From the NCBI RefSeq assembly GCF_001424425.1, contig NZ_LMPT01000022.1, forward strand, positions 62,001 to 126,000: a stretch of DNA of 64,000 nucleotides, in the 5' to 3' direction. The stretch comes from Acidovorax sp. Leaf191 (GTDB lineage Bacteria; Pseudomonadota; Gammaproteobacteria; Burkholderiales; Burkholderiaceae_C). Position numbers and translations under genes: made by a program. The notes below the pieces were generated by a model. The model saw only the letters and a list, made by a program, of their open reading frames with translations, had not been told where the DNA came from and did no database searches. Shown here piece by piece: positions 1-64,000 of the stretch. The number at the start of each line of letters is the position of its first letter. Position 1 is the stretch's first letter.

Positions 1-735
1 CCGGACCTGTGCGAACAGGTGCGCATTTGCCGCGCGCGTGGCGTGACCACCGCGCTGGACAACACCTGGGGCGCGGGCCTGGCGTTTGCGCCGTTCGATC
101 TTCTGGGCGACGGCACCCTGGGCGTGGACATCTCGGCCCACGCATTGACCAAATACCCCAGCGGCGGCGGCGACGTGCTCATGGGCAGTGTGATCACCCG
201 CGACGTGGGGCTGCACATGAAGCTCAAGCTCACCCACATGCGCCTGGGCCTTGGGGTAGCGGGCAATGATGCCGAGGCCGTGCTGCGCGCGCTGCCCAGC
301 ATCGGCCTGCGCTACCGCGCCCATGACGAGGCGACCCGCCAGCTGGCGCGCTGGATGCAGCAGCAGCCCGCGGTGGCCCAGGTGCTGCACCCGGCCCTGG
401 AAGGATCGCCCGGCCACGCGCACTGGAAGGCCCTGTGCGGCAGTGCCAACGGCGGCCAGGGGGCGGCGGCCGGTTTGTTCAGCGTGCTGTTCGACGCGCG
501 CCACACCCAGGCGCAGGTGGATGCTTTCTGCGACGGCCTGCGCTGGTTCAAGCTCGGCTACAGCTGGGGTGGGCCGATGAGCCTGGTGGTGCCCTACGAG
601 CTGCCCAGCATGCGCAGCCAGAGCACGCAGCACCTGCGGCAGGGCACGCTGGTGCGCTTCTCGGTGGGGCTGGAGGCGGTGCAAGACCTGCAAAACGACC
701 TGCAGCAGGCGATGGAGCGCGCGTTCACGCAGTGA
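1..735 (+). CDS. metC: Cystathionine beta-lyase, C-terminal part (truncated by window edge)
   Basis: The reading frame is open from the first base, so the start lies outside the window; about 244 residues are visible. The product belongs to the PLP-dependent Cys/Met metabolism family and most resembles cystathionine beta-lyase, which splits cystathionine to homocysteine, pyruvate and ammonia in methionine synthesis. Visible signs are the DNTWGAG segment of the cofactor domain, then HALTKYPSGGGDVLMGS, in which the Lys after Thr should form the Schiff base with PLP, and the family's C-terminal small domain ending near SVGLEAVQDLQNDLQQAM. The family name is firm. The choice of beta-lyase over a gamma-lyase or synthase is an inference from overall resemblance. 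Confidence 0.85.
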   Translation, partial: PDLCEQVRICRARGVTTALDNTWGAGLAFAPFDLLGDGTLGVDISAHALTKYPSGGGDVLMGSVITRDVGLHMKLKLTHMRLGLGVAGNDAEAVLRALPSIGLRYRAHDEATRQLARWMQQQPAVAQVLHPALEGSPGHAHWKALCGSANGGQGAAAGLFSVLFDARHTQAQVDAFCDGLRWFKLGYSWGGPMSLVVPYELPSMRSQSTQHLRQGTLVRFSVGLEAVQDLQNDLQQAMERAFTQ

Positions 736-851
736 TGCCTTGCGCCGCGTGAAGGGCGGGGAAGGGTGACGGAGGGCGATGTACGGCGGCGAGGGGCGGG
801 GTGGTAGTTTCCTCAGTGGCGCCCCGGCGCTGGCGGGCTTAGTGTGGCGGC

Positions 852-1754
852 ATGACTGCCTCATCTCCCACGCCCGTGCCCGTGCCCGACGCGTCTGCGC
901 CATCGCAGGCCCAGTGCGCGGAGGCGATTGCGGGGCAGGCGCTGCACGACACTGCTGCGCCCATTGCGCTGCGACGGCTGCATGCGGCAGACCCTTTTCG
1001 CTGGCTGCTGCGCGGCCTGCACGACATGCGCGCTGCGCCGGGCATCGCGGTGTTCTATGGCGTGTGCTTCTGGGGCATGGCGATGCTGCTGGGCTGGGTG
1101 TTCCGCACCCGCCCTGAATACACCATGTCCCTGGCCAGCGGCTGCCTGCTGATCGGCCCCTTCCTGGCGATGGGCCTGTACGACACCAGCCGCCGCCGCG
1201 AGGCCGGCCAGCGGCCGCAACTGAGCGAATCGCTGACCTGCTGGGACAGCCACATGGGCAGCATGGGCATGCTGGTGCTGGTGCTCGTGGTGCTGGAGCT
1301 TTTGTGGGGCCGCGCCTCGCTCGTGGTGTTTGCGGTGTTCTTCAACACCGGCATGCCATCGACCACCGGCGTGCTCGATGCCGTGTTCAACCCGCAGAAC
1401 TGGAGCTTCGTGGCGGTCTATGCGGTGGTGGGCGGCGTGTTCGCGGCGCTGGTGTTTTCAACCTCCGTCGTCTCCATCCCGATGATTCTGGACCGAGACA
1501 CCGATGCGCTCACGGCCGGCATCACCAGCGTGCGCGCGGTGCTGGAGAACACGGTGGTCATGCTGCTGTGGGGCGCGCTCATCACGGCCATCGTCGGGCT
1601 GTCGTTGTGGTTCTGGGGCGTACCCCTGCTGCTGGCAGGGCCGCTGCTCGGCCACGCGAGCTGGCACGCCTACCGGGCGTCGGTAGCGCCGCCTGGCTTG
1701 TCAGGCATTGCACCGGGCCTTGGGGACGATCGCGTTGGGGTACCGCTGCCATGA
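852..1754 (+). CDS. DUF2189 domain membrane protein
   Basis: This 300-residue protein has a short Ala/Pro-rich cytoplasmic start and then about six hydrophobic segments (roughly residues 62-84, 95-115, 140-170, 190-215, 230-255 and 258-275). The pattern RGLHDMRAAPGI, a long membrane core and PMILDRDTDALTA is that of the DUF2189 integral membrane family, whose members have no established biochemical role. It stands alone, 116 bases after metC and on the same strand, with no neighbour that suggests a pathway. The first ATG of the frame is used. I infer only an inner-membrane location. Confidence 0.75.
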   Translation: MTASSPTPVPVPDASAPSQAQCAEAIAGQALHDTAAPIALRRLHAADPFRWLLRGLHDMRAAPGIAVFYGVCFWGMAMLLGWVFRTRPEYTMSLASGCLLIGPFLAMGLYDTSRRREAGQRPQLSESLTCWDSHMGSMGMLVLVLVVLELLWGRASLVVFAVFFNTGMPSTTGVLDAVFNPQNWSFVAVYAVVGGVFAALVFSTSVVSIPMILDRDTDALTAGITSVRAVLENTVVMLLWGALITAIVGLSLWFWGVPLLLAGPLLGHASWHAYRASVAPPGLSGIAPGLGDDRVGVPLP

Positions 1755-1999
1755 GGTGCTGCGGCGGGCCCTGCAGGGGCGCCCGCCCGTGTGCGCCACC
1801 CTGCGCTCGGCCCGCAAGATTTTTACGGCTTTGGTGCCCTGGAGGCCAGCACCATCTGCCGTTTGCAGGCCACGCCTGGCATCCAATGGTGGCAGGGCAC
1901 TTGCAAGGGCCCAAAGGGCGCAGGGCAGCTTCTTGGTGGCATGAATCCACGCCCAGTTCATGCTGTTACAGTGGGCCATTACTTCAGGAAGCAACTACC

Positions 2000-2188
2000 T
2001 TGGCAACACCCAACTACGGATACGAAAAACGCCAGCGCGAACTCGCCAAAAAGCAGAAAAAGGAAGAAAAGCTGAGGGCCAAATCCCAGCGCCGGCCGGA
2101 AGACCCGCCCGAGGAGAACTCCGGCGAGGGCGGCCAGCCCGGTGGGGATGCACCAGCGCCCGGCCAGCCCGGCGGCGCCGGCGCCTGA
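2000..2188 (+). CDS. Small Lys/Glu-rich conserved protein, TTG start
   Basis: A 62-residue protein begins at TTG with the sequence LATPNYGYEKRQRELAKKQK, preceded by AGGAAG ten bases upstream. The first half is a highly charged helix and the second half is a Pro/Gly-rich tail. The opening motif (ATPNYGYEKRQRELAKK) is one I associate with a short protein conserved in beta-proteobacteria; no function is known. Its stop is only two bases from the stop of the convergent tesA gene. Longer readings through this frame have no credible upstream start, which is why the TTG is chosen. Confidence 0.6.
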   Translation: MATPNYGYEKRQRELAKKQKKEEKLRAKSQRRPEDPPEENSGEGGQPGGDAPAPGQPGGAGA

Positions 2189-2190
2189 CC

Positions 2191-2886
2191 TCAGCGCAGC
2201 AGTTTCTTCAGCTCCGGCCACACGTTGGCCAGCATCTGCGGGTGCGCTTCGGCGCGCGGGTGGATGCGGTCGGGCTGGAACAGGCGGGTTGGGTCCGGCC
2301 CATCCGCCACACCTTTCAGGAAGAAGGGCACCACCGCCGCCTTGCGGGCCTGCGCCACCGTGGTGAACAGGGCCGCGAACTTGTTGGCGTAGTCGGTGCC
2401 ATAGTTGGGCGGCACCTGCATGCCCACCAGCAGGACCTTGGCGCCAGCCTTTTGCGCAGCCTCCGTCATGGCGGTCAGATTTTCTTGCGTATTCTTGAGC
2501 GGCAGCCCGCGCAGGGCGTCGTTGCCGCCCAGCTCGATCACCACGTGCGTGGGCTGGTGCTGCGCCAGCAGCGCCATCAGGCGCGAGCGGCCGCCCGAAG
2601 TGGTCTCGCCGCTCACGCTCGCGTTCACCACGGTGGCGGCGAGCTTTTCCTGGGCCAGCTGTTTTTCCAGCAGGGCCACCCAGCCGGTGCCACGGGCCAG
2701 TCCATATTCGGCGCTGAGCGAGTCGCCCAGCACCAGGATCAGGGGTTGCGTGCGCGGCTTGGTGGGGGCCGGGGCCACGGGTGTCTTGGCCGAGGACTGC
2801 GCCAGCGCAGCGGGGGCGCAAATCCCCACCGCGAGGCCGAGAGTGGCGCTCAGGATAAAGTGGCGCCGGTGCGTCAATCCGATCAA
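2191..2886 (-). CDS. tesA: Secreted GDSL esterase / lysophospholipase (TesA-like)
   Basis: A 231-residue SGNH hydrolase with a signal peptide (residues 1-29, ending in APAALAQ), so it should be periplasmic. The catalytic blocks are all present: GDS at 54-56 (nucleophile Ser56), the Gly of SGE near 93, GGND at 120-123 and DRIHP with Asp206 and His209. These match E. coli TesA (thioesterase I/lysophospholipase L1, arylesterase), which hydrolyses acyl-CoA and lysophospholipid esters. It is divergent from the ybbA-type ATPase gene, with only 15 bases between the two start codons, as in the tesA/ybbA pair of enterobacteria. Confidence 0.9.
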   Translation of the reverse strand: MIGLTHRRHFILSATLGLAVGICAPAALAQSSAKTPVAPAPTKPRTQPLILVLGDSLSAEYGLARGTGWVALLEKQLAQEKLAATVVNASVSGETTSGGRSRLMALLAQHQPTHVVIELGGNDALRGLPLKNTQENLTAMTEAAQKAGAKVLLVGMQVPPNYGTDYANKFAALFTTVAQARKAAVVPFFLKGVADGPDPTRLFQPDRIHPRAEAHPQMLANVWPELKKLLR

Positions 2887-2901
2887 AGTAAAAAACCTTT
2901 C

Positions 2902-3618
2902 ATGTCCGAATCCCTCTCATCCCCTGTGGCGGCGGCCACTGCCGCTGCATCTGCCACGCCGATTATTGCCGTCGAGCATGTGTTCAAGTCGGTGACGGAT
3001 TCCACCGGCACGCTCGACATTCTGCGGGATATCGATTTCCGTCTGGCGCCCAGGGAAACGGCGGCGATCGTGGGGGCATCGGGTTCGGGCAAGAGCACGC
3101 TGCTGTCGATCATTGCGGGCCTGGACACGCCCACCCGCGGTACGGTGCGGCTGGACGGGCATGACCTCTTCGCGATGGACGAGGATGCGCGCGCTGCGCT
3201 GCGTGCGCAGAAGGTCGGCTTCGTGTTCCAGAGCTTTCAGCTCATGGGCAACCTCACGGCGCTCGAAAACGTGATGCTGCCGCTGGAGCTGGCCAACCGC
3301 CGCGATGCGCGCAAGGCCGCGGCCGACATGTTGCAGCGCGTGGGCCTGGGCCAACGCCTGGGCCACTACCCCAAGGTGCTGTCCGGCGGCGAGCAGCAGC
3401 GTGTGGCGCTGGCACGGGCCTTCGTGGTGCACCCCGCCGTGCTGCTGGCCGACGAGCCCACGGGCAGCCTGGACTTCGCCACCGGCGAGACCATCATGCA
3501 GCTGATGTTCGACCTGAACCGCGAGCAGGGCACGACGCTGGTGCTGGTCACGCACGACCGCGCCATCGCCGCGCAGTGCGAGCGGCGCATCACCATCGAA
3601 GCGGGCCGCGTGGTGTAG
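2902..3618 (+). CDS. ybbA: ABC transporter ATP-binding protein, YbbA/LolD type
   Basis: A 238-residue single nucleotide-binding domain with Walker A GASGSGKST (58-66), Q-loop VFQSFQLM, signature LSGGEQQR (160-167), Walker B LLADEP (181-186) and switch His in LVTHD. The family (MacB/LolD/YbbA) normally works with an FtsX-like permease; in E. coli ybbA is followed by the permease gene ybbP. Here rlmB follows instead, so the partner permease must lie elsewhere or be missing. The start is the ATG 15 bases from the divergent tesA start. The frame is open far upstream, but that part is the shadow of tesA. Confidence 0.88.
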   Translation: MSESLSSPVAAATAAASATPIIAVEHVFKSVTDSTGTLDILRDIDFRLAPRETAAIVGASGSGKSTLLSIIAGLDTPTRGTVRLDGHDLFAMDEDARAALRAQKVGFVFQSFQLMGNLTALENVMLPLELANRRDARKAAADMLQRVGLGQRLGHYPKVLSGGEQQRVALARAFVVHPAVLLADEPTGSLDFATGETIMQLMFDLNREQGTTLVLVTHDRAIAAQCERRITIEAGRVV

Positions 3619-3755
3619 GAACCGCACGGCAACGCAACGCGCCATGGCGAATCGCCTCGCCGTGCACCGCACCGAGCGCAGGATAGGGCTGCACACCGTG
3701 TGCACGGCCCGTACCCGCAGGGTCCGCACGCGCCGCATTCAGGTCTTTTTCGGCA

Positions 3756-3803
3756 CCTCCCGCGCTTCCAACAAGCGCGAGCAGCTATTTAATTGATAGC
3801 AAC
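3756..3803. repeat. Dispersed 40-bp repeat, copy A (intergenic)
   Basis: Two adjacent palindromes lie between ybbA and rlmB: CGCGCTT-CCAAC-AAGCGCG (3761-3779) and GCTAT-N7-ATAGC (3784-3800). Read on the minus strand, the order is an A/T-rich box ending in ATAGC, a 20-base spacer holding the hairpin, and a GCG box. The same geometry recurs in the other copies in this window. It may also act as a transcript end for ybbA, though no T-tract follows. Confidence 0.6.
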
Positions 3804-3840
3804 GTGACGGGCACCCCTGCTGCCAGCGGATAATCGCCCG

Positions 3841-4587
3841 ATGTCCAGCCCCAAAGTTCTCTTCGGCTTTCACGCCGTGGGCGTGCGTTTGAAGACCGCG
3901 CCGAAATCCGTCATCGAGATTTACTACGAAGTCACGCGGCGCGATGCCCGCATGCGCCAGTTCCTCGACCGCGCCCGCGAGGCCGGTGCCCGCCTGATCG
4001 AAGCCGACAGCGAGCGCATCGCCAAGCTGGCCGGCAGCCACGGCCACCAAGGAGTGGCCGCGCGGGTCGAGCCGGTAGCCCAGATCACCTCGCTCGATGA
4101 ACTGCTTGAGAACCTCGAGGCCGCGGGCGTCGAGCAGCCCTTGCTGCTGGTGCTCGACGGCGTGACCGACCCGCACAACCTGGGCGCCTGCCTGCGCGTG
4201 GCCGACGGCGCGGGCGCGCACGCGGTGATCGCCCCCAAGGACCACGCGGTGGGCATCAACGCCACCGTGGCCAAGGTGGCCAGCGGTGCGGCCGAGACCA
4301 TGCCGTACTTCATGGTGACCAACCTGTCGCGCACGCTGAACGAGCTCAAGGAGCGCAACATCTGGTGCATCGGCACCAGCGACGATGCGCCCAAGACCAT
4401 CTACCAGGTGGACCTCAAAGGCCCCGTGGCCCTGGTGCTGGGCGCCGAGGGCGACGGCATGCGCCAGCTCACCCGCAAGAACTGCGACGAGCTGGTCAGC
4501 ATCCCCATGAAAGGCGCGGTCGAGAGCCTGAACGTCTCGGTGGCCAGCGGTGTCTGCCTGTACGAGGCGCTGCGCCAGCGGACATGA
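3841..4587 (+). CDS. rlmB: 23S rRNA (guanosine-2'-O-)-methyltransferase RlmB
   Basis: A 248-residue SPOUT methyltransferase that would methylate the 2'-O of G2251 in the P-loop of 23S rRNA. The substrate-binding N-terminal domain spans about residues 1-90 (VLFGFHAVGVRLK start). The trefoil-knot domain carries the three SpoU motifs: DPHNLGACLR (110-119), LVLGAEGDGMR (198-208) and IPMKGAVESLNVSVA (221-235). Length and order match the family. In many beta-proteobacteria this gene follows rnr; here it stands between a repeat and a sirtuin gene. Confidence 0.95.
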   Translation: MSSPKVLFGFHAVGVRLKTAPKSVIEIYYEVTRRDARMRQFLDRAREAGARLIEADSERIAKLAGSHGHQGVAARVEPVAQITSLDELLENLEAAGVEQPLLLVLDGVTDPHNLGACLRVADGAGAHAVIAPKDHAVGINATVAKVASGAAETMPYFMVTNLSRTLNELKERNIWCIGTSDDAPKTIYQVDLKGPVALVLGAEGDGMRQLTRKNCDELVSIPMKGAVESLNVSVASGVCLYEALRQRT

Positions 4588-4746
4588 AACACTACCCGAG
4601 CCACGGTGCGTCTGGCGCCCCGCCGATGGCAGGGCATGGGACGGCATGCGGTGGCACGGTGAGTCGCATTCCTCGGGCACGCGGGCTTCGGCACACCGCC
4701 CTCAATCGCATGCCACCAGTGGCGCGCAGAGCGCGGGGCTGCTGAC

Positions 4747-5472
4747 ATGCTGGACATCGCTCGATCCTGGGTTCAGCAAGCGCAGCGCATTGCGGTGCTG
4801 ACCGGGGCGGGCGTGAGTGCGGAGTCGGGCGTGCCCACCTTCCGCGATGCGCAGACCGGCTATTGGGCGCAGTTTCGCGCCGAAGAGATGGCCACGGAAG
4901 AGGGCTTTCGCAACCACCCGGAGCGCGTGTGGAACTGGTACCAGTTCCGCCGCGACCTGTTGGCCGGCGTGCAGCCCAATGCGGCGCACCGGGCACTGGC
5001 CGACTTCGAGCAGCAACACCCGGGCCGGCTCACCCTGATCACCCAGAACGTCGACGGATTGCACCAGCGGGCAGGCAGCAGCGGCGTGCTGTGCCTGCAC
5101 GGCGACATCCTGGAGAACCGATGGCTCGACACCCCGCGCGCGTGCTGCCACATCGCCGATGCGGTCAAGGGCGAGCCACCGTACTGCGACCGCTGTGGCA
5201 ACCTGGTGCGGCCCGGCGTGGTGTGGTTCGGCGAAGCCTTGCCCCATGACACCTTCGCCGCTGCGCAGTTGGCCGTCCACCAGTGCGCGTTGATGCTGGT
5301 CATCGGCACGGCAGGCGCCGTGTACCCGGCCGCGGGGCTGGCGCGCCAGGCGCGGTCTGCCGGGGCGCGGGTGGTGGTGCTCAATCCGGCGCCGAGCGAG
5401 CTCGATGATGCTGCGCATGCCGTACTGCGCGGCGCGGCGGGCAGCTTGCTGCCGCAGTTGCTGGCGGTGTGA
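4747..5472 (+). CDS. cobB: SIR2-family NAD-dependent protein deacylase (CobB-like)
   Basis: A 241-residue sirtuin that would remove acyl groups from protein lysines using NAD+. It shows the NAD-binding GAGVSAESGVPTFR (20-33), QNVDGLH with catalytic His118 in the following HGD block, and four possible zinc cysteines (Cys133/134 and Cys147, Cys150 in CDRC). WYQFRRD at 64-70 supplies Tyr65 and Arg68, the YxxR pair that in class III sirtuins recognises succinyl and malonyl groups, so desuccinylase activity is likely (inference from the family). It stands 159 bases downstream of rlmB. Confidence 0.88.
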   Translation: MLDIARSWVQQAQRIAVLTGAGVSAESGVPTFRDAQTGYWAQFRAEEMATEEGFRNHPERVWNWYQFRRDLLAGVQPNAAHRALADFEQQHPGRLTLITQNVDGLHQRAGSSGVLCLHGDILENRWLDTPRACCHIADAVKGEPPYCDRCGNLVRPGVVWFGEALPHDTFAAAQLAVHQCALMLVIGTAGAVYPAAGLARQARSAGARVVVLNPAPSELDDAAHAVLRGAAGSLLPQLLAV

Positions 5473-5857
5473 CCCACGCCACGGTCGCTCAGTCTGTCTT
5501 CCAGGCCACAGGCCGTGAACCGCTGCACAGCGCGCAACGGCCTCGTTCTCCTTCGCACTTTTCGGCTGCCTGGCCGGTCTGCACGAATCATCGCGCCGTG
5601 TGCATCTGCGGTCTCGGGCGGCCTGCGGCGTTGCAAATACTCGCAATAGCTACGGCTATGGCTGCGTTTTGCGCCTTGCACGCCATCCCGATCCGCAGCG
5701 CACACTTGGCAGCTCGATGCGTGCAGAGGATCCCTGGCGGTTTCGTTGCAGGAATGCGGCGTCGTGTCGCACAGCGGACACCGGCCGGGCGGGCACAGCC
5801 TGTAGCCTGCGCCACCTTTCACATTTTGTTTCCGTTACCTTTGGGGCGTTCCACACC
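5473..5857. other. Intergenic region with an imperfect 40-bp palindrome
   Basis: This gap of 385 bases between the sirtuin and receptor genes has no convincing gene. Frames that run through it have no ribosome site and no recognisable product. Its one notable element is a symmetrical sequence at 5633-5672 centred on ATAGC-TACG-GCTAT (5646-5659), with outer arms GCAAA and TTTTGC. Confidence 0.5.
5633..5672. repeat. Imperfect palindrome, REP-like
   Basis: The inner stem is ATAGC/GCTAT with a TACG loop. Outer bases GCAAA (5633-5637) and TTTTGC (5667-5672) are placed symmetrically around the same centre. I recall similar sequences as dispersed elements in Comamonadaceae genomes, but no second copy is visible in this window. 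Confidence 0.4.
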
Positions 5858-7024
5858 ATGAGCCGTCGTCACTTTCTTCTGCGCGCCACCCAGGTCGCTG
5901 CTGCCACCGGGCTTCCCGCATGGGCCCACACCGCGATGGCGGCTGAAGAGGCGCTCACGGCCAAGTCGGTGACGCTGGGCTGTTCCATCGCGCTGACCGG
6001 CCCGCTGGGCCAGGCCGGCATCGAGCAGCTGGCGGGCATGAAGGCCGCGTTCGCCGAAGTGAACGCCGCAGGCGGCGTGCACGGCCGCGAGATTCGCATG
6101 GAGGTGAAGGACGACGGCTACGTGGCCGCCCGCACCCTGAAGAACGTGACGGAGATGGTGGACGCCCAGTCGGTGTTCGCGCTGATCTCGCCACTGGGCA
6201 CGGCCAATACCGCGTCCATCCTGCCGCTGGTCGAGTCCAAGGGCATCCCGACCGTGGGGCCGGTGACCGGCGCCACCTCGCTGCGCGCCGCTGGCAACCG
6301 CCACGTGTTCTTCCTGCGCCCCACCTACCGCGAAGAAACGCAGCGCCTGGTCAAGCAGATCGTGGACATGGGCCTCAAGCGCATTGCCGTGGTGTACTTG
6401 GACAACCCTTTCGGCAAGGAAGTGCTCAAGGACATGTCTGCCGCACTGGACGAGATCAAGGTCGAGCGCGGTGGTGAATTTGCACTGGCGGTGGATGGCA
6501 AGAACGGCGCCGAGCTGGCCGACAAGGTCGCCGCCGAGCGCCCGGGCGCCGTGCTGCTGGCCACCACGGGCACCGCCAACACGGCGTTTGTGCAAGCGTT
6601 TCGCGCCAAGGCCCAGGGTGTGCCGCTGGCGGGCCTGTCGGTCACGGTGATCGCGTCCGAGATGCCCAAGCTCGCTGCCTCCACACGCGGCCTGGCGCTG
6701 GTGCAGGTGTTTCCGGATGCCAACTCGCAAAAATCGGTGGCGGTGCGCAAGTTCCAGACGACCATGAAGGCCGTGGGCGCCAATGCGGCGTTCCTGAACA
6801 GCGGCAGCGCGCTCGAAGGCTGGTTCAACGGCCAGATCATGATCGAGGGCCTGAAGAACGCGGGCAAGGACCTCACGCGCGACCGCCTGCGCGCGGGCCT
6901 GGCGGGCATTCGGGCGCTGTCGTTCGGCGACTTCAACGTCGGCTTTGGCAACAAGGCGCCCTACATCGGCTCGGACGCGATCTACCTGGCGGTGTACGCC
7001 GAGAACGGCCGGCGCATCAGCTGA
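5858..7024 (+). CDS. ABC transporter substrate-binding protein, Leu/Ile/Val (LivJ) type
   Basis: A 388-residue periplasmic receptor of the type I branched-chain amino acid family. The start chosen gives MSRRHFLLRA, a twin-arginine signal with cleavage near residue 28 (AMA-AEEAL), so export of a folded protein by Tat is expected. The mature part shows the family pattern IALTGPLGQAG, EVNAAGGVHGREI and SPLGTANTASILPLVES. Many such beta-proteobacterial receptors bind aromatic acids or amides rather than leucine. No permease or ATPase gene is adjacent, so this is an orphan receptor and its ligand cannot be told from here. The reading frame extends further upstream but without a signal peptide. Confidence 0.85.
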   Translation: MSRRHFLLRATQVAAATGLPAWAHTAMAAEEALTAKSVTLGCSIALTGPLGQAGIEQLAGMKAAFAEVNAAGGVHGREIRMEVKDDGYVAARTLKNVTEMVDAQSVFALISPLGTANTASILPLVESKGIPTVGPVTGATSLRAAGNRHVFFLRPTYREETQRLVKQIVDMGLKRIAVVYLDNPFGKEVLKDMSAALDEIKVERGGEFALAVDGKNGAELADKVAAERPGAVLLATTGTANTAFVQAFRAKAQGVPLAGLSVTVIASEMPKLAASTRGLALVQVFPDANSQKSVAVRKFQTTMKAVGANAAFLNSGSALEGWFNGQIMIEGLKNAGKDLTRDRLRAGLAGIRALSFGDFNVGFGNKAPYIGSDAIYLAVYAENGRRIS

Positions 7025-7046
7025 CCGGCCCCTGGTCACTCGTCGC

Positions 7047-7066
7047 TGATCAGTGATCACTGATCA
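7047..7066. repeat. Perfect 20-bp palindrome TGATCAGTGATCACTGATCA
   Basis: The sequence is identical to its own reverse complement over 20 bases and lies 23 bases after the receptor stop. A related CAGCGATCAG direct repeat sits at 7147-7166, just at the 3' end of the convergent aldo/keto reductase gene. It could be a protein-binding site or a transcript end; no T-tract follows. Confidence 0.6.
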
Positions 7067-7162
7067 ATAGTCTTCAGCAACGAGCTGTCCATGGCGGGCG
7101 GCGCCCCCTGGAGCATCGCCTTTCAGGGGTGACCTGCAGTGACCAGCAGCGATCAGCAGCGA

Positions 7163-8119
7163 TCAGCCCTGCGCGCTGGCCGCGTTGAGCTCTGCCAACG
7201 TGGCGTCGTCCAGCACGAGCTGCGCGGCCTTCACCAGCTCCTGCAACTGGCCCAGGGACGTGGCGCTGGCAATCGGCGCGACGATGGCGGGCTGGCGCAT
7301 CTGCCATGCCACCGCTACCTGCCCGGGTGTGGCACCGTAGCGCTGTGCCACCGCATCCAGCGCCGCCAGAATGCGCAGGCCCCGGTCGTTGAGGTACTTG
7401 GCAGTCGTGTTGGTACCCCGGGCGCTTTTGGCCGCGTCGGCCGCCGTGCGGTATTTGCCTGTCAAGAAACCTGCGGCCAAGGCATAGAAGTTGATCACGC
7501 CTACGCCGTGCTCCAGGCACAACGGCTGCAGCGCGTCTTCGAACACCGCGCGGTCGTACAGGTTGAACAGCGGCTGCAGGCTTTCGTAGCGGGGCAGGTG
7601 CAGGCGCTCGCTGGTCTGCAGGGCCTCCGCCAGCCGGGCGGCGCTGAAGTTCGACGCGCCGATGGCCCGCACCTTGCCCGCGCGGATCAGGTCGGCGTAC
7701 GCGCCCAGCGTGTCGGCCAGAGGCACGCTGGCATCGTCGTCGTGCGACTGGTACAGGTCGATGCGGTCGGTCTGCAGGCGCTTGAGCGATGCCTCCACCG
7801 CCTGGCGGATGTACTCGGGCCGCAGGCCCACCTTGCCGTCGCCCATGTCCTTGCCGACCTTGGTGGCCAGCACGATGCGGTCGCGTTTACCGCTGGCGCG
7901 CAGCCATTGGCCGATGACGGTTTCGGACTCTCCGCCCGCGTGCCCGGGCGCCCAGCGCGAATACACATCCGCCGTGTCGATGAAGTTGAAGCCTGCGTCG
8001 AACCAGGCATCGAGCAGCGAGAACGAGGTGGCTTCGTCGGCCGTCCAGCCGAACACGTTGCCGCCAAAGCACAGGGGAGACACTTGCAGGCCGGAGCGGC
8101 CCAGGGGACGGAGGTTCAT
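7163..8119 (-). CDS. Aldo/keto reductase
   Basis: A 318-residue TIM-barrel oxidoreductase that would reduce aldehydes or ketones with NADPH. The catalytic tetrad is visible: Asp48 and Tyr53 in FIDTADVYS, Lys87 in LATKVGKD and His126 in LYQSHDDD. NADPH-binding loops are represented by GASNFSAARL. Overall it is of the AKR11/12-like type common in soil bacteria (general stress 69 / Tas-like), with no way to choose a substrate. It is convergent with the receptor gene. Confidence 0.9.
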   Translation of the reverse strand: MNLRPLGRSGLQVSPLCFGGNVFGWTADEATSFSLLDAWFDAGFNFIDTADVYSRWAPGHAGGESETVIGQWLRASGKRDRIVLATKVGKDMGDGKVGLRPEYIRQAVEASLKRLQTDRIDLYQSHDDDASVPLADTLGAYADLIRAGKVRAIGASNFSAARLAEALQTSERLHLPRYESLQPLFNLYDRAVFEDALQPLCLEHGVGVINFYALAAGFLTGKYRTAADAAKSARGTNTTAKYLNDRGLRILAALDAVAQRYGATPGQVAVAWQMRQPAIVAPIASATSLGQLQELVKAAQLVLDDATLAELNAASAQG

Positions 8120-8242
8120 CGGTAGCCTTTCAATGCAGGGTGATGGAAGCTCGGGTTCAACGGATGCACTGGAGTTCAGGCGTGGTCTGACAGCGCTGGC
8201 TCGATGGGGCGTGGTGCATGCGGTGCACAGATGGGCTGTCGC

Positions 8243-8881
8243 TCACACCCAGCCCAGCGCGCCCAGCAGAGCGCCGGCGCCCAGCATCCACAGCAAATGC
8301 AGCTTGGTGCGCCACACCAGCACCACGGTGACCACGCTCAGCAGCCACAGCGGCCAGGCTGTGGCCGGCCCGCCATGGGCACGGGCCAGCACCCACGAGG
8401 TGGCCAGCAGCAGGCCGATCACCACCGGGGCCATGCCCTGCTTGAAGGCGCGCACGCCGCGGCGTTCGCGGTTGCGGTGGCCCCAGCGCGTGGCCATCCA
8501 GGTCAGCAGGCTGCTGGGCAGCATCACGCCCAGCATGCACACCGCCATGCCCAGGGCGCCCAGCAACCAGCCGCCCACGCCGGGGCCGCCGGCGTTGATG
8601 CCCACGTTCCAGCCCAGCAGCGCGATGAACAGCACGTTGGGGCCGGGCGCGGCTTGGGCGATGGCGATGGACGCGTTGAACTGCGGGTCGGTGAGCCAGG
8701 CATTGCGCTCGACCAGAAACCGGTGCATGTCGGGCGCGGTGGCAATGGCGCCGCCCACCGCCAGCAGCGACAGCGACATGTAGTACAGGAAGAGGTTGAA
8801 CCAGTCCGCAGGGCTGAGCGCGATCAGCGGGGCGGTCACGGCGGTGGCGAGGGTGGTGGCAGCAGCGGTGGCAGTGGTCAT
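8243..8881 (-). CDS. chrA: Chromate transporter, second half-subunit
   Basis: A 212-residue CHR-domain membrane protein with five to six hydrophobic segments and the motif AIAQAAPGPNVLFIALLGWNVG, the CHR signature region (APGP). It pairs with the gene before it: its ATG overlaps the partner's TGA in an ATGA junction (8878-8881), so translation is coupled. Short-chain CHR proteins function as two-gene pairs that export chromate or related oxyanions. An earlier in-frame ATG exists but lies inside the upstream gene. Confidence 0.85.
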   Translation of the reverse strand: MTTATAAATTLATAVTAPLIALSPADWFNLFLYYMSLSLLAVGGAIATAPDMHRFLVERNAWLTDPQFNASIAIAQAAPGPNVLFIALLGWNVGINAGGPGVGGWLLGALGMAVCMLGVMLPSSLLTWMATRWGHRNRERRGVRAFKQGMAPVVIGLLLATSWVLARAHGGPATAWPLWLLSVVTVVLVWRTKLHLLWMLGAGALLGALGWV

Positions 8882-9483
8882 GGCGCGAGCTTTCTCCACG
8901 TCAGCAGGCAGGCCGCGCCGCCCACCACGGGCAGGATCCACAGCAGCGGCCATCGCAGCACCGCCATGGTGATGACGGTCAAAATCACGAAGGCCACGCA
9001 CAGCGGGCGGCCCAGCGGGTGCTTCTTGATGGACACGAAGAGCTTGATGCCCACCCCGGCGATCAGCCCCGCCGCCACGGCCCCCATGCCGCGCAGTGCA
9101 CCGGCCACGGCAGGGTGGCTGGAGAACTCCGCATAGATCACGGCCAGCGCCAGCACCAGCATCAGCGGAAAGGTCAGCATGCCCGCCAGCGCCGCGAACG
9201 CACCGCGCAGGCCAAAGTAGCGGTCGCCGATCATGATGCTGAGGTTGACCACGTTGGGCCCCGGCATGATCTGCGCCACGGCCCAGTCCTCGACGAACTC
9301 CTCGTTGGTCATCCAGCGCTTTTTCTCGACCAGCTCGCGCTGCACCACGGCCAGCACGCCGCCAAAGCCCTGCAGGGCCAGCCAGGTGAAGGACCAGAAC
9401 AGATCGGACGGGTTGCGGGGCTGGGGTCGCGGCGGTAGGCCGGGGGTGGGGTCGGGGGAGGGCAGATCGGTGGCGATGGCCAT
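8878..9483 (-). CDS. chrA: Chromate transporter, first half-subunit
   Basis: A 201-residue CHR-domain protein. After a Pro-rich cytoplasmic start it shows the family hallmarks FTWLALQGFGGVLAVVQRELVEKKRW and VAQIMPGPNVVNLSIMIG, followed by several membrane segments. Together with the coupled gene at 8243-8881 it makes a full two-part chromate-type transporter. No chrB regulator is adjacent, so chromate itself as substrate is not certain. The start at MAIATDLPS is chosen because the upstream extension reads through a repeat element. Confidence 0.85.
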   Translation of the reverse strand: MAIATDLPSPDPTPGLPPRPQPRNPSDLFWSFTWLALQGFGGVLAVVQRELVEKKRWMTNEEFVEDWAVAQIMPGPNVVNLSIMIGDRYFGLRGAFAALAGMLTFPLMLVLALAVIYAEFSSHPAVAGALRGMGAVAAGLIAGVGIKLFVSIKKHPLGRPLCVAFVILTVITMAVLRWPLLWILPVVGGAACLLTWRKLAP

Positions 9484-9507
9484 GACTAATTCACAGTAAA
9501 AGTGGCA

Positions 9508-9549
9508 GCTACCGCGCATCTGGCGAGCGGTAGCCGCTATCAAATCAGG
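9508..9549 (-). repeat. Dispersed 40-bp repeat, copy B (intergenic)
   Basis: On the minus strand TGATTTGATAGC (9547-9536) is followed by exactly 20 bases and then GCGGTAGC (9515-9508). On the plus strand this makes a GCTACCGC/GCGGTAGC hairpin with an 11-base loop (9508-9534). The element lies about 25 bases upstream of the first chromate transporter start and matches copies C and D at both boxes with the same spacing. Confidence 0.75.
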
Positions 9550-9721
9550 AGTGGTGCGAAGGGGCGGCCCGGAGCGTCGCGCCCACGCGCCATGTTACGC
9601 GCGCCGCAGGCGCCGCCTCGGCTCGGCGCGGGGCGCTGGCGTCGCGTTGCGGCAAGGCTGGGTGAGCGATTGGCGTGCACGGCGCGGACACCCCGCGGCC
9701 CGCGGCCCTCGGACAGGCGGG

Positions 9722-9745
9722 GCGGGGCGTGTGTGTTCGCCCCGC
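9722..9745. terminator. GC-rich hairpin after the DUF6150 gene
   Basis: GCGGGGCG (9722-9729) and CGCCCCGC (9738-9745) form a perfect 8-bp stem with an 8-base loop, 15 bases beyond the stop of the minus-strand gene at 9761. There is no T-tract, so this is a possible transcript end or 3' protective hairpin, not a classical terminator. Confidence 0.35.
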
Positions 9746-9760
9746 AGGCAACAGTGGGCT

Positions 9761-10045
9761 TCACCCCAGCTTGCCGCGCAGCAGGTGCTCCTTGTTGCGC
9801 CACCCCGCATCGTCGGGCGTGGCGACCTTGAAGAGCTTGATGTCGGCCTGGCTCGCATGCTTGACGCGGAAGACCTTGAAGCTGGCCTGGTTGGCATAGG
9901 GCACGAAGAACCAGATGGCGTCGCCGCTGGCCTGCGTGGGGTAGGCCACCTCATGCCAGCACAGGTCGGCCATGCTCTGCTGGGCCACCTCGCACACGCA
10001 GGCGTCGGCCTGGTGCTCGTATTTCACTTCGAGGATCTTGGCCAT
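9761..10045 (-). CDS. DUF6150 family protein
   Basis: A 94-residue protein with the repeating pattern of this small family: MAKILEVKY, then short strands ending in VCEV, AIWFFVP, KVFRVKHASQADIKLFKV and AGW. Four strand-loop units with alternating charge are visible and no signal or membrane segment. The family's function is not known. The notable point is its leader, a tandem hexanucleotide repeat that provides several Shine-Dalgarno cores directly before the ATG. Confidence 0.7.
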   Translation of the reverse strand: MAKILEVKYEHQADACVCEVAQQSMADLCWHEVAYPTQASGDAIWFFVPYANQASFKVFRVKHASQADIKLFKVATPDDAGWRNKEHLLRGKLG

Positions 10046-10048
10046 GGG

Positions 10049-10075
10049 TGTCCTTGTCCTTGTCCTTGTCCTTGT
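10049..10075 (-). repeat. Tandem hexamer (AAGGAC)4 in the DUF6150 ribosome-binding region
   Basis: On the minus strand four perfect AAGGAC units plus a partial one end three bases before the ATG at 10045. The unit nearest the start places AAGGA at a good spacing for the ribosome, and the others are spare copies. The unit is six bases long, so a change in copy number would not shift any frame, but it could alter leader length and ribosome loading. Confidence 0.8.
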
Positions 10076-10260
10076 GATGGGTCTGACGGAAATCGGCAGG
10101 GCTTGGAGAGGTCGCCCTCAACCCGCTCTGAGCGAAGCAGCGGGCGGGAATTGACTCTGGGTTAGAAAACAGCCCGTGCAACACGCCAAACGCCAGGTGC
10201 ATGCGTCGTGCGATGCTCCGTCGTGTCAGTAGCGTCCCGTGCCCGGTGCCTCAGCCCTCA

Positions 10261-11595
10261 TCATTGTGAAGATGCATGCGTGGCGGCGTGTTGGTGGTTG
10301 TACCCGGTGCCCTCCGCGTTGGTGCCGTTGCTGTTGCTGCTACCGCACGCTGCAGACTCCCGGCGCAGCATCGCCATCTCCCGATCGATCAGGTTGGAAT
10401 GGCTCGCCTTCTCCAACGCATAGCGCGACAGGTCTTCCACCTCCGCATTGAACCCGGGGTGGTCCAGCCGCCGCAATGACGCCAGCGCGCGCTGAAGTGC
10501 CATGCCCACCTCGACCGCGGGCGCACCGTAGCGCACCAGGGGCGTCCACACATCTTCCAGCAAGCCCGCCTCGCGCAACCCCGGCGCGGTGACCCGGTCG
10601 AACTCCACCGCGGCGTCGTCTTGCGCAGCGGTCTGACGCTCGGTGTCCACCCAGAAGATGAGGGTGCGCACCGCCGCAGCGATCACGTCCAGGGCCGTCC
10701 CCGGGTCGTTGACCGAGGCCGACATCGCGCGCGCCGCGATCTCGCCCATCACCACCATCCCGAAGCGCGGGTCGTGGTCAAAGGTGCGCCCGGCGCCGAT
10801 CAGCACGGCATCGGCAATGGCCTGCTGTTCCTCTTCGGTCAGGTCGACATCGCAGCTGGCCAGCACCACCGAAGGCTCGACGAATGCGCCGGGCAGGACG
10901 TGCAGATGCAGCGTCGTGCCCAGTGCCTCGGCCCGGGCCTGCAGGATGTCCATCGAAATGTGCTGCACGAAGCCGGTGGCGGGCGCACGCACCGCGTGGC
11001 TTCCTTGGGCGCCGGGTGGCTGCGGTTGACCGCCCAGAAAAGGTTTCTGCAGGCGCTGTGCCATGGCCGCCATGGTGGCAGCTTCGACCCGCCGGATGGT
11101 CTCGCCGAGGCGGCCCAACACGGACAGATAGTCGATCCAGCGCAGCAGCACCACCACGACCAGCACCAGAATGACCAGCGTGAAGCCGAAGAGCACCAGC
11201 CGCCCTCCGTCGCCATACAAATGCGCATGCAGCCCGATCAAGGCGATCACGCTGTACAAAAACGTCCCGATGAACGCCGCCAGCGTGTTCTGTACCGTGG
11301 AGTCTTCGATCAGCAACTGCGAAGCGCGGGGCGTGGCGCTGTTCGACACCGCGCTGAAAGAGCCCACCATGGTGCTGGCCGAGAAGATGGCCACCGTGAG
11401 CATGCTGGAGGCCAGGATGCCCAGCAGGCTGCCGATGGAATCCGACCCCAGCTTGATCGCCACGCTCTCTGGTATGTAGGGCCCGATCAGAGCGGACGAC
11501 GCCACCGCCATCAACGCGAACAGCGAGAAGAGCGCGCAACGGCTCCAGGTCTTGCGGGTCAGCCGCAGCAATTGATAGCGAAGTTTTTCAGACAT
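10261..11595 (-). CDS. DUF2254 domain membrane protein
   Basis: A 444-residue protein with four N-terminal membrane segments (roughly residues 20-40, 60-85, 105-130 and 135-155) and a large soluble C-terminal region. Phrases typical of DUF2254 are LLGILASSMLTVAIFSASTMVGSFSAVSNSATPRASQLL, GTFLYSVIALIGLHA and EIAARAMSASVNDPGTALDVI. Function is unknown. No clear ribosome site precedes either MSEK (used here) or the Met two codons upstream. The last 25 residues are low-complexity (Asn/Ser/His-rich). Confidence 0.8.
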   Translation of the reverse strand: MSEKLRYQLLRLTRKTWSRCALFSLFALMAVASSALIGPYIPESVAIKLGSDSIGSLLGILASSMLTVAIFSASTMVGSFSAVSNSATPRASQLLIEDSTVQNTLAAFIGTFLYSVIALIGLHAHLYGDGGRLVLFGFTLVILVLVVVVLLRWIDYLSVLGRLGETIRRVEAATMAAMAQRLQKPFLGGQPQPPGAQGSHAVRAPATGFVQHISMDILQARAEALGTTLHLHVLPGAFVEPSVVLASCDVDLTEEEQQAIADAVLIGAGRTFDHDPRFGMVVMGEIAARAMSASVNDPGTALDVIAAAVRTLIFWVDTERQTAAQDDAAVEFDRVTAPGLREAGLLEDVWTPLVRYGAPAVEVGMALQRALASLRRLDHPGFNAEVEDLSRYALEKASHSNLIDREMAMLRRESAACGSSNSNGTNAEGTGYNHQHAATHASSQ

Positions 11596-11815
11596 GCGCA
11601 TCAGTATCCGAGTGCCGATGCAGGCCGGCATGAAGGACGGCACCGCCAGATGACCGCCGCCGTGAAGGTGGTGGGCGCTTGCCCGTGTCTGACATGGCTG
11701 GTGGGGCGCAGCATGCGCCGTAACCTGCTCTAACGCTTACCCATATTGCCCTGGGTGCTATCGAAAGTGGAGCAGAGACCGCGGGCAGAATGCCTGCCGA
11801 CCTGCTCATGTGCAG

Positions 11816-13180
11816 CTACGCCGCAGCCAGCGCTACGCCGCCCGCCAGTCGCTCGATCACCGTGGCGCGCATGTTCGGGGGGGCCGTGTGCAGCAGCGCG
11901 GGCCACTGCGCCTTCGCCTGCTGCACCACATCGCGCAGCAGTGCCAGATGGCGCGGCACGCGCAGCAGTCCGGCGGACTTCATCAGGCCCTCCATGTCGC
12001 TCCAGCTGAACGCGCGCAGCGTGCGGTCGATGGCGCGGTTCACCGCGTACTGGCTCTCGGGCACGCCGTCGAAGAACGCTGCCACGCACACCGGGTCGTA
12101 CAGCGGCGCCAGCTGCGGCACGCGGGCGTCGGGGTAGACCAGCGCCCAGTTCTTGAGGTGCGCATCGGTGTTGCCCATCAGGATGAACGCCACCATGCGC
12201 GCCATGAATTCGCGCGTGTCCTGCACCGGCTGGCTGCTCAGGCGGTTGAGCACGCGCAGCATGGTGGCCCAGTCCTGCAGGATGCCCTTGCCGTACTTTT
12301 GCCGCGGGGTGTAGCCCAGCACCTGGTTGAACTCTTCCATGTGCACCCGCGCGCCGCCGGGCAGGTGGTCGAATCGCTGCACCGCCAGGATCTCGTCGAA
12401 GGGCACGGCATCGGGCAGGTCGGCCTCGGCGCGGCTGATGACGCGCACGTCGGCACAGTGCAGGCCCAGCGCCTGGCACAGCTGGTAGCCCGTGTACTCG
12501 TTGGCCACCAGGTCGGGGTGGGCCGTGGTGGGTAACTTCAAGATCACGCTGCCGGCCGCGCCCCGGCGGTGCACGGTGTAGCGGCGGCCATCCTGCACGG
12601 CACTGAACTTCGTCACCACGCCGGGCAGGGACGCCGCGTCTTCCACCGGGTATTCGACAAACCCCGGCTCCAGCACGTCCAGGCCCTGTGTGGTGTGCCA
12701 GTGCCGCACCACGTCCGGAATGCCGTCCTGTGCAGGCACGGGTTCCACCTCCAGAGCACCCATCAGGTCGTGGCCCGCAGCGGCCAGCAGTTCGAACTCG
12801 TCGTCGGGGCTGCAGCCGCGCTCGCGCGCCAGGCGGTCGCGGTTGTGGCCCTCGGGCAGCAGGTTCTGAAAGTACACCGGCCAGCGCCCGTCGGTGCGCA
12901 CCAGCCGCGCATCGCGCGCCGACGCCAGGATCTGCTGCGTGGCCGCCTCGTCGGCGCCTTGAAAGCTGAGCGACAGCGTGGGTCGCTGCGGGTTGCGGAT
13001 GTAGCTCTCGTCGAACGAAACGCGCAGGATGTCGCCGTACTGCGAGAGATAGCCGATGGGCTCGCGGCGGCTGGCGCGTGCGTCTGCAGTGCCGGGCGTG
13101 CCTGCGTGGCCCGACGAGCCAGCCGCATGTAGCACGGGGCGGTGCAGATACAGGCGCAGGTAGCGGATGGAGGTGCTCAT
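11816..13180 (-). CDS. hipA: HipA-type toxin kinase
   Basis: A 454-residue serine/threonine kinase of the HipA family, whose known members stop translation by phosphorylating aminoacyl-tRNA synthetases and induce persistence. The HipA N-terminal domain is about residues 40-145. The kinase core shows the ATP Lys215 in VILKLP, Glu228 in ANEYTG, the catalytic loop MGNTDAHLKN (335-344, base Asp339) and the metal-binding YDP (361-363). All key residues are intact, so it should be active. It lies 49 bases downstream of its antitoxin gene. Confidence 0.9.
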   Translation of the reverse strand: MSTSIRYLRLYLHRPVLHAAGSSGHAGTPGTADARASRREPIGYLSQYGDILRVSFDESYIRNPQRPTLSLSFQGADEAATQQILASARDARLVRTDGRWPVYFQNLLPEGHNRDRLARERGCSPDDEFELLAAAGHDLMGALEVEPVPAQDGIPDVVRHWHTTQGLDVLEPGFVEYPVEDAASLPGVVTKFSAVQDGRRYTVHRRGAAGSVILKLPTTAHPDLVANEYTGYQLCQALGLHCADVRVISRAEADLPDAVPFDEILAVQRFDHLPGGARVHMEEFNQVLGYTPRQKYGKGILQDWATMLRVLNRLSSQPVQDTREFMARMVAFILMGNTDAHLKNWALVYPDARVPQLAPLYDPVCVAAFFDGVPESQYAVNRAIDRTLRAFSWSDMEGLMKSAGLLRVPRHLALLRDVVQQAKAQWPALLHTAPPNMRATVIERLAGGVALAAA

Positions 13181-13229
13181 GGCGTCGATGGCTGCGGGGC
13201 CGTGGTGGCTGTGCGCGATGCTGGCGCGT

Positions 13230-13538
13230 TCAGCCTGGGCGGCTCAGGCTGTCCACCACGGAGGGCGGTGCGTCCACACCCTCGGGCTGGCCCAGGAACT
13301 TGCCGCCGGACTGGATGAACGCCTCCAGGCTGGGCCGCAGGCTGCTGGGCACGGCGATGATGTCCATGCCCAGCACACGGGCCATCTCGGCCAGGGTGGA
13401 ATAGCGCGGGTCCAGGTCGCCGCCTTCGGTGCGTTGCACGGTCATGCGGGAGAGGCCGGCGCGCTCGGCCAGCTCTGCCTGGGTGAGCTTGGTGGACTTT
13501 CGGGCCACGGCCAAACTCTGGATAAGATCATTTTTCAT
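13230..13538 (-). CDS. hipB: HipB-type antitoxin, XRE-family repressor
   Basis: A 102-residue DNA-binding protein with a Cro/C1 helix-turn-helix (KLTQAELAERAGLSRMTVQRTEGG, about residues 16-39) and a C-terminal tail rich in Pro and Ser. In hipBA systems it neutralises the HipA kinase and represses its own operon. The start at MKNDLIQ is chosen because it sits inside a palindrome that looks like an operator. The longer frame upstream is AT-rich leader. Gene order antitoxin then toxin is the usual one. Confidence 0.88.
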   Translation of the reverse strand: MKNDLIQSLAVARKSTKLTQAELAERAGLSRMTVQRTEGGDLDPRYSTLAEMARVLGMDIIAVPSSLRPSLEAFIQSGGKFLGQPEGVDAPPSVVDSLSRPG

Positions 13539-13545
13539 GATCTTA
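13523..13545. promoter_or_regulatory. Inverted repeat overlapping the hipB start (candidate operator)
   Basis: TAAGATCA-N7-TGATCTTA gives 8-bp perfect arms around the hipB ATG (13536-13538). Its position over the start codon fits autorepression by HipB. A second inverted repeat with a related core lies 19 bases further upstream. Confidence 0.6.
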
Positions 13546-13563
13546 TTTATACTCTTTTTCGAT

Positions 13564-13589
13564 AAAAAGATAAATATAGTGATCTTTTT
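13564..13589. promoter_or_regulatory. Second inverted repeat upstream of hipB
   Basis: AAAAAGAT-N10-ATCTTTTT has 8-bp perfect arms. CTTTTT-CGAT-AAAAAG overlaps its left side (13554-13569). The whole stretch 13530-13600 is strikingly AT-rich for this genome. It probably holds the hipBA promoter and further HipB sites, and it runs up to the end of the LysR gene. Confidence 0.5.
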
Positions 13590-13596
13590 CCGGAAT

Positions 13597-14574
13597 TTAT
13601 TTGGCAAGCAAGGTGTGTTGCTGCGCGGGCGCCGGCAGCAATTGCCGCCGCTCCTCGCAAAACCGCTGCGCCTCGTCCACCAGCCATTCCCGCACCTGGT
13701 CCATCGCCGGGCTGGGGTGTGCGGTGGTCACGAACGAATACGCCGCACGCGACAACACGCTGTGCGCCAAGACAGGCACCAGGCGCCCGGCCTTCACGTC
13801 TTGCAGCACCAGCGCTGCGCGGCCCATGGCGATGCCCTGGCCTGCCAGGGCCGCGCCCAGCGCCAGTTGCGACAGGTTGAACTGCTGCCCGCCCGCCCAG
13901 GACGGCGGCGTGGCGCGCACTTGGGAGAACCAGTGCTGCCATTCCTCGTACGTGTCCGCGCCGTCCCAGGCGCTGCCGTCGTGCAGCAGCCAGTCGCCTT
14001 GCAGATCACCTGGCGTGGTGATGGGCGGGTGGCGGGCCAGGAAGGCGGGGCTGGCCACCGGGATGAGCCATTCGTCCAGAAACACGGTGGCGCTCAGATC
14101 GCGGTAGCCGCCCAGGTCGAAGCGCACGGCAGCCTCGATGCCGTCTCGCACCATGCGGGTGCGGTCCAGCGTGTGGAACTCCCCGAAAACGCGCAGGCCC
14201 AGGCTCGGGTACTGCCGAAAGAACTCGCCCAGCCGGGGCGTGAGCCAACTCATGGCGAACGACGGCGAGCAGCTGAGGGTGGCAGTGGCGGACTCGGGCG
14301 GCTGGCGCATCTGGGCCAGGGTGCTTTCGATGGCGGTGAAGCTCTCGCGCAGCACCACGGCCAGCCATTGCCCCTCGGGCGTGGGCACCAGGGCGCGCGG
14401 GGTGCGCAGGAACAGCGGGCGGCGCAGCCAGTCTTCGAGCTGCTTGACCTGCTGGCTCACCGCGCCCTGGGTGATGCACAGCTCTGCCGCCGCCTTGGTA
14501 AAGCTGCCGTGTCGGGCGGCCGCATCAAAGCTGCGCAGCCACGCGAGCAGAGAGGGAGAAAGTCGAATGTCCAT
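13597..14574 (-). CDS. dsdC: LysR-family transcriptional regulator, probable dsdA regulator
   Basis: A 325-residue LysR-type regulator. The winged helix-turn-helix covers about residues 1-65 (FDAAARHGSFTKAAAELCITQGAVSQQVKQLE), followed by the two-lobed effector domain (ATLSCSPSFAMSWLTPRL onward), close to the GcvA/DsdC group. It is divergent from the D-serine ammonia-lyase gene, as E. coli dsdC is from dsdXA, so activation of dsdA by D-serine is a fair inference. The N-terminal extension of the frame is discarded because MDIRLSP matches normal family starts. Confidence 0.82.
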   Translation of the reverse strand: MDIRLSPSLLAWLRSFDAAARHGSFTKAAAELCITQGAVSQQVKQLEDWLRRPLFLRTPRALVPTPEGQWLAVVLRESFTAIESTLAQMRQPPESATATLSCSPSFAMSWLTPRLGEFFRQYPSLGLRVFGEFHTLDRTRMVRDGIEAAVRFDLGGYRDLSATVFLDEWLIPVASPAFLARHPPITTPGDLQGDWLLHDGSAWDGADTYEEWQHWFSQVRATPPSWAGGQQFNLSQLALGAALAGQGIAMGRAALVLQDVKAGRLVPVLAHSVLSRAAYSFVTTAHPSPAMDQVREWLVDEAQRFCEERRQLLPAPAQQHTLLAK

Positions 14575-14593
14575 TACTTTGGCTAATGTCTTC

Positions 14594-14615
14594 GTCACTA
14601 TAAATGCGTTGTGAC
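14594..14615. promoter_or_regulatory. Inverted repeat in the dsdC/dsdA intergenic region
   Basis: GTCAC-N12-GTGAC sits 19 bases upstream of the LysR gene and 95 bases before dsdA. The spacer holds TATAAA. Size and place suit a LysR-type recognition site that controls both divergent genes. Confidence 0.4.
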
Positions 14616-14709
14616 AAGCGAGTGGCAGGCGAAGAATGCTGCAGTGCGTGGGCCCGGGGTGCGACAAGCACCTGCCCGCCCACTGTGTGCCACTGCCGCC
14701 CAAACATCT

Positions 14710-16101
14710 ATGTCCGAAACCGAATACATGGTCGAACCGTCAGTCCTAGAGGGAATCGATCCACTGCTGTCGAGCCACCTGCGCCAGGCCCAGCCTTGCC
14801 TGTGGACCAACCCGGTGCGGCTGTTGCAGGCGCCTGCATCCCTTCAGGCACTGGGTCGCACCATTAGTTTGAATGATACGCGGGAGGCTGCGGCGCGGTT
14901 CCATCGCTTCGAAGGTTTGCTGGCGCAGGTGTTTCCCGAGTTGGCAGGCACGGGCGGGGTCGTTGAATCTGCCGTGCTGCCTGCCGCAGCGCTGCAGCCA
15001 GCATTGGGCATGGGGCCTGGCCAAGGTCGGTTGTTCATCAAGGCGGACCACAGTTTGCCGGTGGCCGGATCGATCAAGGCCCGGGGCGGCATGCATGAGG
15101 TGCTGGAGTTTGCGGAGGGGCTGGCGCTGCAGCACGGCCTGGTGCAGCCGGGTGGTGACTACCGCGCGCTGGCCACCCCGCAGGCGCGCGCGGTGCTGGG
15201 CCGCTACCAGGTGGCGGTGGGCTCCACCGGCAACCTGGGGCTGAGCATCGGCGTGGTGGCGTCGGCCTTGGGCTTCAGGGCCGCGGTGCACATGTCGGCC
15301 GATGCCAAGGAATGGAAGAAAGAGCGCCTGCGCCAACGTGGCGTGCAGGTGGTGGAGCATGCCGGCGACTACGAGCGCGCCGTGGCTGCCGGCCGTGCGC
15401 AGGCGGGCAGCGACCCGCTGTGCCACTTTGTCGACGACGAGCAATCTTTCTCGCTGCTGCTGGGCTACAGCGCAGCGGCCCTGCACCTGCCCGCGCAGCT
15501 GGCAGAGCAGGGCATCGTGGTGGACGCCGAGCACCCGCTCATCGTGTACCTGCCTTGCGGCGTGGGCGGCGCTCCTGCAGGGATTGCGTTTGGCCTGCGG
15601 CAGGTGCTGGGGCCGCATGTGCATTGTTTCTTTGCCGAGCCGGTGCAGTCGCCGTGCTTCATGGTGCAGATGCTGGGGGATCAGGCCACGCAGTCGGGTG
15701 GTGGCCAGGCGCACCCCTCGGTCTACGACTGGGGCCTCACCAACCAGACCGAGGCCGACGGCCTGGCCGTCCCGCGCGCGTCGCTGCTGGCGGCGCAGTT
15801 GATGGGGCCGCTGCTGTCGGGCGTGTTCACCGTGGCAGACGACACCTTGTTTGCCCACCTGGTGCAGGTGCTGGACGCACTGGGCGAGCGCATCGAGCCC
15901 TCGGCGGCAGCGGGTTTCAGTGGCCCGGGCATGTTGACAGGCACCGATGCGGGCCAGGCCTGGCTGCACCGCGAGGGGGTGGGCGCAGCGCTGCCCAACG
16001 CCACCCATCTGGTGTGGACCACGGGCGGGCTGCTGGTGCCCGATGCGCAGTACGAGGGTTTTGTGCAGCGTGGGCGGGCCCTGCTGGCGGCCCGTGGCTG
16101 A
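14710..16101 (+). CDS. dsdA: D-serine ammonia-lyase
   Basis: A 463-residue fold-type II PLP enzyme that converts D-serine to pyruvate and ammonia. The cofactor lysine is Lys123 in [15 protein letters not shown]. The phosphate-binding [10 protein letters not shown] and the long blocks [50 protein letters not shown] and [14 protein letters not shown] are typical of DsdA. The start at MSETEYM is favoured, though neither it nor the next Met has a clear ribosome site. Three genes on the same strand follow, with gaps of 100, 35 and 42 bases, probably as one unit. Confidence 0.92.
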
Positions 16102-16201
16102 CGCTGCCGACGCCCGTCCATTGCACCGGCATTCCGCCTTCGCGGCCCACCGAATCCGTCCCGACAACCCCTTGAATCCCTAGACCTTTGAAGAGAACGC
16201 C

Positions 16202-17185
16202 ATGAACCGCAAGAAGCTGCTTTTGTCTGCCGTGATCTGTGCCCTGGGGGCCGCTGCGTGGGCCCCCGCCATGGCGCAGGACGGTCCTTTCCCTGCCAAG
16301 CCGATCACGCTCGTGATCCCGTTTCCGCCGGGTGGCGCCACCGACGTGCTGGGCCGGCTGATCGGCAAGAAGATGGGCGACCTGCTGGGGCAAAGCGTGG
16401 TCATCGACAACCGCGCCGGGGCGGGCACCACCATCGGTGCCAGTGCCGTGGCCAAGGCGGCGCCCGATGGCTACACGCTGCTGATGAGTTCGGGCACCAC
16501 CTTCACCGTGAACCCCGCGGTGCGCCCCAAACTGCCGTACGACCCGGTCAAGAGCTTCGAGCCCATCGGCATCGCCGGGCGCACCAGCCTGATCCTGCTG
16601 GCCAACAAGGACGTGCCCGCGGCAGACGTGAAGCAGTTCGTGGCGCTGGTCAAGGCCGCGCCCGACAAGTATTCGTATGGCTCGTTCGGCGCAGGCACCA
16701 CGTCGCAGTTTGCGGGCGAGATGTTCTTCCACGCGGCGGCGCTCAAGATCCAGCATGTGCCCTACAAGGGCAGTGCACCGGCCATGACGGACCTGATGGG
16801 CGGGCAGATCCCGTTCACGGTCGATACGGTGTCCGCCGCGCTGCCGCAACTCAAGGACGGCAAGATCAAGGCCATTGCCGTGACGGCCGGCAAGCGGTCG
16901 GCCCTGTTGCCCAAGGTGCCGACGCTGGCCGAGAGCGGCTACCCGGGCCTGGAGATGGACACCTGGCTGGCCATGGTGGCGCCGCGCGGTTTGCCGCCCG
17001 CCGTCAAGTCGCGGCTGGAGCTGACCCTGGCCCAGGTGGTGTCGGACCCGGACACCCGCGACAAGATGATCGCGGTGGGGTTTGAACCCGCCTATGCTTC
17101 GTCCAAGGCGGTGGCCGAGCTGATCGACAAGGAGCTGCCGCTGATGCGCGCCATTGCCCAGCGCGCCAGCATCACCGCCGACTGA
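16202..17185 (+). CDS. Bug-family (tripartite tricarboxylate type) substrate-binding protein
   Basis: A 327-residue periplasmic receptor with a Sec signal (residues 1-26, ending in APAMAQ). The mature start FPAKPITLVIPFPPGGATDVLGR and AGAGTTIGASAVAKAAPDGYTLL are the standard Bug/TctC signature. Such receptors are abundant in Burkholderiales and bind carboxylates, amides and amino acids. No TctA/TctB permease genes are adjacent. Being between dsdA and an amidase gene it may serve uptake of the substrate of this cluster (inference). Confidence 0.88.
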   Translation: MNRKKLLLSAVICALGAAAWAPAMAQDGPFPAKPITLVIPFPPGGATDVLGRLIGKKMGDLLGQSVVIDNRAGAGTTIGASAVAKAAPDGYTLLMSSGTTFTVNPAVRPKLPYDPVKSFEPIGIAGRTSLILLANKDVPAADVKQFVALVKAAPDKYSYGSFGAGTTSQFAGEMFFHAAALKIQHVPYKGSAPAMTDLMGGQIPFTVDTVSAALPQLKDGKIKAIAVTAGKRSALLPKVPTLAESGYPGLEMDTWLAMVAPRGLPPAVKSRLELTLAQVVSDPDTRDKMIAVGFEPAYASSKAVAELIDKELPLMRAIAQRASITAD

Positions 17186-17220
17186 GCCACCCGCGAACCA
17201 GCAGAGGAGACAAGCCTGAC

Positions 17221-18786
17221 ATGAGCACACAAAGCAACCGGAGCACCCTGGTCGAGCTGACAGCCAACGAACTGCGCCACCGCATCGGCACCCGCGAGGT
17301 ATCGCCCGTCGAACTGCTCGATGCCTGCATCGAACGCATCGAGGCGATCAACCCGCATGTGAACGCCATCACCGCCACCTGCTACGACCGTGCCCGCACC
17401 GAGGCCCAGGCCGCCGAGCAGGCCGTGCTGCGCGGCGAGCCGCTGGGCCTGCTGCACGGCCTGCCGCTGGGTGTGAAGGACCTGGAGGCCACGGCCGGGC
17501 TGCTGACCACCTACGGTTCGGAGATCTACCGCAGCAACATCCCGGCCGAAGACAACGTGCTGGTGGCCCGGCTGCGCGCGGCGGGCGCCATCGTCACCGG
17601 CAAGACCAACATCCCGGAAATGGGTGCTGGCGCCAATTCGCGCAACACGGTGTGGGGCGCCACGGGCAACCCGTTCAACCCCAACCTGAACGCGGGCGGC
17701 TCCTCGGGCGGCTCGGCCGCGGCGCTGGCCTGCGACATGCTGCCCGTGTGCACAGGGTCGGACACGGGGGGCTCGCTGCGCATTCCGGCCGCCAAATGCG
17801 GCGTGGTGGGTTTTCGGCCATCGCCCGGCGTGGTGCCCAGCTCGCGCAAGCTGCTGGCCTTCACGCCCATCTCGGTGGTGGGGCCCATGGGCCGCACGGT
17901 CGAAGAGGCCTGCCTGCAACTGGCCGCCACCGCAGGGCTGTCGGCGGGCGACCCGCTGACCTACCCGCTCGACCCGATGAGCTTTCTGCTGCCTGAAGGC
18001 GTGGACCTGGGCGGCTTGCGCGTGGCGTACACCGAAGACTTCGGCGCCTGCGCCGTGGACGACGGCATTCGCGCCGTGTTCCGCCGCAAGGTGCAGGCCA
18101 TGAAGCACTTGTTTGGCAGCTGCGACGCCATCGATGTGGACCTGGGCGACGTGCACCGCTGCTTCGACGTGCTGCGCGCCGAGGCTTTCGTGGCCAGCAC
18201 GCGCGAGGCGTATGAGCGCGACCCCGCCAGCCTGGGGCCCAACACCCGCGCCAACTACGAACTGGGCGCCACCATGACGCTGCTCGACAGCGCCTGGGCC
18301 CAGGCCGAGCAGACGCGCATCCTGGCGCGGTTCCAGAAGCTGTACGAGCACTACGATGTGATTCTGGCGCCTACCACGCCGGTGTCGCCGTTCCCGTGGG
18401 TGCAGCTTTTTGCCAGCCACATCAACGGCGAGCCGCAGGCCAACTACTACCGCTGGTTGGCGCTGACGTACGTCACCACGCTCACCACCCACCCCGCGCT
18501 CAGCCTGCCGTGCGGGCTGGATGATGCGGGCATGCCGTTCGGCTTGCAGATCGTCGGGCGTTTCAGGGCCGACCGGCACACGTTGGGCGTGGGGCATGCG
18601 CTGGAGCAGGCGTTCAAGGGCATCCCGGGGCTGGCGCGACCGCGCCCGGACCTGGCCAAGCTGCAGGGCACGCGGGCCGAGCCTGCACTGACCTCCATCG
18701 TCACCGGTGCACCCGACCCAAGGGACGCCCGCAGCCTGCCGCGCGAAGACCGGGTGGCGTCACAGGCCGCGGTGTCGGCGGTGTGA
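17221..18786 (+). CDS. Amidase (amidase-signature family)
   Basis: A 521-residue amidase of the Ser-cisSer-Lys type. Lys86 lies in LPLGVKDLEA, the glycine-serine loop [13 protein letters not shown] covers 157-169 and the nucleophile is Ser185 in GSDTGGSLRIPA. C-terminal ALSLPCGLDDAGMPFGLQIVGR is also typical. It would hydrolyse an amide to acid plus ammonia; the substrate cannot be read from the sequence. It starts 35 bases after the receptor gene, with an AGAGGAGA ribosome site. The last 40 residues are a low-similarity tail. Confidence 0.88.
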   Translation: MSTQSNRSTLVELTANELRHRIGTREVSPVELLDACIERIEAINPHVNAITATCYDRARTEAQAAEQAVLRGEPLGLLHGLPLGVKDLEATAGLLTTYGSEIYRSNIPAEDNVLVARLRAAGAIVTGKTNIPEMGAGANSRNTVWGATGNPFNPNLNAGGSSGGSAAALACDMLPVCTGSDTGGSLRIPAAKCGVVGFRPSPGVVPSSRKLLAFTPISVVGPMGRTVEEACLQLAATAGLSAGDPLTYPLDPMSFLLPEGVDLGGLRVAYTEDFGACAVDDGIRAVFRRKVQAMKHLFGSCDAIDVDLGDVHRCFDVLRAEAFVASTREAYERDPASLGPNTRANYELGATMTLLDSAWAQAEQTRILARFQKLYEHYDVILAPTTPVSPFPWVQLFASHINGEPQANYYRWLALTYVTTLTTHPALSLPCGLDDAGMPFGLQIVGRFRADRHTLGVGHALEQAFKGIPGLARPRPDLAKLQGTRAEPALTSIVTGAPDPRDARSLPREDRVASQAAVSAV

Positions 18787-18828
18787 CCAGCGCCAGTGCT
18801 CCACCATGAAGGCAACGAAGGACAGGCC

Positions 18829-19992
18829 ATGGACTCTGTGACATACGACCATGTGGTGATCGGTGCGGGCATTGCCGGTGCCTCCGTGGCCTGGCAACTG
18901 GCGGCCGCGGCCACCGGTGCAGGCGATGCGGACGCGGCCACCCGCGTGCTGCTGCTGGAGCGCGAATCGCAGCCCGGCTACCACACCACCGGGCGGTCGG
19001 CCGCGCTGTACATGGCGACGTACGGCACGCCCAACATCCAGGCGCTGACCCGCGCGAGCCGCGGGTTCTACGACGCGCCGCCGCCCGAGTTTGGCGACAC
19101 GCCCATCCTGTCGCCACGGGGTGTGGTGTACGTCGCGGGGCCCGGGCAGCTCGACTTGCTGCAGCAGGCTTACGACGACGCCCGCGCAGCGTCGCCCAAT
19201 GTGGAGTGGGTGGACCACGCGGCGTTGATGGCGCTGCTGCCGTGCCTGAAGCCCGACGCCGTGGCGGCGGGCATGAGCGAGCCCGAAGCAGCCGACATCG
19301 ATGTGCACGCCCTGCACCAGGGCTACCTGCGCGGCCTGCGCCAGCGCGGCGGGCAGGTGCTGACGGGCGCCGAAGTCACGGCCCTGGCCTGGGCGGGGGA
19401 GACATGGCACATCACCCTGGCCGATGGCCGCACGCTGCAGGCCCGCACCCTCGTGAATGCCGCCGGGGCCTGGGCCGACGTGGTGGCCGCTCTGGCGGGC
19501 GTGCCGCCCATCGGCCTGGAGCCGCGCCGCCGCACGGCTTTCACCTTTGCCGTGCCAGAGGGCATGGACGCCAGCAGCTGGCCTGCGGTGATCGGTATCG
19601 ACGAAAGCTTTTACTTCAAGCCCGACGCCGGCCAACTGCTGGGCTCGCCTGCCAATGCCGACCCCACGCACCCGCACGATGTGGTGCCCGAAGAGCTGGA
19701 CGTCGCCACCGGCATCTATCACATCGAAGAAATGACACGGTTCCAGATTCGCCGCCCATCGCACACCTGGGCGGGCTTGCGCTCGTTCGTGCCGGACGGC
19801 GACATGGTGATCGGCTGGGACAATCACGTGCCCCGCTTTTTCTGGCTGGCGGGGCAGGGCGGTTACGGCATTCAGAGCGCGGCGGGCGCATCGCTGCTGG
19901 CGTGCCAGTTGCTGCGTGGCGAGCCGCTGGGCGATGACCTGGTGCGAGAGGGGGTGGTACCGGAGGCGCTGTCGCCCGCGCGGCTGCGGTAG
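18829..19992 (+). CDS. FAD-dependent oxidoreductase, D-amino-acid oxidase (DAO) family
   Basis: A 387-residue flavoprotein with the dinucleotide motif VVIGAGIAGASVAWQL near the N-terminus, TTGRSAALYM, VNAAGAWADVVA and a C-terminal AGQGGYGIQSAAGASLLA loop. DAO-family enzymes oxidise amino acids or their N-methyl forms to oxo acids. ATG at 18829 is preceded by AAGGACAGG, a strong ribosome site, so it is preferred to an ATG eleven codons earlier. It is the last gene of the dsdA-receptor-amidase series, which argues for a role with D-amino acids or their amides (inference). Confidence 0.85.
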   Translation: MDSVTYDHVVIGAGIAGASVAWQLAAAATGAGDADAATRVLLLERESQPGYHTTGRSAALYMATYGTPNIQALTRASRGFYDAPPPEFGDTPILSPRGVVYVAGPGQLDLLQQAYDDARAASPNVEWVDHAALMALLPCLKPDAVAAGMSEPEAADIDVHALHQGYLRGLRQRGGQVLTGAEVTALAWAGETWHITLADGRTLQARTLVNAAGAWADVVAALAGVPPIGLEPRRRTAFTFAVPEGMDASSWPAVIGIDESFYFKPDAGQLLGSPANADPTHPHDVVPEELDVATGIYHIEEMTRFQIRRPSHTWAGLRSFVPDGDMVIGWDNHVPRFFWLAGQGGYGIQSAAGASLLACQLLRGEPLGDDLVREGVVPEALSPARLR

Positions 19993-20137
19993 AGCGGGGA
20001 TGGAGTTGCGAACGCCTGCTGTAGGGGTTTAAGCAACTGGGCAATGTGGGCTGAGCGCTATGCGCATCGGCTCAGCGCTGCGATGTGCTCTGGGAATACG
20101 CAGGTTTGCCTGGCTGAATCTCAGCCGACATCCGTGC

Positions 20138-20353
20138 TCAGGCGAAGGTGTTGACTTGGGTGCCCAGCGTGCCCGATGTGGCCAGCGCTGGCTGAGGCAT
20201 CGATTGCTGCATGGCGTCCAGCAGGGTGGAGGCGGACACGGCCTGTATGTCCAGCGCTTTCTTCAGCACCACCATGTTCAGGGCGTCCGATGTCTTGGCG
20301 CTGGCCAGGGAGGTGGCGGTGCTGACGATGCTGTTGGCGAGTGCGACGTCCAT
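20138..20353 (-). CDS. YjfB-family putative motility protein
   Basis: A 71-residue protein, MDVALANSIVSTATSLAS followed by NMVVLKKALDIQAVSASTLLDAM, which matches the small YjfB family. It has been linked to motility only by genome context; no activity is known. It stands alone between the FAD oxidoreductase and the flavoprotein gene, with no flagellar genes in this window. Confidence 0.7.
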   Translation of the reverse strand: MDVALANSIVSTATSLASAKTSDALNMVVLKKALDIQAVSASTLLDAMQQSMPQPALATSGTLGTQVNTFA

Positions 20354-20521
20354 GGCGGTTCCTTGGGTTGATGGTTCCGTATCGGCAGGTCAGGCCGAGA
20401 CTTGAGGCCTGTTACCTTGTGTGACACCCTGGCCCCGCGGCTGGGAGCGGACAGCAAAACTCGGCAAAGCGATTCTGGCCATGCGCCGGGTCGCAGGCAG
20501 TAAGAGTTTTGTGAGCCGCTC

Positions 20522-21937
20522 TCAGTCGAGCGCAGGCACGCCCAGACCGCCACATGTGGCCAGGTCGGACGCCGATCCGTCCGGCAACTGGCGCGCCACC
20601 TCCCGCAGTGCCGTGCGCAGGCCTTCCTCCAGCGTGGGGTGATAGAAAGGCATCCCCAGTAGGCACTGCACGGTGAGCTCCCGATGGATGGCGAGCGCCA
20701 GCAGGTGGGCCAAGTGCTCGCCATCGGGTGCGCACAGCTCCGCGCCCAGCAGACGGCCCGTGGCCTTGTCGACGTGGACGAGTAGCTGCCCGTGGTTGTG
20801 CATGGCGGCCCGGGCGCGGCCCTGGTCGGCAAAGCTCACGGTGCCCGTCACGGTGTGGGTTGGGTCGAGGTCTTCCAGGCGCTGGCCCACAGTGGCAATG
20901 TTAGGGTCGCAGAACACGATGGCCAGCGGCGTGCGGCGCTGGAACCGCGTGGGCGTGTCGGCCATGGCGTTCATGCCGGCGATGTGGCCTTCGTCCGCGG
21001 CCTCGTGCAGCAGCGGAACCTGCGTGTTGGCGTCGCCGGGCATGAACACCCGCAGGTTGCCGACCTGCAGCGTTTTCGGGTCCACCTGCGGCAGGCCGCG
21101 CTTGTCCAGCGGCACCCCCAGGGTCTCCAGCCCCAGGTGTTCGATGTTGGGTGTGCGGCCCATGGCGGCGATCACCTGGTCCACCACCACCCGGTTCGGT
21201 CCGCTGGAGACCTCGATGCCACCGGCCACTTCGCGCAGCTCGGCGGGTTCGCCGGTGTGCAGCACCATGTCTTGCTTGAGCAGCGCGGCCAGTTCTTCGT
21301 TGAGGCCGGGGTCGCTCAGCCCCGCCAGGGTGTCGCCGGTGCTGAATGCGGCCACCTGCAGGCCCAGACGCGCCAGCGCCTGCGACAGCTCTACGCCAAT
21401 GGCGCCCATGCCGACCACGGCGATCCGCGGGCCCAATGAGGCTTGCTCGAACAGCGTGTCGGTGGTCAGCATGCGGTCGCCAAAGGCGAGCCATTCCTCG
21501 GGCACCTTGGGGCGCGATCCGGTGGCGATGACGATGCTGTTGGCCTGGTAGACCTTGCCGTCGATGTCCACCGTGCCGGGCCCCAGCAGTGTGGCGCGGC
21601 CCGAGATGCTAGCGTGGCCCAGGTTGTCGGTGGCTTTCATCACGCCGGCCACGAAATCGTCGCGCAGGGCGCGCACACGCTGCAATACGGCGGGGATGTC
21701 GGCGCTCAGCGCATCGCCACCGCGTATCCCGAATTCTTCGAACGCATGGCGGCGGTGGAAGGCATTGGCGGCTTCGATGAGGGTCTTGGACGGCATGCAC
21801 CCCACGCGGGCACACGTGGTGCCCCAGGGACCGTCATTGACGATGAGGTAGCGGCTGGTGCGCTTGCGCACCTCGCGCAGGGCAGCCAGGCCGGCGGTGC
21901 CGGCGCCGATGATGATGGTGTCGAGCGGTTCGCTCAT
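20522..21937 (-). CDS. lpd: Dihydrolipoyl dehydrogenase-like NAD(P)/FAD disulfide oxidoreductase
   Basis: A 471-residue class I pyridine nucleotide-disulfide reductase. N-terminal FAD motif GAGTAGLAAL, redox-active CARVGC (Cys42, Cys47) in GTTCARVGCMPSKTLI, NAD motif VVGMGAIGVELSQ, second FAD segment FMPGDANTQVPLLHEAADEG and the C-terminal His-Glu pair in FYHPTLEEGL. All catalytic parts are intact. No lipoyl domain is fused and no 2-oxo acid dehydrogenase genes are near, so its partner is unknown. The ATG has an AGGAG ribosome site 8 bases upstream. Confidence 0.85.
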   Translation of the reverse strand: MSEPLDTIIIGAGTAGLAALREVRKRTSRYLIVNDGPWGTTCARVGCMPSKTLIEAANAFHRRHAFEEFGIRGGDALSADIPAVLQRVRALRDDFVAGVMKATDNLGHASISGRATLLGPGTVDIDGKVYQANSIVIATGSRPKVPEEWLAFGDRMLTTDTLFEQASLGPRIAVVGMGAIGVELSQALARLGLQVAAFSTGDTLAGLSDPGLNEELAALLKQDMVLHTGEPAELREVAGGIEVSSGPNRVVVDQVIAAMGRTPNIEHLGLETLGVPLDKRGLPQVDPKTLQVGNLRVFMPGDANTQVPLLHEAADEGHIAGMNAMADTPTRFQRRTPLAIVFCDPNIATVGQRLEDLDPTHTVTGTVSFADQGRARAAMHNHGQLLVHVDKATGRLLGAELCAPDGEHLAHLLALAIHRELTVQCLLGMPFYHPTLEEGLRTALREVARQLPDGSASDLATCGGLGVPALD

Positions 21938-22024
21938 GGGGTGGGCTCCTAGGCAAACCTTGGTGCGAGGAGTGTGCGGCAGGCCCCGGCCGGTGCGGTG
22001 TAGGCGCACAGGCATTTCTGGCTC

Positions 22025-22612
22025 TCAGGGTTCGGTCCAGCCGACGCGGCCCTGACCGATGTCGTTGATGCGCCGCACGAAGCCGGCTGCCTGCGTCTCG
22101 GGCAGGCGCAGCTGCAGGGTGACCAGGGAGCCGTGTCCGACCTCGCCCAGCTCGGCCCCGGCCGCCTCGATCTCGCGGCGCAGAAGCCCTTCGAGCGAGT
22201 AGGGCACCTGGCACTGCAGCGTGGCCATGCGCTGCAGCGTCACCTTGGGCGCGGTGAGCAGGGCTTGCGCCACCGCGTCGGTGTAGGCGCGCACCAGGCC
22301 ACCCGCGCCCAGCTTCACGCCACCGAAGTAGCGCACCACGGTGGCGAGCACGCCTTCCAGGTCCTGGTGGCGCAGCACGTCGAGCATGGGGCGCCCGGCG
22401 GTGCCGCCCGGCTCGCCGTCATCCACCGCCGCAGACTGCCCGCCCGCCAGCAGCGCCCAGCAGATGTGCGCCGCGCCGGGGTGCTGCTGCCACAGCGCGT
22501 CGACCGCCGCCTGCGCGCTGGCCCGGTCGGGCATCGGCTGCACGCAGCCGATGAAGCGGCTTTTCTTGATGGTGATATCGCTGTGCGCGGGCGCAGCCAG
22601 TGTGTAGGGCAT
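22025..22612 (-). CDS. yigZ: YigZ / IMPACT family protein
   Basis: A 195-residue protein with the UPF0029 domain KKSRFIGCVQPM, DDGEPGGTAGRPMLDVLRHQDL and VVRYFGGVKLGAGGLVRAYTDA, followed by a C-terminal DUF1949-like region (VPYSLEGLLRREIEAAGAE). The bacterial family is linked to translation or proline-peptide handling by distant similarity only. It lies 87 bases upstream of the lpd-like gene on the same strand and may be cotranscribed with it. Confidence 0.88.
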   Translation of the reverse strand: MPYTLAAPAHSDITIKKSRFIGCVQPMPDRASAQAAVDALWQQHPGAAHICWALLAGGQSAAVDDGEPGGTAGRPMLDVLRHQDLEGVLATVVRYFGGVKLGAGGLVRAYTDAVAQALLTAPKVTLQRMATLQCQVPYSLEGLLRREIEAAGAELGEVGHGSLVTLQLRLPETQAAGFVRRINDIGQGRVGWTEP

Positions 22613-22976
22613 GGGGCGGTGAGTTTACGGCGCGTCACGCTGCCGGCCGTGCGCTGGCCGATGCGCCCCGTGCGCATGGGCTGAGCGTGCGGCATCGGCA
22701 GGGTGTGGGGCGAATGCCACAGGCGCGCGCCTGTTTTTCACCGCTGTTCACATGGCGTCTCAGAGTGTGCGTTTGGTCACACTCGCAGATGGCATCTGTT
22801 CCTACACTGGATTTTTGTGGCTGCGGTCTAAGCTCGCGCTACGTTTTTTGAAGCGTGTTGAAGACCTTCTTCGCTTCATTTTTCAGTTCATTCGATCTCT
22901 CTGCGTTGCTTGCGATAAGCGGTGGTGTCGGCCAGGTTGCCGGCACTCGGCCTAGCGAAGGCACAAAGGAACCGCC
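22613..22976. other. Structured intergenic region before a small ORF
   Basis: No gene is supported in these 364 bases. Two inverted repeats stand out. GAGTGTG-N8-CACACTC (22763-22784) resembles a regulator site. A long hairpin at 22850-22877 (GAAGCG...CGCTTC with inner GAAGA/TCTTC) lies in a locally AT-rich patch. Both may control the small gene at 22977. Confidence 0.4.
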
Positions 22977-23171
22977 ATGTTCGCCATTCCTCTCATCGCG
23001 CCTTTGCACGAAACCCTGACCAGCCACGTGTTCGGCAGGTTCATGTCCCGCTCTGCAGCACCCGCCGCGGGCGCAGAGGCCGCCGTGTCGCCGCTGGCAA
23101 TGAGCGATGCCGCAGTGGACGACGCGGTGCCGGACCTGGCGCAGCGTGTGCGCGAAACGGGCGAGTGGTAG
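22977..23171 (+). CDS. Hypothetical small protein
   Basis: A possible 64-residue product, MFAIPLIAPLHETLTSHVFGRF followed by an Ala/Asp-rich acidic half. It is supported by an AAAGGAA ribosome site seven bases before the ATG and by a structured leader. No family is recognised. It has an amphipathic start and no clear membrane helix. Confidence 0.4.
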   Translation: MFAIPLIAPLHETLTSHVFGRFMSRSAAPAAGAEAAVSPLAMSDAAVDDAVPDLAQRVRETGEW

Positions 23172-23220
23172 GCAGGCCTGCCTTTTGCGGCTGCAGCCTT
23201 TTTGGCGCGCTGCGGGGCGT

Positions 23221-23745
23221 TCAGCCGCCCACCAGCTGGCGTGACATGACCACGCTGGTGTAGTTGGTCAAGGGCCGCCAGTCGCACTCCCCCACCACCC
23301 GATAGCCCCAAGACTCGTACATCGCAATCAGCGTGGACGCGGGCTGGGCGGTATCCAGACCCATGACCTGGGCGCCCGCCTGCCGTGCAAACGCAGTGGC
23401 ATGTGCATGCAGCTGGCCGCCGTACCCCCGACCCTTGGCATCGGGCGAGATGCAGAACTGGCAGAAGGTCCACACGCCGGGCTCCCGGTACAGGGCCACC
23501 GGGGAGGCAGGCTGGGGTGGCCGCAGCGTGATGGTCCCGACGTATTCATCGCCCTCCAGCATCACGAGCCCGGTCCCGGATGCGAATCGCTTGGCCGTGT
23601 CCTCCACCGACTGGTGGGTTCCCCAGTACCGCAGGCCCCGCGCCGCATGGGGCGCGTAGGCCGTGTGTATGAGGTGGGTCAGCCGCTGCAGGTCATCGCC
23701 GGCGCTGACGGGTCGGATCAAGGTGGTGGGGCTGGCGGTCGTCAT
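23221..23745 (-). CDS. GNAT-family N-acetyltransferase
   Basis: A 174-residue acetyltransferase. The acetyl-CoA loop is CISPDAKGRGYGGQLHAHA (Q/R-x-x-G-x-G/A type), followed by GAQVMGLDTAQPASTLIAMYESWGYRVVGE, the usual C-terminal strand-helix. The substrate is unknown. MTTASPTTL is taken as the start, and an earlier Met ten codons upstream is possible. Its neighbour on the same strand also carries a GNAT domain, but the two are not similar enough to suggest recent duplication. Confidence 0.82.
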   Translation of the reverse strand: MTTASPTTLIRPVSAGDDLQRLTHLIHTAYAPHAARGLRYWGTHQSVEDTAKRFASGTGLVMLEGDEYVGTITLRPPQPASPVALYREPGVWTFCQFCISPDAKGRGYGGQLHAHATAFARQAGAQVMGLDTAQPASTLIAMYESWGYRVVGECDWRPLTNYTSVVMSRQLVGG

Positions 23746-23844
23746 GGGTGCGATGGCAAGGCAGTGGGACGCCATGATGGCATGCGTGCGCGGCCATCGC
23801 CACGCCGGCCGTGCGCCGCCAAAGCCCGGATGGCACTGCAGTCC

Positions 23845-23876
23845 ACCGGCTAGAAGCGTCAGAACGCTTCACCGGT
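23845..23876. terminator. Long hairpin after the MarR-GNAT gene
   Basis: ACCGG-N3-GAAGCGT-CAGA-ACGCTTC-A-CCGGT forms a 12-pair interrupted stem directly against the stop codon at 23877. No T-run follows on either strand, so it may stabilise the 3' end or act with Rho. Confidence 0.4.
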
Positions 23877-24860
23877 TCAGAGTTTGAGTTCCCAGTGCTC
23901 TCCCACCAGTTGCTGCCCAAACCCTTCGTACGGCTCCGACTGGGCCAACTGGAAGCCGCGTTTGGCATAGATGCCACGCGCCGCAGCCAGGCAGCTGTTG
24001 GTCCACAGCACCATTTTCTTGTAGCCCTTGGCGCGGGCAAAGGCGATGCATTCGTCGGTCAGGCGCGCGCCCAGACCCAGCCCCCGGGCCTTGGGCGACA
24101 GGATCAGCATGCGCAGCTGCGCCACAGTAGGGGACTTGCGCACCACGAACACGGCACCCACGCGCTCGCCGTCAAGCTCCGCGATCCAGCAGCGCTCCCA
24201 CTGTGGCTGGAATTTCGTCACGAACTGCGCGGCGATGTCGGCCACCAGGGCCTCGAAGCGGGCGTCCCAGCCGTACTCGCGCCAGTAGGTCTCGCCATGC
24301 TGCTGTACCACCCAGCCCATGTCGCCCGGTACAGGGTCGCGCAGCACGGCTACCTTGGCGGGGCCTTGCGGTGTGGATGCCGGGGCGAGCAATGCCTCGA
24401 TGCGCTGCATGGCGTCCACCACCTCCTGGCGCCGGGCCGGGGGCAGGGGGGCGAGCAGGGCGGCGGCTTCGTCGCGCGAGCGCTGCTGCAGCGGCTCGAA
24501 CGCCGCGCGCCCGGCGGCGGTCAGGGTCAGCACGCTCTGGCGCGCGTCCCGGGTGCTGGCGCTGCGGCTGATCCAGCCCGTGGCTTCGAAGCGGCGCAGG
24601 ATGCGGCTCAGGTAGCCGCCATCCAGGCCCAGGTCGCGCGCCAGCTCGCTGGCCACCGGCATGTCGCGGTGGGCCAGTTCATAGAGCACGCGCACGTCGG
24701 TCAATGACAGGTCGCTGCCCAGGTACGGGTCGAGCACGCCCACGCGGCGGGTGAAGAAACGGTTGAACCGGCGCACGGCCTTCACAGCCTCCGGCGCGAC
24801 AGGAGGCGCGTTCGGTGGGTCGCTGGTCGAGCTGCTGGCGTTGGAAGTAGGGGTCTCCAT
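23877..24860 (-). CDS. MarR-type regulator fused to GNAT acetyltransferase
   Basis: A 327-residue fusion. Residues about 25-160 form a MarR winged-helix domain (RFNRFFTRRVGVLDPYL, LARDLGLDGGYLSRILRRFEATGWI). Residues about 175-325 form a GNAT domain (RMLILSPKARGLGLGARLTDECIAFARAKGYKKMVLWTN). This domain order is a known architecture in proteobacteria, but its targets are not generally known. The start at METPTSN has AAAGG at the right distance, and the longer frame begins inside a palindrome that looks like its own operator. Confidence 0.85.
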   Translation of the reverse strand: METPTSNASSSTSDPPNAPPVAPEAVKAVRRFNRFFTRRVGVLDPYLGSDLSLTDVRVLYELAHRDMPVASELARDLGLDGGYLSRILRRFEATGWISRSASTRDARQSVLTLTAAGRAAFEPLQQRSRDEAAALLAPLPPARRQEVVDAMQRIEALLAPASTPQGPAKVAVLRDPVPGDMGWVVQQHGETYWREYGWDARFEALVADIAAQFVTKFQPQWERCWIAELDGERVGAVFVVRKSPTVAQLRMLILSPKARGLGLGARLTDECIAFARAKGYKKMVLWTNSCLAAARGIYAKRGFQLAQSEPYEGFGQQLVGEHWELKL

Positions 24861-24868
24861 GATTGCCT

Positions 24869-24890
24869 TTGTCATGTAATTAATTGACAA
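24869..24890. promoter_or_regulatory. Palindrome before the MarR-GNAT gene (candidate operator)
   Basis: TTGTCA-N10-TGACAA with an A/T-rich centre (TAATTAAT) lies eight bases upstream of the start. MarR proteins bind 16-24 bp palindromes of this kind over their own promoters. It also lies in the 191-base gap shared with the divergent ygiQ gene. Confidence 0.5.
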
Positions 24891-25051
24891 AAGCAAGTAT
24901 ATGCCGAACCTTCATCAAGCCTGCCATTACGAGGGGGAAGTGTTTGTGGGGCGACAAAAAGTGCCCACTCACGTAAAATCGCGGGTTACCCACCACAGCC
25001 GCGCCCCACGAGGCCCCATCCGCATATGGGCCGGCCGCGCTCCCCATCCGA

Positions 25052-27458
<2,407 letters not shown>

Positions 27459-27475
<17 letters not shown>

Positions 27476-29957
27476 GCGGCTGCTTTGTGCCCGATGTGCC
27501 CGGTGTGCCCTGAAGCTGCAGCAGTTGCGCCAGCGGCACGGGCCTTGCCACCGCATACCCCTGCGCGTAGTCCACGCCGATGAGCCGCAATGCGTCCACG
27601 ATGGCGTCAGACTCCGCGAACTCTGCAATGGTCTGCTTGCCCATCACATGGCCGATGCGGTGCACCATCTCCACCATGGCCTGGCTGGTCGGGTCGTGCA
27701 GCAGGTCTTTCACGAAGGCGCCGTCGATCTTGAGATAGTGCACGGGCAGGTGCTTGAGATAGGTGAAGGAAGACATCCCGGCGCCGAAGTCGTCCAGCGC
27801 AAACCGGCAGCCCAGTTGCTGCAGTTCCTTCATCAGGCGCACCGCGTTGGGCAGGTGCGATATCGCGCTGGTCTCGGTGATCTCGAAGCACAGCAGTGCA
27901 GGCTCCACCCCTGATTCGGTGAGGACCGTGCGGATGTACTTAAGCAGGCTGTCGTCCCCCAGGCTGGTGCCCGAGAGGTTGATGGCGCAGGTGTGCACTG
28001 CCATCGCGCCCGGCGTGCGTTGGTGCTGTGCCAATGCCTTGAGCGTGTTGTGGATCACCCAGCGGTCGATGGAGGGCATCATTCCGTAGTGTTCGGCTGC
28101 GGGGATGAAGGCGCCGGGCGCCACCAGCGCGCCCTCTTCATCGCACAGGCGCAGCAGCACCTCCATGTGCAGTCCTTCGTCGCCGGGCGTGTGCAGTGCG
28201 CGGATGGCCTGGGCGTGCAACTGGAATTGCCCATGCTCCAGCGCCAGGCGCAGGCGCCGCACCCAGTCCATGTCGCCTTCGCGCCGGGTCATCTCGATGT
28301 CTTCGGGCTGGTAGATGAACACCCGGTTGCGCCCGCCTTCCTTGGCGCGGTAGCAGGCCATGTCGGCGACGCGCATGGCCTCCTGGATGGAGTTCAGGGC
28401 CGGGATGAGCTGCACCATGCCGATGGACAGGCCGGTGGTCAGCTGCTGGCCTTCCCAGTCCAGCCGCAGGTCCTGCCCGGCCTGGCGCAGCTGTTCGGCA
28501 ATGCGCGCCGAGGGCCCCGCGGGACAGTCCGTGAGCAGGATGCCGAACTCGTCGCCGCCCAGCCGGGCCAGCGTGTCGCCTTCGCGCAGATGGGCTTGCA
28601 GCATGCGGCAGACCTCCCGCAGCATCTCGTCGCCGGCCTGGTGGCCGCAGGTGTCGTTGATGAGCTTGAACTGGTCCAGGTCCAGGTAGAGCAGGGACCC
28701 TTCGCGGCCCGGCTGCCGCGGGCGGCGCAGCAGGGCGTCGAGCCGCAGCTCGAACTCGCGCCGGTTGACGAGGCCCGTGAGTGCATCGTGGCTGGCCTGC
28801 CAGGAGAGCTGCTCGACATAGTGCTGCTCGCGCGTGACGTCGTGCAGCACCAGCACCGCACCCGTCACCGTGCCGTGGTGGCGCAGTGCCGAGCCCATCA
28901 GCTTGACGGGCACGGCGGTCTGGTCGGGCCGCACGATGGTGCGGTGGGAGGGTGCGTGCACCGGGCCCGCCGAAACGCTGCCGCTGTGGCCGCCCGCACC
29001 GGCCTGCAGGATGTCGGTCACCAGAGCTGCGGCCGTGGGTACCTGGCCGCCGTCACCGTCGAACTTCAGGATGTCCGCGAGCGGCTGCCCTGTTGACGGC
29101 GCTGCAGCATGGTCCAGCAGAACTTCGGCCGCCGGGTTCATGTAGACGATCTGGCCGCGGATGTCGGTGGTGATCACTGCATCGCCGATGGCGGTGAGCG
29201 TGGTGCGGGCCTGTTCACGCTCGGCGCTCAGCGCCTGCTCGGCGCGGCGGCGCTGTGCGAGCAAGGTGTGCGTGTGCCACAGCGTCAGCAGGATCAGGGT
29301 GGCGGCCATGCCGCCGTTGAGCCACATCAGCATCTGCACGATGCGGCGCGAGCTGTCGCCCAGTGCCTCGCTGAAACTGCGGGCCACAGGCGTCACGCCG
29401 GCATTGATGTCGCGGATCGTGGCCTGCCAGTGCACGCGTGTGATCTCGTCCACCTGGCCCAGCTCGGTGTCATGGCGGATCTCGTGCGACAGGTCACGCA
29501 GCGCGTTGATGTATTCGTCGCCCACCAGCCAGAACTCCATCGGCTTTTGCACTATCTCGAAGCGGTGGAAGTAGCGCAGCAGCCAGATGAGGCTGTCGAT
29601 GTCGTCCGGGTGGTTGCCGCCGTGCGCAAAGCCCTCGCGCGCCAGCGCGACCTGCACTTGTCCGGGTTGCAGCGCCAGGCGCGCCGATCGATCCCCGAGC
29701 GGGATCTGCATGGCCTGCGTGAACCGTTCGAATGCCTGGGGCGAGCCATTGGCCGCATACTGGCCCAGGTAGTAGATGGCGTCCTTTTGCCCTTTGGTCC
29801 ACACGCTCTCGCCGGCCACGAAGGCGCGGACGCTGGACAGCACATAGAGGCTGGCCGTGGCGCAGGCGGCCAGCAGCAGCACCATGGCAATGAATGGCCA
29901 GGTCAGCCGCAATGTCAGCTGCAGGGGGCTCCGCTCAATCGGCTGCGACGCATCCAT
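27459..29957 (-). CDS. Membrane-bound diguanylate cyclase / phosphodiesterase with PAS domain
   Basis: An 832-residue c-di-GMP signalling protein. Two membrane segments (about 20-44 and 206-228) enclose a periplasmic sensor region; a PAS domain follows (250-375, [26 protein letters not shown]). A GGDEF domain comes next, with an intact RLGGDEF (465-471), then an EAL domain in which the signature reads EVL (599-601). The other EAL residues are present: NLSG, FEITET, DDFGAG, LKIDG and AQGYAVARP. Both making and breaking c-di-GMP are therefore possible. The ATG has a GGGAG ribosome site, and the frame upstream of it has no support. Confidence 0.9.
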
Positions 29958-30280
29958 GGATTGATCTCCCGCCGTGGCCCAGGTCCGAGGCCTGCAGTGC
30001 TGCGCCCCGAAAAGCTGACCAGGCCTTGCTGGCTGTGCCTTCCGCAGGTTGCAGGGCGCCGTGGGGGCCTTGACGGAAGGTCTCGACGCACTATATAGCG
30101 ATCGTGCGGCGAATGCACCAAAGCTTGCGCAACCCCGACCCTCGGCCGCCTGGGCCCTTGGCGTGCTTGCCGTGCAAGCCCAAAGAGAAACGGCCCGCGG
30201 CAGACATGCTGCCATGGGCCGGTCGCTGGGGCGAAGGCGAAGCCTTCGATGCCCCGGGCGCTGGGCGCTGGAAGTTAGCG
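29958..30280. other. Intergenic region with two hairpins
   Basis: This 323-base gap between two minus-strand genes has no gene. It holds two hairpins: GGCCC-gc-GGCAG...CTGCC-at-GGGCC (30192-30220) and CGAAGGC-GAA-GCCTTCG (30232-30248). Both lie just beyond the stop of the gene at 30281 and are probably its transcript end. The remainder should carry the promoter of the GGDEF/EAL gene. Confidence 0.45.
30192..30248 (-). terminator. Tandem hairpins downstream of the hypothetical gene at 30281
   Basis: The nearer hairpin has a 7-bp stem with a GAA loop and starts 33 bases after the stop. The second is a two-part stem followed on the minus strand by GTTTCTCTTT. Together they look like a weak terminator. 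Confidence 0.4.
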
Positions 30281-30748
30281 TTAGGGCGCCGGTGACGCTG
30301 CGCGCGTGCCTACCGTCACGGACTGCTGGTCGTCCGGGATGGCTGGGGTGATCAGGTCTTCGATGATGAAGGTGCGGTAGTAGAAGGCGGCGACTGCGCC
30401 TTCGGGGGTGATGGCGGACACGAGTGCATCGGCGTTGTCCTTGTCCGCCATCTTCACCAGCATGCCGTGGTGTCCCGCCCCGGCCAGGTCCGCAATGCGC
30501 CGGACCATGTCGCCTTCGGCGCCGACGGAGGGCAGGGGGGCATCGGCCGTGCCGAGCGTGCGCACGATGTCCTGCATGATGACCTCGGGGCTGGCGTAGG
30601 CCGCGTCGCCCTCATGTCCAGCCGCCTGCAGGGACGCGGCGGCCTGGCGCACGCAGTCTTCGTCCGGGAACAGCGCGAAAACGTGGCCGGTGGGGTAGAA
30701 GGTGCCGCCCATGTTGGTCATGGACGAATCAAGAATCAAGGGCTTCAT
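30281..30748 (-). CDS. Hypothetical protein
   Basis: A 155-residue soluble protein, MKPLILDSSMTNMGGTFYPTGHVFALFPDEDCVRQAAASL, with no domain that I recognise. The middle (MVRRIADLAGAGHHGMLVKMADKDNADALVSAI) has the strand-helix look of small ferredoxin-like or stress proteins of the GSP17M type. The start has GGGAGAT eleven bases upstream, making it better than an ATG eight codons before. No neighbour indicates a role. Confidence 0.6.
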   Translation of the reverse strand: MKPLILDSSMTNMGGTFYPTGHVFALFPDEDCVRQAAASLQAAGHEGDAAYASPEVIMQDIVRTLGTADAPLPSVGAEGDMVRRIADLAGAGHHGMLVKMADKDNADALVSAITPEGAVAAFYYRTFIIEDLITPAIPDDQQSVTVGTRAASPAP

Positions 30749-30861
30749 GGCCATCTCCCGGTAGTGGTTCAACTGCCTGGATTGAACCGTGCGGCGGGAT
30801 CCGGCCGTGTAGGTCGTCTGGCCTTTTTGCCGTCAGGCAGCGCAGTCGTGCCTGAATGGCC

Positions 30862-30901
30862 CCAGACGCTCAGTGGATAAGCGCCATCAGCTATCAATAC
30901 A
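30862..30901 (-). repeat. Dispersed 40-bp repeat, copy F (intergenic, degenerate)
   Basis: On the minus strand TGTATTGATAGC (30901-30890) is followed by 20 bases and a GCG-starting octamer (30869-30862). It aligns with copy A through AAGCGC and CAGCTAT on the plus strand. It lies 31 bases beyond the stop of the cold-shock/DUF1294 gene. Confidence 0.5.
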
Positions 30902-30932
30902 GTAGCAATTGCCCGGCGGCGCGATGCCGTGG

Positions 30933-31640
30933 TCAACGGCCCAGGCCCGTGATCCACGCCGCCAGCGCCGCGCAGTGCACCACCACGGTCAGCCAGTAGA
31001 CCGCGCGAAACTCCGGCTTGCTCGATTTGTGCCGCAGCACCTGCTGGGCCAGCCACGCGGCCGGCCAGCCGCCAGCCAGGCCGAGGAGGTGCAGGTGCTT
31101 TTCCTGCGTGCGCCAGCGGCCATGCATGGCGGCGCTCTTGTCGGCGGCATAGGCACAGAAGGTAACCACGTTCACCGCCACGGCTGCAGTCAGCGTCCAG
31201 CCGAGCGGCAGCTGGTGTGCAGAGATGCCCCACCCCAGCATCAACACCCAGCCGAACGTGAGTGCCAGTGCCAAGCCAGCCGATGCGGACTGGCCACCTC
31301 CGCGCCTGCCCCGGGTGCGCGCGGCCCTTGGGCTCGGGTTCGAGCGGGGTGCATTGCGGTTGCCGCGGTCTGGTCTGGGGCGCGCTGCGTCCCGGGCTGG
31401 AGGGTTGCGCGACATGTCTGTGCTGCGGGGGGCCAGCCCCGCGGGCTCGACGGCCATGGCCCTCGGCCCTTTGTCACCGACATGGATTTCTTCGTAGTTG
31501 ACGGCCAGCCCTTCGCGGGGCGGCGCGCTCCCGCGAAAGTCGCGCAGATGAAAGAACACATCGGCCGACGTGCCGGGGCTGCGGATGAAGCCGAAAGCGC
31601 GCGTGGCGTCCCAGCGGATGACGGTGCCTTGTTTTTGCAT
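30933..31640 (-). CDS. Cold-shock domain / DUF1294 fusion membrane protein
   Basis: A 235-residue fusion. Residues 1-65 are a cold-shock (OB-fold) domain: GTVIRWDATRAFGFIRSP with the RNP-like FGFI, then DVFFHLRDF. An Arg/Pro/Gly-rich linker (70-115) follows, then a DUF1294 membrane part with about four helices (ALALTFGWVLMLGWGI, FCAYAADKSAAMHGRWRTQEKHLHLLGLAGGWPAAWLAQQ). This arrangement occurs widely in proteobacteria, but its job is unknown. It may tether RNA to the membrane (speculative). It starts 14 bases after the CoA transferase gene ends and is likely cotranscribed. Confidence 0.85.
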   Translation of the reverse strand: MQKQGTVIRWDATRAFGFIRSPGTSADVFFHLRDFRGSAPPREGLAVNYEEIHVGDKGPRAMAVEPAGLAPRSTDMSRNPPARDAARPRPDRGNRNAPRSNPSPRAARTRGRRGGGQSASAGLALALTFGWVLMLGWGISAHQLPLGWTLTAAVAVNVVTFCAYAADKSAAMHGRWRTQEKHLHLLGLAGGWPAAWLAQQVLRHKSSKPEFRAVYWLTVVVHCAALAAWITGLGR

Positions 31641-31654
31641 CGGTCTCGGGTGCG

Positions 31655-32575
31655 TCAGGCCAGGGTGTGCAGGGGAATGTCCTGGGCCACCGCCAGGGCA
31701 TCGAGCTGTGCCCGTGTCTGGGTGCGCAGGAACGCGGCCACCGCCAGGTGGGTGGCGGGTGCGCGCAGTACGTCGGCATCACCGCTCGCGGGCAGGCCTG
31801 CGGCGGTGCACAAACGCGCGGCAAAGTGCGGCTCCAGCGCGGCCACGGCCACGCGGCCGTCGGCGCAGGGGTAGATGCGGTAGCCCGCATGCTGGCCGCC
31901 CACATCGCCGTCGGGGGTGGTGAGCCCCCAGTCGCGGGGCTGGGCCAGCCATGCCGCAGCGTCGGCCAGTGCGACCTCGATGCACACGCCGTGGCCGGTA
32001 CGGGCGCGCTCCAGCAGCGCCTGCAATACGGCTTCGCTGGCCATCAGCGCACCGCCCATGTCGGCGTAGAGCGTCGGGGGCATCTCGGTGCCGGTCACCA
32101 GGCCCGCGTCGGCCAGGTAGGTAAGGTCGTGGCCAGGCTCCTCGGCCCGTTCGGCCGCGGCGCCCACGATGCGCACCAGCGACAGGCGCGGGTAGCGCGC
32201 CTGCAGTGCATCCCACGCCAGGCCCAGCTTGCCCAGCGCCGATGGACGAAAGGACGTGATCAGGACATCCGTGCGCGCCAGTTCCTCATGCAGTACTGCC
32301 TGGCCTTCAGGGGTCTTGAGGTGCGCATGCACCACCCGCACGCCAGCGTGCAGCGTGGCGTAAGCCGCCGGGCTGTAGATGCCCATCGGGTCGGCACTGG
32401 GGTGGCCTGTCGCCGGGGGCGGCTCGAGCTTGGTGCACTCCGCGCCCAGGCGTGCGCAGCGCATCAGTGCGGCAGGGCCGGGCAGGTTGAGCGCCAGGCT
32501 CAAGATGCGGGTGCTGCGCAGGGGCTGAGGTTGAGGCTGATCGGTGGTTGCGAGGTGGGCGGTGCGAGCGGACAT
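31655..32575 (-). CDS. CaiB/BaiF-type CoA transferase family protein (short)
   Basis: A 306-residue class III CoA transferase family protein. Visible family blocks are ILSLALNLPGPAALMRCARLGAECTKLEPP, DVLITSFRPSALGKLGLAWDALQARYPRL and DLTYLADAGLVTG (the Asp-containing catalytic region), then GGALMASEAVLQALLERARTGHG. It is shorter than the usual 360-400 residues, lacking part of the small domain. This length is seen in alpha-methylacyl-CoA racemase-like members. Substrate unknown. The ATG at 32575 is chosen because it begins just before the conserved core. Confidence 0.75.
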   Translation of the reverse strand: MSARTAHLATTDQPQPQPLRSTRILSLALNLPGPAALMRCARLGAECTKLEPPPATGHPSADPMGIYSPAAYATLHAGVRVVHAHLKTPEGQAVLHEELARTDVLITSFRPSALGKLGLAWDALQARYPRLSLVRIVGAAAERAEEPGHDLTYLADAGLVTGTEMPPTLYADMGGALMASEAVLQALLERARTGHGVCIEVALADAAAWLAQPRDWGLTTPDGDVGGQHAGYRIYPCADGRVAVAALEPHFAARLCTAAGLPASGDADVLRAPATHLAVAAFLRTQTRAQLDALAVAQDIPLHTLA

Positions 32576-32731
32576 GGGGCGTGGCGTTGGCTGGGGGTTT
32601 GGCTGGGAGCTAGCGGAGACGGCGGAGATGGCGCAACAGGTGTGAATCGGCACCGCCACTGGCTGGAACTTTTGGCGGGGGCGGGCGCTCCCTCTCTGCG
32701 TTATACATAATTTGTTACGCTCCCAGACCCC

Positions 32732-33655
32732 ATGCAACGCAGAACCTCTTTGGCGGCCCTGGCGGGCTTGGCCACCTTTCCGGGACCTTTCTCCATGACT
32801 TCCTTGAGCCACGCCGCCGGCTTGCCGCCCTTGCAGGCGTTGAAGCCGTCGCCCCGCATGCCGGTGCTGTTCGTCGGCCACGGAAGTCCCATGAACGCGA
32901 TCGAGGACAACGCATGGCGCCGCAGTTGGCAGGCCACCGGCACGGAGTTGATGGCGCGCGCGGTACAGCCGCAGCTCATTCTGTGCGTGTCGGCCCACTG
33001 GCTCACGCGGGGAGGCTGGCAGGTCACCGGCATGGCGCAGCCCAAGACGATCCATGATTTCGGCGGCTTTCCGCAGGCGCTGTTCGACCAGCAGTACCCC
33101 GCACCGGGCGCGCCGGCGGTGGCGCGCAGCCTGGCCAAGGAGTTGAAGTCACCTGCCACGGGCGGCGCGTTGGGGGTGGACGAAGGCGAGTGGGGGCTGG
33201 ACCACGGTACCTGGTCGGTGCTCAAGCCCATGTTCCCCAAGGCGGACATCCCGGTGCTGCAGCTGTCCATGGACTACAGCCGCGCCCCGGCCGAGCACTA
33301 CGCGCTGGGCCAGCAGCTCAAGGGCCTGCGCGACCGCGGCGTGTTGATTGTCGGCAGCGGCAACATCGTGCACAACCTGCGCGCATCGCGCCGCGGCTCT
33401 GCCGCCAACGAGGCCTACGACTGGGCCACCGAGTTCGACACGGTGGTGCAAGACCAGATCAAGAAGGGCCAGCTTGGCGCCCTGCAGGACTTTCAAAAAC
33501 TGGGCGCCGTGGCGCAGCAGGCGCACCCCACGCACGAGCATTACCTGCCGCTGCTATACGCTGCAGGCGCGGTGGCGCCCAGCGAAATGCCGCGGTTCTT
33601 CAACACGGGCTACCAGTCGGCGTCGATCTCGATGCGGTCGGTGCTGTGGGGTTGA
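32732..33655 (+). CDS. ygiD: DODA-type extradiol aromatic ring-opening dioxygenase (YgiD-like)
   Basis: A 307-residue LigB-superfamily protein, similar to YgiD / plant DOPA 4,5-dioxygenase. Metal ligands are seen in FVGHGSPMNAIEDN (His50), SAHWLTRGGW (His89) and the later HPTHEHYLPLL. Residues 1-29 resemble an export signal (MQRRTSLAALAGL), possibly Tat, which E. coli YgiD lacks; a cytoplasmic start at Met43 (MPVLFVGHG) is the alternative. A TATACATAAT stretch 20-30 bases upstream may be the promoter. It is divergent from the CoA transferase gene. Confidence 0.85.
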   Translation: MQRRTSLAALAGLATFPGPFSMTSLSHAAGLPPLQALKPSPRMPVLFVGHGSPMNAIEDNAWRRSWQATGTELMARAVQPQLILCVSAHWLTRGGWQVTGMAQPKTIHDFGGFPQALFDQQYPAPGAPAVARSLAKELKSPATGGALGVDEGEWGLDHGTWSVLKPMFPKADIPVLQLSMDYSRAPAEHYALGQQLKGLRDRGVLIVGSGNIVHNLRASRRGSAANEAYDWATEFDTVVQDQIKKGQLGALQDFQKLGAVAQQAHPTHEHYLPLLYAAGAVAPSEMPRFFNTGYQSASISMRSVLWG

Positions 33656-33954
33656 GCGACTCTTTGGGCACGCGTGCAGGTTGATCCCGTCTGCACGGGG
33701 CGGGCACTCTTGGGCCTGCGACTGCGTTGTCGCAATGCAGCTGCGCTCTGTTGTTGATGCAGCGCCTGGGTGCCAGTGGCGGCCTCCGTGGGCGCCCGCC
33801 GCGCGGACTACAGCCTGTCAGGTTTCCTGCCGACTGAGGGGGCCCTTGGGTCGCCATATCTTGGCGGCGAGCAGTGTTGTGCTTGCTGCATCCACCGCAT
33901 GCGGTGCACATGGCGTCCCCCATCTTTTAGCGTACCTCCCTACCGTTCAACGCC
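33656..33954. other. Intergenic region, nothing recognisable
   Basis: These 299 bases between ygiD and the CHASE3 gene hold no supported gene, repeat or clear hairpin. The last 60 bases are more A/T-rich and should contain the CHASE3 gene promoter. Confidence 0.4.
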
Positions 33955-34710
33955 ATGAATTTTCAGCTGCCCCGGTCTCCAGCCGTGCCAGGTCGGGCAC
34001 GCTCAGTGTTCCGTTTCGTCACAAAACCCTTGCGCAGCCTGCGCAGCCGGCGGTTCAAGGCGCCTCCGCGGCGTGTGATGGTGTGGTCGGTTTTCTCGGC
34101 GCTGCCGATGACGATGGTCGTGCTGCTGGGGACCTACTTGTCCTACCATTTTCATGAACAGCTGGTGCAAAGCCGCTCGCAGGTGGACTACACCCATCGG
34201 GTCCTGGGAGAGGTCAACCAGCTTTTCATCCTGCTGCAGGACGCCGAGACCGGGCAGCGCGGGTTCGTCATCACCGGTGACGACAGCTATCTGGACCCTT
34301 ACCGGCAGGCGGTGGGCGCCACCGGGCCGGCGTTCGAGCGGCTGCGCGCGCTGTTGGTAGGCAGCGCCATTCAGAATTCGCAGATGGACAGGCTGGAGTC
34401 CCTGATCGACAGCAAGCTGGATGAGCTGCGGGAAGTGATCTTGCTGCGGCGCAGGGATGGGTTTTCCGCTGCAGGGGCGAAGATCGCCACCGGCCAGGGC
34501 AAGCAACTGATGGACGCTGTGCGCGCTGAGGTGCAAGAAGTGGTGCGAACCGAAAAGTCGCTGTTGAACCAGCGGCAGGACGTTGCCAAATTGCGCGAGC
34601 GTGAGTTGATGAAGGTGGGCATGTATGTGGCGGCGCTCTCCATCGTGATGCGCATCGTGCTGGCCGCCACACTGGTCCAGCTGCGCAAGCGCCGTCTGCT
34701 GAACGGATGA
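33955..34710 (+). CDS. CHASE3-domain membrane protein without output domain
   Basis: A 251-residue protein with a basic N-terminus, a membrane segment at about 43-64, a CHASE3 sensory domain (70-215; hallmark LLQDAETGQRGFVITGDDSYLDPY at 94-116) and a second membrane segment at about 222-241. It stops after RKRRLLNG. In known proteins CHASE3 is the extracytoplasmic sensor of histidine kinases or cyclases. Here no kinase, GGDEF or HAMP part follows, and the sequence after the stop shows none in another frame. It may act through a partner or be the remnant of a longer sensor. Confidence 0.8.
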   Translation: MNFQLPRSPAVPGRARSVFRFVTKPLRSLRSRRFKAPPRRVMVWSVFSALPMTMVVLLGTYLSYHFHEQLVQSRSQVDYTHRVLGEVNQLFILLQDAETGQRGFVITGDDSYLDPYRQAVGATGPAFERLRALLVGSAIQNSQMDRLESLIDSKLDELREVILLRRRDGFSAAGAKIATGQGKQLMDAVRAEVQEVVRTEKSLLNQRQDVAKLRERELMKVGMYVAALSIVMRIVLAATLVQLRKRRLLNG

Positions 34711-34741
34711 GACCGCCGTATCAGTCGCCTGGCTCCGTCGC

Positions 34742-35362
34742 TCAGGGCGACAGGCTGGCCCGCTGTGTCTTGGTGTCTTGAGCGTCTTGAATCTGCAGCC
34801 AGCTCCAGCGATGGCGGTAGCTCGCAGCCTTGGCCTGAAACAGGGGCAGATGAGGGCACTGCGGGTTGGGCCGCAGGATGCCCGCATACAACTCTGCCAA
34901 GCCATACGGCGCGTACAGCGTGGGTGCCCCGGCCGCCGCGCCCGGCTGCAAGCCCACGCAGGTGCAGGGCACCAGAAAGCGTTCGATGCCATTGCGGGCT
35001 GACTGCAGTGCGTCGTAAGGAAAGCCGAACCACTGCTCGTACCACAAGTGCACCCGGGCCTGGTTCTTGGCTTCCACAGTGATCGGCAGATCGGCGAAGA
35101 GGGCGGCGACGCGGCCCTGCACTGCGTGCTCTGCGGCTTGCGACACGTCAGCGGCGTCGAAGTAGAACAGGTCGTAGTCCTTGATGTGCGCCGTGGGTGC
35201 CCACCCGGAGCGCAGGTTCCACACCGTCTGGAACAGGCAGCCGGCCACCAGCCAGGCATCGGGCAGGCCCAGAAGTGGCAAACGCTCCAGAATGGCCGCG
35301 TTGTGCGGGTTCTGGAGCGCTTCGGTCACAAAGCGGCGCTCGAGCGCCACTTCAGCATCCAA
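34742..35362 (-). CDS. Nucleotidyltransferase family protein (DUF925/COG3575 type), TTG start
   Basis: A 206-residue protein with LGLPDAWLVAGCLFQTVWNLRSG and HIKDYDLFYFDAADVS, the nucleotidyltransferase-like core with paired acidic residues, then TVEAKNQARVHLWYEQWFGFPY and CTCVGLQP. The target is unknown. No ATG fits. A TTG placed one base after the aminotransferase stop is preceded by AAGGTGG at a good distance, so coupled translation is likely. An earlier in-frame TTG (35380) is possible. Confidence 0.75.
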   Translation of the reverse strand: MDAEVALERRFVTEALQNPHNAAILERLPLLGLPDAWLVAGCLFQTVWNLRSGWAPTAHIKDYDLFYFDAADVSQAAEHAVQGRVAALFADLPITVEAKNQARVHLWYEQWFGFPYDALQSARNGIERFLVPCTCVGLQPGAAAGAPTLYAPYGLAELYAGILRPNPQCPHLPLFQAKAASYRHRWSWLQIQDAQDTKTQRASLSP

Positions 35363-35363
35363 G

Positions 35364-36560
35364 TCAGACCACCTTGGCAATCGACTGGCACACGTAGTCG
35401 ATGTTCTTGCTGTTGAGCGCAGCCACGCACATGCGGCCGGTGTCCGTGCCGTACACGCCGAATTCATTGCGCAGGCGCACCATCTGGTCCTTGGTCAGGC
35501 CCGAGTAGCTGAACATGCCGATCTGGGTGGTGATGAAGCTCATGTCCTGCTTCACGCCGGCAGCCTTGAGGCCATCGACCAGTTTCTGGCGCATGGCCTT
35601 GATGCGCACGCGCATTTCGGACAGCTCCTTTTCCCACAGAGCGCGCAGCTCGGGGTTGTTCAGCACCGCAGCCACCACCGCACCACCGTGGATGGGCGGG
35701 TTGGAGTAGTTGGTGCGGATCACGATCTTGAGCTGGCTCAGCACGCGGGAGGCTTCTTCCTTGTCCGTGCACAGCACCGACAGGCCGCCCACGCGCTCGC
35801 CATACAGGCTGAAGCTCTTGGAGAACGAGGTGGACACGAAGAACGTGAGGCCAGCGGCCACGAACTTCTGGATCACGGCACCGTCTTCGGCGATGCCGTG
35901 GCCAAAGCCCTGGTAGGCCATGTCGAGGAAGGGTGTCAGGCCCTTGGCCTTGACGGTGGCCACCACCTGGTCCCATTGCTCGGGAGTGATGTCGTAGCCG
36001 GTGGGGTTGTGGCAGCAGGCGTGCAGCACGACGATGGTGCCGGCAGCGGCTGCGTTCAGGCTGGCCAGGAAGCCTTCGAAGTTCACGCCGCGCTTGGCTG
36101 CGTCATAGTAGGCGTAGGTGTCGACTTCGAAGCCGGCGTTGGTGAACAGGGCGCGGTGGTTTTCCCAGCTGGGGTCGGAGATCAAGACCTTGGCGTTGGG
36201 GCTGACCTTCTTGAGGAAGTCGGCGCCGATCTTCAGGCCGCCGGTGCCGCCGATGGCCTGCACGGTGGCCACGCGGCCGGACGTGACGGGTTCGCTGTCG
36301 GCGCCGAACACCAGGCTCTTGACGGCGTTGTCATACGCCACGATGCCGTCGATGGGCAGGTAGCCGCGGGCGGTCGGGGCGGACATCATGGTCTTTTCTG
36401 CGGCCTGCACGCACTGCAGCAGGGGCAGCTTGCCGTTGTCGTCGAAATAAACGCCGACGCCCAGGTTGACCTTGTTGGGGTTGGTGTCAGCGTTGAATTG
36501 CTCGTTGAGGCCCAGGATGGGGTCGCGGGGGGCCATTTCGACGGCGGTGAACAGAGACAT
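35364..36560 (-). CDS. tyrB: Aromatic/aspartate aminotransferase
   Basis: A 398-residue fold-type I aminotransferase of the AspC/TyrB subgroup, which exchanges amino groups between aspartate or aromatic amino acids and 2-oxoglutarate. The cofactor Lys is in STSFSKSFSLYGERVGG. DPSWENHRALF, HACCHNPTGYDIT, LDMAYQGFGHG and the substrate-binding Arg in GRMCVAALN are present. E. coli type TyrB and AspC cannot be told apart with confidence here. It is divergent from uvrB, with 105 bases between the starts. Confidence 0.92.
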   Translation of the reverse strand: MSLFTAVEMAPRDPILGLNEQFNADTNPNKVNLGVGVYFDDNGKLPLLQCVQAAEKTMMSAPTARGYLPIDGIVAYDNAVKSLVFGADSEPVTSGRVATVQAIGGTGGLKIGADFLKKVSPNAKVLISDPSWENHRALFTNAGFEVDTYAYYDAAKRGVNFEGFLASLNAAAAGTIVVLHACCHNPTGYDITPEQWDQVVATVKAKGLTPFLDMAYQGFGHGIAEDGAVIQKFVAAGLTFFVSTSFSKSFSLYGERVGGLSVLCTDKEEASRVLSQLKIVIRTNYSNPPIHGGAVVAAVLNNPELRALWEKELSEMRVRIKAMRQKLVDGLKAAGVKQDMSFITTQIGMFSYSGLTKDQMVRLRNEFGVYGTDTGRMCVAALNSKNIDYVCQSIAKVV

Positions 36561-36665
36561 GAAAATCCTTGAAAGGTTGTCAGTAGCGAAGAATCCAGGC
36601 GTGGTGTACTGTGCCGGGTTCCGCCGATTTTAACGGCCTGCCCACACCACTCGTTGACTGCACCC

Positions 36666-38756
36666 ATGCCGGATATCACACAGGTCATAACGGAAAAGCA
36701 AGACGGCGAATTCGTCAGTTTCCCCGATTCACCCTTCGAGCTGTTCCAGCCGTACCCGCCTGCGGGCGACCAGCCCGAGGCCATTGCCAAGCTGGTGGAG
36801 GGCCTGAACGATGGCGAAGCCTTCCAGACCCTGCTGGGCGTGACGGGCTCGGGCAAGACCTTCACCATGGCCAACGTCATCGCCCGCATGGGTCGCCCGG
36901 CCATCATCTTCGCGCCCAACAAGACGCTGGCCGCGCAGTTGTACAGCGAGTTCCGCGAGTTCTTCCCCAAGAACGCCGTGGAGTACTTCGTGAGCTACTA
37001 CGACTACTACCAGCCCGAGGCCTATGTGCCGCAACGGGACCTGTTCATTGAAAAGGACAGCGCGATCAACGAGCACATCGAGCAGATGCGGCTGTCTTGC
37101 ACCAAGAGCCTGATGGAGCGGCGCGATGTGGTCATCGTGGCCACCGTGTCGGCCATCTACGGCATCGGCGAGCCCGAGAGCTACCACCGCATGGTGATGA
37201 CGCTGCGCGTGGGCGACAAGCTGGGCCAGCGCGACGTGATCGCGCAGCTGATCCGCATGCAGTACCAGCGCAACGAGGCAGATTTTTCACGCGGCAAGTT
37301 CCGCGTACGGGGGGACACGATCGACGTGTTTCCAGCCGAGCACTCCGAGCTGGCGATCCGGATCGAGCTTTTTGACGACGAAGTGGAGAGCCTGCAGCTG
37401 TTCGACCCCCTCACCGGGCGCGTCAAGCAAAAGATACCGCGCTTCACGGTGTATCCCAGCAGCCACTACGTCACACCACGCGACAAGGTGCTCACCGCTG
37501 TGGAGACCATCAAGCTGGAGCTGGCCGAACGCCTGCAGCAACTGTTGGCCGACGGCAAGCTGGTGGAGGCGCAGCGGCTGGAGCAGCGTACCCGGTTCGA
37601 TCTGGAGATGCTCAGCGAAGTAGGGCACTGCAAGGGCATCGAGAACTACACGCGCCACCTGTCCGGCGCTGCGCCGGGCGACCCGCCCAGCACGCTGACG
37701 GACTACATGCCCAAGGATGCGTTGATGTTCCTGGACGAGAGCCACCAGATGATCGGCCAGCTCAACGCCATGTACAGCGGCGACCGGTCGCGCAAGACGA
37801 CGCTGGTGGAGTACGGCTTTCGGCTGCCGTCGGCGCTGGACAACCGCCCGCTCAAGTTCGAGGAGTTCGAGCAGCGCATGCGCCAGGCGATCTTCGTCAC
37901 CGCGACCCCTGCAGAGTACGAACGCACGCATTCCGGGCAGATCGTGGACCAGGTGGTGCGTCCGACGGGGCTGGTGGACCCACAGGTCGAGGTGCGCCCC
38001 GCCACCCATCAGGTGGATGATGTGCTGCAGGAGATACGCATTCGGGTCGAAAAGCACGAGCGCGTACTCATTACCACGCTGACAAAGCGCATGGCCGAGC
38101 AACTGACCGACTACCTGACCGACAACGGCGTCAAGGTCCGCTACCTGCACAGCGACGTGGACACGGTCGAGCGGGTGGAGATCATCCGCGACCTGCGCCT
38201 GGGTGCTTTCGATGTGCTGGTGGGGATCAACCTGCTGCGGGAGGGGCTCGATATTCCCGAGGTATCGCTGGTGGCCATTCTGGATGCGGACAAGGAGGGT
38301 TTCCTGCGTGCCGAGCGCAGCCTGATCCAGACCATCGGCCGCGCAGCGCGCAACCTGAACGGCCGCGCCATCCTGTACGCCGACCGGATCACCGACTCCA
38401 TGAAAAAAGCCATGGGCGAGACGGAACGACGCCGCATCAAGCAGATCGCACACAACGAGGAACACGGAATCACGCCGCGCAGCATTGTCAAGCGGGTAAG
38501 AGACCTGATTGACGGTGTGTACAGCGAAAAGGCCGGGAAGGACGCCGAACGTCTGGAGCAGGAAGCCATGCGGCGCGCCCAGGTGGAGGACATGTCCGAG
38601 AAGGACGTGGCGCGCGAGATCAAGCGGCTGGAAAAGCTCATGCTGGAGCACGCGCGCAACCTGGAATTCGAGCAGGCTGCCCGCGTGCGGGACCAGCTGA
38701 CGAGGCTCAAGGACCAGGCGTTCGGTGCGCACGGAAATGATTCGGTGGCCTTGTGA
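36666..38756 (+). CDS. uvrB: Excinuclease ABC subunit B
   Basis: A 696-residue DNA helicase-like subunit of nucleotide excision repair that receives damaged DNA from UvrA and recruits UvrC. Walker A GVTGSGKT (58-65), the damage-verifying beta-hairpin region [19 protein letters not shown]-like [10 protein letters not shown], helicase motif VI region [12 protein letters not shown] and a C-terminal UVR domain ([28 protein letters not shown]) are all present. ATG at 36666 gives a normal length; a TTG four codons earlier is in frame but less likely. Confidence 0.97.
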
Positions 38757-38817
38757 ATGGGCGTTGGAAGTGTCGGGTTAAGACATTGCTGATCAAATTG
38801 CGACCAGTTGGTTTTTT

Positions 38818-38852
38818 ATCCCGACCAATTCGATAGGGATTTGTGTTATACT
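38818..38852 (+). promoter_or_regulatory. iscR promoter with IscR-type palindrome
   Basis: ATCCCGACCAATTCGATAGGGAT (38818-38840) is an imperfect palindrome with ATCCC/GGGAT arms, close to the type 1 IscR site that [2Fe-2S]-IscR uses to repress its own operon. A -10 like TATACT follows at 38847-38852, so the site overlaps the place where the -35 must be. This fits feedback control of the isc genes by cluster supply. Confidence 0.6.
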
Positions 38853-38945
38853 TGCACAAAACACTCAAGAAAACAGCCCAGCGATGAAGGGCTCCTTGCA
38901 CGCCTTTGCAGGTGATCGCACGGAGAAGGGGCGGAGACGGTGCCT

Positions 38946-38964
38946 CACTGGCCATCAGCCAGTG
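38946..38964 (+). other. Hairpin in the iscR leader
   Basis: CACTGGC-CATCA-GCCAGTG forms a 7-bp stem with a 5-base loop, 45 bases before the iscR start and within its probable transcript. It lacks a T-tract. It may affect leader stability or act as a regulatory target. Confidence 0.4.
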
Positions 38965-39009
38965 GCGGCGGTTTCTACAACGAACAAGCCTTAGCACAAG
39001 GAGCTTGCG

Positions 39010-39546
39010 ATGCGTCTCACAACCAAAGGCCGTTTTGCGGTCACCGCCATGATCGATTTGGCCCTGCGCCAGAACAATGGCCCTGTCACGCTGGCCGCGA
39101 TCAGCCAGCGCCAGCAGATCTCGCTGTCGTACCTCGAGCAGCTGTTCGGCAAACTGCGCCGCCATGAACTGGTCGAATCGACCCGCGGCCCCGGTGGCGG
39201 CTACACCCTGGCCCGCAAGGCGGGCGACATCACCGTGGCGGACATCATCGTGTCGGTGGACGAACCCATCGACGCGACCCAGTGCGGCGGCAAGGAAAAC
39301 TGCCTGGGCGAAGCCGGTCGCTGCATGACGCATGAACTGTGGGCTTCGCTGAACCAGCGCATGGTGGAGTTTCTGGACTCCGTCACGCTGCAAAAGCTGG
39401 TGGAAGAGCAGCTTGCCAAGGGTGTGCAGATCGAGGACAAGCCCGTGGTGCGCCGCGCGATCTCCACGACGCCGGTGGTCAAGCCCATCCGCGTGAATGC
39501 CCCGAACTCCGTCTTTGCCCTGGGCAACGTCTTCGCGAAGTCTTGA
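39010..39546 (+). CDS. iscR: Fe-S cluster assembly transcriptional regulator IscR
   Basis: A 178-residue Rrf2-family regulator. It has a winged helix N-terminal (MRLTTKGRFAVTAMIDLAL, SLSYLEQLFGKLR) and cluster ligands Cys92, Cys98 and Cys105 with His108 nearby, as in the E. coli protein. When it holds a [2Fe-2S] cluster it represses the isc operon, and the apo form regulates other genes. AAGGAG stands well placed before the ATG. The C-terminus is somewhat longer than in E. coli. Confidence 0.95.
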   Translation: MRLTTKGRFAVTAMIDLALRQNNGPVTLAAISQRQQISLSYLEQLFGKLRRHELVESTRGPGGGYTLARKAGDITVADIIVSVDEPIDATQCGGKENCLGEAGRCMTHELWASLNQRMVEFLDSVTLQKLVEEQLAKGVQIEDKPVVRRAISTTPVVKPIRVNAPNSVFALGNVFAKS

Positions 39547-39654
39547 GCCTCGGTGCGCCGTGCTGGCCCTGGGGTCGGCACCGCCCTGAACGTTATTTGA
39601 ACATCGACCTTCTTCCAGCAAATCTGCCAGCCAGAAACCTCTACTGAGCCAGCC

Positions 39655-40875
39655 ATGGACATGACCCCGCACTTCCCCATCTATCTCGACTACGGCGCCA
39701 CCACTCCGGTGGACCCGCGCGTGGTGGACGCCATGATTCCCTGGCTGCGCGAGCATTTCGGCAACGCGGCCTCGCGCAGCCACGCCTGGGGCTGGGAGGC
39801 GGAAGAAGCGGTAGAGAATGCCCGCGGCCAGGTGGCCGACCTGATCGGCGCCGACCCGCGCGAAATCGTCTGGACCAGCGGCGCCACCGAATCGATCAAC
39901 CTGGCTCTGAAGGGTGCCGCCCAGTTCTACAAAGGCAAGGGCAAGCATCTCATCACGCTCAAGACCGAGCACAAGGCCGTGCTGGACACCATGCGCGAGC
40001 TGGAGCGACAGGGCTTCGAGGTCACCTACCTCGACGTGCAGGAAGACGGTCTGGTCAACATGGACGCCCTCAAGGCGGCCATCCGCCCTGACACCATCCT
40101 CATCAGCGTACTGTTCGTGAACAACGAAATCGGCGTGATCCAGGACATTCCGGCCATCGGCGCACTGTGCCGTGAGAAGGGCATCTTGTTCCACGTCGAC
40201 GCGGCCCAGGCCACCGGCCGTGTGGCGATCGACATGGCCACGCTGCCCGTCGACCTGATGAGCATGACGGCGCACAAGACCTACGGCCCCAAGGGCATCG
40301 GCGCACTGTTCGTGCGCCGCAAGCCCCGCGTGCGCCTGGAAGCCCAGATGCACGGCGGCGGCCACGAGCGCGGCATGCGCTCGGGCACCTTGCCCACACA
40401 CCAGATCGTGGGCATGGGCGAGGCCTTCCGCATCGCCAAGGAAGAAATGGCCGAAAGCAATGCCAAGGCCCATGCGCTGCAGCAGCGCCTGCTGGACGGC
40501 CTGAAGGACATCGAGCAGGTGTTCATCAACGGCAGCATGGAACGCCGCGTGCCGCAGAACCTGAACATGAGTTTCAACTACGTCGAAGGCGAGTCGCTCA
40601 TCATGGGCATCAAGGGTCTGGCAGTGTCGTCCGGCTCCGCCTGCACGTCTGCCAGCCTGGAGCCCAGCTACGTGCTGCGTGCCCTGGGCCGCAGCGACGA
40701 GCTGGCGCACAGCAGCCTGCGCATGACCATCGGCCGCTTCACCACGGAAGAAGAGATCGACTACGCGATCTCCACCATCCGCGAGAACGTCGCCCGCCTG
40801 CGCGAGCTGAGCCCGCTGTGGGAGATGTACAAGGACGGCATCGACATCAGCACCATCCAGTGGGCTGCGCACTGA
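39655..40875 (+). CDS. iscS: Cysteine desulfurase IscS
   Basis: A 406-residue PLP enzyme that takes sulfur from cysteine and passes it as persulfide to IscU and other acceptors. PLP lysine Lys208 in [11 protein letters not shown], His in TEHKAVL and the catalytic loop Cys330 in [21 protein letters not shown]. Length and order are normal. It is the second gene of the isc operon, 108 bases after iscR. Confidence 0.97.
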
Positions 40876-40909
40876 TCCCCAATTTCCGAAGATTCAAGAG
40901 GTACACATC

Positions 40910-41311
40910 ATGGCTTACTCAGACAAAGTGGTAGACCACTACGAGAACCCCCGCAACGTGGGTTCGTTCGACAAGGGTGATGATTCGGTAGGCACCGGCA
41001 TGGTGGGGGCGCCAGCCTGCGGCGACGTGATGAAGCTGCAGATCAAGGTCAATCCTGCCACCGGCGTGATCGAAGACGCGCGCTTCAAGACCTACGGCTG
41101 TGGCTCTGCCATTGCTTCGTCGTCGCTCGTGACCGAATGGGTCAAGGGCAAGACGCTGGATGAAGCCGCGGCGCTCAAGAACAGCGAAATCGCCGAAGAG
41201 CTGGCGCTGCCGCCGGTCAAGGTGCACTGCTCGATCCTCGCGGAAGACGCCATCAAGGCCGCCGTGCTGGACTACAAGACCAAACACGCAGCCACTGCCA
41301 CCGCTGCCTGA
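40910..41311 (+). CDS. iscU: Fe-S cluster scaffold IscU
   Basis: A 133-residue scaffold on which [2Fe-2S] clusters are built. The three ligand cysteines are Cys37, Cys64 and Cys107, with Asp39 beside the first. LPPVK (100-104) is the peptide recognised by the chaperone HscA, encoded downstream. It starts 34 bases after iscS. Confidence 0.97.
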
Positions 41312-41316
41312 TTGCC

Positions 41317-41640
41317 ATGGCCATTACGCTGACTGAAGCCGCTGCCCGGCATGTGAACCGGTACCTGTCCCGCAGGGGCAAGGGGCTGGGCGTGCGCCTG
41401 GGCGTCAAGACGACGGGGTGCTCTGGCCTGGCCTACAAGCTGGAATATGTGGATGACACCCAGCCCGAAGACATCGTGTTCGAGAACCACGGCGTCAAGG
41501 TGCTGATCGACCCCAAGAGCCTGGCGTACATCGACGGTACCGAGCTCGACTTCGTGCGTGAAGGCCTCAACGAGGGCTTCAAGTTCAACAACCCCAATGA
41601 GCGGGATCGTTGCGGCTGCGGAGAGAGCTTCCGCGTCTGA
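41317..41640 (+). CDS. iscA: Iron-sulfur cluster assembly protein IscA
   Basis: A 107-residue A-type carrier with the invariant Cys35 ([16 protein letters not shown]) and the C-terminal CGC pair (Cys99, Cys101). It would carry iron or clusters to client proteins, chiefly [4Fe-4S] ones. It starts only five bases after iscU. A 195-base gap with two hairpins separates it from hscB. Confidence 0.95.
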
Positions 41641-41674
41641 GGTATGAACCGCCCCGTGAGTTGCGTAGCGCCTT

Positions 41675-41698
41675 GCCCCTCTCCCGTGGGAGTGGGGC
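41675..41698. other. Hairpin in the iscA-hscB gap
   Basis: GCCCC-t-CTCCC-gt-GGGAG-t-GGGGC forms a very stable interrupted stem 35 bases after iscA. No T-tract follows. It could protect the 3' end of the iscRSUA message. Confidence 0.45.
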
Positions 41699-41803
41699 GC
41701 CCAACGGGGCTCGGCAGATTGAGCACTGCGGTGGCACTGGTGGCAGCCGTATCGGTTTCATGGGCTGTGGGCAGTGCTTAGCGCGATGGACAACCACCTG
41801 ACA

Positions 41804-41828
41804 AACCGCCCCCGTTGGCGGTTTTTTC
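41804..41828 (+). terminator. Rho-independent terminator (or attenuator) between iscA and hscB
   Basis: AACCGCC-CCCGTT-GGCGGTT followed by a run of T gives a 7-bp stem and a T-tract, ending eight bases before the hscB ATG at 41836. It has the full form of an intrinsic terminator, yet lies in the middle of the isc operon and inside the hscB leader. Confidence 0.75.
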
Positions 41829-41835
41829 TTGGCCT

Positions 41836-42354
41836 ATGAACCTGCAATCTGACGACTTTGAACTCTTCGGCCTGGATCGCCGCTTTGCGCAGGATCGCAG
41901 CGCCATCGATGCGCGCTGGAAAGAGCTGCAGCGCGAGGCGCACCCGGACAAGTTCGCCGCCCAGGGCGCTGCCGCCCAGCGCGTGGCCATGCAGTGGTCT
42001 GTGCGCATCAACGAGGCCTACCAGCGCCTGAAGGACCCCATGCGCAGGGCGTCCTACCTGTGCGAGCTCCACGGTGCGCCCATCCGTGCCGAGGACAACA
42101 CGGCAATGCCTGTCGCGTTCCTCATGCAGCAGATGGAATGGCGTGAGGCCCTGGAAGAGGCCGAGGCGGAGCCCGAACTGGATGCGCTGGACGACACCGT
42201 GGCGCAAGCCCGCCGAGAGGCGCTTGCCGAATGCGAAGCGCTGATCGATAGCCAGCACGACTATGCGGGTGCTTCCCAGCAGGTCAGAGCCCTCATGTTC
42301 ATTGCGCGATTTGCCGACGACATCGAGCGCCGGCGAGAGCAACTGGGACAATAG
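41836..42354 (+). CDS. hscB: Fe-S co-chaperone HscB
   Basis: A 172-residue J-domain protein. The J-domain (1-75) carries HPD at 36-38, which stimulates the HscA ATPase. The C-terminal three-helix domain (about 85-172, [22 protein letters not shown]) binds IscU. The start at MNLQSDDF is close to the terminator hairpin, and a frame extension seven codons upstream would run through that hairpin. No strong ribosome site is seen. Confidence 0.93.
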
Positions 42355-42431
42355 CCCCCGTTTCTTGTGTTTCCCCTTTAGAAGCAGGCCGTGACCGTGG
42401 CCTGCCTTCCTCGTTAGAGATACCGAATTCC

Positions 42432-44303
42432 ATGGCGCTTTTGCAGATTTCCGAGCCCGGCCAGTCCCCCGACCCCCATCAGCGGCGCATTGCCGTGGGC
42501 ATTGATTTGGGCACCACGCATTCTCTGGTCGCGGCCGTGCGCAATGGCGTTGCCGAATGCCTGCCCGACGCGCAGGGCAGGGTGCTGCTGCCCTCGGTGG
42601 TGCGCTACCTGGGCAACGGCGGCCGCCAGATCGGCTACGACGCGGTGACAGCCCAGACGCAGGATGCGCGCAACACCATTGCGTCCGTCAAGCGCTTCAT
42701 GGGCCGTGGCCTGCGCGATGTGGCCGATGCCGACAAGCTTCCGTACGACTTCGTATCGGGCAATGGGCCGCAGTCCGAAGGCATGGTGAGCCTGGACACA
42801 GCCGATGGCGTCAAGTCGCCAGTGGAGGTCAGTGCCGAGATCCTGGCCACGCTGCGCTACCGCGCGGAAGACACTTTCAACGACGACCTTTACGGCGCGG
42901 TCATCACCGTGCCTGCCTACTTCGACGACGCGCAGCGCCAGGCCACCAAAGACGCCGCCAAGCTGGCCGGCATCCATCTGCTGCGCCTCATCAACGAGCC
43001 GACGGCCGCGGCCATCGCTTATGGTCTGGACAACGCGAGCGAGGGTGTGTACGCCGTGTACGACCTGGGCGGCGGCACCTTCGACATCTCCATCCTGCGG
43101 CTCACGCAGGGCGTGTTCGAGGTGATTGCCACCGGTGGCGACTCTGCCCTGGGCGGTGACGACTACGACGCAGCCTTGGCAGACTGGGTGCTGGCGCAGT
43201 TGAACCTGCAGGTGACGACCCCTGCCGACAAGGCGGCCGTGCGGATGGCCGCACGGGCCTGCAAGGAAGCGCTGACCACTACTGATTTGATAGCATTCAG
43301 CGCTCACCTATCGGGCGGTAGCGTGCATTTCGACGTCAAGAAATCCGATTTTGAAGCCGCAACCGCCGACCTGACCGCCCGCTCGATGGCCGCTGTGCGC
43401 CGCGCCTTGCGCGATGCGCACCTGGCCCGCGACGAAGTGCAGGGCGTGGTGATGGTGGGGGGCTCCACCCGCATGCCGCAGGTGCAGCGTGCCGTGGCCG
43501 AATTCTTTGGCAAGCAGCCGCTGAACAACCTGAACCCTGACGAGGTGGTGGCCCTGGGCGCGTCGGTGCAGGCCAACCAGCTGGCGGGCAACGACACCGC
43601 TGGGGACCTGCTGCTGCTGGACGTGACACCGCTGTCGCTGGGCATCGAAACCATGGGCGGGCTGGTGGAGCGCATCGTGGCCCGCAACGAAACCATCCCC
43701 ACCGCCAAGGCGCAGGACTTCACCACCTACAAGGACGGCCAGACCGCGCTGGCCATCCACGTGGTGCAAGGCGAGCGCGACCTGGTGCAGGACTGCCGCA
43801 GCCTGGCGCGCTTCGAGTTGCGCGGCATTCCGCCCATGGCGGCAGGCGCCGCCCGCATCCGCGTGACCTTCACGGTCGACGCGGATGGCCTGTTGAGCGT
43901 GAGCGCCAAGGAGCAGGGCAGTGGCGTGGAGGCGCGCATCGACGTGAAGCCGTCGTACGGCCTCTCGGACGACGAGATCGCCCGCATGCTGCAGGATGGC
44001 TTTGCGACGGCCGCGCAGGACATGAAGGCGCGCGCCGTGGTCGAAGCCCGGGTGGATGCCGACCGCATGCTCATCGCCACGCAAAGCGCACTGGATGCAG
44101 ATGGCGACGTGCTCATGGCGGAAGAGCGCACACGCATCGAGGCCTTGATGGCCTCCTTGCGCGGGCAGCGCGAGGTGGACGATGCCGCCGTGATCGAAGC
44201 CGCGACCGAGGCCCTGGCCAAAGGCACCGAAGCCTTTGCGGCTCAGCGCATGAACCGTGGCATCCAGCAGGCGCTGGCGGGCAAGAACGTTCAGGCGCTC
44301 TGA
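42432..44303 (+). CDS. hscA: Fe-S protein maturation chaperone HscA
   Basis: A 623-residue Hsp70 that releases clusters from IscU. Nucleotide domain signs: [40 protein letters not shown] and [14 protein letters not shown]; the peptide-binding domain begins near [17 protein letters not shown]. Residues 284-297 ([14 protein letters not shown]) are encoded by a copy of a dispersed repeat and replace what is a short conserved-length stretch between helices in other HscA proteins. The frame stays open and the ATPase motifs are intact, so the gene should be functional. Confidence 0.95.
43283..43322 (+). repeat. Dispersed 40-bp repeat, copy D (inside hscA)
   Basis: TGATTTGATAGC (43283-43294), 20 bases, then GCGGTAGC (43315-43322). 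The first box and the spacing equal those of intergenic copy B. It is read in frame within the HscA nucleotide-binding domain. Confidence 0.75.
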
Positions 44304-44384
44304 CGCCGACTCGACATCAGCCCCCGACAAAACCCGAAAAGACGACCGAGACGACCCGTCCAGACGACAAGAAGAAACGACCCC

Positions 44385-44723
44385 ATGCCCGTCATCAAGA
44401 TCCTTCCCCATCCCGAATACTGCCCTGCAGGCACGGAGATCACCGCGGCTGCGGGCACATCGATCTGCGAGGCGCTGCTCGAGAACCACATCAACATCGA
44501 GCACGCCTGCGACATGAGCTGCGCCTGCACCACCTGCCATGTCATCGTGCGCCAGGGTCTGCACTCGCTCAACGAGGCCGAAGAAGAAGAGGAAGACCTG
44601 CTCGACCGTGCCTGGGGCCTGGAGCCCCAATCGCGCCTGTCGTGCCAGGCCATCCTGGCGCAGCAGGACGTTGTGGTGGAGATTCCCAAATACACCATCA
44701 ACCACGCCAAGGAGAACCACTGA
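44385..44723 (+). CDS. fdx: ISC-system [2Fe-2S] ferredoxin
   Basis: A 112-residue ferredoxin that supplies electrons for cluster assembly. The ligands are Cys42, Cys48, Cys51 and Cys87, at the same numbers as in E. coli Fdx (ACDMSCACTTC and RLSCQA). The acidic helix NEAEEEEEDLLDRAWGL is the IscS-binding face. It is the last isc gene; iscX is not found after it. Confidence 0.96.
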   Translation: MPVIKILPHPEYCPAGTEITAAAGTSICEALLENHINIEHACDMSCACTTCHVIVRQGLHSLNEAEEEEEDLLDRAWGLEPQSRLSCQAILAQQDVVVEIPKYTINHAKENH

Positions 44724-44808
44724 TGCGCGCAGCGACGGGCCACACCCAGCAAGGTTGCGCCTCCTTGGGGGGCTGCGTGGACACGGCATGCCAAGCCTGG
44801 GGGCGCGC

Positions 44809-45522
44809 ATGACCCGCCAGATCGTTCTCGACACCGAAACCACCGGCCTGTCGGCCGACAGCGGCGACCGCATCATCGAGCTCGGTTGCGTCGAGCTTCT
44901 GAACCGCAAGCTCACGGGCAACAACCTGCACCTGTACTTCAACCCGGGCCGCGACAGCCATGAAGATGCTTTGAAAGTGCACGGCATCAGCAACGAGTTC
45001 CTGAAGGACAAGCCCAAGTTTGCGGAAGTGGCCGATGAGATCCTGCAGTACCTGCAGGGCGCTGAAATCATCATCCACAACGCCGCGTTCGACGTCGGCT
45101 TCCTGAACAAGGAGCTGGAGCTGATCGGACGGCCCGCGTTTCGCACCTACGTGGAAAGCGTCACCGACACGCTGGCCATGGCCAAGGAGATGTACCCCGG
45201 CAAGCGCAATTCGCTGGATGCTCTGTGCGACCGCCTGGGCGTGGACAACTCCAGCCGCACCCTGCACGGCGCGCTGCTGGACGCCGAGCTGCTGGCCGAT
45301 GTGTACATCAATCTCACGCGGGGCCAGGACGCGCTGCTGATTGCCGACGATGGCGACGAGGGCGCGGACGGACTGCCGATCGTCGCGGTGGATCTGCGCA
45401 CTTTCAGCTTGCCGGTCCTGAGTGCCAGCGAGGCCGAGAATGTGGCGCACGAAGAGGTGCTGGCACAGATCGACAAGGCCAGCGGCAGCAAGACAATCTG
45501 GCGAAAATTTGAAAACGCCTAA
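44809..45522 (+). CDS. dnaQ: DNA polymerase III epsilon subunit
   Basis: A 237-residue 3'-5' proofreading exonuclease of the replicase. DEDDh residues: Asp8 and Glu10 in VLDTETTGL, Asp in IIHNAAFDVGFLNKEL and the His-Asp pair in LHGALLDAELLADVY. The C-terminal tail, which binds the polymerase subunit, is present. The start is the ATG giving MTRQIVLDT; the preceding 85 bases are a G/C-rich leader. The tRNA-Val promoter overlaps its last codons. Confidence 0.95.
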   Translation: MTRQIVLDTETTGLSADSGDRIIELGCVELLNRKLTGNNLHLYFNPGRDSHEDALKVHGISNEFLKDKPKFAEVADEILQYLQGAEIIIHNAAFDVGFLNKELELIGRPAFRTYVESVTDTLAMAKEMYPGKRNSLDALCDRLGVDNSSRTLHGALLDAELLADVYINLTRGQDALLIADDGDEGADGLPIVAVDLRTFSLPVLSASEAENVAHEEVLAQIDKASGSKTIWRKFENA

Positions 45523-45538
45523 AAAGTTGTGCCATAAT
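45509..45538 (+). promoter_or_regulatory. Sigma-70 type promoter of the tRNA-Val genes
   Basis: TTGAAA (45509-45514) and CATAAT (45533-45538) are separated by 18 bases. The -35 box lies inside the end of dnaQ. Transcription would start about 17 bases before the first tRNA. Confidence 0.65.
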
Positions 45539-45561
45539 CGAAGGCTTGTCGGAGCGACGAC

Positions 45562-45636
45562 GGGAGATTAGCTCAGGGGTAGAGCACTGCATTCACACTG
45601 CAGGGGTCGCAAGTTCGAAACTTGCATCTCCCACCA
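45562..45636 (+). tRNA. tRNA-Val(CAC)
   Basis: 75 bases folding as a full cloverleaf. The acceptor stem GGGAGAT/ATCTCCC, the anticodon arm CTGCA-TTCACAC-TGCAG with anticodon CAC (Val, codon GUG) and the T arm CTTGC...GCAAG with the TTCGAAA loop are all present. The 3' CCA is encoded. A second identical copy follows after 54 bases. Confidence 0.95.
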
Positions 45637-45690
45637 AGCACGCTCGCAGACAAGCCACGGCAAAGTCCCTTTTTCGAAGGACGGAGCTGC

Positions 45691-45765
45691 GGGAGATTAG
45701 CTCAGGGGTAGAGCACTGCATTCACACTGCAGGGGTCGCAAGTTCGAAACTTGCATCTCCCACCA
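45691..45765 (+). tRNA. tRNA-Val(CAC), second identical copy
   Basis: Identical over all 75 bases to the copy at 45562 and probably on the same transcript. The spacer holds GTCC...GGAC, a small hairpin that may aid processing. Confidence 0.95.
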
Positions 45766-45769
45766 ATTC

Positions 45770-45806
45770 AAAATCCTTGCAGGCTTAGGGCTTGCAAGGA
45801 TTTTTT
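45770..45806. terminator. Strong intrinsic terminator after the tRNA genes
   Basis: AAAATCCTTGCA (45770-45781) and TGCAAGGATTTT (45793-45804) make a perfect 12-bp stem with an 11-base loop. T follows on the plus strand and A precedes, so it can end transcripts from both the tRNA genes and the convergent metallo-hydrolase gene. Confidence 0.85.
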
Positions 45807-45829
45807 CGTTGCGGCGCGTACAAGCCCGC

Positions 45830-46801
45830 TCAGTTGCTGGCCTTGCCGCAGCCAGCGGCGCACAGGCCCGAGGCCGCGAACTCCATGGTCCGCCCCGACA
45901 GAGGCACGATGACCGGAACGCGCGATGCCTTGATGAAGGCTTCCGTCTTGCTGCCCGGGCGCACCACCCCGTCCACCGTGCCGACCTCGTTGACATGTGA
46001 GGCGATCACCGATGCCGGCTTGACCAGTTCGTTGATCACGAAGGCGGCTTCCGCAGGGCCGGTGCTGAAGCCGTCGCCGATGTTCATCACCGCGAGCTTG
46101 GCCTTGTAGTAGTCACGCACCACGCGTTCCTGGTCGGCGGTGATGCCCGTATCGCCCGACAGGTAGGCTACCAGCCCGTTGCTGAAAGTCAGCACGTATC
46201 CGGTTGCCAGGCCAACGTCACCGGCTATGCCGGCCGCCTTCATTGCATCGCCCAGCTGGCCTCCGATGTAGTCCGGGTCGACGCCGTTGCTGTGCATGGC
46301 GGTCACCGTGGCGATGCGCACGCCGGCGACCGTGACGCTGCCGCCGAAGCGCGCCAGCATCGAGTTGGCCGGGTCGCCGCCGTTGGCCTTGAGCTTGGCC
46401 GCGAAGAAGGGCGGCATCTCGCTGCCGGTCACGATCTTGGACTTTTTGGCCAGCGCGATGTTCACCGCGTTGGAGTTGGGCAGGGCCGAGACCGACATGT
46501 CGGGGCTGGCACAGGTCCCCGAATTGGGCGCCGCGTTGTGCGCGTTGCCCACATGGTCACCATGCATGTGGCTCACGAGGATGATGTCGATCTTGCCCAG
46601 GCGCGGGTCACTGGCGCCGGCCACCGTGCGGCCCGGGTCGTACAGCACGCGCGTGCCGTTGGGGTCCTCGAAGACCAGGGCCCGGTCCTGCGGGCACAGC
46701 TCACCCTCGATGCCGCCCAACGGCGTCACCTTCACGTTCTGGGCCTGGGCCGACAAAGCGGCGACCAGGAAGAGGGCCGCGGCAGAGCACTTCAAGCGCA
46801 T
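45830..46801 (-). CDS. Secreted MBL-fold metallo-hydrolase
   Basis: A 323-residue metallo-beta-lactamase-fold hydrolase with a signal peptide (1-20, ALSAQAQ). Metal ligands are in SHMHGDHVG (His78, His80, Asp82, His83), and further ones are likely in TAMHSNG, SGDTG and ASHVNE. It looks like the UlaG/ribonuclease-Z-like periplasmic group with no known substrate. It is the last gene of the minus-strand cluster, 72 bases after the GntR gene, and may or may not belong to it in function. Confidence 0.82.
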   Translation of the reverse strand: MRLKCSAAALFLVAALSAQAQNVKVTPLGGIEGELCPQDRALVFEDPNGTRVLYDPGRTVAGASDPRLGKIDIILVSHMHGDHVGNAHNAAPNSGTCASPDMSVSALPNSNAVNIALAKKSKIVTGSEMPPFFAAKLKANGGDPANSMLARFGGSVTVAGVRIATVTAMHSNGVDPDYIGGQLGDAMKAAGIAGDVGLATGYVLTFSNGLVAYLSGDTGITADQERVVRDYYKAKLAVMNIGDGFSTGPAEAAFVINELVKPASVIASHVNEVGTVDGVVRPGSKTEAFIKASRVPVIVPLSGRTMEFAASGLCAAGCGKASN

Positions 46802-46873
46802 GGCATCTCCTCATTCGGTGGGTGGGCGGGGCTGCGACTGCTGCCCTAGCCCGCAACCCGCAGATTGTGTCAT

Positions 46874-47617
46874 TTAACCGGCACTGGACCCCAGACGCGC
46901 CATGTGCACCTGGTGCAGGGTGATCTTGCGCACTTCGGCCTGGCTGGTCTGGATGTGGGCGCGCAGCAGCATGGCGGCCTGGTCGCCGCGGTGCGCGCGG
47001 ATGGCCTTGAGGATGGTGGCGTGCTCATCGTACGTGGCATCGATGCGCGCCTGCTGCGTGAAGTCGAGCCGGCGGATGATGCGGATGCGCTCGGTCACGT
47101 CGCGGTGCACGCGCGTCATCTCGGCATTGCCGGCGGCGCGCACCAGCGCGCAGTGGAATGCCTCGTCCCAGGCTGCCACCTGCAGGGTGTCGGTGCTGCG
47201 CTGGTCCGGCGGCACGAGCCAGATGTTGTTGAGTTCGTCGAGCAACCGGTGGTCGACCTGGATGGACTTGAGAGCACCCGTGCCTTCGTCGCACAGGCGG
47301 TGCACGGCCGTGGTCTCCAGCACCATGCGCAGGTCGTAGAGCTGCTCGAACTGGTCGAAGTCGAAAGGCAGCACGCGCCAGCCGCTGCGAAACAGCACCT
47401 CCACGTAGCCCTCCTGCTGCAGGCGCACCAGGGCCTGGCGCACGGGCGTGCGCGAGACGCCCAGCCGTTCGCAGATCTCGTTCTCGGTGAAGCGGTCGCC
47501 CGGCACCAGCTTGAACTCACCCACGTCGCGCTTGAGCTGGGCGTACACATCGTCGGCGCGCGAGTTGCGCACCGGTTTCGTCTTGGAAGGAGGGGAGGCG
47601 GGGCGGGGGGGCTGCAC
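46874..47617 (-). CDS. GntR-family regulator with FCD domain
   Basis: A 247-residue regulator: winged helix (about 20-90, RFTENEICERLGVSRTPVRQALVRLQQEGYVEVLFRSGWRV) and an FCD effector domain (YDLRMVLETTAVHRLC, WDEAFHCALVRAAGNAEMTRVH, DEHATILKAIRAHRGDQAAMLLRAHI) with metal-binding Asp/His residues. It ends the biuret-type operon, 16 bases after the hydrolase gene, so it is the natural candidate for its local control. A matching palindrome stands before atzF, 13 kb away at the head of the cluster. Confidence 0.88.
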   Translation of the reverse strand: MQPPRPASPPSKTKPVRNSRADDVYAQLKRDVGEFKLVPGDRFTENEICERLGVSRTPVRQALVRLQQEGYVEVLFRSGWRVLPFDFDQFEQLYDLRMVLETTAVHRLCDEGTGALKSIQVDHRLLDELNNIWLVPPDQRSTDTLQVAAWDEAFHCALVRAAGNAEMTRVHRDVTERIRIIRRLDFTQQARIDATYDEHATILKAIRAHRGDQAAMLLRAHIQTSQAEVRKITLHQVHMARLGSSAG

Positions 47618-47633
47618 AGGGCGACTTTAGCAA

Positions 47634-48320
47634 CTACGGGGCCAGCAACGCGTCGGCCAATCGCGGCAGCAACGCGGCCGACGGAGCGGTCCAGCCGACG
47701 ATGGCGCCCTGGGCGCGCAGCATCTCGATGGCGGCTGCCTTGAAATGGGGGAAGTAGCTCTCGGTGCAGTCTTCGAGCAGCAGGCCATCATACCCGCGGT
47801 CATTGGCCTCGCGCATGCTGGTCTGCACGCAGACCTCGGTGGTCACGCCCATGAAGACGAGGTGGGTGATGCCGCGCGCTTGCAGCGTTTCGTGCAGGCC
47901 CGTGGCGTAGAACATGCCCTTGCCGGGCTTGTCGACGACGATCTCGCCCACCACCGGCGCCAGCGCGGGGATGATCTGGTTGCCCGGCTCTCCCGCCACC
48001 AGGATGCGGCCCATGGGCCCCGCGTCGCCGATGCGCAATTGCGGGTTGCCGCGCAGGCGCTTGGCGGGCGGGCAGTCGGACAGGTCGGGCCGGTGCGATT
48101 CGCGCGTGTGCACGACCAGGCCGCCCGCGGCGCGCCAGGCCAGCAGCACGGCCTGGCAGGCCGGCACGATGGCTTCGAGCAAAGACACGTCGTTGCCCAG
48201 CGTCTCGCCAAAGCCGCCGGGCTCGATGAAGTCGCGCTGCATGTCGATGATCACCAGCGCGGTGTGCGGCAGCGAGAAGCGGTAGTCGAAAGGGTGGGCG
48301 TGGATGGTCGTCAGGCTCAT
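47634..48320 (-). CDS. Isochorismatase-family cysteine hydrolase, candidate second ureide amidohydrolase
   Basis: A 228-residue cysteine hydrolase. The catalytic triad is Asp26 (IIDMQRDF), Lys131 ([12 protein letters not shown]) and Cys164 ([26 protein letters not shown]). It shares with the BiuH gene at 49926 the blocks [31 protein letters not shown] and the Cys region, so both belong to the biuret/triuret-type branch. Known triuret hydrolase TrtA and BiuH are paralogs of this kind, so a triuret or other substituted-ureide substrate is an attractive inference, not shown. Its ATG overlaps the ATPase gene's stop (ATGA). Confidence 0.82.
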
Positions 48321-49909
48321 GCCGCTTCCTGGTGGGGTGTGTGATCGTGTCCGCCGCCCATGTAGGCGCCCAGCACATGGCGCTCGGCGATGGCGGAGGG
48401 GGTTTCGTGCACGATGCGGCCTTCGCTCATGACCACGATGCGGTCGGCCAGCTCCAGCAGCTCGTCCAGGTCTTCGCTGATGAGCAGCACGGCGCCACCG
48501 CGCTCGCGCACGCCCAGGATGCGAGCATGGATCTCTGCCACGGCCGCAAAGTCCAGCCCGAACACCGGGTTGGCGGCGATCAGCACATTGATCTCGCCCG
48601 CCAGCTCGCGTGCCAGCACCGCGCGCTGCACGTTGCCGCCCGACAGGCTGCGGATGGGGGCGCCTTCTCCCTGGGTCTTGACGCCGTAGCCAGCGATCCA
48701 CTCGCGTGCCCGGCTGCGCCAGGTGGCAAAACGCAGCACGCCGCCCGTTGACAACGGCGGTTGGTCGAAGTCGCGCAGGGCCATGTTCTCGGCCACCGAC
48801 AGGTCGCCCACGCAGGCATTGCGCAGCGGCTCCTCGGGCAGGCTGCGTACCCTGAGTTCACGGTTCTGCGCGCGCGTGGCCGTGTAGTCCCGGCCCAGCA
48901 CCTGCACTTTGCCGGCCAGGCGCGGGCGCTGGCCCACCAGCGCCTCGACCAGCTCGCGTTGGCCGTTGCCCGATACGCCGGCCACGCCCAGCACCTCGCC
49001 CCTGCGCACCGACAGATCGAGGCCATGCAGGGCGAGGGTGCCACGGTCGCCGAGGGCTTGAAGGCCTTCCACCTGCAGCGCGACCTCGCCCGGCGGGTTG
49101 TCCGTATCTGCAGTCGCTGCCGCGCTGGCTGCGGGTGGCGAGGCGTTGGCGGCATCGCCCATCATGGCCTGGGCCAGCGCCTGAGGGCCGGTGTCGGCCA
49201 CCCGGCCGTGGTGCACAGCCTGGCCGCGGCGCAGCACGGTCACCGCATCGGCATAGGCCATCACTTCACGGAACTTGTGCGTGATGATGATGACGCTGCA
49301 CTGGCCGGTGCGTGCAAAGGTGCGCACATGGCCCAGCACCTCGTCGGCCTCCTGCGGGGTCAGCACCGAGGTGGGTTCGTCCAGGATCAACAGGCGCGGG
49401 CGCAGGTACAGCTGCTTGAGCAGTTCGAGCTTCTGCTTTTCGCCGGCTGCCAGTTCCGACGGGCGGGCATCCAGGTCCAGCCGGAAGGGCGTGGTGGCCA
49501 GAAAGGCCTGCAGCTCGGCCCGCTGGGCGCACCAGTCGATCACCGCCGGCGTCTGGCCACCGGCCAGCAGCAGGTTCTCGGCTACCGTCATCCCCGGCGC
49601 CAGTGTGAAGTGCTGGTAGACCATGCCGATGCCCAGGCTGCGCGCGACAATGGGGTTTGCGATGGCCTGCTCGCGCCCGTCCAGCAGAATGGCGCCTTCC
49701 TCGGCCCTCTGGAAGCCCGCCACGCACTTGACCAGCGTGCTCTTGCCCGCGCCGTTCTCGCCCAGCAGGGCGTGCACGCTGCCGGGCTCCACGCGCATGT
49801 TCACGCGGTCCATGGCGGTGAAGCTGCCAAAGCGCTTGGTCAGGTTCCAGGTCTCCAGCGCCAATGCACCGGTGCCTGTGGGCAGCGCGCCTATGGGTTG
49901 GTCGGGCAT
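48317..49909 (-). CDS. ABC importer ATP-binding protein, nucleoside/BMP type (two NBDs)
   Basis: A 530-residue protein with two tandem nucleotide-binding domains. The first (about 15-255) has Walker [25 protein letters not shown] as its signature and LLILDEPTS. The second (from about 290) has a degenerate Walker A (GVSGNGQRE) and signature LSGGNVQRA, the normal state in this sugar/nucleoside importer class. A 25-residue Ala/Pro-rich linker joins them. The ATG has AAGGAAG. It works with the permeases at 50640 and 51563 and the receptor at 52677, although biuH separates it from them. Confidence 0.9.
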
Positions 49910-49925
49910 GGGACTTCCTTTTCCT

Positions 49926-50627
49926 TCAAGCCAATGCGGCCAGTAGTGCGCCAGACGTGGCATGCGCACCGAACACGCCGCCCTGCATGGTCACCATGTT
50001 CAACGCAGCCTGGTGGTTGGCGGGGTCGGTGGCCGCCGTGCAGTCGGACAGCAGCAGGCATTCATAGCCCCGGTCATTGGCCTCGCGCATGGTGGTGTGC
50101 ACGCAGACATCGGTGGTGATGCCCGCGAGGATCAGGTTCTGCACGCCCGCAAGCTGCAGCACCATGTCCAGGTCGGTGGCGTAGAACGAGCCCTTGCCCG
50201 GCTTGTCGATCACCACCTCGCCGGGCAGCGGCGCGAGTTCGGGGATCAGCTCCCAACCCGGCTCGCCGCGCACCAGGATGCGCCCGCAGGGCCCGGCATC
50301 GCCGATGCCCAGGCCCTCCTTGCCGATCTGGCGTGAGCGCCAGCGCTTGTTGGCCGGCAGGTCGGCCAGGTCTGGGCGGTGCCCCTCGCGGGTGTGGATG
50401 ACGCGAAAGCCCTGTGCACGCATCCCCGGCAGCAGGCGCTGCAGCGGCGCGATGGGCGCGCGCGTGAGGGCGATGTCGTAGCCCATCACGTCCACATAGC
50501 CGCCGATGCCGCAGAAGTCGGTCTGCATATCGATCACGAGCAGCGCTGTGTTGTCCGGGCGCAGGTCGCCGTTGTAGGGCCAGGCGTAGGGATTGGCCTG
50601 GACGTGCCGGGTGGTCGCTGTGGTCAC
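49926..50627 (-). CDS. biuH: Biuret amidohydrolase (BiuH), GTG start
   Basis: A 233-residue cysteine hydrolase that would cut biuret to allophanate and ammonia. Asp33 ([10 protein letters not shown]), Lys142 ([12 protein letters not shown]) and Cys175 ([10 protein letters not shown]) form the triad. Long stretches such as [49 protein letters not shown] and [13 protein letters not shown] agree with my memory of the characterised Rhizobium BiuH, so this call is firm. The start codon is GTG with AAGGACCTCC upstream. It lies between the permease and ATPase genes of an ABC importer and upstream of a paralogous hydrolase. Confidence 0.9.
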
Positions 50628-50639
50628 GTGGGAGGTCCT

Positions 50640-51566
50640 TCAAGACTGTTTGGTGGAAGAGAGTTCACCGGGGCTGCCGGTGGCGACACTGCCGGGCTTG
50701 CAGGTCACGACCAGGATCAGCAGGGTCAGCACATAGGGCACGGTGTTGAACAGGTGGTAGCCCCAGCCCACACCCACCGACTGCAGCGCCGGGCCGATGG
50801 CGCCGGCACCGCCGAAAAGCATGGCGGCAACCAGGCAGCGCAGCGGGTTCCAGCGCGCGAAGATCACCAGTGCGACGGCGATCAGGCCCTGGCCGCTGGA
50901 GATGCCCTCGTTCCAGCTGCCGGGGTAGAACAGGGTGAGCGAGGCCCCGCCCAGCCCGGCGATGAAGCCGCCGGCCGCCGTGGCCGCGATGCGGATGCCC
51001 GGCACCGAATAGCCCAACGCCCGCGTGGCGTTGGCCGAGTCGCCTGCCACCCGCACCAGCAGGCCCCAGCGCGTGCGCGCAAAGGCCCACCACAGGAACA
51101 CAGCCAGCACGATGCCCAGTGGCAGCAGGGCATTGACCTGCAGGGCCGACTGCACCACGGGCGAATCGCTCCAGCCGCCCAGGGGCAGGGCGGGGATCTG
51201 CGGGGCCTGCGGCTGGATCAGCGGCTTGCCCAGGTAGAAGGCGAGGCCCGTGCCCAGCAGCATCAGCGCGATGCCGGTGGCCACATCGTTCACGCGCGGA
51301 AGCGAACACAGCACGCCGTGCAGCGTGGCCAGCACGGCGCCAGCGGTGGCACCGGCCAGCACCCCGAGCCAGGGCGATCCGGTGAGGTAGGCGCCGCCGA
51401 AGGCGGTCATGGCCGAGAGCACCAGCACACCCTCCAGACCGAGATTGATGCGGCCCGACTTCTCGGTGAGGCACTCGCCCAGGCTCACGAAGAGGAAGGG
51501 TACGCCCACGCGCAGGGCCCCGCCCACGATGCCCGCAATCAGTGCAATCCATTGGTCTGCGGTCAT
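50640..51566 (-). CDS. ABC importer permease, nucleoside/BMP type (second)
   Basis: A 308-residue membrane protein with eight to ten hydrophobic segments and the family phrases GECLTEKSGRINLGLEGVLVLSAM, NDVATGIALMLLGTGLAFYLG, GYSVPGIRIAATAAGGFIAGLGGA and SSGQGLIAVALVIFARWNP. It pairs with the permease before it: its ATG overlaps that gene's TGA (51563-51566). The stop is 12 bases before the biuH GTG. Confidence 0.9.
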   Translation of the reverse strand: MTADQWIALIAGIVGGALRVGVPFLFVSLGECLTEKSGRINLGLEGVLVLSAMTAFGGAYLTGSPWLGVLAGATAGAVLATLHGVLCSLPRVNDVATGIALMLLGTGLAFYLGKPLIQPQAPQIPALPLGGWSDSPVVQSALQVNALLPLGIVLAVFLWWAFARTRWGLLVRVAGDSANATRALGYSVPGIRIAATAAGGFIAGLGGASLTLFYPGSWNEGISSGQGLIAVALVIFARWNPLRCLVAAMLFGGAGAIGPALQSVGVGWGYHLFNTVPYVLTLLILVVTCKPGSVATGSPGELSSTKQS

Positions 51567-52663
51567 ATCGCCTCCACATTCCCGGTGGGCGGGGCGCTTG
51601 GCGTCGTTGCCTCGGCGGGCCGGCTGCGCCGCTGGGCCCACAGGGCCCGCCAGTCCACGTCGCGCAGCGCCTCGCTGGCCAGGATCAGCACGAAGGCAAT
51701 GCCCTGGAGCACCATCACCGAGGCGTCGGGCAGGCCCAGGCGGCGCTGCAGCAGGCTGCCGGCCGCGCCGAAGCCGCCGAACACGATGGCCACGGGGATG
51801 ATCGCGATGGGGTGGTGCCGCGCAATGAAGGCCACGAGGATGCCGGCATAGCCGTAGCCCGCGATCAGCGCGCCATTGGCATTGGTGTGAACCGCCGCCA
51901 CCTCCACGGCACCGGCCAGGCCTGCCGCCGCGCCGCCCAGGGCACAGGCCACCAGGATCAGGCGGGTGGCCGGCAGGCCCACCAATTGCGCGGCACGCGG
52001 GTTCCCGCCCACCACGCGGATCGAGAAGCCCGAGGCGGTGAAATGCAGCCACAGGCCCAGCGCCACGCAGGCCAGCACGCCCAGCACCAGGCCCCAGTGC
52101 ACGTCCGAGCCGGCGATGCCGCCGATCAGCAGGTCTGGGGCGAGGCTGGGTGTGGCCGGCTTGTTCAGGCTGGCCGGGTCGCGCAGGGGGCCCTCCACGA
52201 AGTGCTTGAACAGGCCGATCGCCACGTACGACAGCAGCAAACTGCTGATGGTCTCGTTGATGCCGCGGTACTGGCGCAGCCAGCCCGCCAGCATGATCCA
52301 CAGCGCGCCGGCCACGGCGCCAGCGGCGCAGGCCAGCGCCGTGCCCGCCACATGGCCGGGCAAGGCCACGGCCATGGGCAGCGCCGCGGCGGCCAGGCCG
52401 CCGAGCACCAGCGCGCCCTCGCCGCCGATGATGGTCAGCCCCGCCCGCGCAGGCAATGCCACGCACAGGGCCGTGAGCATCAATGGCGCAGAACGCTGCA
52501 GAGTGTTCTGCCACGAGAACCAGTCGCCGAACGCGCCCTTGAACAGCGTGAGCCACATGTCCACTGGGTTTACGCCCGCCAAGCCGACGAAGCCGCCGAA
52601 CAGCAGCAGCGCCAGCCCGATGGCGGCGATGGGCAAGAGGACGTCCTTGGCGGCCGAGTGCAT
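51563..52663 (-). CDS. ABC importer permease, nucleoside/BMP type (first)
   Basis: A 366-residue membrane protein with about ten hydrophobic segments; INETISSLLLSYVAIGLFKHFVEGPLRDP and GYGYAGILVAFIARHHPIAIIPVAIVFGGF are typical of the YufP/BmpC group. It forms the transmembrane channel together with the coupled second permease. It begins 13 bases after the receptor gene. Confidence 0.9.
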   Translation of the reverse strand: MHSAAKDVLLPIAAIGLALLLFGGFVGLAGVNPVDMWLTLFKGAFGDWFSWQNTLQRSAPLMLTALCVALPARAGLTIIGGEGALVLGGLAAAALPMAVALPGHVAGTALACAAGAVAGALWIMLAGWLRQYRGINETISSLLLSYVAIGLFKHFVEGPLRDPASLNKPATPSLAPDLLIGGIAGSDVHWGLVLGVLACVALGLWLHFTASGFSIRVVGGNPRAAQLVGLPATRLILVACALGGAAAGLAGAVEVAAVHTNANGALIAGYGYAGILVAFIARHHPIAIIPVAIVFGGFGAAGSLLQRRLGLPDASVMVLQGIAFVLILASEALRDVDWRALWAQRRSRPAEATTPSAPPTGNVEAI

Positions 52664-52676
52664 GGCAGTCCCTTGC

Positions 52677-53816
52677 TTAGAACGAACCCAGGACGCCTTC
52701 GACCAGGTAGTCCATCTTTTCCAGCTCCAGGTCGGTCTGCTTGAACGACTTGCCGCTGGCGATGACCTCCTTGCCCTTGTTGTTCTTGAGCGGGCCCTTG
52801 AAGATGTCGAAGCTGCCCGCGATCATTTTCGCCTTGGTGTCGTCGGCCTGTTTCTTGGCCGCGTCGCTCACGGCAGGGCCGTAGGCAGACATCTTCACGA
52901 AGCCTTCCTTCAAGCCCCCGCGCAGGAAGTTGGGGTGCGGCTTGCCGGTGCGGGCCGCCTCGATGATGGTGGTGTAGGCCGTGAGCCAGTTCCATTCGGC
53001 GCCCGTCAGGTAGGCCTGGGGCGCCAGCTTGGCCTGGCTGGCGTGGTAGCCGCAGACCATCTTGCCGCGCTTGGCCGCGGTTTCGACAATGACCTTGGGC
53101 CCATCCACGTGCATGGTGAACACGTCGCAGCCCTGGTCGGCCAGGCTGTTGGTGGCCTCGGCCTCCTTGACGGCCATGGACCAGTCGCCCGTGAAGATCA
53201 CGCTGCAGGTGATGCCCGGCTTGACCGAGCGCGCGCCCAGCGTGAAGGCGTTGATGTTGCGCAGCACCTGCGGGATGGGCTTGGCCGCGATGAAGGCGAT
53301 CTTGCCGCTCTTGCTCATGTGGCCGGCCACCACGCCGTTGAGGTACTGGCACTCGTCGATGTAGCCGAAGAAGCTGCCCGCGTTCTTGGGGTGCTTGCCC
53401 TCGGTCCACATGCCGCCGCAGTGCGAAAAGCGCACGTCCGGGTACTTGGCGGCCAGGGCCAGCAGGTGCGGATCGAAGTAGCCGAACGATGTGGGGAACA
53501 ACAGCTTGGCGCCGTCCTGCGCGATCATGCCGGTCATGGTCTTTTGCACGGCGGCGGTCTCGGGCACGTTCTCCTCTTCCACCACCTTGATGCCGGGCAT
53601 CTTCTTGAGCTCGGCCGCAGCCTGGGCATGGGCCTGGTTGTAGCCGTAGTCGTCGCGCGGGCCCACATAGATCACGCCCACGGTGAGCGGGGCCTGTGCG
53701 TTGGCCTGCATTGCCCAGCCGCCCAGGGTGCTTGCAGCGCCCAGCGCCGCAAGGGCTTGGAGGGATTCGCGGCGGTTCGGGTGGGCAAGGCGGGACATGG
53801 GTTTCTCGGGTTTCAT
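52677..53816 (-). CDS. BMP-family ABC transporter substrate-binding protein
   Basis: A 379-residue periplasmic receptor of the BmpA/PnrA family. The N-terminus PNRRESLQALAALGAASTLGGWAMQANAQA has a twin-arginine pair and a cleavage site at about residue 44, so Tat export is likely. Mature features: VGVIYVGPRDDYGYNQAHAQ, FPTSFGYFDPHLLALAAKYPDVRFSHCGG, GYIDECQYLNGVVAGHMSKSGKIAFI and GCDVFTMHVDGP. Characterised relatives bind nucleosides and purines, so an amide-rich N-heterocycle or ureide ligand is plausible. The start has AAAGGA. Confidence 0.9.
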   Translation of the reverse strand: MKPEKPMSRLAHPNRRESLQALAALGAASTLGGWAMQANAQAPLTVGVIYVGPRDDYGYNQAHAQAAAELKKMPGIKVVEEENVPETAAVQKTMTGMIAQDGAKLLFPTSFGYFDPHLLALAAKYPDVRFSHCGGMWTEGKHPKNAGSFFGYIDECQYLNGVVAGHMSKSGKIAFIAAKPIPQVLRNINAFTLGARSVKPGITCSVIFTGDWSMAVKEAEATNSLADQGCDVFTMHVDGPKVIVETAAKRGKMVCGYHASQAKLAPQAYLTGAEWNWLTAYTTIIEAARTGKPHPNFLRGGLKEGFVKMSAYGPAVSDAAKKQADDTKAKMIAGSFDIFKGPLKNNKGKEVIASGKSFKQTDLELEKMDYLVEGVLGSF

Positions 53817-54039
53817 GGCGGTCCTTTCGGCAGGGGTTGGATAAAGGGGAACAGAAAGAAATCGAGAGAGGTGCATTACTCTGGCCTCTGGCCGCGCTAT
53901 GCCTGAAGCCGGTGCCACTGGCGCGGCCAAGGCCAGTGCCCGCGCGCAAGGGCCGCCCCGCCGCGCTGGGGGCGTCCCCCTCCCGACTCGCGCAGCGAGA
54001 CGAGAGAGGGGGAAGGCGCGTAGCGACTCAGGGGGTGCT
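53817..54039. other. GC-rich gap with long hairpin between the two halves of the ureide cluster
   Basis: The only large gap inside the cluster (223 bases). A long hairpin at 53976-54012 has arms CCCCCTC/GAGGGGG with an inner CTCG/CGAG. The rest is a G/C-rich stretch of a kind I recall as a recurring intergenic element in Comamonadaceae. It may separate two transcripts, with a new promoter close to the BMP receptor gene. Confidence 0.5.
53976..54012. repeat. Long inverted repeat in the cluster gap
   Basis: Outer arms CCCCCTC (53976-53982) and GAGGGGG (54006-54012), inner arms CTCG (53987-53990) and CGAG (53996-53999). It starts 28 bases after the atzH stop, on the atzH side of the gap. Confidence 0.55.
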
Positions 54040-54417
54040 TCATAGAAGACTCACGTGGGCGGCCACCACGCGCCAGCCGGCTGGCGTGCGCAGCCAGGTC
54101 TGGCTTTGGCGGCCGGTGCGGGCGCTGCCCTCGCGCTGGAATTCGACATTGGCGGTGGCGAAGTCGCGGCCGTAGGTGGTGATCACGGTCTTGAGCAGGC
54201 GCCGCTGCGGCCCCTGGGCCGGGCGCGCGGCGCGAAAGGCCTGTATCTGCGCGTAGCCGTACAGGTTCTCGGTGGCGCCGTAGCGCAGGGTGTGGGGGCT
54301 GTCCCAGAAGAGCTCGTCGAGCACCTCCACCTTGTTGTGCACCAGGGCATCTTCGTAGCGGGCGAACACGTCCTCGACCTCGGCGAGCACCTCGGGCTGG
54401 TTGATGGTGTAGGGCAT
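54040..54417 (-). CDS. atzH: AtzH/HpxZ-like protein (DUF3225)
   Basis: A 125-residue cystatin/NTF2-like protein of the DUF3225 family: [60 protein letters not shown], ending [19 protein letters not shown]. In cyanuric acid degraders such as Pseudomonas ADP, AtzH goes with AtzE and AtzG; in enterobacteria HpxZ goes with oxalurate genes. It is thought to help or proofread carboxybiuret handling. It begins 14 bases after atzE ends. Confidence 0.88.
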
Positions 54418-54431
54418 GAAGAAGATGGCTT

Positions 54432-55850
54432 TCACAAAATGGCGATGGGCGCGCGGCAGATGCCCGCAGCCTCCAGCACGGTGGCGGCACGCAGCGCCAG
54501 GTCTTCGCGCCAGGGCGCCGCGATGATCTGCACGCCGATGGGAAGGCTTGCGTGCGCGCCCCACACCGGCACGGCGCACACCGGCAGGCCGATGCATGAG
54601 AGGGGCTGGGTCAGCAGGCCCATGTTGGGGCGCAGCGGCAGGTCGCGACCGTTCAGGTTGAAACGCTCGGTGCCGATGGGCGTGGCCGCGCAGGGCGTGG
54701 CAGGGGCCAGCAGCAGGTCGTAGCGCGAGAGCACCCGTGCGGCTTCGTGGGCATAGCGGCTGCGCACGCGCTGGGCGCGTGCCACCCAAGCGGCAGGGAT
54801 CAGCGCGCCTGCCAGGAAGCGATCGCGTGACAGCGGCTCGAAGTCGGCCGCGCGCGTGCGCAGGTTGTCGAGGTGCAGGGCACCCGCCTCCGCATTGGTG
54901 ATGAGGAAGGCCGCCGCGCGGCCGGCCTCCACCAGTGGCAGCTCCACCGGCTCGGCCTCTGCGCCCAGCGCCTGTGCCACCCGGGCCACGGCGGCGCGTG
55001 CCTCGGGCAGGGCGTTGTCGGCAAAGTAGCCGCCCAGTACGCCGATGCGCAGACCGGTGATTCCCGTCTCCAGGTCGTGGGCCACCGGTTCTGCGGGCCG
55101 CTGTGCGCAGCCTGCATCGGTGTGCGCAGCCGCAGCCTCCGGGCCCTGCATGGCGTCGTAGGCCAGCGCCAGGTCGCGCACGCTGCGCGCCATGGGGCCC
55201 AGGTGGTCCAGGCTGGAGATGAAGGGAAAGCTGCCCGTGCGCGGCAGCCGCCCGAAGGTGGGTTTGAGTCCGAACACGCCGCACAGCGAAGACGGCACAC
55301 GGATCGAACCATTGGTGTCCGACCCGAGCGTGATGGGCACCTGGCCCGCAGCCACGGCCGCGCCGGAGCCGCCCGACGAACCACCGGCGATGCGCGCCAG
55401 GTCGTGCGGGTTGTGGCAGGCGCCCTCGTGGCTGTTCTCGGTGGTGAAGCCGTAGGCGTACTCGTCCATGTTGAGCGCCCCCACCAGAATGGCGCCTGCG
55501 GCCTCCAGGCGCTGCACCAGCAGACCGTCGGCCCGGGCGGGAGGGCGGTCGCGCTCGATCTTGGAGCCGGCCAGCGTGGTGAGGCCCGCCACGTCGAACA
55601 GGTTCTTCACGGCAAAGGGCACGCCCAGCAGGGGCAGGGCGGCCTGTGTCCCCGCAGCCAGGCCGGCATCGATGCGTGCAGCGCGCGCCAGGGCACGTGC
55701 CCGCAGCACGGCGGTGAAGGCGTTGACGCGGGCGTCGGTCTGCTCGATGCGGTCCAGGCAGGCCGTCACCAGCGCCGTGGCCGATACGTCGCGCGCCGCC
55801 ACGGCCTGTGCCATGCCGGCGGCGTCCTGTTGCCACCAGGGCGCGGTCAT
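54432..55850 (-). CDS. atzE: AtzE-family amidohydrolase (1-carboxybiuret hydrolase large subunit)
   Basis: A 472-residue amidase-signature enzyme with Lys82 ([11 protein letters not shown]), the Gly-Ser loop [13 protein letters not shown] (155-167) and nucleophile Ser182 ([12 protein letters not shown]). [26 protein letters not shown] and [16 protein letters not shown] are hallmarks of the AtzE/HpxY branch. With AtzG it deaminates 1-carboxybiuret. The coupled small-subunit gene (ATGA overlap) and atzH on its other side make the assignment strong. The oxalurate (HpxY) role is the alternative, but no hpxW or other oxalurate gene is seen here. Confidence 0.9.
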
Positions 55851-56056
55851 GCGCGGCCTCCCTCAGGCGGCACCACCGGGACGAAGGCCATGGCGGGCTC
55901 GTCCGTCGTGGCCAGCGGCACGGCGTTGACGGTGTCGGCAAAATCGCTGGCCAGCGCCAGGTAGCCGAGCACGGCCGCGCGGTGTTCGGGCGCGATGGGC
56001 AGGCCGATGGCGGCCGAGGCCGCGTCGAGGTAGCGTTCCAGCTCGGTGGCGTTCAT
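55847..56056 (-). CDS. atzG: AtzG-like small subunit (DUF4089)
   Basis: A 69-residue protein, [43 protein letters not shown], of the DUF4089 family. AtzG is the small partner that stabilises AtzE, as the GatC subunit does for GatA. It overlaps atzE (ATGA at 55847-55850) and the ATPase gene upstream (56053-56056), so all three are coupled. Confidence 0.88.
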
Positions 56057-56874
56057 CGGCGCACCTCGCGCTGGAAGATCTCCAGGCTGAGCTTTTTCAT
56101 CGCCACGAAGCTCGGTTCGCTCAGCGTGGCCAGGGTGCGCGGGCGCGCGTCCTCGTAGCGCAGGATCTCGGCCACCTTGGTCGGGCGCTTGGTCAGCAGC
56201 AGCACCTCGTCGGCCAGGTAGACGGCTTCTTCCAGGTCGTGCGACACCAGCAGCATGGTCGTGCCGGTCTGCATGAACACCTCCTGCAGCTTCTCGCGGA
56301 TGAACAGCGTCATCTCGAAGTCGAGTGCCGAGAAGGGCTCGTCGAGGAACAGCACCTCGGGGTTGGGCGCCAGCGCGCGCATGATGGACGCCGTCTGCTG
56401 CTGCCCGCCCGAGAGTTCGTAGGGGTAGCGGTTGAGGTCGAACTTCACGTCGAACGAGGCCACCAGTTCGGCCATGCGGCGGTCCACCTCGGCCTTGCTC
56501 TTGCCTTCGAGCTTGAGCGGGTAGGCGATGTTGTCGATGGTGCGCATCCACGGAAACATCGCCTCGCGGTAGTTCTGGAAGACGTAGCCGATCTTCGTGT
56601 CCTTGAGGCTCTTGCCATCGAACAGGATCTCGCCGCTGTCGATGGGCACGAGGCCCGCGATCATGTTGATCAGCGTGCTCTTGCCGCAGCCATTGGGGCC
56701 GAAGACCGAGACGATCTTGTGCTTGGGGATGTCGAGGTCGAAGTCCTCGTACAGCGGCCAGCCCGCGAAGTACTTGGTCAGCCCACGGATGGTGATGTGG
56801 GTGCCGGCCGGGCCGGGCGTGAAGACACGCTGGGGCACATCGGCATACACGGCGCCATTGACGACGGTGTTCAT
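56053..56874 (-). CDS. ABC importer ATP-binding protein, nitrate/taurine (NitT/TauT) type
   Basis: A 273-residue single nucleotide-binding domain: Walker A GPNGCGKST, Q-loop VFQNYREAMFPW, signature LSGGQQQTASIMRAL, Walker B VLFLDEPFSALD and switch His in LVSHDLEEA. An N-terminal extension of about 25 residues precedes the domain. The signature lacks the usual Arg after QQQ but is otherwise intact. It couples with the permease before it and atzG after it by 4-base overlaps. Confidence 0.9.
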   Translation of the reverse strand: MNTVVNGAVYADVPQRVFTPGPAGTHITIRGLTKYFAGWPLYEDFDLDIPKHKIVSVFGPNGCGKSTLINMIAGLVPIDSGEILFDGKSLKDTKIGYVFQNYREAMFPWMRTIDNIAYPLKLEGKSKAEVDRRMAELVASFDVKFDLNRYPYELSGGQQQTASIMRALAPNPEVLFLDEPFSALDFEMTLFIREKLQEVFMQTGTTMLLVSHDLEEAVYLADEVLLLTKRPTKVAEILRYEDARPRTLATLSEPSFVAMKKLSLEIFQREVRR

Positions 56875-57701
56875 CGGCCGCTCCAGTGCACGATCCTGCG
56901 TTCGGCGATCAGAAAGAGAATGTTCAGGGCATAGCCCAGGGCGCCTGCTGCCAGGATGGCGGCGTACATGCTCTTGACGTTGAGCACCTGCTGCGCATCG
57001 ATGATGCGGTGGCCCAGGCCGTTGTCCGAGCCGATGAACATCTCGGCCACGATGACGATGACCAGCGCCATCGACACGGCCGAGCGCAGGCCGACGAAGG
57101 TGGGCTGCAGGCTTTCCCAGATCAGCACGTCCTTGAAGATCTGCCAGCGCGATGCGCCCATCACGCGCGCCGCCATGACGCGCTGCTTGCGGGCGTTGAT
57201 GACGCCATAGGCGCTGTTGAAGATCACGATCAGGAAGGCGCCGAACGCGGCGATGGCCACCTTGTTCACATCCGACACGCCGAAGATCAACAGGAACAGC
57301 GGGATCAGCGCCGACGAGGGGGTGGAGCGGAAGAAGTCGATCAGAAACTCCACGCTGCGGTACGCGCGCTCGTTGCTGCCCAGCAGCACGCCCAGGGGCA
57401 CGCCGACCACGGCCGCGATCAAAAAGGCCTGCACCGTGCGCCAGACGGTCACCGCGAAGTCGAGCAGCAGCGGCCCGCCGGCCAGGCCGGTGACCAGTGT
57501 GAGCACGGTGGCGCCGGGCGGGGGCAGCAGGATGGGCTTGATGAAGCCCAGGCGCACCACCAGGTCCCAAAGGACGAACAGGGCCAGGGGGCCGACGAAG
57601 GGAAGCAGCCTGTCCCAGGCGGGCGTCTTGGGCACAGCGGATGCCGCCGTGCTCGCGGGCGGCGACCAGGCGCCGGCAATGGTGGAGGTGGTTTCGGCCA
57701 T
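56871..57701 (-). CDS. ABC importer permease, NitT/TauT type
   Basis: A 276-residue permease with six membrane segments and the EAA-like loop AARVMGASRWQIFKDVLIWESLQPTFVGLRSAVSMALVIVIVAEMF. ATV-WRTVQAFLIAAVVGVPLGVLLG and FFRSTPSSALIPLFLLIFGV are typical of the SsuC/TauC group. The ATG has AGGGGCG a few bases upstream, and the gene begins 11 bases after the receptor gene. Confidence 0.9.
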   Translation of the reverse strand: MAETTSTIAGAWSPPASTAASAVPKTPAWDRLLPFVGPLALFVLWDLVVRLGFIKPILLPPPGATVLTLVTGLAGGPLLLDFAVTVWRTVQAFLIAAVVGVPLGVLLGSNERAYRSVEFLIDFFRSTPSSALIPLFLLIFGVSDVNKVAIAAFGAFLIVIFNSAYGVINARKQRVMAARVMGASRWQIFKDVLIWESLQPTFVGLRSAVSMALVIVIVAEMFIGSDNGLGHRIIDAQQVLNVKSMYAAILAAGALGYALNILFLIAERRIVHWSGR

Positions 57702-57712
57702 GGCGCGCCCCT

Positions 57713-58720
57713 TCAGGCCTTGTAGATCAGGCTGTCGACCACGACCTTCTTCTCGAAGATGCCCTTCTCGGTGAACAGGTCGTAGAACTTCTGGAAGTAC
57801 GCCAGGTCACTGGGCTTGAACTCGTTGTAGAGCATGTATGAGGCCAGCGGCACCTCGGCCGTGAGCGCGCCTTCGATGGCGGTGTAGCCCTTCATGAACT
57901 GCCGGGCCTCGTCGGGTTTGCTGCGCACCAGCTCGATACCGCGGGCGTAGGCGGCGATGAACTTTTTGGCCACCTCGGGGTTCTTCTTGATGAACTCGCT
58001 GGTCAGGCTGGCTGCGCCGCCGTGCCAGGGCGCCATCGCATCGCCCAGGATGTACCTGGCCACAACCCCGGACTCGATGATCCGCGTGGTGCCGTTCATG
58101 CGGCCGATGGTGCCCGTGGGCTCCAGCGTGTAGCAGGCATCCACCTGGCCGGCGACGATGGCGGCGATGTGCTGGCCGATGGGCAGCTCGGTCACCGTGA
58201 CGCCGCTGGCGCCGGCGCGCTCCAGCATGGTCTTGCACAGGGTCATGTTCTGGATGCCGGGGCCGGACGCGACCTTCTTGCCCTTGAGGTCGGCCATGGT
58301 CTTGATGGCGCTGTCCTTGCCGGTGATGAATTGGTCGAGCACGAATTTCGCGTTGCTCGGGTTGGTCGCGAAGATCTTGAACAGGCCGGGCTGGGCGATC
58401 TCGCCGATGGCCAGGTTGGCCGATCCCGTGCCGTTGGAGCTGCCGTCGGAGCGGCCCGAGAGCATGGCCTCCATCACCTGCTGGGCGCCCGCGAACTTGA
58501 GCGGCTCTACGTCCAGGCCTGCCTCCTTGAAATAGCCTTTCTCCACCGCAGCGAAGAAAGGCAGCCCGGCCGCCACGGGCCAGAAGCCGATGCGGATCTT
58601 GGGCGCCGCCTGGGCGCGCACCAGCGCGGGTGCTGCCAGCACACCCAGGGTTGCGGCCGAGGCCTGCAAGATGCGGCGGCGCGATGCGCCCGTGGACGTG
58701 ATGGAACTGTGGGATGTCAT
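57713..58720 (-). CDS. ABC transporter substrate-binding protein, NitT/TauT (NMT1-like) type
   Basis: A 335-residue periplasmic receptor with a Tat-like signal (SRRRILQASAATLGVLAAPALVRAQAA, cleavage near 38). Mature start IRIGFWPVAAGLPFFAAVEKGYFKEAGLDVEPLKFAGAQQVMEAMLSGRSDGSSNG is characteristic of the SsuA/NMT1 fold. Related receptors take up sulfonates, nitrate, pyrimidine precursors and cyanurate-like compounds. It is placed second in the cluster, 42 bases after atzF. Confidence 0.9.
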   Translation of the reverse strand: MTSHSSITSTGASRRRILQASAATLGVLAAPALVRAQAAPKIRIGFWPVAAGLPFFAAVEKGYFKEAGLDVEPLKFAGAQQVMEAMLSGRSDGSSNGTGSANLAIGEIAQPGLFKIFATNPSNAKFVLDQFITGKDSAIKTMADLKGKKVASGPGIQNMTLCKTMLERAGASGVTVTELPIGQHIAAIVAGQVDACYTLEPTGTIGRMNGTTRIIESGVVARYILGDAMAPWHGGAASLTSEFIKKNPEVAKKFIAAYARGIELVRSKPDEARQFMKGYTAIEGALTAEVPLASYMLYNEFKPSDLAYFQKFYDLFTEKGIFEKKVVVDSLIYKA

Positions 58721-58762
58721 GGAAGGCTCCTGCAGCAGGGTTGGAGGGGAACAAACAGGGAA

Positions 58763-60505
58763 TCAGGTGCCGGCCCTGCGCGACGCGATGTACGCCCGCC
58801 AGCCGCCAAAGTGGCTGATGTCGTGCGCACCGGCCAGCGCCAGCGGCTCGCAGATGAAGCCCTGCACGCTGCTGCCGTCGGCCAGGGTGAGCGTGCCTAT
58901 GCCCAGCGGCTGCGGGATCAACGCGACGAAGCTGCCGTAGTTCGCGGCGGGCATGCGCCACACCTCGATGGCGATCCGCGTGCCCTGGCCTGGCGCCACA
59001 CGCAGCAGGCCGGGCTTGGGCGGCACGGAGCCGGGCAGGGCGTATAGCTGGTAGTCGGCGGCTGTCTCGGTCACCAGCTCCAGCTTGGCGCCGCGGTCTG
59101 TGAGCTGGCCGTTCAGCGGCATGCCGCTCAGGTGGGCACCGACCACGGCGACCCGTACTGTGGCGGGCGCCTGCAGCCCGGCGATGGGCTGGGGCACGGG
59201 CAAGGGCGTGCTGCCGGCGGCCTGGGGCAGGCCGGTGGCGTGGTGGTAGCGCTGGCCCAGCTCCGCCAGCTGCCAGTCGCTGCCGCAGGGGCCGATGAGC
59301 GTGATGCCGAAGGGCAGACCGTCAGCGCGCAGGCTGCTGGGTACCGCAATGGCGGCGTAGTCCAGCAGGTTGACGAAGTTGGTGTAGGCGCCCAGGTTGC
59401 GGTTGAGCACCACCGGGTCGGCCTGTATGGCGGCGATCGTGTAGTGCGTGGGGGCCGTGGGCACCAGCAGCACGTCGATGGCCTCGGGGCCCTGCCACAT
59501 CGGTGCCACCTGCTGGCCCAGGGCGCGCAGCCGGGTCTGGGCGTCACACAGGTCGGCCGCGCTGTAGCTGCGCCCGCTGGCCAGGATGCTGCGCACCGGC
59601 TCCACCACCTGGTCCTCGTGTTGGTCGAAGAAGCTGCGTACGGCGGCATATCGCTCTGCCACCAGGGCGCTTTCGTAAAGCAGGGCCGCGGCCTGGGCCA
59701 GCGGCGCGTAGGGTATGGACACCGGCGTGCCGCCCAGCGCCTGAAGGCGGGCCACGGCCTCGGCGAATGCCGCCTCGGCCGCTGCATCGCCGAAGAACTC
59801 GAGCACATCGGGCACGCCGAAACGGAAGCTGGCGGGCAATGGCTTGGTGGCCAGGGTGAGCTGCCGCCCATAGGGGTCTTGCCCGTCATAGCCCTGTGCG
59901 ACCTGCAGCACGCAGGCCGCCACGTCCACCGTGCGCGCGAAGATCGAGACACAGTCGGCGCTCTGCGCGGCCGGCACCACGCCCCGTGCACTGACGAGAC
60001 CCTTGGTTGGCTTGATGCCCACGATGTTGTTCAGCCCTGCGGGCACGCGGCCCGAGCCGGCCGTGTCGGTCCCCAGCGCGAAGTCCACCTGGTCGGTAGC
60101 CACCACATAGGCAGAGCCTGAACTGGAGCCACCGGAGACGTAGGCGGGGTTGAGCGCGTTGGGGACCGCGCCATGCGGCGAGCGGGTGCCGTTGAGCCCG
60201 CAGGCGAACTGGTCCAGGTTGGTCTTGCCCACCAGCGTTGCCCCGGCGTCGAGCAGGCGCTGCACCACCGCTGCATGGGCCGTGGCCGTGTAGGCAAAGC
60301 CAGGGCAGGCGGCGGATGTGGGGTAGCCGGCCACGTCGATGTTGTCCTTGACCGCAAAGCGGAGGCCGCTGAGCGGGCCGCCAGGCCTGCCGGCGACCGC
60401 GGGCTCGCAGCGCACCAACCAGGCCTGCTGGGCCAATGGGAGGCGCGGTGAACCGTCAGGCACAGGAGGAAATTCGGCCACCAGGGAGTTTGTTGCTTGC
60501 ACCAT
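58763..60505 (-). CDS. atzF: Allophanate hydrolase AtzF
   Basis: A 580-residue enzyme that breaks allophanate (and 1,3-dicarboxyurea) to ammonia and CO2. The N-terminal amidase domain has Lys53 (FAVKDNIDVAG), SGGSSSGSAYVV (124-135) and Ser151 (GTDTAGSGRVPAG). The C-terminal domain (about 430-580, AVVGAHLSGMPLNGQLTDRGAKLE to FICEPLALAGAHDISHFGGWRAYI) is the allophanate-hydrolase-specific half, thought to hold the decarboxylation or second step. No biotin-dependent urea carboxylase gene is adjacent, so it is not the urea amidolyase type. The frame extends 450 codons upstream, but that part is the shadow of the divergent deacetylase gene. Confidence 0.93.
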   Translation of the reverse strand: MVQATNSLVAEFPPVPDGSPRLPLAQQAWLVRCEPAVAGRPGGPLSGLRFAVKDNIDVAGYPTSAACPGFAYTATAHAAVVQRLLDAGATLVGKTNLDQFACGLNGTRSPHGAVPNALNPAYVSGGSSSGSAYVVATDQVDFALGTDTAGSGRVPAGLNNIVGIKPTKGLVSARGVVPAAQSADCVSIFARTVDVAACVLQVAQGYDGQDPYGRQLTLATKPLPASFRFGVPDVLEFFGDAAAEAAFAEAVARLQALGGTPVSIPYAPLAQAAALLYESALVAERYAAVRSFFDQHEDQVVEPVRSILASGRSYSAADLCDAQTRLRALGQQVAPMWQGPEAIDVLLVPTAPTHYTIAAIQADPVVLNRNLGAYTNFVNLLDYAAIAVPSSLRADGLPFGITLIGPCGSDWQLAELGQRYHHATGLPQAAGSTPLPVPQPIAGLQAPATVRVAVVGAHLSGMPLNGQLTDRGAKLELVTETAADYQLYALPGSVPPKPGLLRVAPGQGTRIAIEVWRMPAANYGSFVALIPQPLGIGTLTLADGSSVQGFICEPLALAGAHDISHFGGWRAYIASRRAGT

Positions 60506-60871
60506 TTTGAAGAATTCAATCTTGGATACAAGAAGAGATGCAAGCGCTGTGCCAGGCCCGCTGAGTTCGCAGCGGATCGACAAGATCGATGTGCTCCAAG
60601 AGGCAGGAAGTCCCGCAAGAACTGCATTGCGCTTAGAGGGAAGCTCGTGGCTTTGGGGCCCGGACGATGTCTGGTACCGGCACATGAAGCGCGGCACGTG
60701 CGGCTGGGTGCCTGCCTGTGCTGCCAGCCCTGCCTGGTGCCAGTTTTCGCTGCGGTGTGGTGCATGGGCAGCGTTTCCAGCGGTGTGGGACGCGCTAAAG
60801 TGGTGAGCCCTGCCTGCCTCCGTGGGATGCATCGACGGACGCGGGCAAAACCATTTCCTTTCTGTATCCGC
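60506..60871. other. Divergent control region between atzF and the acetylpolyamine gene
   Basis: 366 bases without a supported gene. It must carry the promoters of both divergent units. The main recognisable element is a GntR-type palindrome at 60520-60533. Confidence 0.5.
60520..60533. promoter_or_regulatory. Candidate GntR(FCD) operator before atzF
   Basis: TCTTGGATACAAGA is a palindrome with 5-bp arms (TCTTG/CAAGA) and the core TTGGATACAA, very close to the TTGTATACAA consensus known for FCD-type GntR regulators. It ends 15 bases before the atzF ATG, where a bound repressor would block transcription of the cluster. Confidence 0.55.
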
Positions 60872-61918
60872 ATGATTTCTTTCCACAACCCCTTGCACCA
60901 CCGGCATGCGCCGGTCCATGAGTTCTACCGGGGAGAGCGCGTGCCGTGCTTCGAGAAACCGGTCCGTGCCCAATATGTGGAGGACGCCCTGCTGGAGCGT
61001 GGCCATGGGCTGCTGGCGCCTGATGTGGACAGCACGCCGGTGCTGGCCCAGATCCATGCGCCGCGCTACCTGGCTTTTTTGCAGAGCGCATGGCAACAGT
61101 GGCTGGCACTGGACGCGGCCAACGCTTCGGTCCAGCCATTCCCGTCGGTGTGGCCGGTGCGCAGCCTGCGCAGCGACGTGGAGCCGGACAACTTCGTGGC
61201 GAAACTGGGTCTGTACTCCATGGACAACGGCACGCCCATGGCCGCGGGCACCTGGGAGGCCGTGAAGGCAGGGGCCGATGCCGCTGCCAGCGCAGCGGCC
61301 CGCGTGGCCCAGGGCGCGCGTGCCGCGTTCTGCTGTACACGCCCGCCGGGCCACCATGCAGGGCCCGACTTCATGGGCGGCTACTGCTTTGTCAACAACG
61401 CTGCCGTGGCGGCGCAGTGGCTGCGCAACCACGGGTCCGGGCGCGTAGCCCTGCTGGACGTGGACTATCACCACGGCAACGGCACGCAGAGCATCTTCTA
61501 CGACCGTGCCGACGTGCTGTTCATCAGCCTGCATGGCGATCCACGCACCGAATACCCGTTCTACCTGGGCCATGCCGACGAAACCGGCGAAGGCGAGGGC
61601 GCAGGTTTCAACCTCAACCTGCCGCTGCCCGCGGGCACCACCGCCACGCAATGGTTCGCCGCGCTGGAGCAGGCCTGCGTGCGCATTGCGCAGTACCAGG
61701 CGGACACGCTGGTGGTATCGCTGGGGCTCGACGCCTTCGAGGACGACCCCATCTCGAAATTCGCGCTCAAGACCTCGGACTTCACCCGCCTGGGCGAGCG
61801 GCTGGCCGCCCTGGGGCTGCCCACGGTGTTCGTGCTCGAAGGCGGCTACGCGGCTGCCGAACTGGGCCACAACGCCGTGAACGTGCTCGATGGTTTCGAG
61901 CAGGCGGCCCCGCGATGA
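60872..61918 (+). CDS. Acetylpolyamine amidohydrolase (histone deacetylase family)
   Basis: A 348-residue zinc deacetylase. [25 protein letters not shown] (with His161, His162) and [17 protein letters not shown] (zinc ligands Asp198 and His200) are intact; the third ligand Asp lies in [12 protein letters not shown], and GGYAA follows near the end. The N-terminal loop [24 protein letters not shown] is typical of bacterial acetylpolyamine amidohydrolases, which deacetylate acetylputrescine, acetylcadaverine or acetylspermidine. It overlaps the next gene by ATGA. Confidence 0.88.
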
Positions 61919-63012
61919 GCGAAGCTGTCGACTGCGTGGTGGTCGGTGCTGGCGTGGTCGGCCTGGCCGTGGCCCGCGCGCTGGCGCTGCAGGGGCGCGA
62001 GGTCATGGTGCTGGAGGCGGCCGATGCCGTCGGCACCGGCACCAGCTCGCGCAACAGCGAGGTCATCCATGCCGGGCTGTACTACGCCACGGGCTCGCTC
62101 AAGGCGCGGCTGTGCGTGCAAGGCCGCGAGCTGCTCTACGCGTACTGCGCCGAGCGCGGCGTGCCGCACCGGCGCTGCGGCAAGCTGATCGTGGCCACGT
62201 CCCCGGAACAGATTCCGGCGCTGCAGGGCATCGAAGCGCGCGCGCGTGCCAACGGCGTTGGCGATCTGCAATGGCTCGATGCAGAGGCCGCGCAGGCGCT
62301 GGAGCCTGCGCTGCAGTGCGTGGCCGCCCTGCTTTCGCCGAGCACAGGCATCGTCGACAGCCATGCGCTGATGCTCGCGCTGCAGGGAGACCTGGAGCAC
62401 GCGGGTGGGATGGTGGTATTGAATTCGCCCCTGGCGCACGCTGAGTGCGCGCCAAATGCTATTGAATTGGTAGCGGTTGACGGTACACGCCTGGTGGCGC
62501 GTTCCGTGGTCAATGCCGCCGGCCTGCACGCCCCTGCGCTGGCCGCACGATTTGCGGGCCTCGGCGCCGCGCATGTGCCTGTCGCCCACTACGCCAAGGG
62601 CAACTACTTCACCCTGTCTGGCAAGGCGCCCTTCAGCCGGCTGATCTACCCCGTGCCGGAGGCCGCAGGCCTCGGTGTGCACCTGACGCTGGACCTGGGC
62701 GGGCAGGCGAAGTTCGGGCCGGACGTGCAGTGGGTCGACTCACCCGACGATCTGGCGGTAGACCCATCCCGTGGCGATGCGTTCTATGCCGAGGTCCGCC
62801 GTTACTGGCCCGGGTTGCGCGATGGCGCGCTCGTGCCCGGCTATGCGGGCATGCGCCCCAAGATCCACGGTCCCGACGCCGCGGCGGCGGATTTCGTGAT
62901 CCAGGGGCCATCGGTGCACGGGATCGCAGGGGTGGTCAACCTGTTCGGCATCGAATCGCCCGGGTTGACAAGTGCCCTCGCGATTGGGGAGCATGTGGCG
63001 GCGCTGGCTTGA
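61915..63012 (+). CDS. FAD-dependent oxidoreductase, L-2-hydroxyglutarate oxidase (LhgO)-like
   Basis: A 365-residue DAO-superfamily flavoprotein: [50 protein letters not shown] is the strong signature of the L-2-hydroxyglutarate dehydrogenase/oxidase group; [12 protein letters not shown] and [10 protein letters not shown] agree with it. It is coupled to the acetylpolyamine gene, so a step in polyamine or 5-carbon acid breakdown is possible (inference). Residues about 174-185 are encoded by a degenerate copy of the dispersed repeat. Confidence 0.85.
62430..62469 (-). repeat. Dispersed 40-bp repeat, copy E (inside the FAD oxidoreductase gene, degenerate)
   Basis: On the minus strand CAATTCAATAGC (62469-62458) is followed by 20 bases and GCGCCAGG (62437-62430). 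The geometry equals that of copies B-D, but the first box differs at four of twelve bases. It is read on the other strand as part of the FAD oxidoreductase. Confidence 0.45.
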
Positions 63013-63098
63013 TCTGGCGCAAGCTGCTTGCACACCGTAACCTCTTGGGTCCCCGTCCTACGAAGGGGCTTCGGGCACGTGGCTAAGATGAAACCCAA

Positions 63099-63128
63099 GA
63101 CCTCCTGTGTGGAGGTCCAACATTTTTT
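63099..63128 (+). terminator. Hairpin with T-run after the FAD oxidoreductase gene
   Basis: GACCTCC (63099-63105), TGTGT, GGAGGTC (63111-63117), then CAACA and six T. It probably ends the transcript from 60872. It lies 22 bases before the next ATG, so it could also be a leader element of that gene. Confidence 0.55.
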
Positions 63129-63150
63129 GTTGCTCTCAAGAAAGGCTTGT

Positions 63151-63456
63151 ATGACTGTTTCCGACACCATCACCACGACCCAGGGCGAACTGGAAAAACT
63201 GGTGTCCGACCTGCGCGGGCTGCTGGCCAGCAAGGACCTGGACGCCGTGCCCGACATCAAAGTGCTGCGCCAACGCCTGGACGATGGCCTTCACAACGCC
63301 CGTGAATCCGCCGTCCGTGCCGCGCAGGACGCAGCACGCCAGGCCAAGGACGCTGCCCTCGCCGCAGACCGCTATGCGCACGATGAGCCATGGCGTGTGG
63401 CCGGTGCCGCTCTGGCCGTGGGCGCCCTCGTGGGCTTCGTGCTGGCCCGCCGCTAA
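63151..63456 (+). CDS. YqjD/ElaB-type DUF883 membrane-anchored protein
   Basis: A 101-residue protein: coiled-coil-like charged helix (LEKLVSDLRGLLASKDLDAVPDIKVLRQRLDDGLHNARESAV), then EPWRVAGAALAVGALVGFVLARR, a C-terminal membrane anchor with the usual double Arg end. In E. coli YqjD and ElaB bind ribosomes at the membrane in stationary phase. The ATG after AAAGGCTTGT is used. The two next genes match a yqjE-type series. Confidence 0.85.
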   Translation: MTVSDTITTTQGELEKLVSDLRGLLASKDLDAVPDIKVLRQRLDDGLHNARESAVRAAQDAARQAKDAALAADRYAHDEPWRVAGAALAVGALVGFVLARR

Positions 63457-63498
63457 CCTGGTGCCGCGCCCTATGAAGCAAAGGTTCGGAGACCGTCC

Positions 63499-63894
63499 AT
63501 GAACTGGTTGTCCATTCTGGGGCTGGAAAGCTTGGTGTCGCGGTGGCGTGCCAACGTCATCGAGGCTGCCATCGCGACCGAAGACCGCATGGATCTGGCG
63601 CGCCTGGAGTGGCAGGATCAGAAGCAGCGCTTGCAGCAGATGCTGGTGCTGACCATTCTGGTTGCAGGCCTCACGGTGGTGGCGCTGATCATGCTCTCTC
63701 TGGCCGTCCTCGTGCATTTTTGGGACACGCCACAGCGTACGCTGGTGGCCTGGATCGTTGCAGGTGTCTGGGTGGCCGGATGGGGCGCAACATTGCTGTC
63801 GCTCGTTTCGGTGGCCAAGCGGGCCAGTGATGGCTTTGCATTGACCCGCCGAGAACTGGCGCAAGACTGGCGTGACATCAAGGAGCGTTTGTAA
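63499..63894 (+). CDS. Phage-holin-family membrane protein (YqjE-like)
   Basis: A 131-residue protein with two central membrane helices (about 47-72 and 80-105) flanked by charged regions (ATEDRMDLARLEWQDQKQRLQQML and LTRRELAQDWRDIKERL). This is the YqjE/holin superfamily III pattern found after yqjD in many proteobacteria. It is not a phage lysis gene; the name is only from the fold family. It overlaps the next gene by TAATG. Confidence 0.82.
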   Translation: MNWLSILGLESLVSRWRANVIEAAIATEDRMDLARLEWQDQKQRLQQMLVLTILVAGLTVVALIMLSLAVLVHFWDTPQRTLVAWIVAGVWVAGWGATLLSLVSVAKRASDGFALTRRELAQDWRDIKERL

Positions 63895-64000
63895 TGGCCG
63901 CCGCATCTCCAACCACTGCCGTCCCTGACGTGGCGGACCTTCCGCCCCCCACGGATGCGCAGCAAAAGGTCATTGACCGCATTGCCACCCAGCGCGCGCG
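63894..64000 (+). CDS. N-terminal part of a hypothetical protein (cut by window end)
   Basis: The first 35 residues are visible: MAAASPTTAVPDVADLPPPTDAQQKV, then IDRIATQRAR. ATG overlaps the previous stop, so it is the third gene of the yqjDE-type operon and could be the YqjK-like member. Nothing more can be said from this length. Confidence 0.6.
   Translation, partial: MAAASPTTAVPDVADLPPPTDAQQKVIDRIATQRA

Follow-up and report, generated by a model that had tools for sequence, protein, structure and literature searches.

Between positions 45830 and 60505 of the window, by which we mean the whole 64-kb stretch of DNA analyzed here, lie 15 genes that are all read from the minus strand (Table 1). 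Family profile matches confirmed every part of what the first-pass annotation had described as a 15-gene single-strand island, although membership of the conserved cluster proved narrower. Fourteen genes form a coherent ureide cluster that is conserved elsewhere, whereas the MBL-fold gene was seen in none of the 80 loci of an 80-locus set at 35% identity, some of these loci being cut short, and is common to the window and one congener. Adjacent genes of the 14-gene block overlap by 4 bases or lie 11–42 bp apart, with the 223-bp gap between the AtzH and BMP-receptor genes as the sole exception. Locus comparison recovered the same gene order in other genera, a recurrence far beyond chance, and the block combines two modules, each of which is found on its own in other genomes.

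Table 1. Genes and sequence elements at the ureide locus, with positions in the window.
Predicted product or element	Position	Strand	Basis
Tandem tRNA-Val genes flanking the insertion point	45562..45765	+	
MBL-fold hydrolase, within the inserted block, outside the conserved cluster	45830..46801	-	PF12706
GntR/FCD regulator, probable repressor of the block	46874..47617	-	PF00392 + PF07729
TrtA, triuret hydrolase	47634..48320	-	closest solved structure 6xix TrtA; signature F35, N41, E160, Y187, I205
Double ATPase, second importer	48317..49909	-	PF00005, 2 stretches
BiuH, biuret hydrolase	49926..50627	-	NF050097, 412.5 bits; closest solved structure 6azo BiuH; signature Y, Y, D, T, V
Permease 2, second importer (BPD_transp_2)	50640..51566	-	PF02653
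Permease 1, second importer (BPD_transp_2)	51563..52663	-	PF02653
BMP/PnrA-type receptor, second importer; AtzT relative, pocket altered	52677..53816	-	PF02608; closest solved structure 6pi5 AtzT
AtzH, predicted 1,3-dicarboxyurea decarboxylase	54040..54417	-	PF11533, 203 bits; closest solved structure 6bjt AtzH
AtzE, amidase subunit of 1-carboxybiuret hydrolase	54432..55850	-	TIGR02715 + NF006631 above cut-off; closest solved structure 6c62 AtzE
AtzG, small subunit of 1-carboxybiuret hydrolase	55847..56056	-	PF13318 AtzG-like, 47.4 bits (cut-off 24)
Ssu/Tau-type ATPase, first importer	56053..56874	-	PF00005; nearest NCBIfam models SaoA/taurine type, below cut-off
Permease, first importer	56871..57701	-	PF00528
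NMT1/SsuA-family substrate-binding protein, first importer	57713..58720	-	PF09084; TIGR01728 below cut-off; solved relatives weak, best 3qsl
AtzF, allophanate hydrolase (amidase domain + AH_C domain)	58763..60505	-	TIGR02713, 747 bits (cut-off 511); PF21986 AH_C; closest solved structure 4gyr
Palindrome CTTGTATCCAAG, candidate GntR operator	60521..60532	.	just downstream of the sigma54-like promoter
sigma54-type -24/-12 element TGGCACAGCGCTTGCA, upstream of AtzF	60539..60554	-	sequence scan, both strands

Two of the genes encode hydrolases of the BiuH branch, as had been noted earlier without a name for the second. We assign this second enzyme, on its sequence, as the triuret hydrolase TrtA, because its best solved relative is TrtA (6xix, 314.6 bits, against 216.8 bits for the best BiuH) and because it matches TrtA at five residues that separate the two enzymes. 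These positions read F,N,E,Y,I in 95 of 96 TrtA rows (93 distinct sequences; one I-to-L change) and Y,Y,D,T,V in all 75 BiuH rows (75 distinct sequences); in a second, partly overlapping set the signatures were found in 58/59 and 37/37 rows, respectively. The other hydrolase, assigned as BiuH in the same way, passes the NCBIfam BiuH model (cut-off 370), which TrtA fails with 252.5 bits. The catalytic residues D24, K129 and C162 of TrtA, together with F29, K132 and Q202, are present in the window and in 96/96 TrtA rows. At position A134 the window has Met, a residue shared by 24 of the 96 rows.

The AtzF protein has both the amidase and the AH_C domain and scores above the equivalog cut-off. 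AtzE retains the amidase signature motifs and is adjoined by the gene for its AtzG subunit, which matches the Pfam family and meets no NCBIfam model. In ADP numbering, the AtzH pocket residues Y22, R46, R63, R66, R73, F94, R96, Q106 and Q108 are all retained. The component genes of two importers of different types, BMP and NMT1/SsuA, are also present, in agreement with the first-pass annotation. Across the genomes compared the BMP importer travels with BiuH and TrtA, and the NMT1-type importer with AtzF-AtzGEH, also where TrtA is missing. The BMP receptor keeps Tyr45, Trp194, Ser97, Phe98 and Asn169 of AtzT, whereas Glu165, Asn218 and Asn220, which contact guanine in AtzT (PMC6834077; PDB 6pi5), are Gln, His and Asp; among 68 orthologues of the receptor these three replacements occur in 63, 68 and 68.

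Upstream of AtzF, the sigma54-type element is one of two sites in the window that score at least 11 when both strands are scanned, and it recurs in 13 of 14 compared AtzF upstream regions. The adjoining palindrome, CTTGN4CAAG, occurs once in the 64-kb window and in 11 of the same 14 regions. It is likely the operator of the GntR protein, a probable repressor whose gene many relatives carry at the cluster's 3′ end. In 11 of 51 loci a pair of sigma54 element and palindrome also precedes the BMP gene; the window has none at that place, a point against the reading given below. For the atz operon of Pseudomonas sp. ADP, control by sigma54 has been reported (PMC6834077). The site of the block at the tandem tRNA-Val genes is empty in 16 of 20 congeners. 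Site-specific integration was rejected, since no direct or inverted repeats of at least 11 bases were found between 45501–46000 and 60301–61000 and no integrase is among the 15 genes; only insertion or repeated loss at the tRNA-Val site can thus be claimed.

AtzE is tied to TrtA across genomes. In the family (398 genomes) TrtA occurs in 101, AtzE in 89 and both in 74 (Fisher odds ratio 51, uncorrected for relatedness); TrtA here means at least 58% identity to the query, with signature residues checked in fetched loci only, and three of 104 TrtA genomes were left out because their best match was at BiuH level. All 66 same-contig pairs lie at most 17 kb apart, 53 of them on one strand. Similarly, among 399 genomes of the order 49 have TrtA, 46 AtzE and 30 both, by the same definition of TrtA, and 19/19 same-contig pairs fall within 14.7 kb. 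The linkage occurs in several gene orders, and in 11 of these 19 pairs TrtA stands immediately 5′ of AtzE with an AtzG-sized gap between them. Nine genomes combine TrtA, AtzE and AtzH without BiuH in a whole-genome search at E≤1e-20, and a genome that is 87% complete is a possible tenth; three of six further candidates failed, with BiuH found elsewhere in the genome. We found neither the AtzE-TrtA tie nor such BiuH-free genomes in the published literature searched.

Together, these observations suggest that the block serves to scavenge nitrogen from triuret and biuret, complete with an AtzEG outlet, importers and sigma54/GntR control, a reading to which we give a probability of roughly 75%. 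TrtA would cut triuret to carboxybiuret and ammonia, AtzEG would take a second ammonia to leave 1,3-dicarboxyurea, AtzH would remove one carboxyl to give allophanate, and AtzF would free the two remaining ammonias together with CO2. Biuret, either taken up as such or arising when carboxybiuret decarboxylates spontaneously, would be converted by BiuH to allophanate and enter at AtzF. Both ABC importers would supply the pathway, the sigma54 promoter before AtzF would tie its expression to nitrogen limitation, and GntR, bound to the palindrome near the start region, would keep the pathway off until a ureide is present. The reactions of TrtA, BiuH, AtzEG, AtzH and AtzF are known from papers on other strains; we infer that the window copies catalyze them too, that AtzEG is a main outlet for the TrtA product, and likewise the importer cargoes and the regulation. 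Because AtzE is tied to TrtA and no BiuH was found in the nine relatives, triuret can probably run through TrtA, AtzEG, AtzH and AtzF without biuret; the AtzEG branch could be minor, since BiuH is also in the window. The block thus probably lets the bacterium import biuret and triuret, by-products that enter soils with urea fertilizer, and convert all their nitrogen to ammonia, and the combination of its mostly known parts indicates a second route for triuret that bypasses biuret. The stand-alone system proposed in the first-pass annotation is supported, whereas the TrtA name, a role of AtzEG for carboxybiuret and the two-module make-up were not covered there. Its idea of two entry substrates fits the two hydrolases, one for triuret and one for biuret.

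The main doubt is that the half with AtzF, the importer, AtzGEH and GntR exists without TrtA too. Six genomes carry AtzF, the NMT1 importer, AtzG, AtzE, AtzH and GntR without TrtA, BiuH or AtzD, and in a seventh AtzH was not seen (TrtA and BiuH absent at E≤1e-60 and from the 19-kb loci). Another feed is needed there, so TrtA's product need not be the role of this module in the window. The locus might then hold two pathways that share just AtzF and the regulator: AtzF-NMT1-AtzGEH for another N-carbamoyl compound, and BMP-BiuH-TrtA for biuret and triuret, with carboxybiuret decarboxylating spontaneously. This would fit the genome G114, where the two modules adjoin and point in opposite directions, and the loci with BiuH-TrtA and an AtzH relative without AtzE. 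These make up 18 of 54 usable loci of the 80-locus set and 22 of 47 in a second set of 56, most of the latter fetched for missing AtzE; 26 and 9 loci, respectively, were omitted for short flank or lack of TrtA, and the second set, picked because AtzE or BiuH was missing or because AtzE adjoins TrtA, and repeating 11 loci of the first, is no survey. We nevertheless consider such a division rather unlikely, given the co-occurrence and linkage described above in their several orders and two loci in which TrtA sits inside the AtzGEH-GntR module with no BiuH or BMP importer. TrtA with neither BiuH nor AtzE was found in 0 of the 54 usable loci; the exception to this rule is one locus with a BiuH-TrtA chimera.

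Two further readings concern AtzGEH itself. Sequence alone leaves the AtzE substrate unfixed because the protein shares 58% identity with its ADP counterpart and 50–53% with HpxY, and in trees it belongs to a different clade from the ADP protein. It might act with its neighbors as HpxX-HpxY-HpxZ in an oxalurate/allantoin system, and NCBIfam does name the AtzH of the window 'HpxZ'; an HpxW-like gene even takes the AtzF position in one relative, next to a short AtzF/amidase-related ORF. However, public annotation gives the AtzH of ADP the same label, AtzF, TrtA and BiuH are present and HpxW is absent among the 15 genes, and Klebsiella and Serratia HpxY branch apart both in a first AtzE tree, biased toward rows from TrtA-selected loci, and in a repeat by a quick method with rows picked by likeness to ADP AtzE. 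We judge this reading very unlikely. A cyanuric acid pathway with its ring-opening enzyme elsewhere or lost is disfavored still more strongly, to the point of being barely credible. ADP uses AtzDGEHF, and an AtzD relative lies in or near such clusters in some relatives (between AtzH and BMP, after GntR, about 9 kb after GntR, and further on in two loci). Yet the whole genome, 100% complete by the tool's figure, holds no AtzD/TrzD/barbiturase family match (PF09663, E≤1), on which ground the route was rejected, and only one of 13 AtzE-bearing, TrtA-less relatives tested has PF09663. This search bears out the earlier view that the system does without cyanuric acid ring opening; the genome has one AtzE, the next best AtzE/HpxY-like match being at 39%.

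Most parts are known, and the cluster type has already been partly described (PMC6219798 section 14, PMC7948467, PMC12625717). Clusters of AtzF-(ABC)-atzGEH-(ABC, amidases) were noted in 2018 in Rhodoferax, Variovorax, Rhizobacter, Leptothrix and Methylibium, very probably in the arrangement of the window; section 14 of that paper proposes no substrate, mentions neither TrtA nor BiuH by name and regards the contexts as adding little evidence on AtzH. TrtA was described in 2020 in the TrtA-TrtB-BiuH-AtzF triuret pathway of Herbaspirillum sp. BH-1, where TrtA, BiuH and AtzF likewise share an operon, to which the window adds AtzG-AtzE (PMC7948467). The bmpA-nupABC/biuH/trtA/trtB/atzF contigs of ammonia oxidizers similarly join a BMP importer with BiuH, TrtA and AtzF, with no AtzGEH route seen in the account given (PMC12625717). 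With the ADP atzDGEHF operon (PMC6219798) the window shares AtzG, AtzE, AtzH and AtzF and the AtzG-E-H order, but it lacks AtzD, has TrtA and BiuH, replaces the LysR protein AtzR with GntR and carries an extra NMT1 importer.

The cluster further suggests a source for part of the pathway on the atrazine plasmid. Tentatively, and at slightly less than even odds, we propose that triuret breakdown is the native setting of AtzG-AtzE-AtzH, a deaminating outlet for the carboxybiuret made by TrtA that makes BiuH dispensable; that AtzH with Arg66 beside AtzEG is a dicarboxyurea decarboxylase, and with neither Arg66 nor AtzEG a carboxybiuret decarboxylase, that is, TrtB; and that the cyanuric acid operon took AtzE from a member of this beta-proteobacterial group, where it mostly serves triuret. 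If so, triuret degraders process carboxybiuret by two enzymatic routes, distinguishable by gene content and perhaps marked by one residue of the 125-residue AtzH, and a remark from 2018 that atzGEH may be older than the operon for cyanuric acid (PMC6219798) becomes a specific, testable origin. Arg66 occurs in 57 of 57 TrtA loci with AtzE (54 distinct sequences) and in 0 of 42 without AtzE and with enough flank (35 distinct sequences). Among all 55 AtzE-less rows two, outside the 42, do have it, one being a 3-kb piece of G114, which does carry AtzE. Forms without Arg66 include a Variovorax AtzH with Leu66. When AtzE presence was tested against Arg66 by independent pairs, well-supported branches yielded three pairs, a number too small for significance. 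R66A and R66K variants of AtzH were made in 2018 and do not appear in the paper's list of five impaired variants (PMC6219798), which counts against the Arg66 idea. In a genome whose TrtA is 93% identical to that of BH-1, the neighborhood of TrtA and BiuH includes GntR, an AtzH-family gene and importers of both the NMT1 and the BMP type. This genome has no AtzG-AtzE at E≤1e-120; its AtzH-family protein carries Cys at position 66.

The block of 15 minus-strand genes contains a second hydrolase of the biuret hydrolase (BiuH) branch, which the first-pass annotation had noticed and left nameless; judged by its residues, this protein is triuret hydrolase (TrtA). Its best solved relative is the Herbaspirillum triuret hydrolase (6xix, 314.6 bits versus 216.8 for the best BiuH). 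The accessible part of a 2020 paper (PMC7948467) names residues that tell TrtA from BiuH, and the second hydrolase agrees with TrtA at all five positions F35, N41, E160, Y187 and I205 (numbers transferred by offset, the alignment with 6xix being gapless), whereas the window's BiuH has the BiuH letter at 5/5. Across 96 TrtA rows (93 distinct sequences) the first four are always kept and I205 in 95, and 75/75 BiuH rows, all distinct, carry the BiuH letters. Position A134 is Met in the window TrtA, as in 24/96 TrtA rows. A natural BiuH-TrtA chimera in locus L277 (genome G058) has BiuH letters in its first half (Y, Y) and TrtA letters in its second (E, Y, I), suggestive of recombination between the two paralogues; neither BiuH nor an importer ATPase is present beside it. 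It provides a ready-made object for testing triuret/biuret specificity.

Positions of features in the window and in comparison loci
Sequence	Positions	Strand	Feature
Window	45830-60505	-	block of 15 genes
Window	47634-48320	-	predicted TrtA
Window	49926-50627	-	BiuH
Window	61090-63012	+	long frame outside block, FAD-dependent oxidoreductase domain in second half
L277 (G058)	8980 to about 9660		BiuH-TrtA chimera
L019	12963-13970		formamidase-annotated gene
L276 (G039)	1513 on		AtzD relative
L274 (G020)	10435 on		AtzD relative
L020	15931-16284		small cupin
L022	14886-15239		small cupin
L230 (G079)	8637 to about 12800		atzD-atzG-atzE-atzH

The proposed single-strand island of 15 ureide genes holds for 14, which form one cluster in the order AtzF; NMT1-type receptor, permease, ATPase; AtzG, AtzE, AtzH; BMP-type receptor, two permeases; BiuH; BMP-importer ATPase; TrtA; GntR. 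The remaining MBL-fold gene does not belong with them: it was found in 0/80 named related loci (35% identity threshold, some loci incomplete) and is also present in one congener, G403. That a cyanuric acid ring opener is lacking now extends from the window to the whole genome (5.87 Mb, 24 contigs), where the AtzD/TrzD/barbiturase family gave no match at E<=1. This genome has two BiuH/TrtA-type genes and one AtzE, the next best match being 39% identical.

The AtzF-NMT1 importer-AtzG-AtzE-AtzH-GntR module stands alone in G169, G301, G022 (AtzG not matched), G080, G260 and G099, and likewise in G145, with no AtzH seen; no additional neighbour was shared by at least three of the eight loci compared. 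The BMP importer, BiuH and TrtA, together with AtzF and an AtzH relative and without AtzE, are found in many other genomes. In the window this BMP-BiuH-TrtA module lies between AtzH and GntR of the AtzF-NMT1 module, and in G114 the two are convergent. Many relatives carry a formamidase-annotated nitrilase-superfamily gene between permease 2 and BiuH, as in L019; it is absent from the window. AtzD occurs in one of 21 genomes tested (G079). In L276 and L274, AtzD relatives (61-62% to AtzD of Pseudomonas sp. ADP) lie inside or just after the cluster, so a single locus can hold both sources of carboxybiuret.

Among 398 genomes of the window's family, TrtA occurs in 101 (raw tally 104, less three matching at BiuH level only), ADP-like AtzE in 89 and both in 74. 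Where TrtA and AtzE share a contig (66 pairs) they are never more than 17 kb apart, and 53 of these pairs are on one strand; eight further pairs are split over different contigs. A cut AtzE is present in one of 27 TrtA-only loci (G039). Similarly, the order sample (399 genomes, some shared with the family sample) gave TrtA in 49, AtzE in 46 and both in 30, with 19/19 same-contig pairs within 14.7 kb and 11 pairs on different contigs. TrtA is immediately 5' of AtzE in 11 of these 19, the gap of 218-309 bp being AtzG-sized. Co-occurrence odds ratios are 51 (family) and 33 (order), relatedness ignored. The recurrence of the same partners in differing gene orders argues for a functional link between AtzE and TrtA. 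In a literature search covering main texts and few subscription papers, two papers were found to mention both triuret and AtzE, and neither, in its accessible part, places AtzEG (1-carboxybiuret hydrolase) within a TrtA cluster.

BiuH can be missing where AtzE is present. Locus L139 reads AtzF-NMT1-permease-ATPase-AtzE-AtzH-TrtA-GntR, and L138, which starts at a contig end, has the same order from NMT1 onward; neither locus contains the BMP importer or BiuH. Genome-wide at E<=1e-20, BiuH is missing from seven family genomes (nine handles, two being repeats) and from two of another family, where the best match is TrtA itself (50-54%) and the next 38-44% or none; nor was it found in a tenth, G749, which is 87% complete. 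G532, G570 and G421 were ruled out as BiuH-free, BiuH lying elsewhere in the genome (67-77%). The 27 TrtA-only family loci comprise 24 with BiuH, two on 3- and 6-kb contigs and the L277 chimera. In the 54 of 80 named loci usable for neighbour counts, TrtA accompanies BiuH+AtzE+AtzH (24), BiuH+AtzH (18), BiuH alone (5), BiuH+cupin (3), BiuH+AtzE (2) or AtzE+AtzH (2), and never lacks both BiuH and AtzE. The 56 unnamed loci were selected for such traits and 11 duplicate named ones; the 47 usable show BiuH+AtzH (22), AtzE+AtzH (13), all (10), BiuH (1) and the chimera (1). In five BiuH-less relatives (L133-L137) the NMT1 importer and AtzE are separated by an extra block, which encodes divergent proteins of amidase-like and isochorismatase type (37-43% to BiuH) along with a distant BMP importer (23-39%); a similar set lies on a Paraburkholderia plasmid. 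In rhizobia (L020, L022) a small cupin follows TrtA where others carry an AtzH relative, perhaps another means of decarboxylating carboxybiuret.

AtzH is a predicted 1,3-dicarboxyurea decarboxylase, and the accessible part of a 2018 paper (PMC6219798) places Arg66 in its dicarboxyurea pocket by docking. Arg66 is present in 57/57 loci with TrtA and AtzE, in 18/18 with AtzE and no TrtA in the locus, and in ADP AtzH and two HpxZ. It occurs in 2/55 TrtA loci without AtzE, and in 0/42 of those whose TrtA is flanked by at least 8 kb on its upstream side and 3 kb on its downstream side; by distinct sequence the figures are 54/54 (TrtA + AtzE), 2/46 (no AtzE) and 0/35 (no AtzE, well flanked). Two Variovorax loci (L032, L036) have Leu66 in an AtzH 72% identical to the window's. 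This pattern can be read as AtzH acting on dicarboxyurea with AtzEG and on carboxybiuret without it. R66A and R66K are not listed among impaired variants in the accessible part of the 2018 paper (PMC6219798), which counts against such a role of residue 66. On a TrtA+AtzH tree with column 66 removed, the presence of AtzE changes 8 times and that of Arg66 7 times; supported branches yield three independent pairs, too few for significance. From the neighbour gene of a 93% identical TrtA, we infer that Herbaspirillum TrtB, known from citations in PMC7948467, is probably an AtzH-family protein.

Upstream of AtzF, TGGCACAGCGCTTGCA fits the sigma54 consensus, and the palindrome CTTGTATCCAAG, whose pattern occurs once in the window, starts 22 nt downstream of the first base of this element. 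In 14 AtzF upstream regions, two of them (L027, L139) from one genome, a sigma54-like element is found in 13 and the palindrome in 11. Of 20 other genomes of the genus, 16 have an empty site, with 109-205 bp between the adjoining flanks; G403 carries the block over two contigs (88-91% identical), and three could not be judged. TrtA was found in 0/4 other congeners within the family sample. The BMP receptor keeps Tyr45 and Trp194 of AtzT, a guanine-contacting BMP-fold receptor (6pi5), but has Gln, His and Asp for the guanine-contacting Glu165, Asn218 and Asn220, a pocket that would suit a flat ligand other than guanine.

In a quick-method AtzE tree, with rows picked by likeness to ADP AtzE, ADP AtzE is sister to that of G079, the closest found (77%), inside a 31-row clade whose remaining 30 rows belong to the window's family. 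The window AtzE falls outside this clade, grouping with G091 in the quick-method tree and with Variovorax, Xenophilus, Pseudorhodoferax and Piscinibacter in another tree; HpxY, of the oxalurate system, sits on a separate long branch. TrtA linkage switches at least 12 times across the quick-method tree. The four atz genes of G079 (L230) stand in a row beside a divergent AtzR-like LysR gene (76%); no closer relative of the atrazine plasmid operon than this chromosomal-looking set was found.
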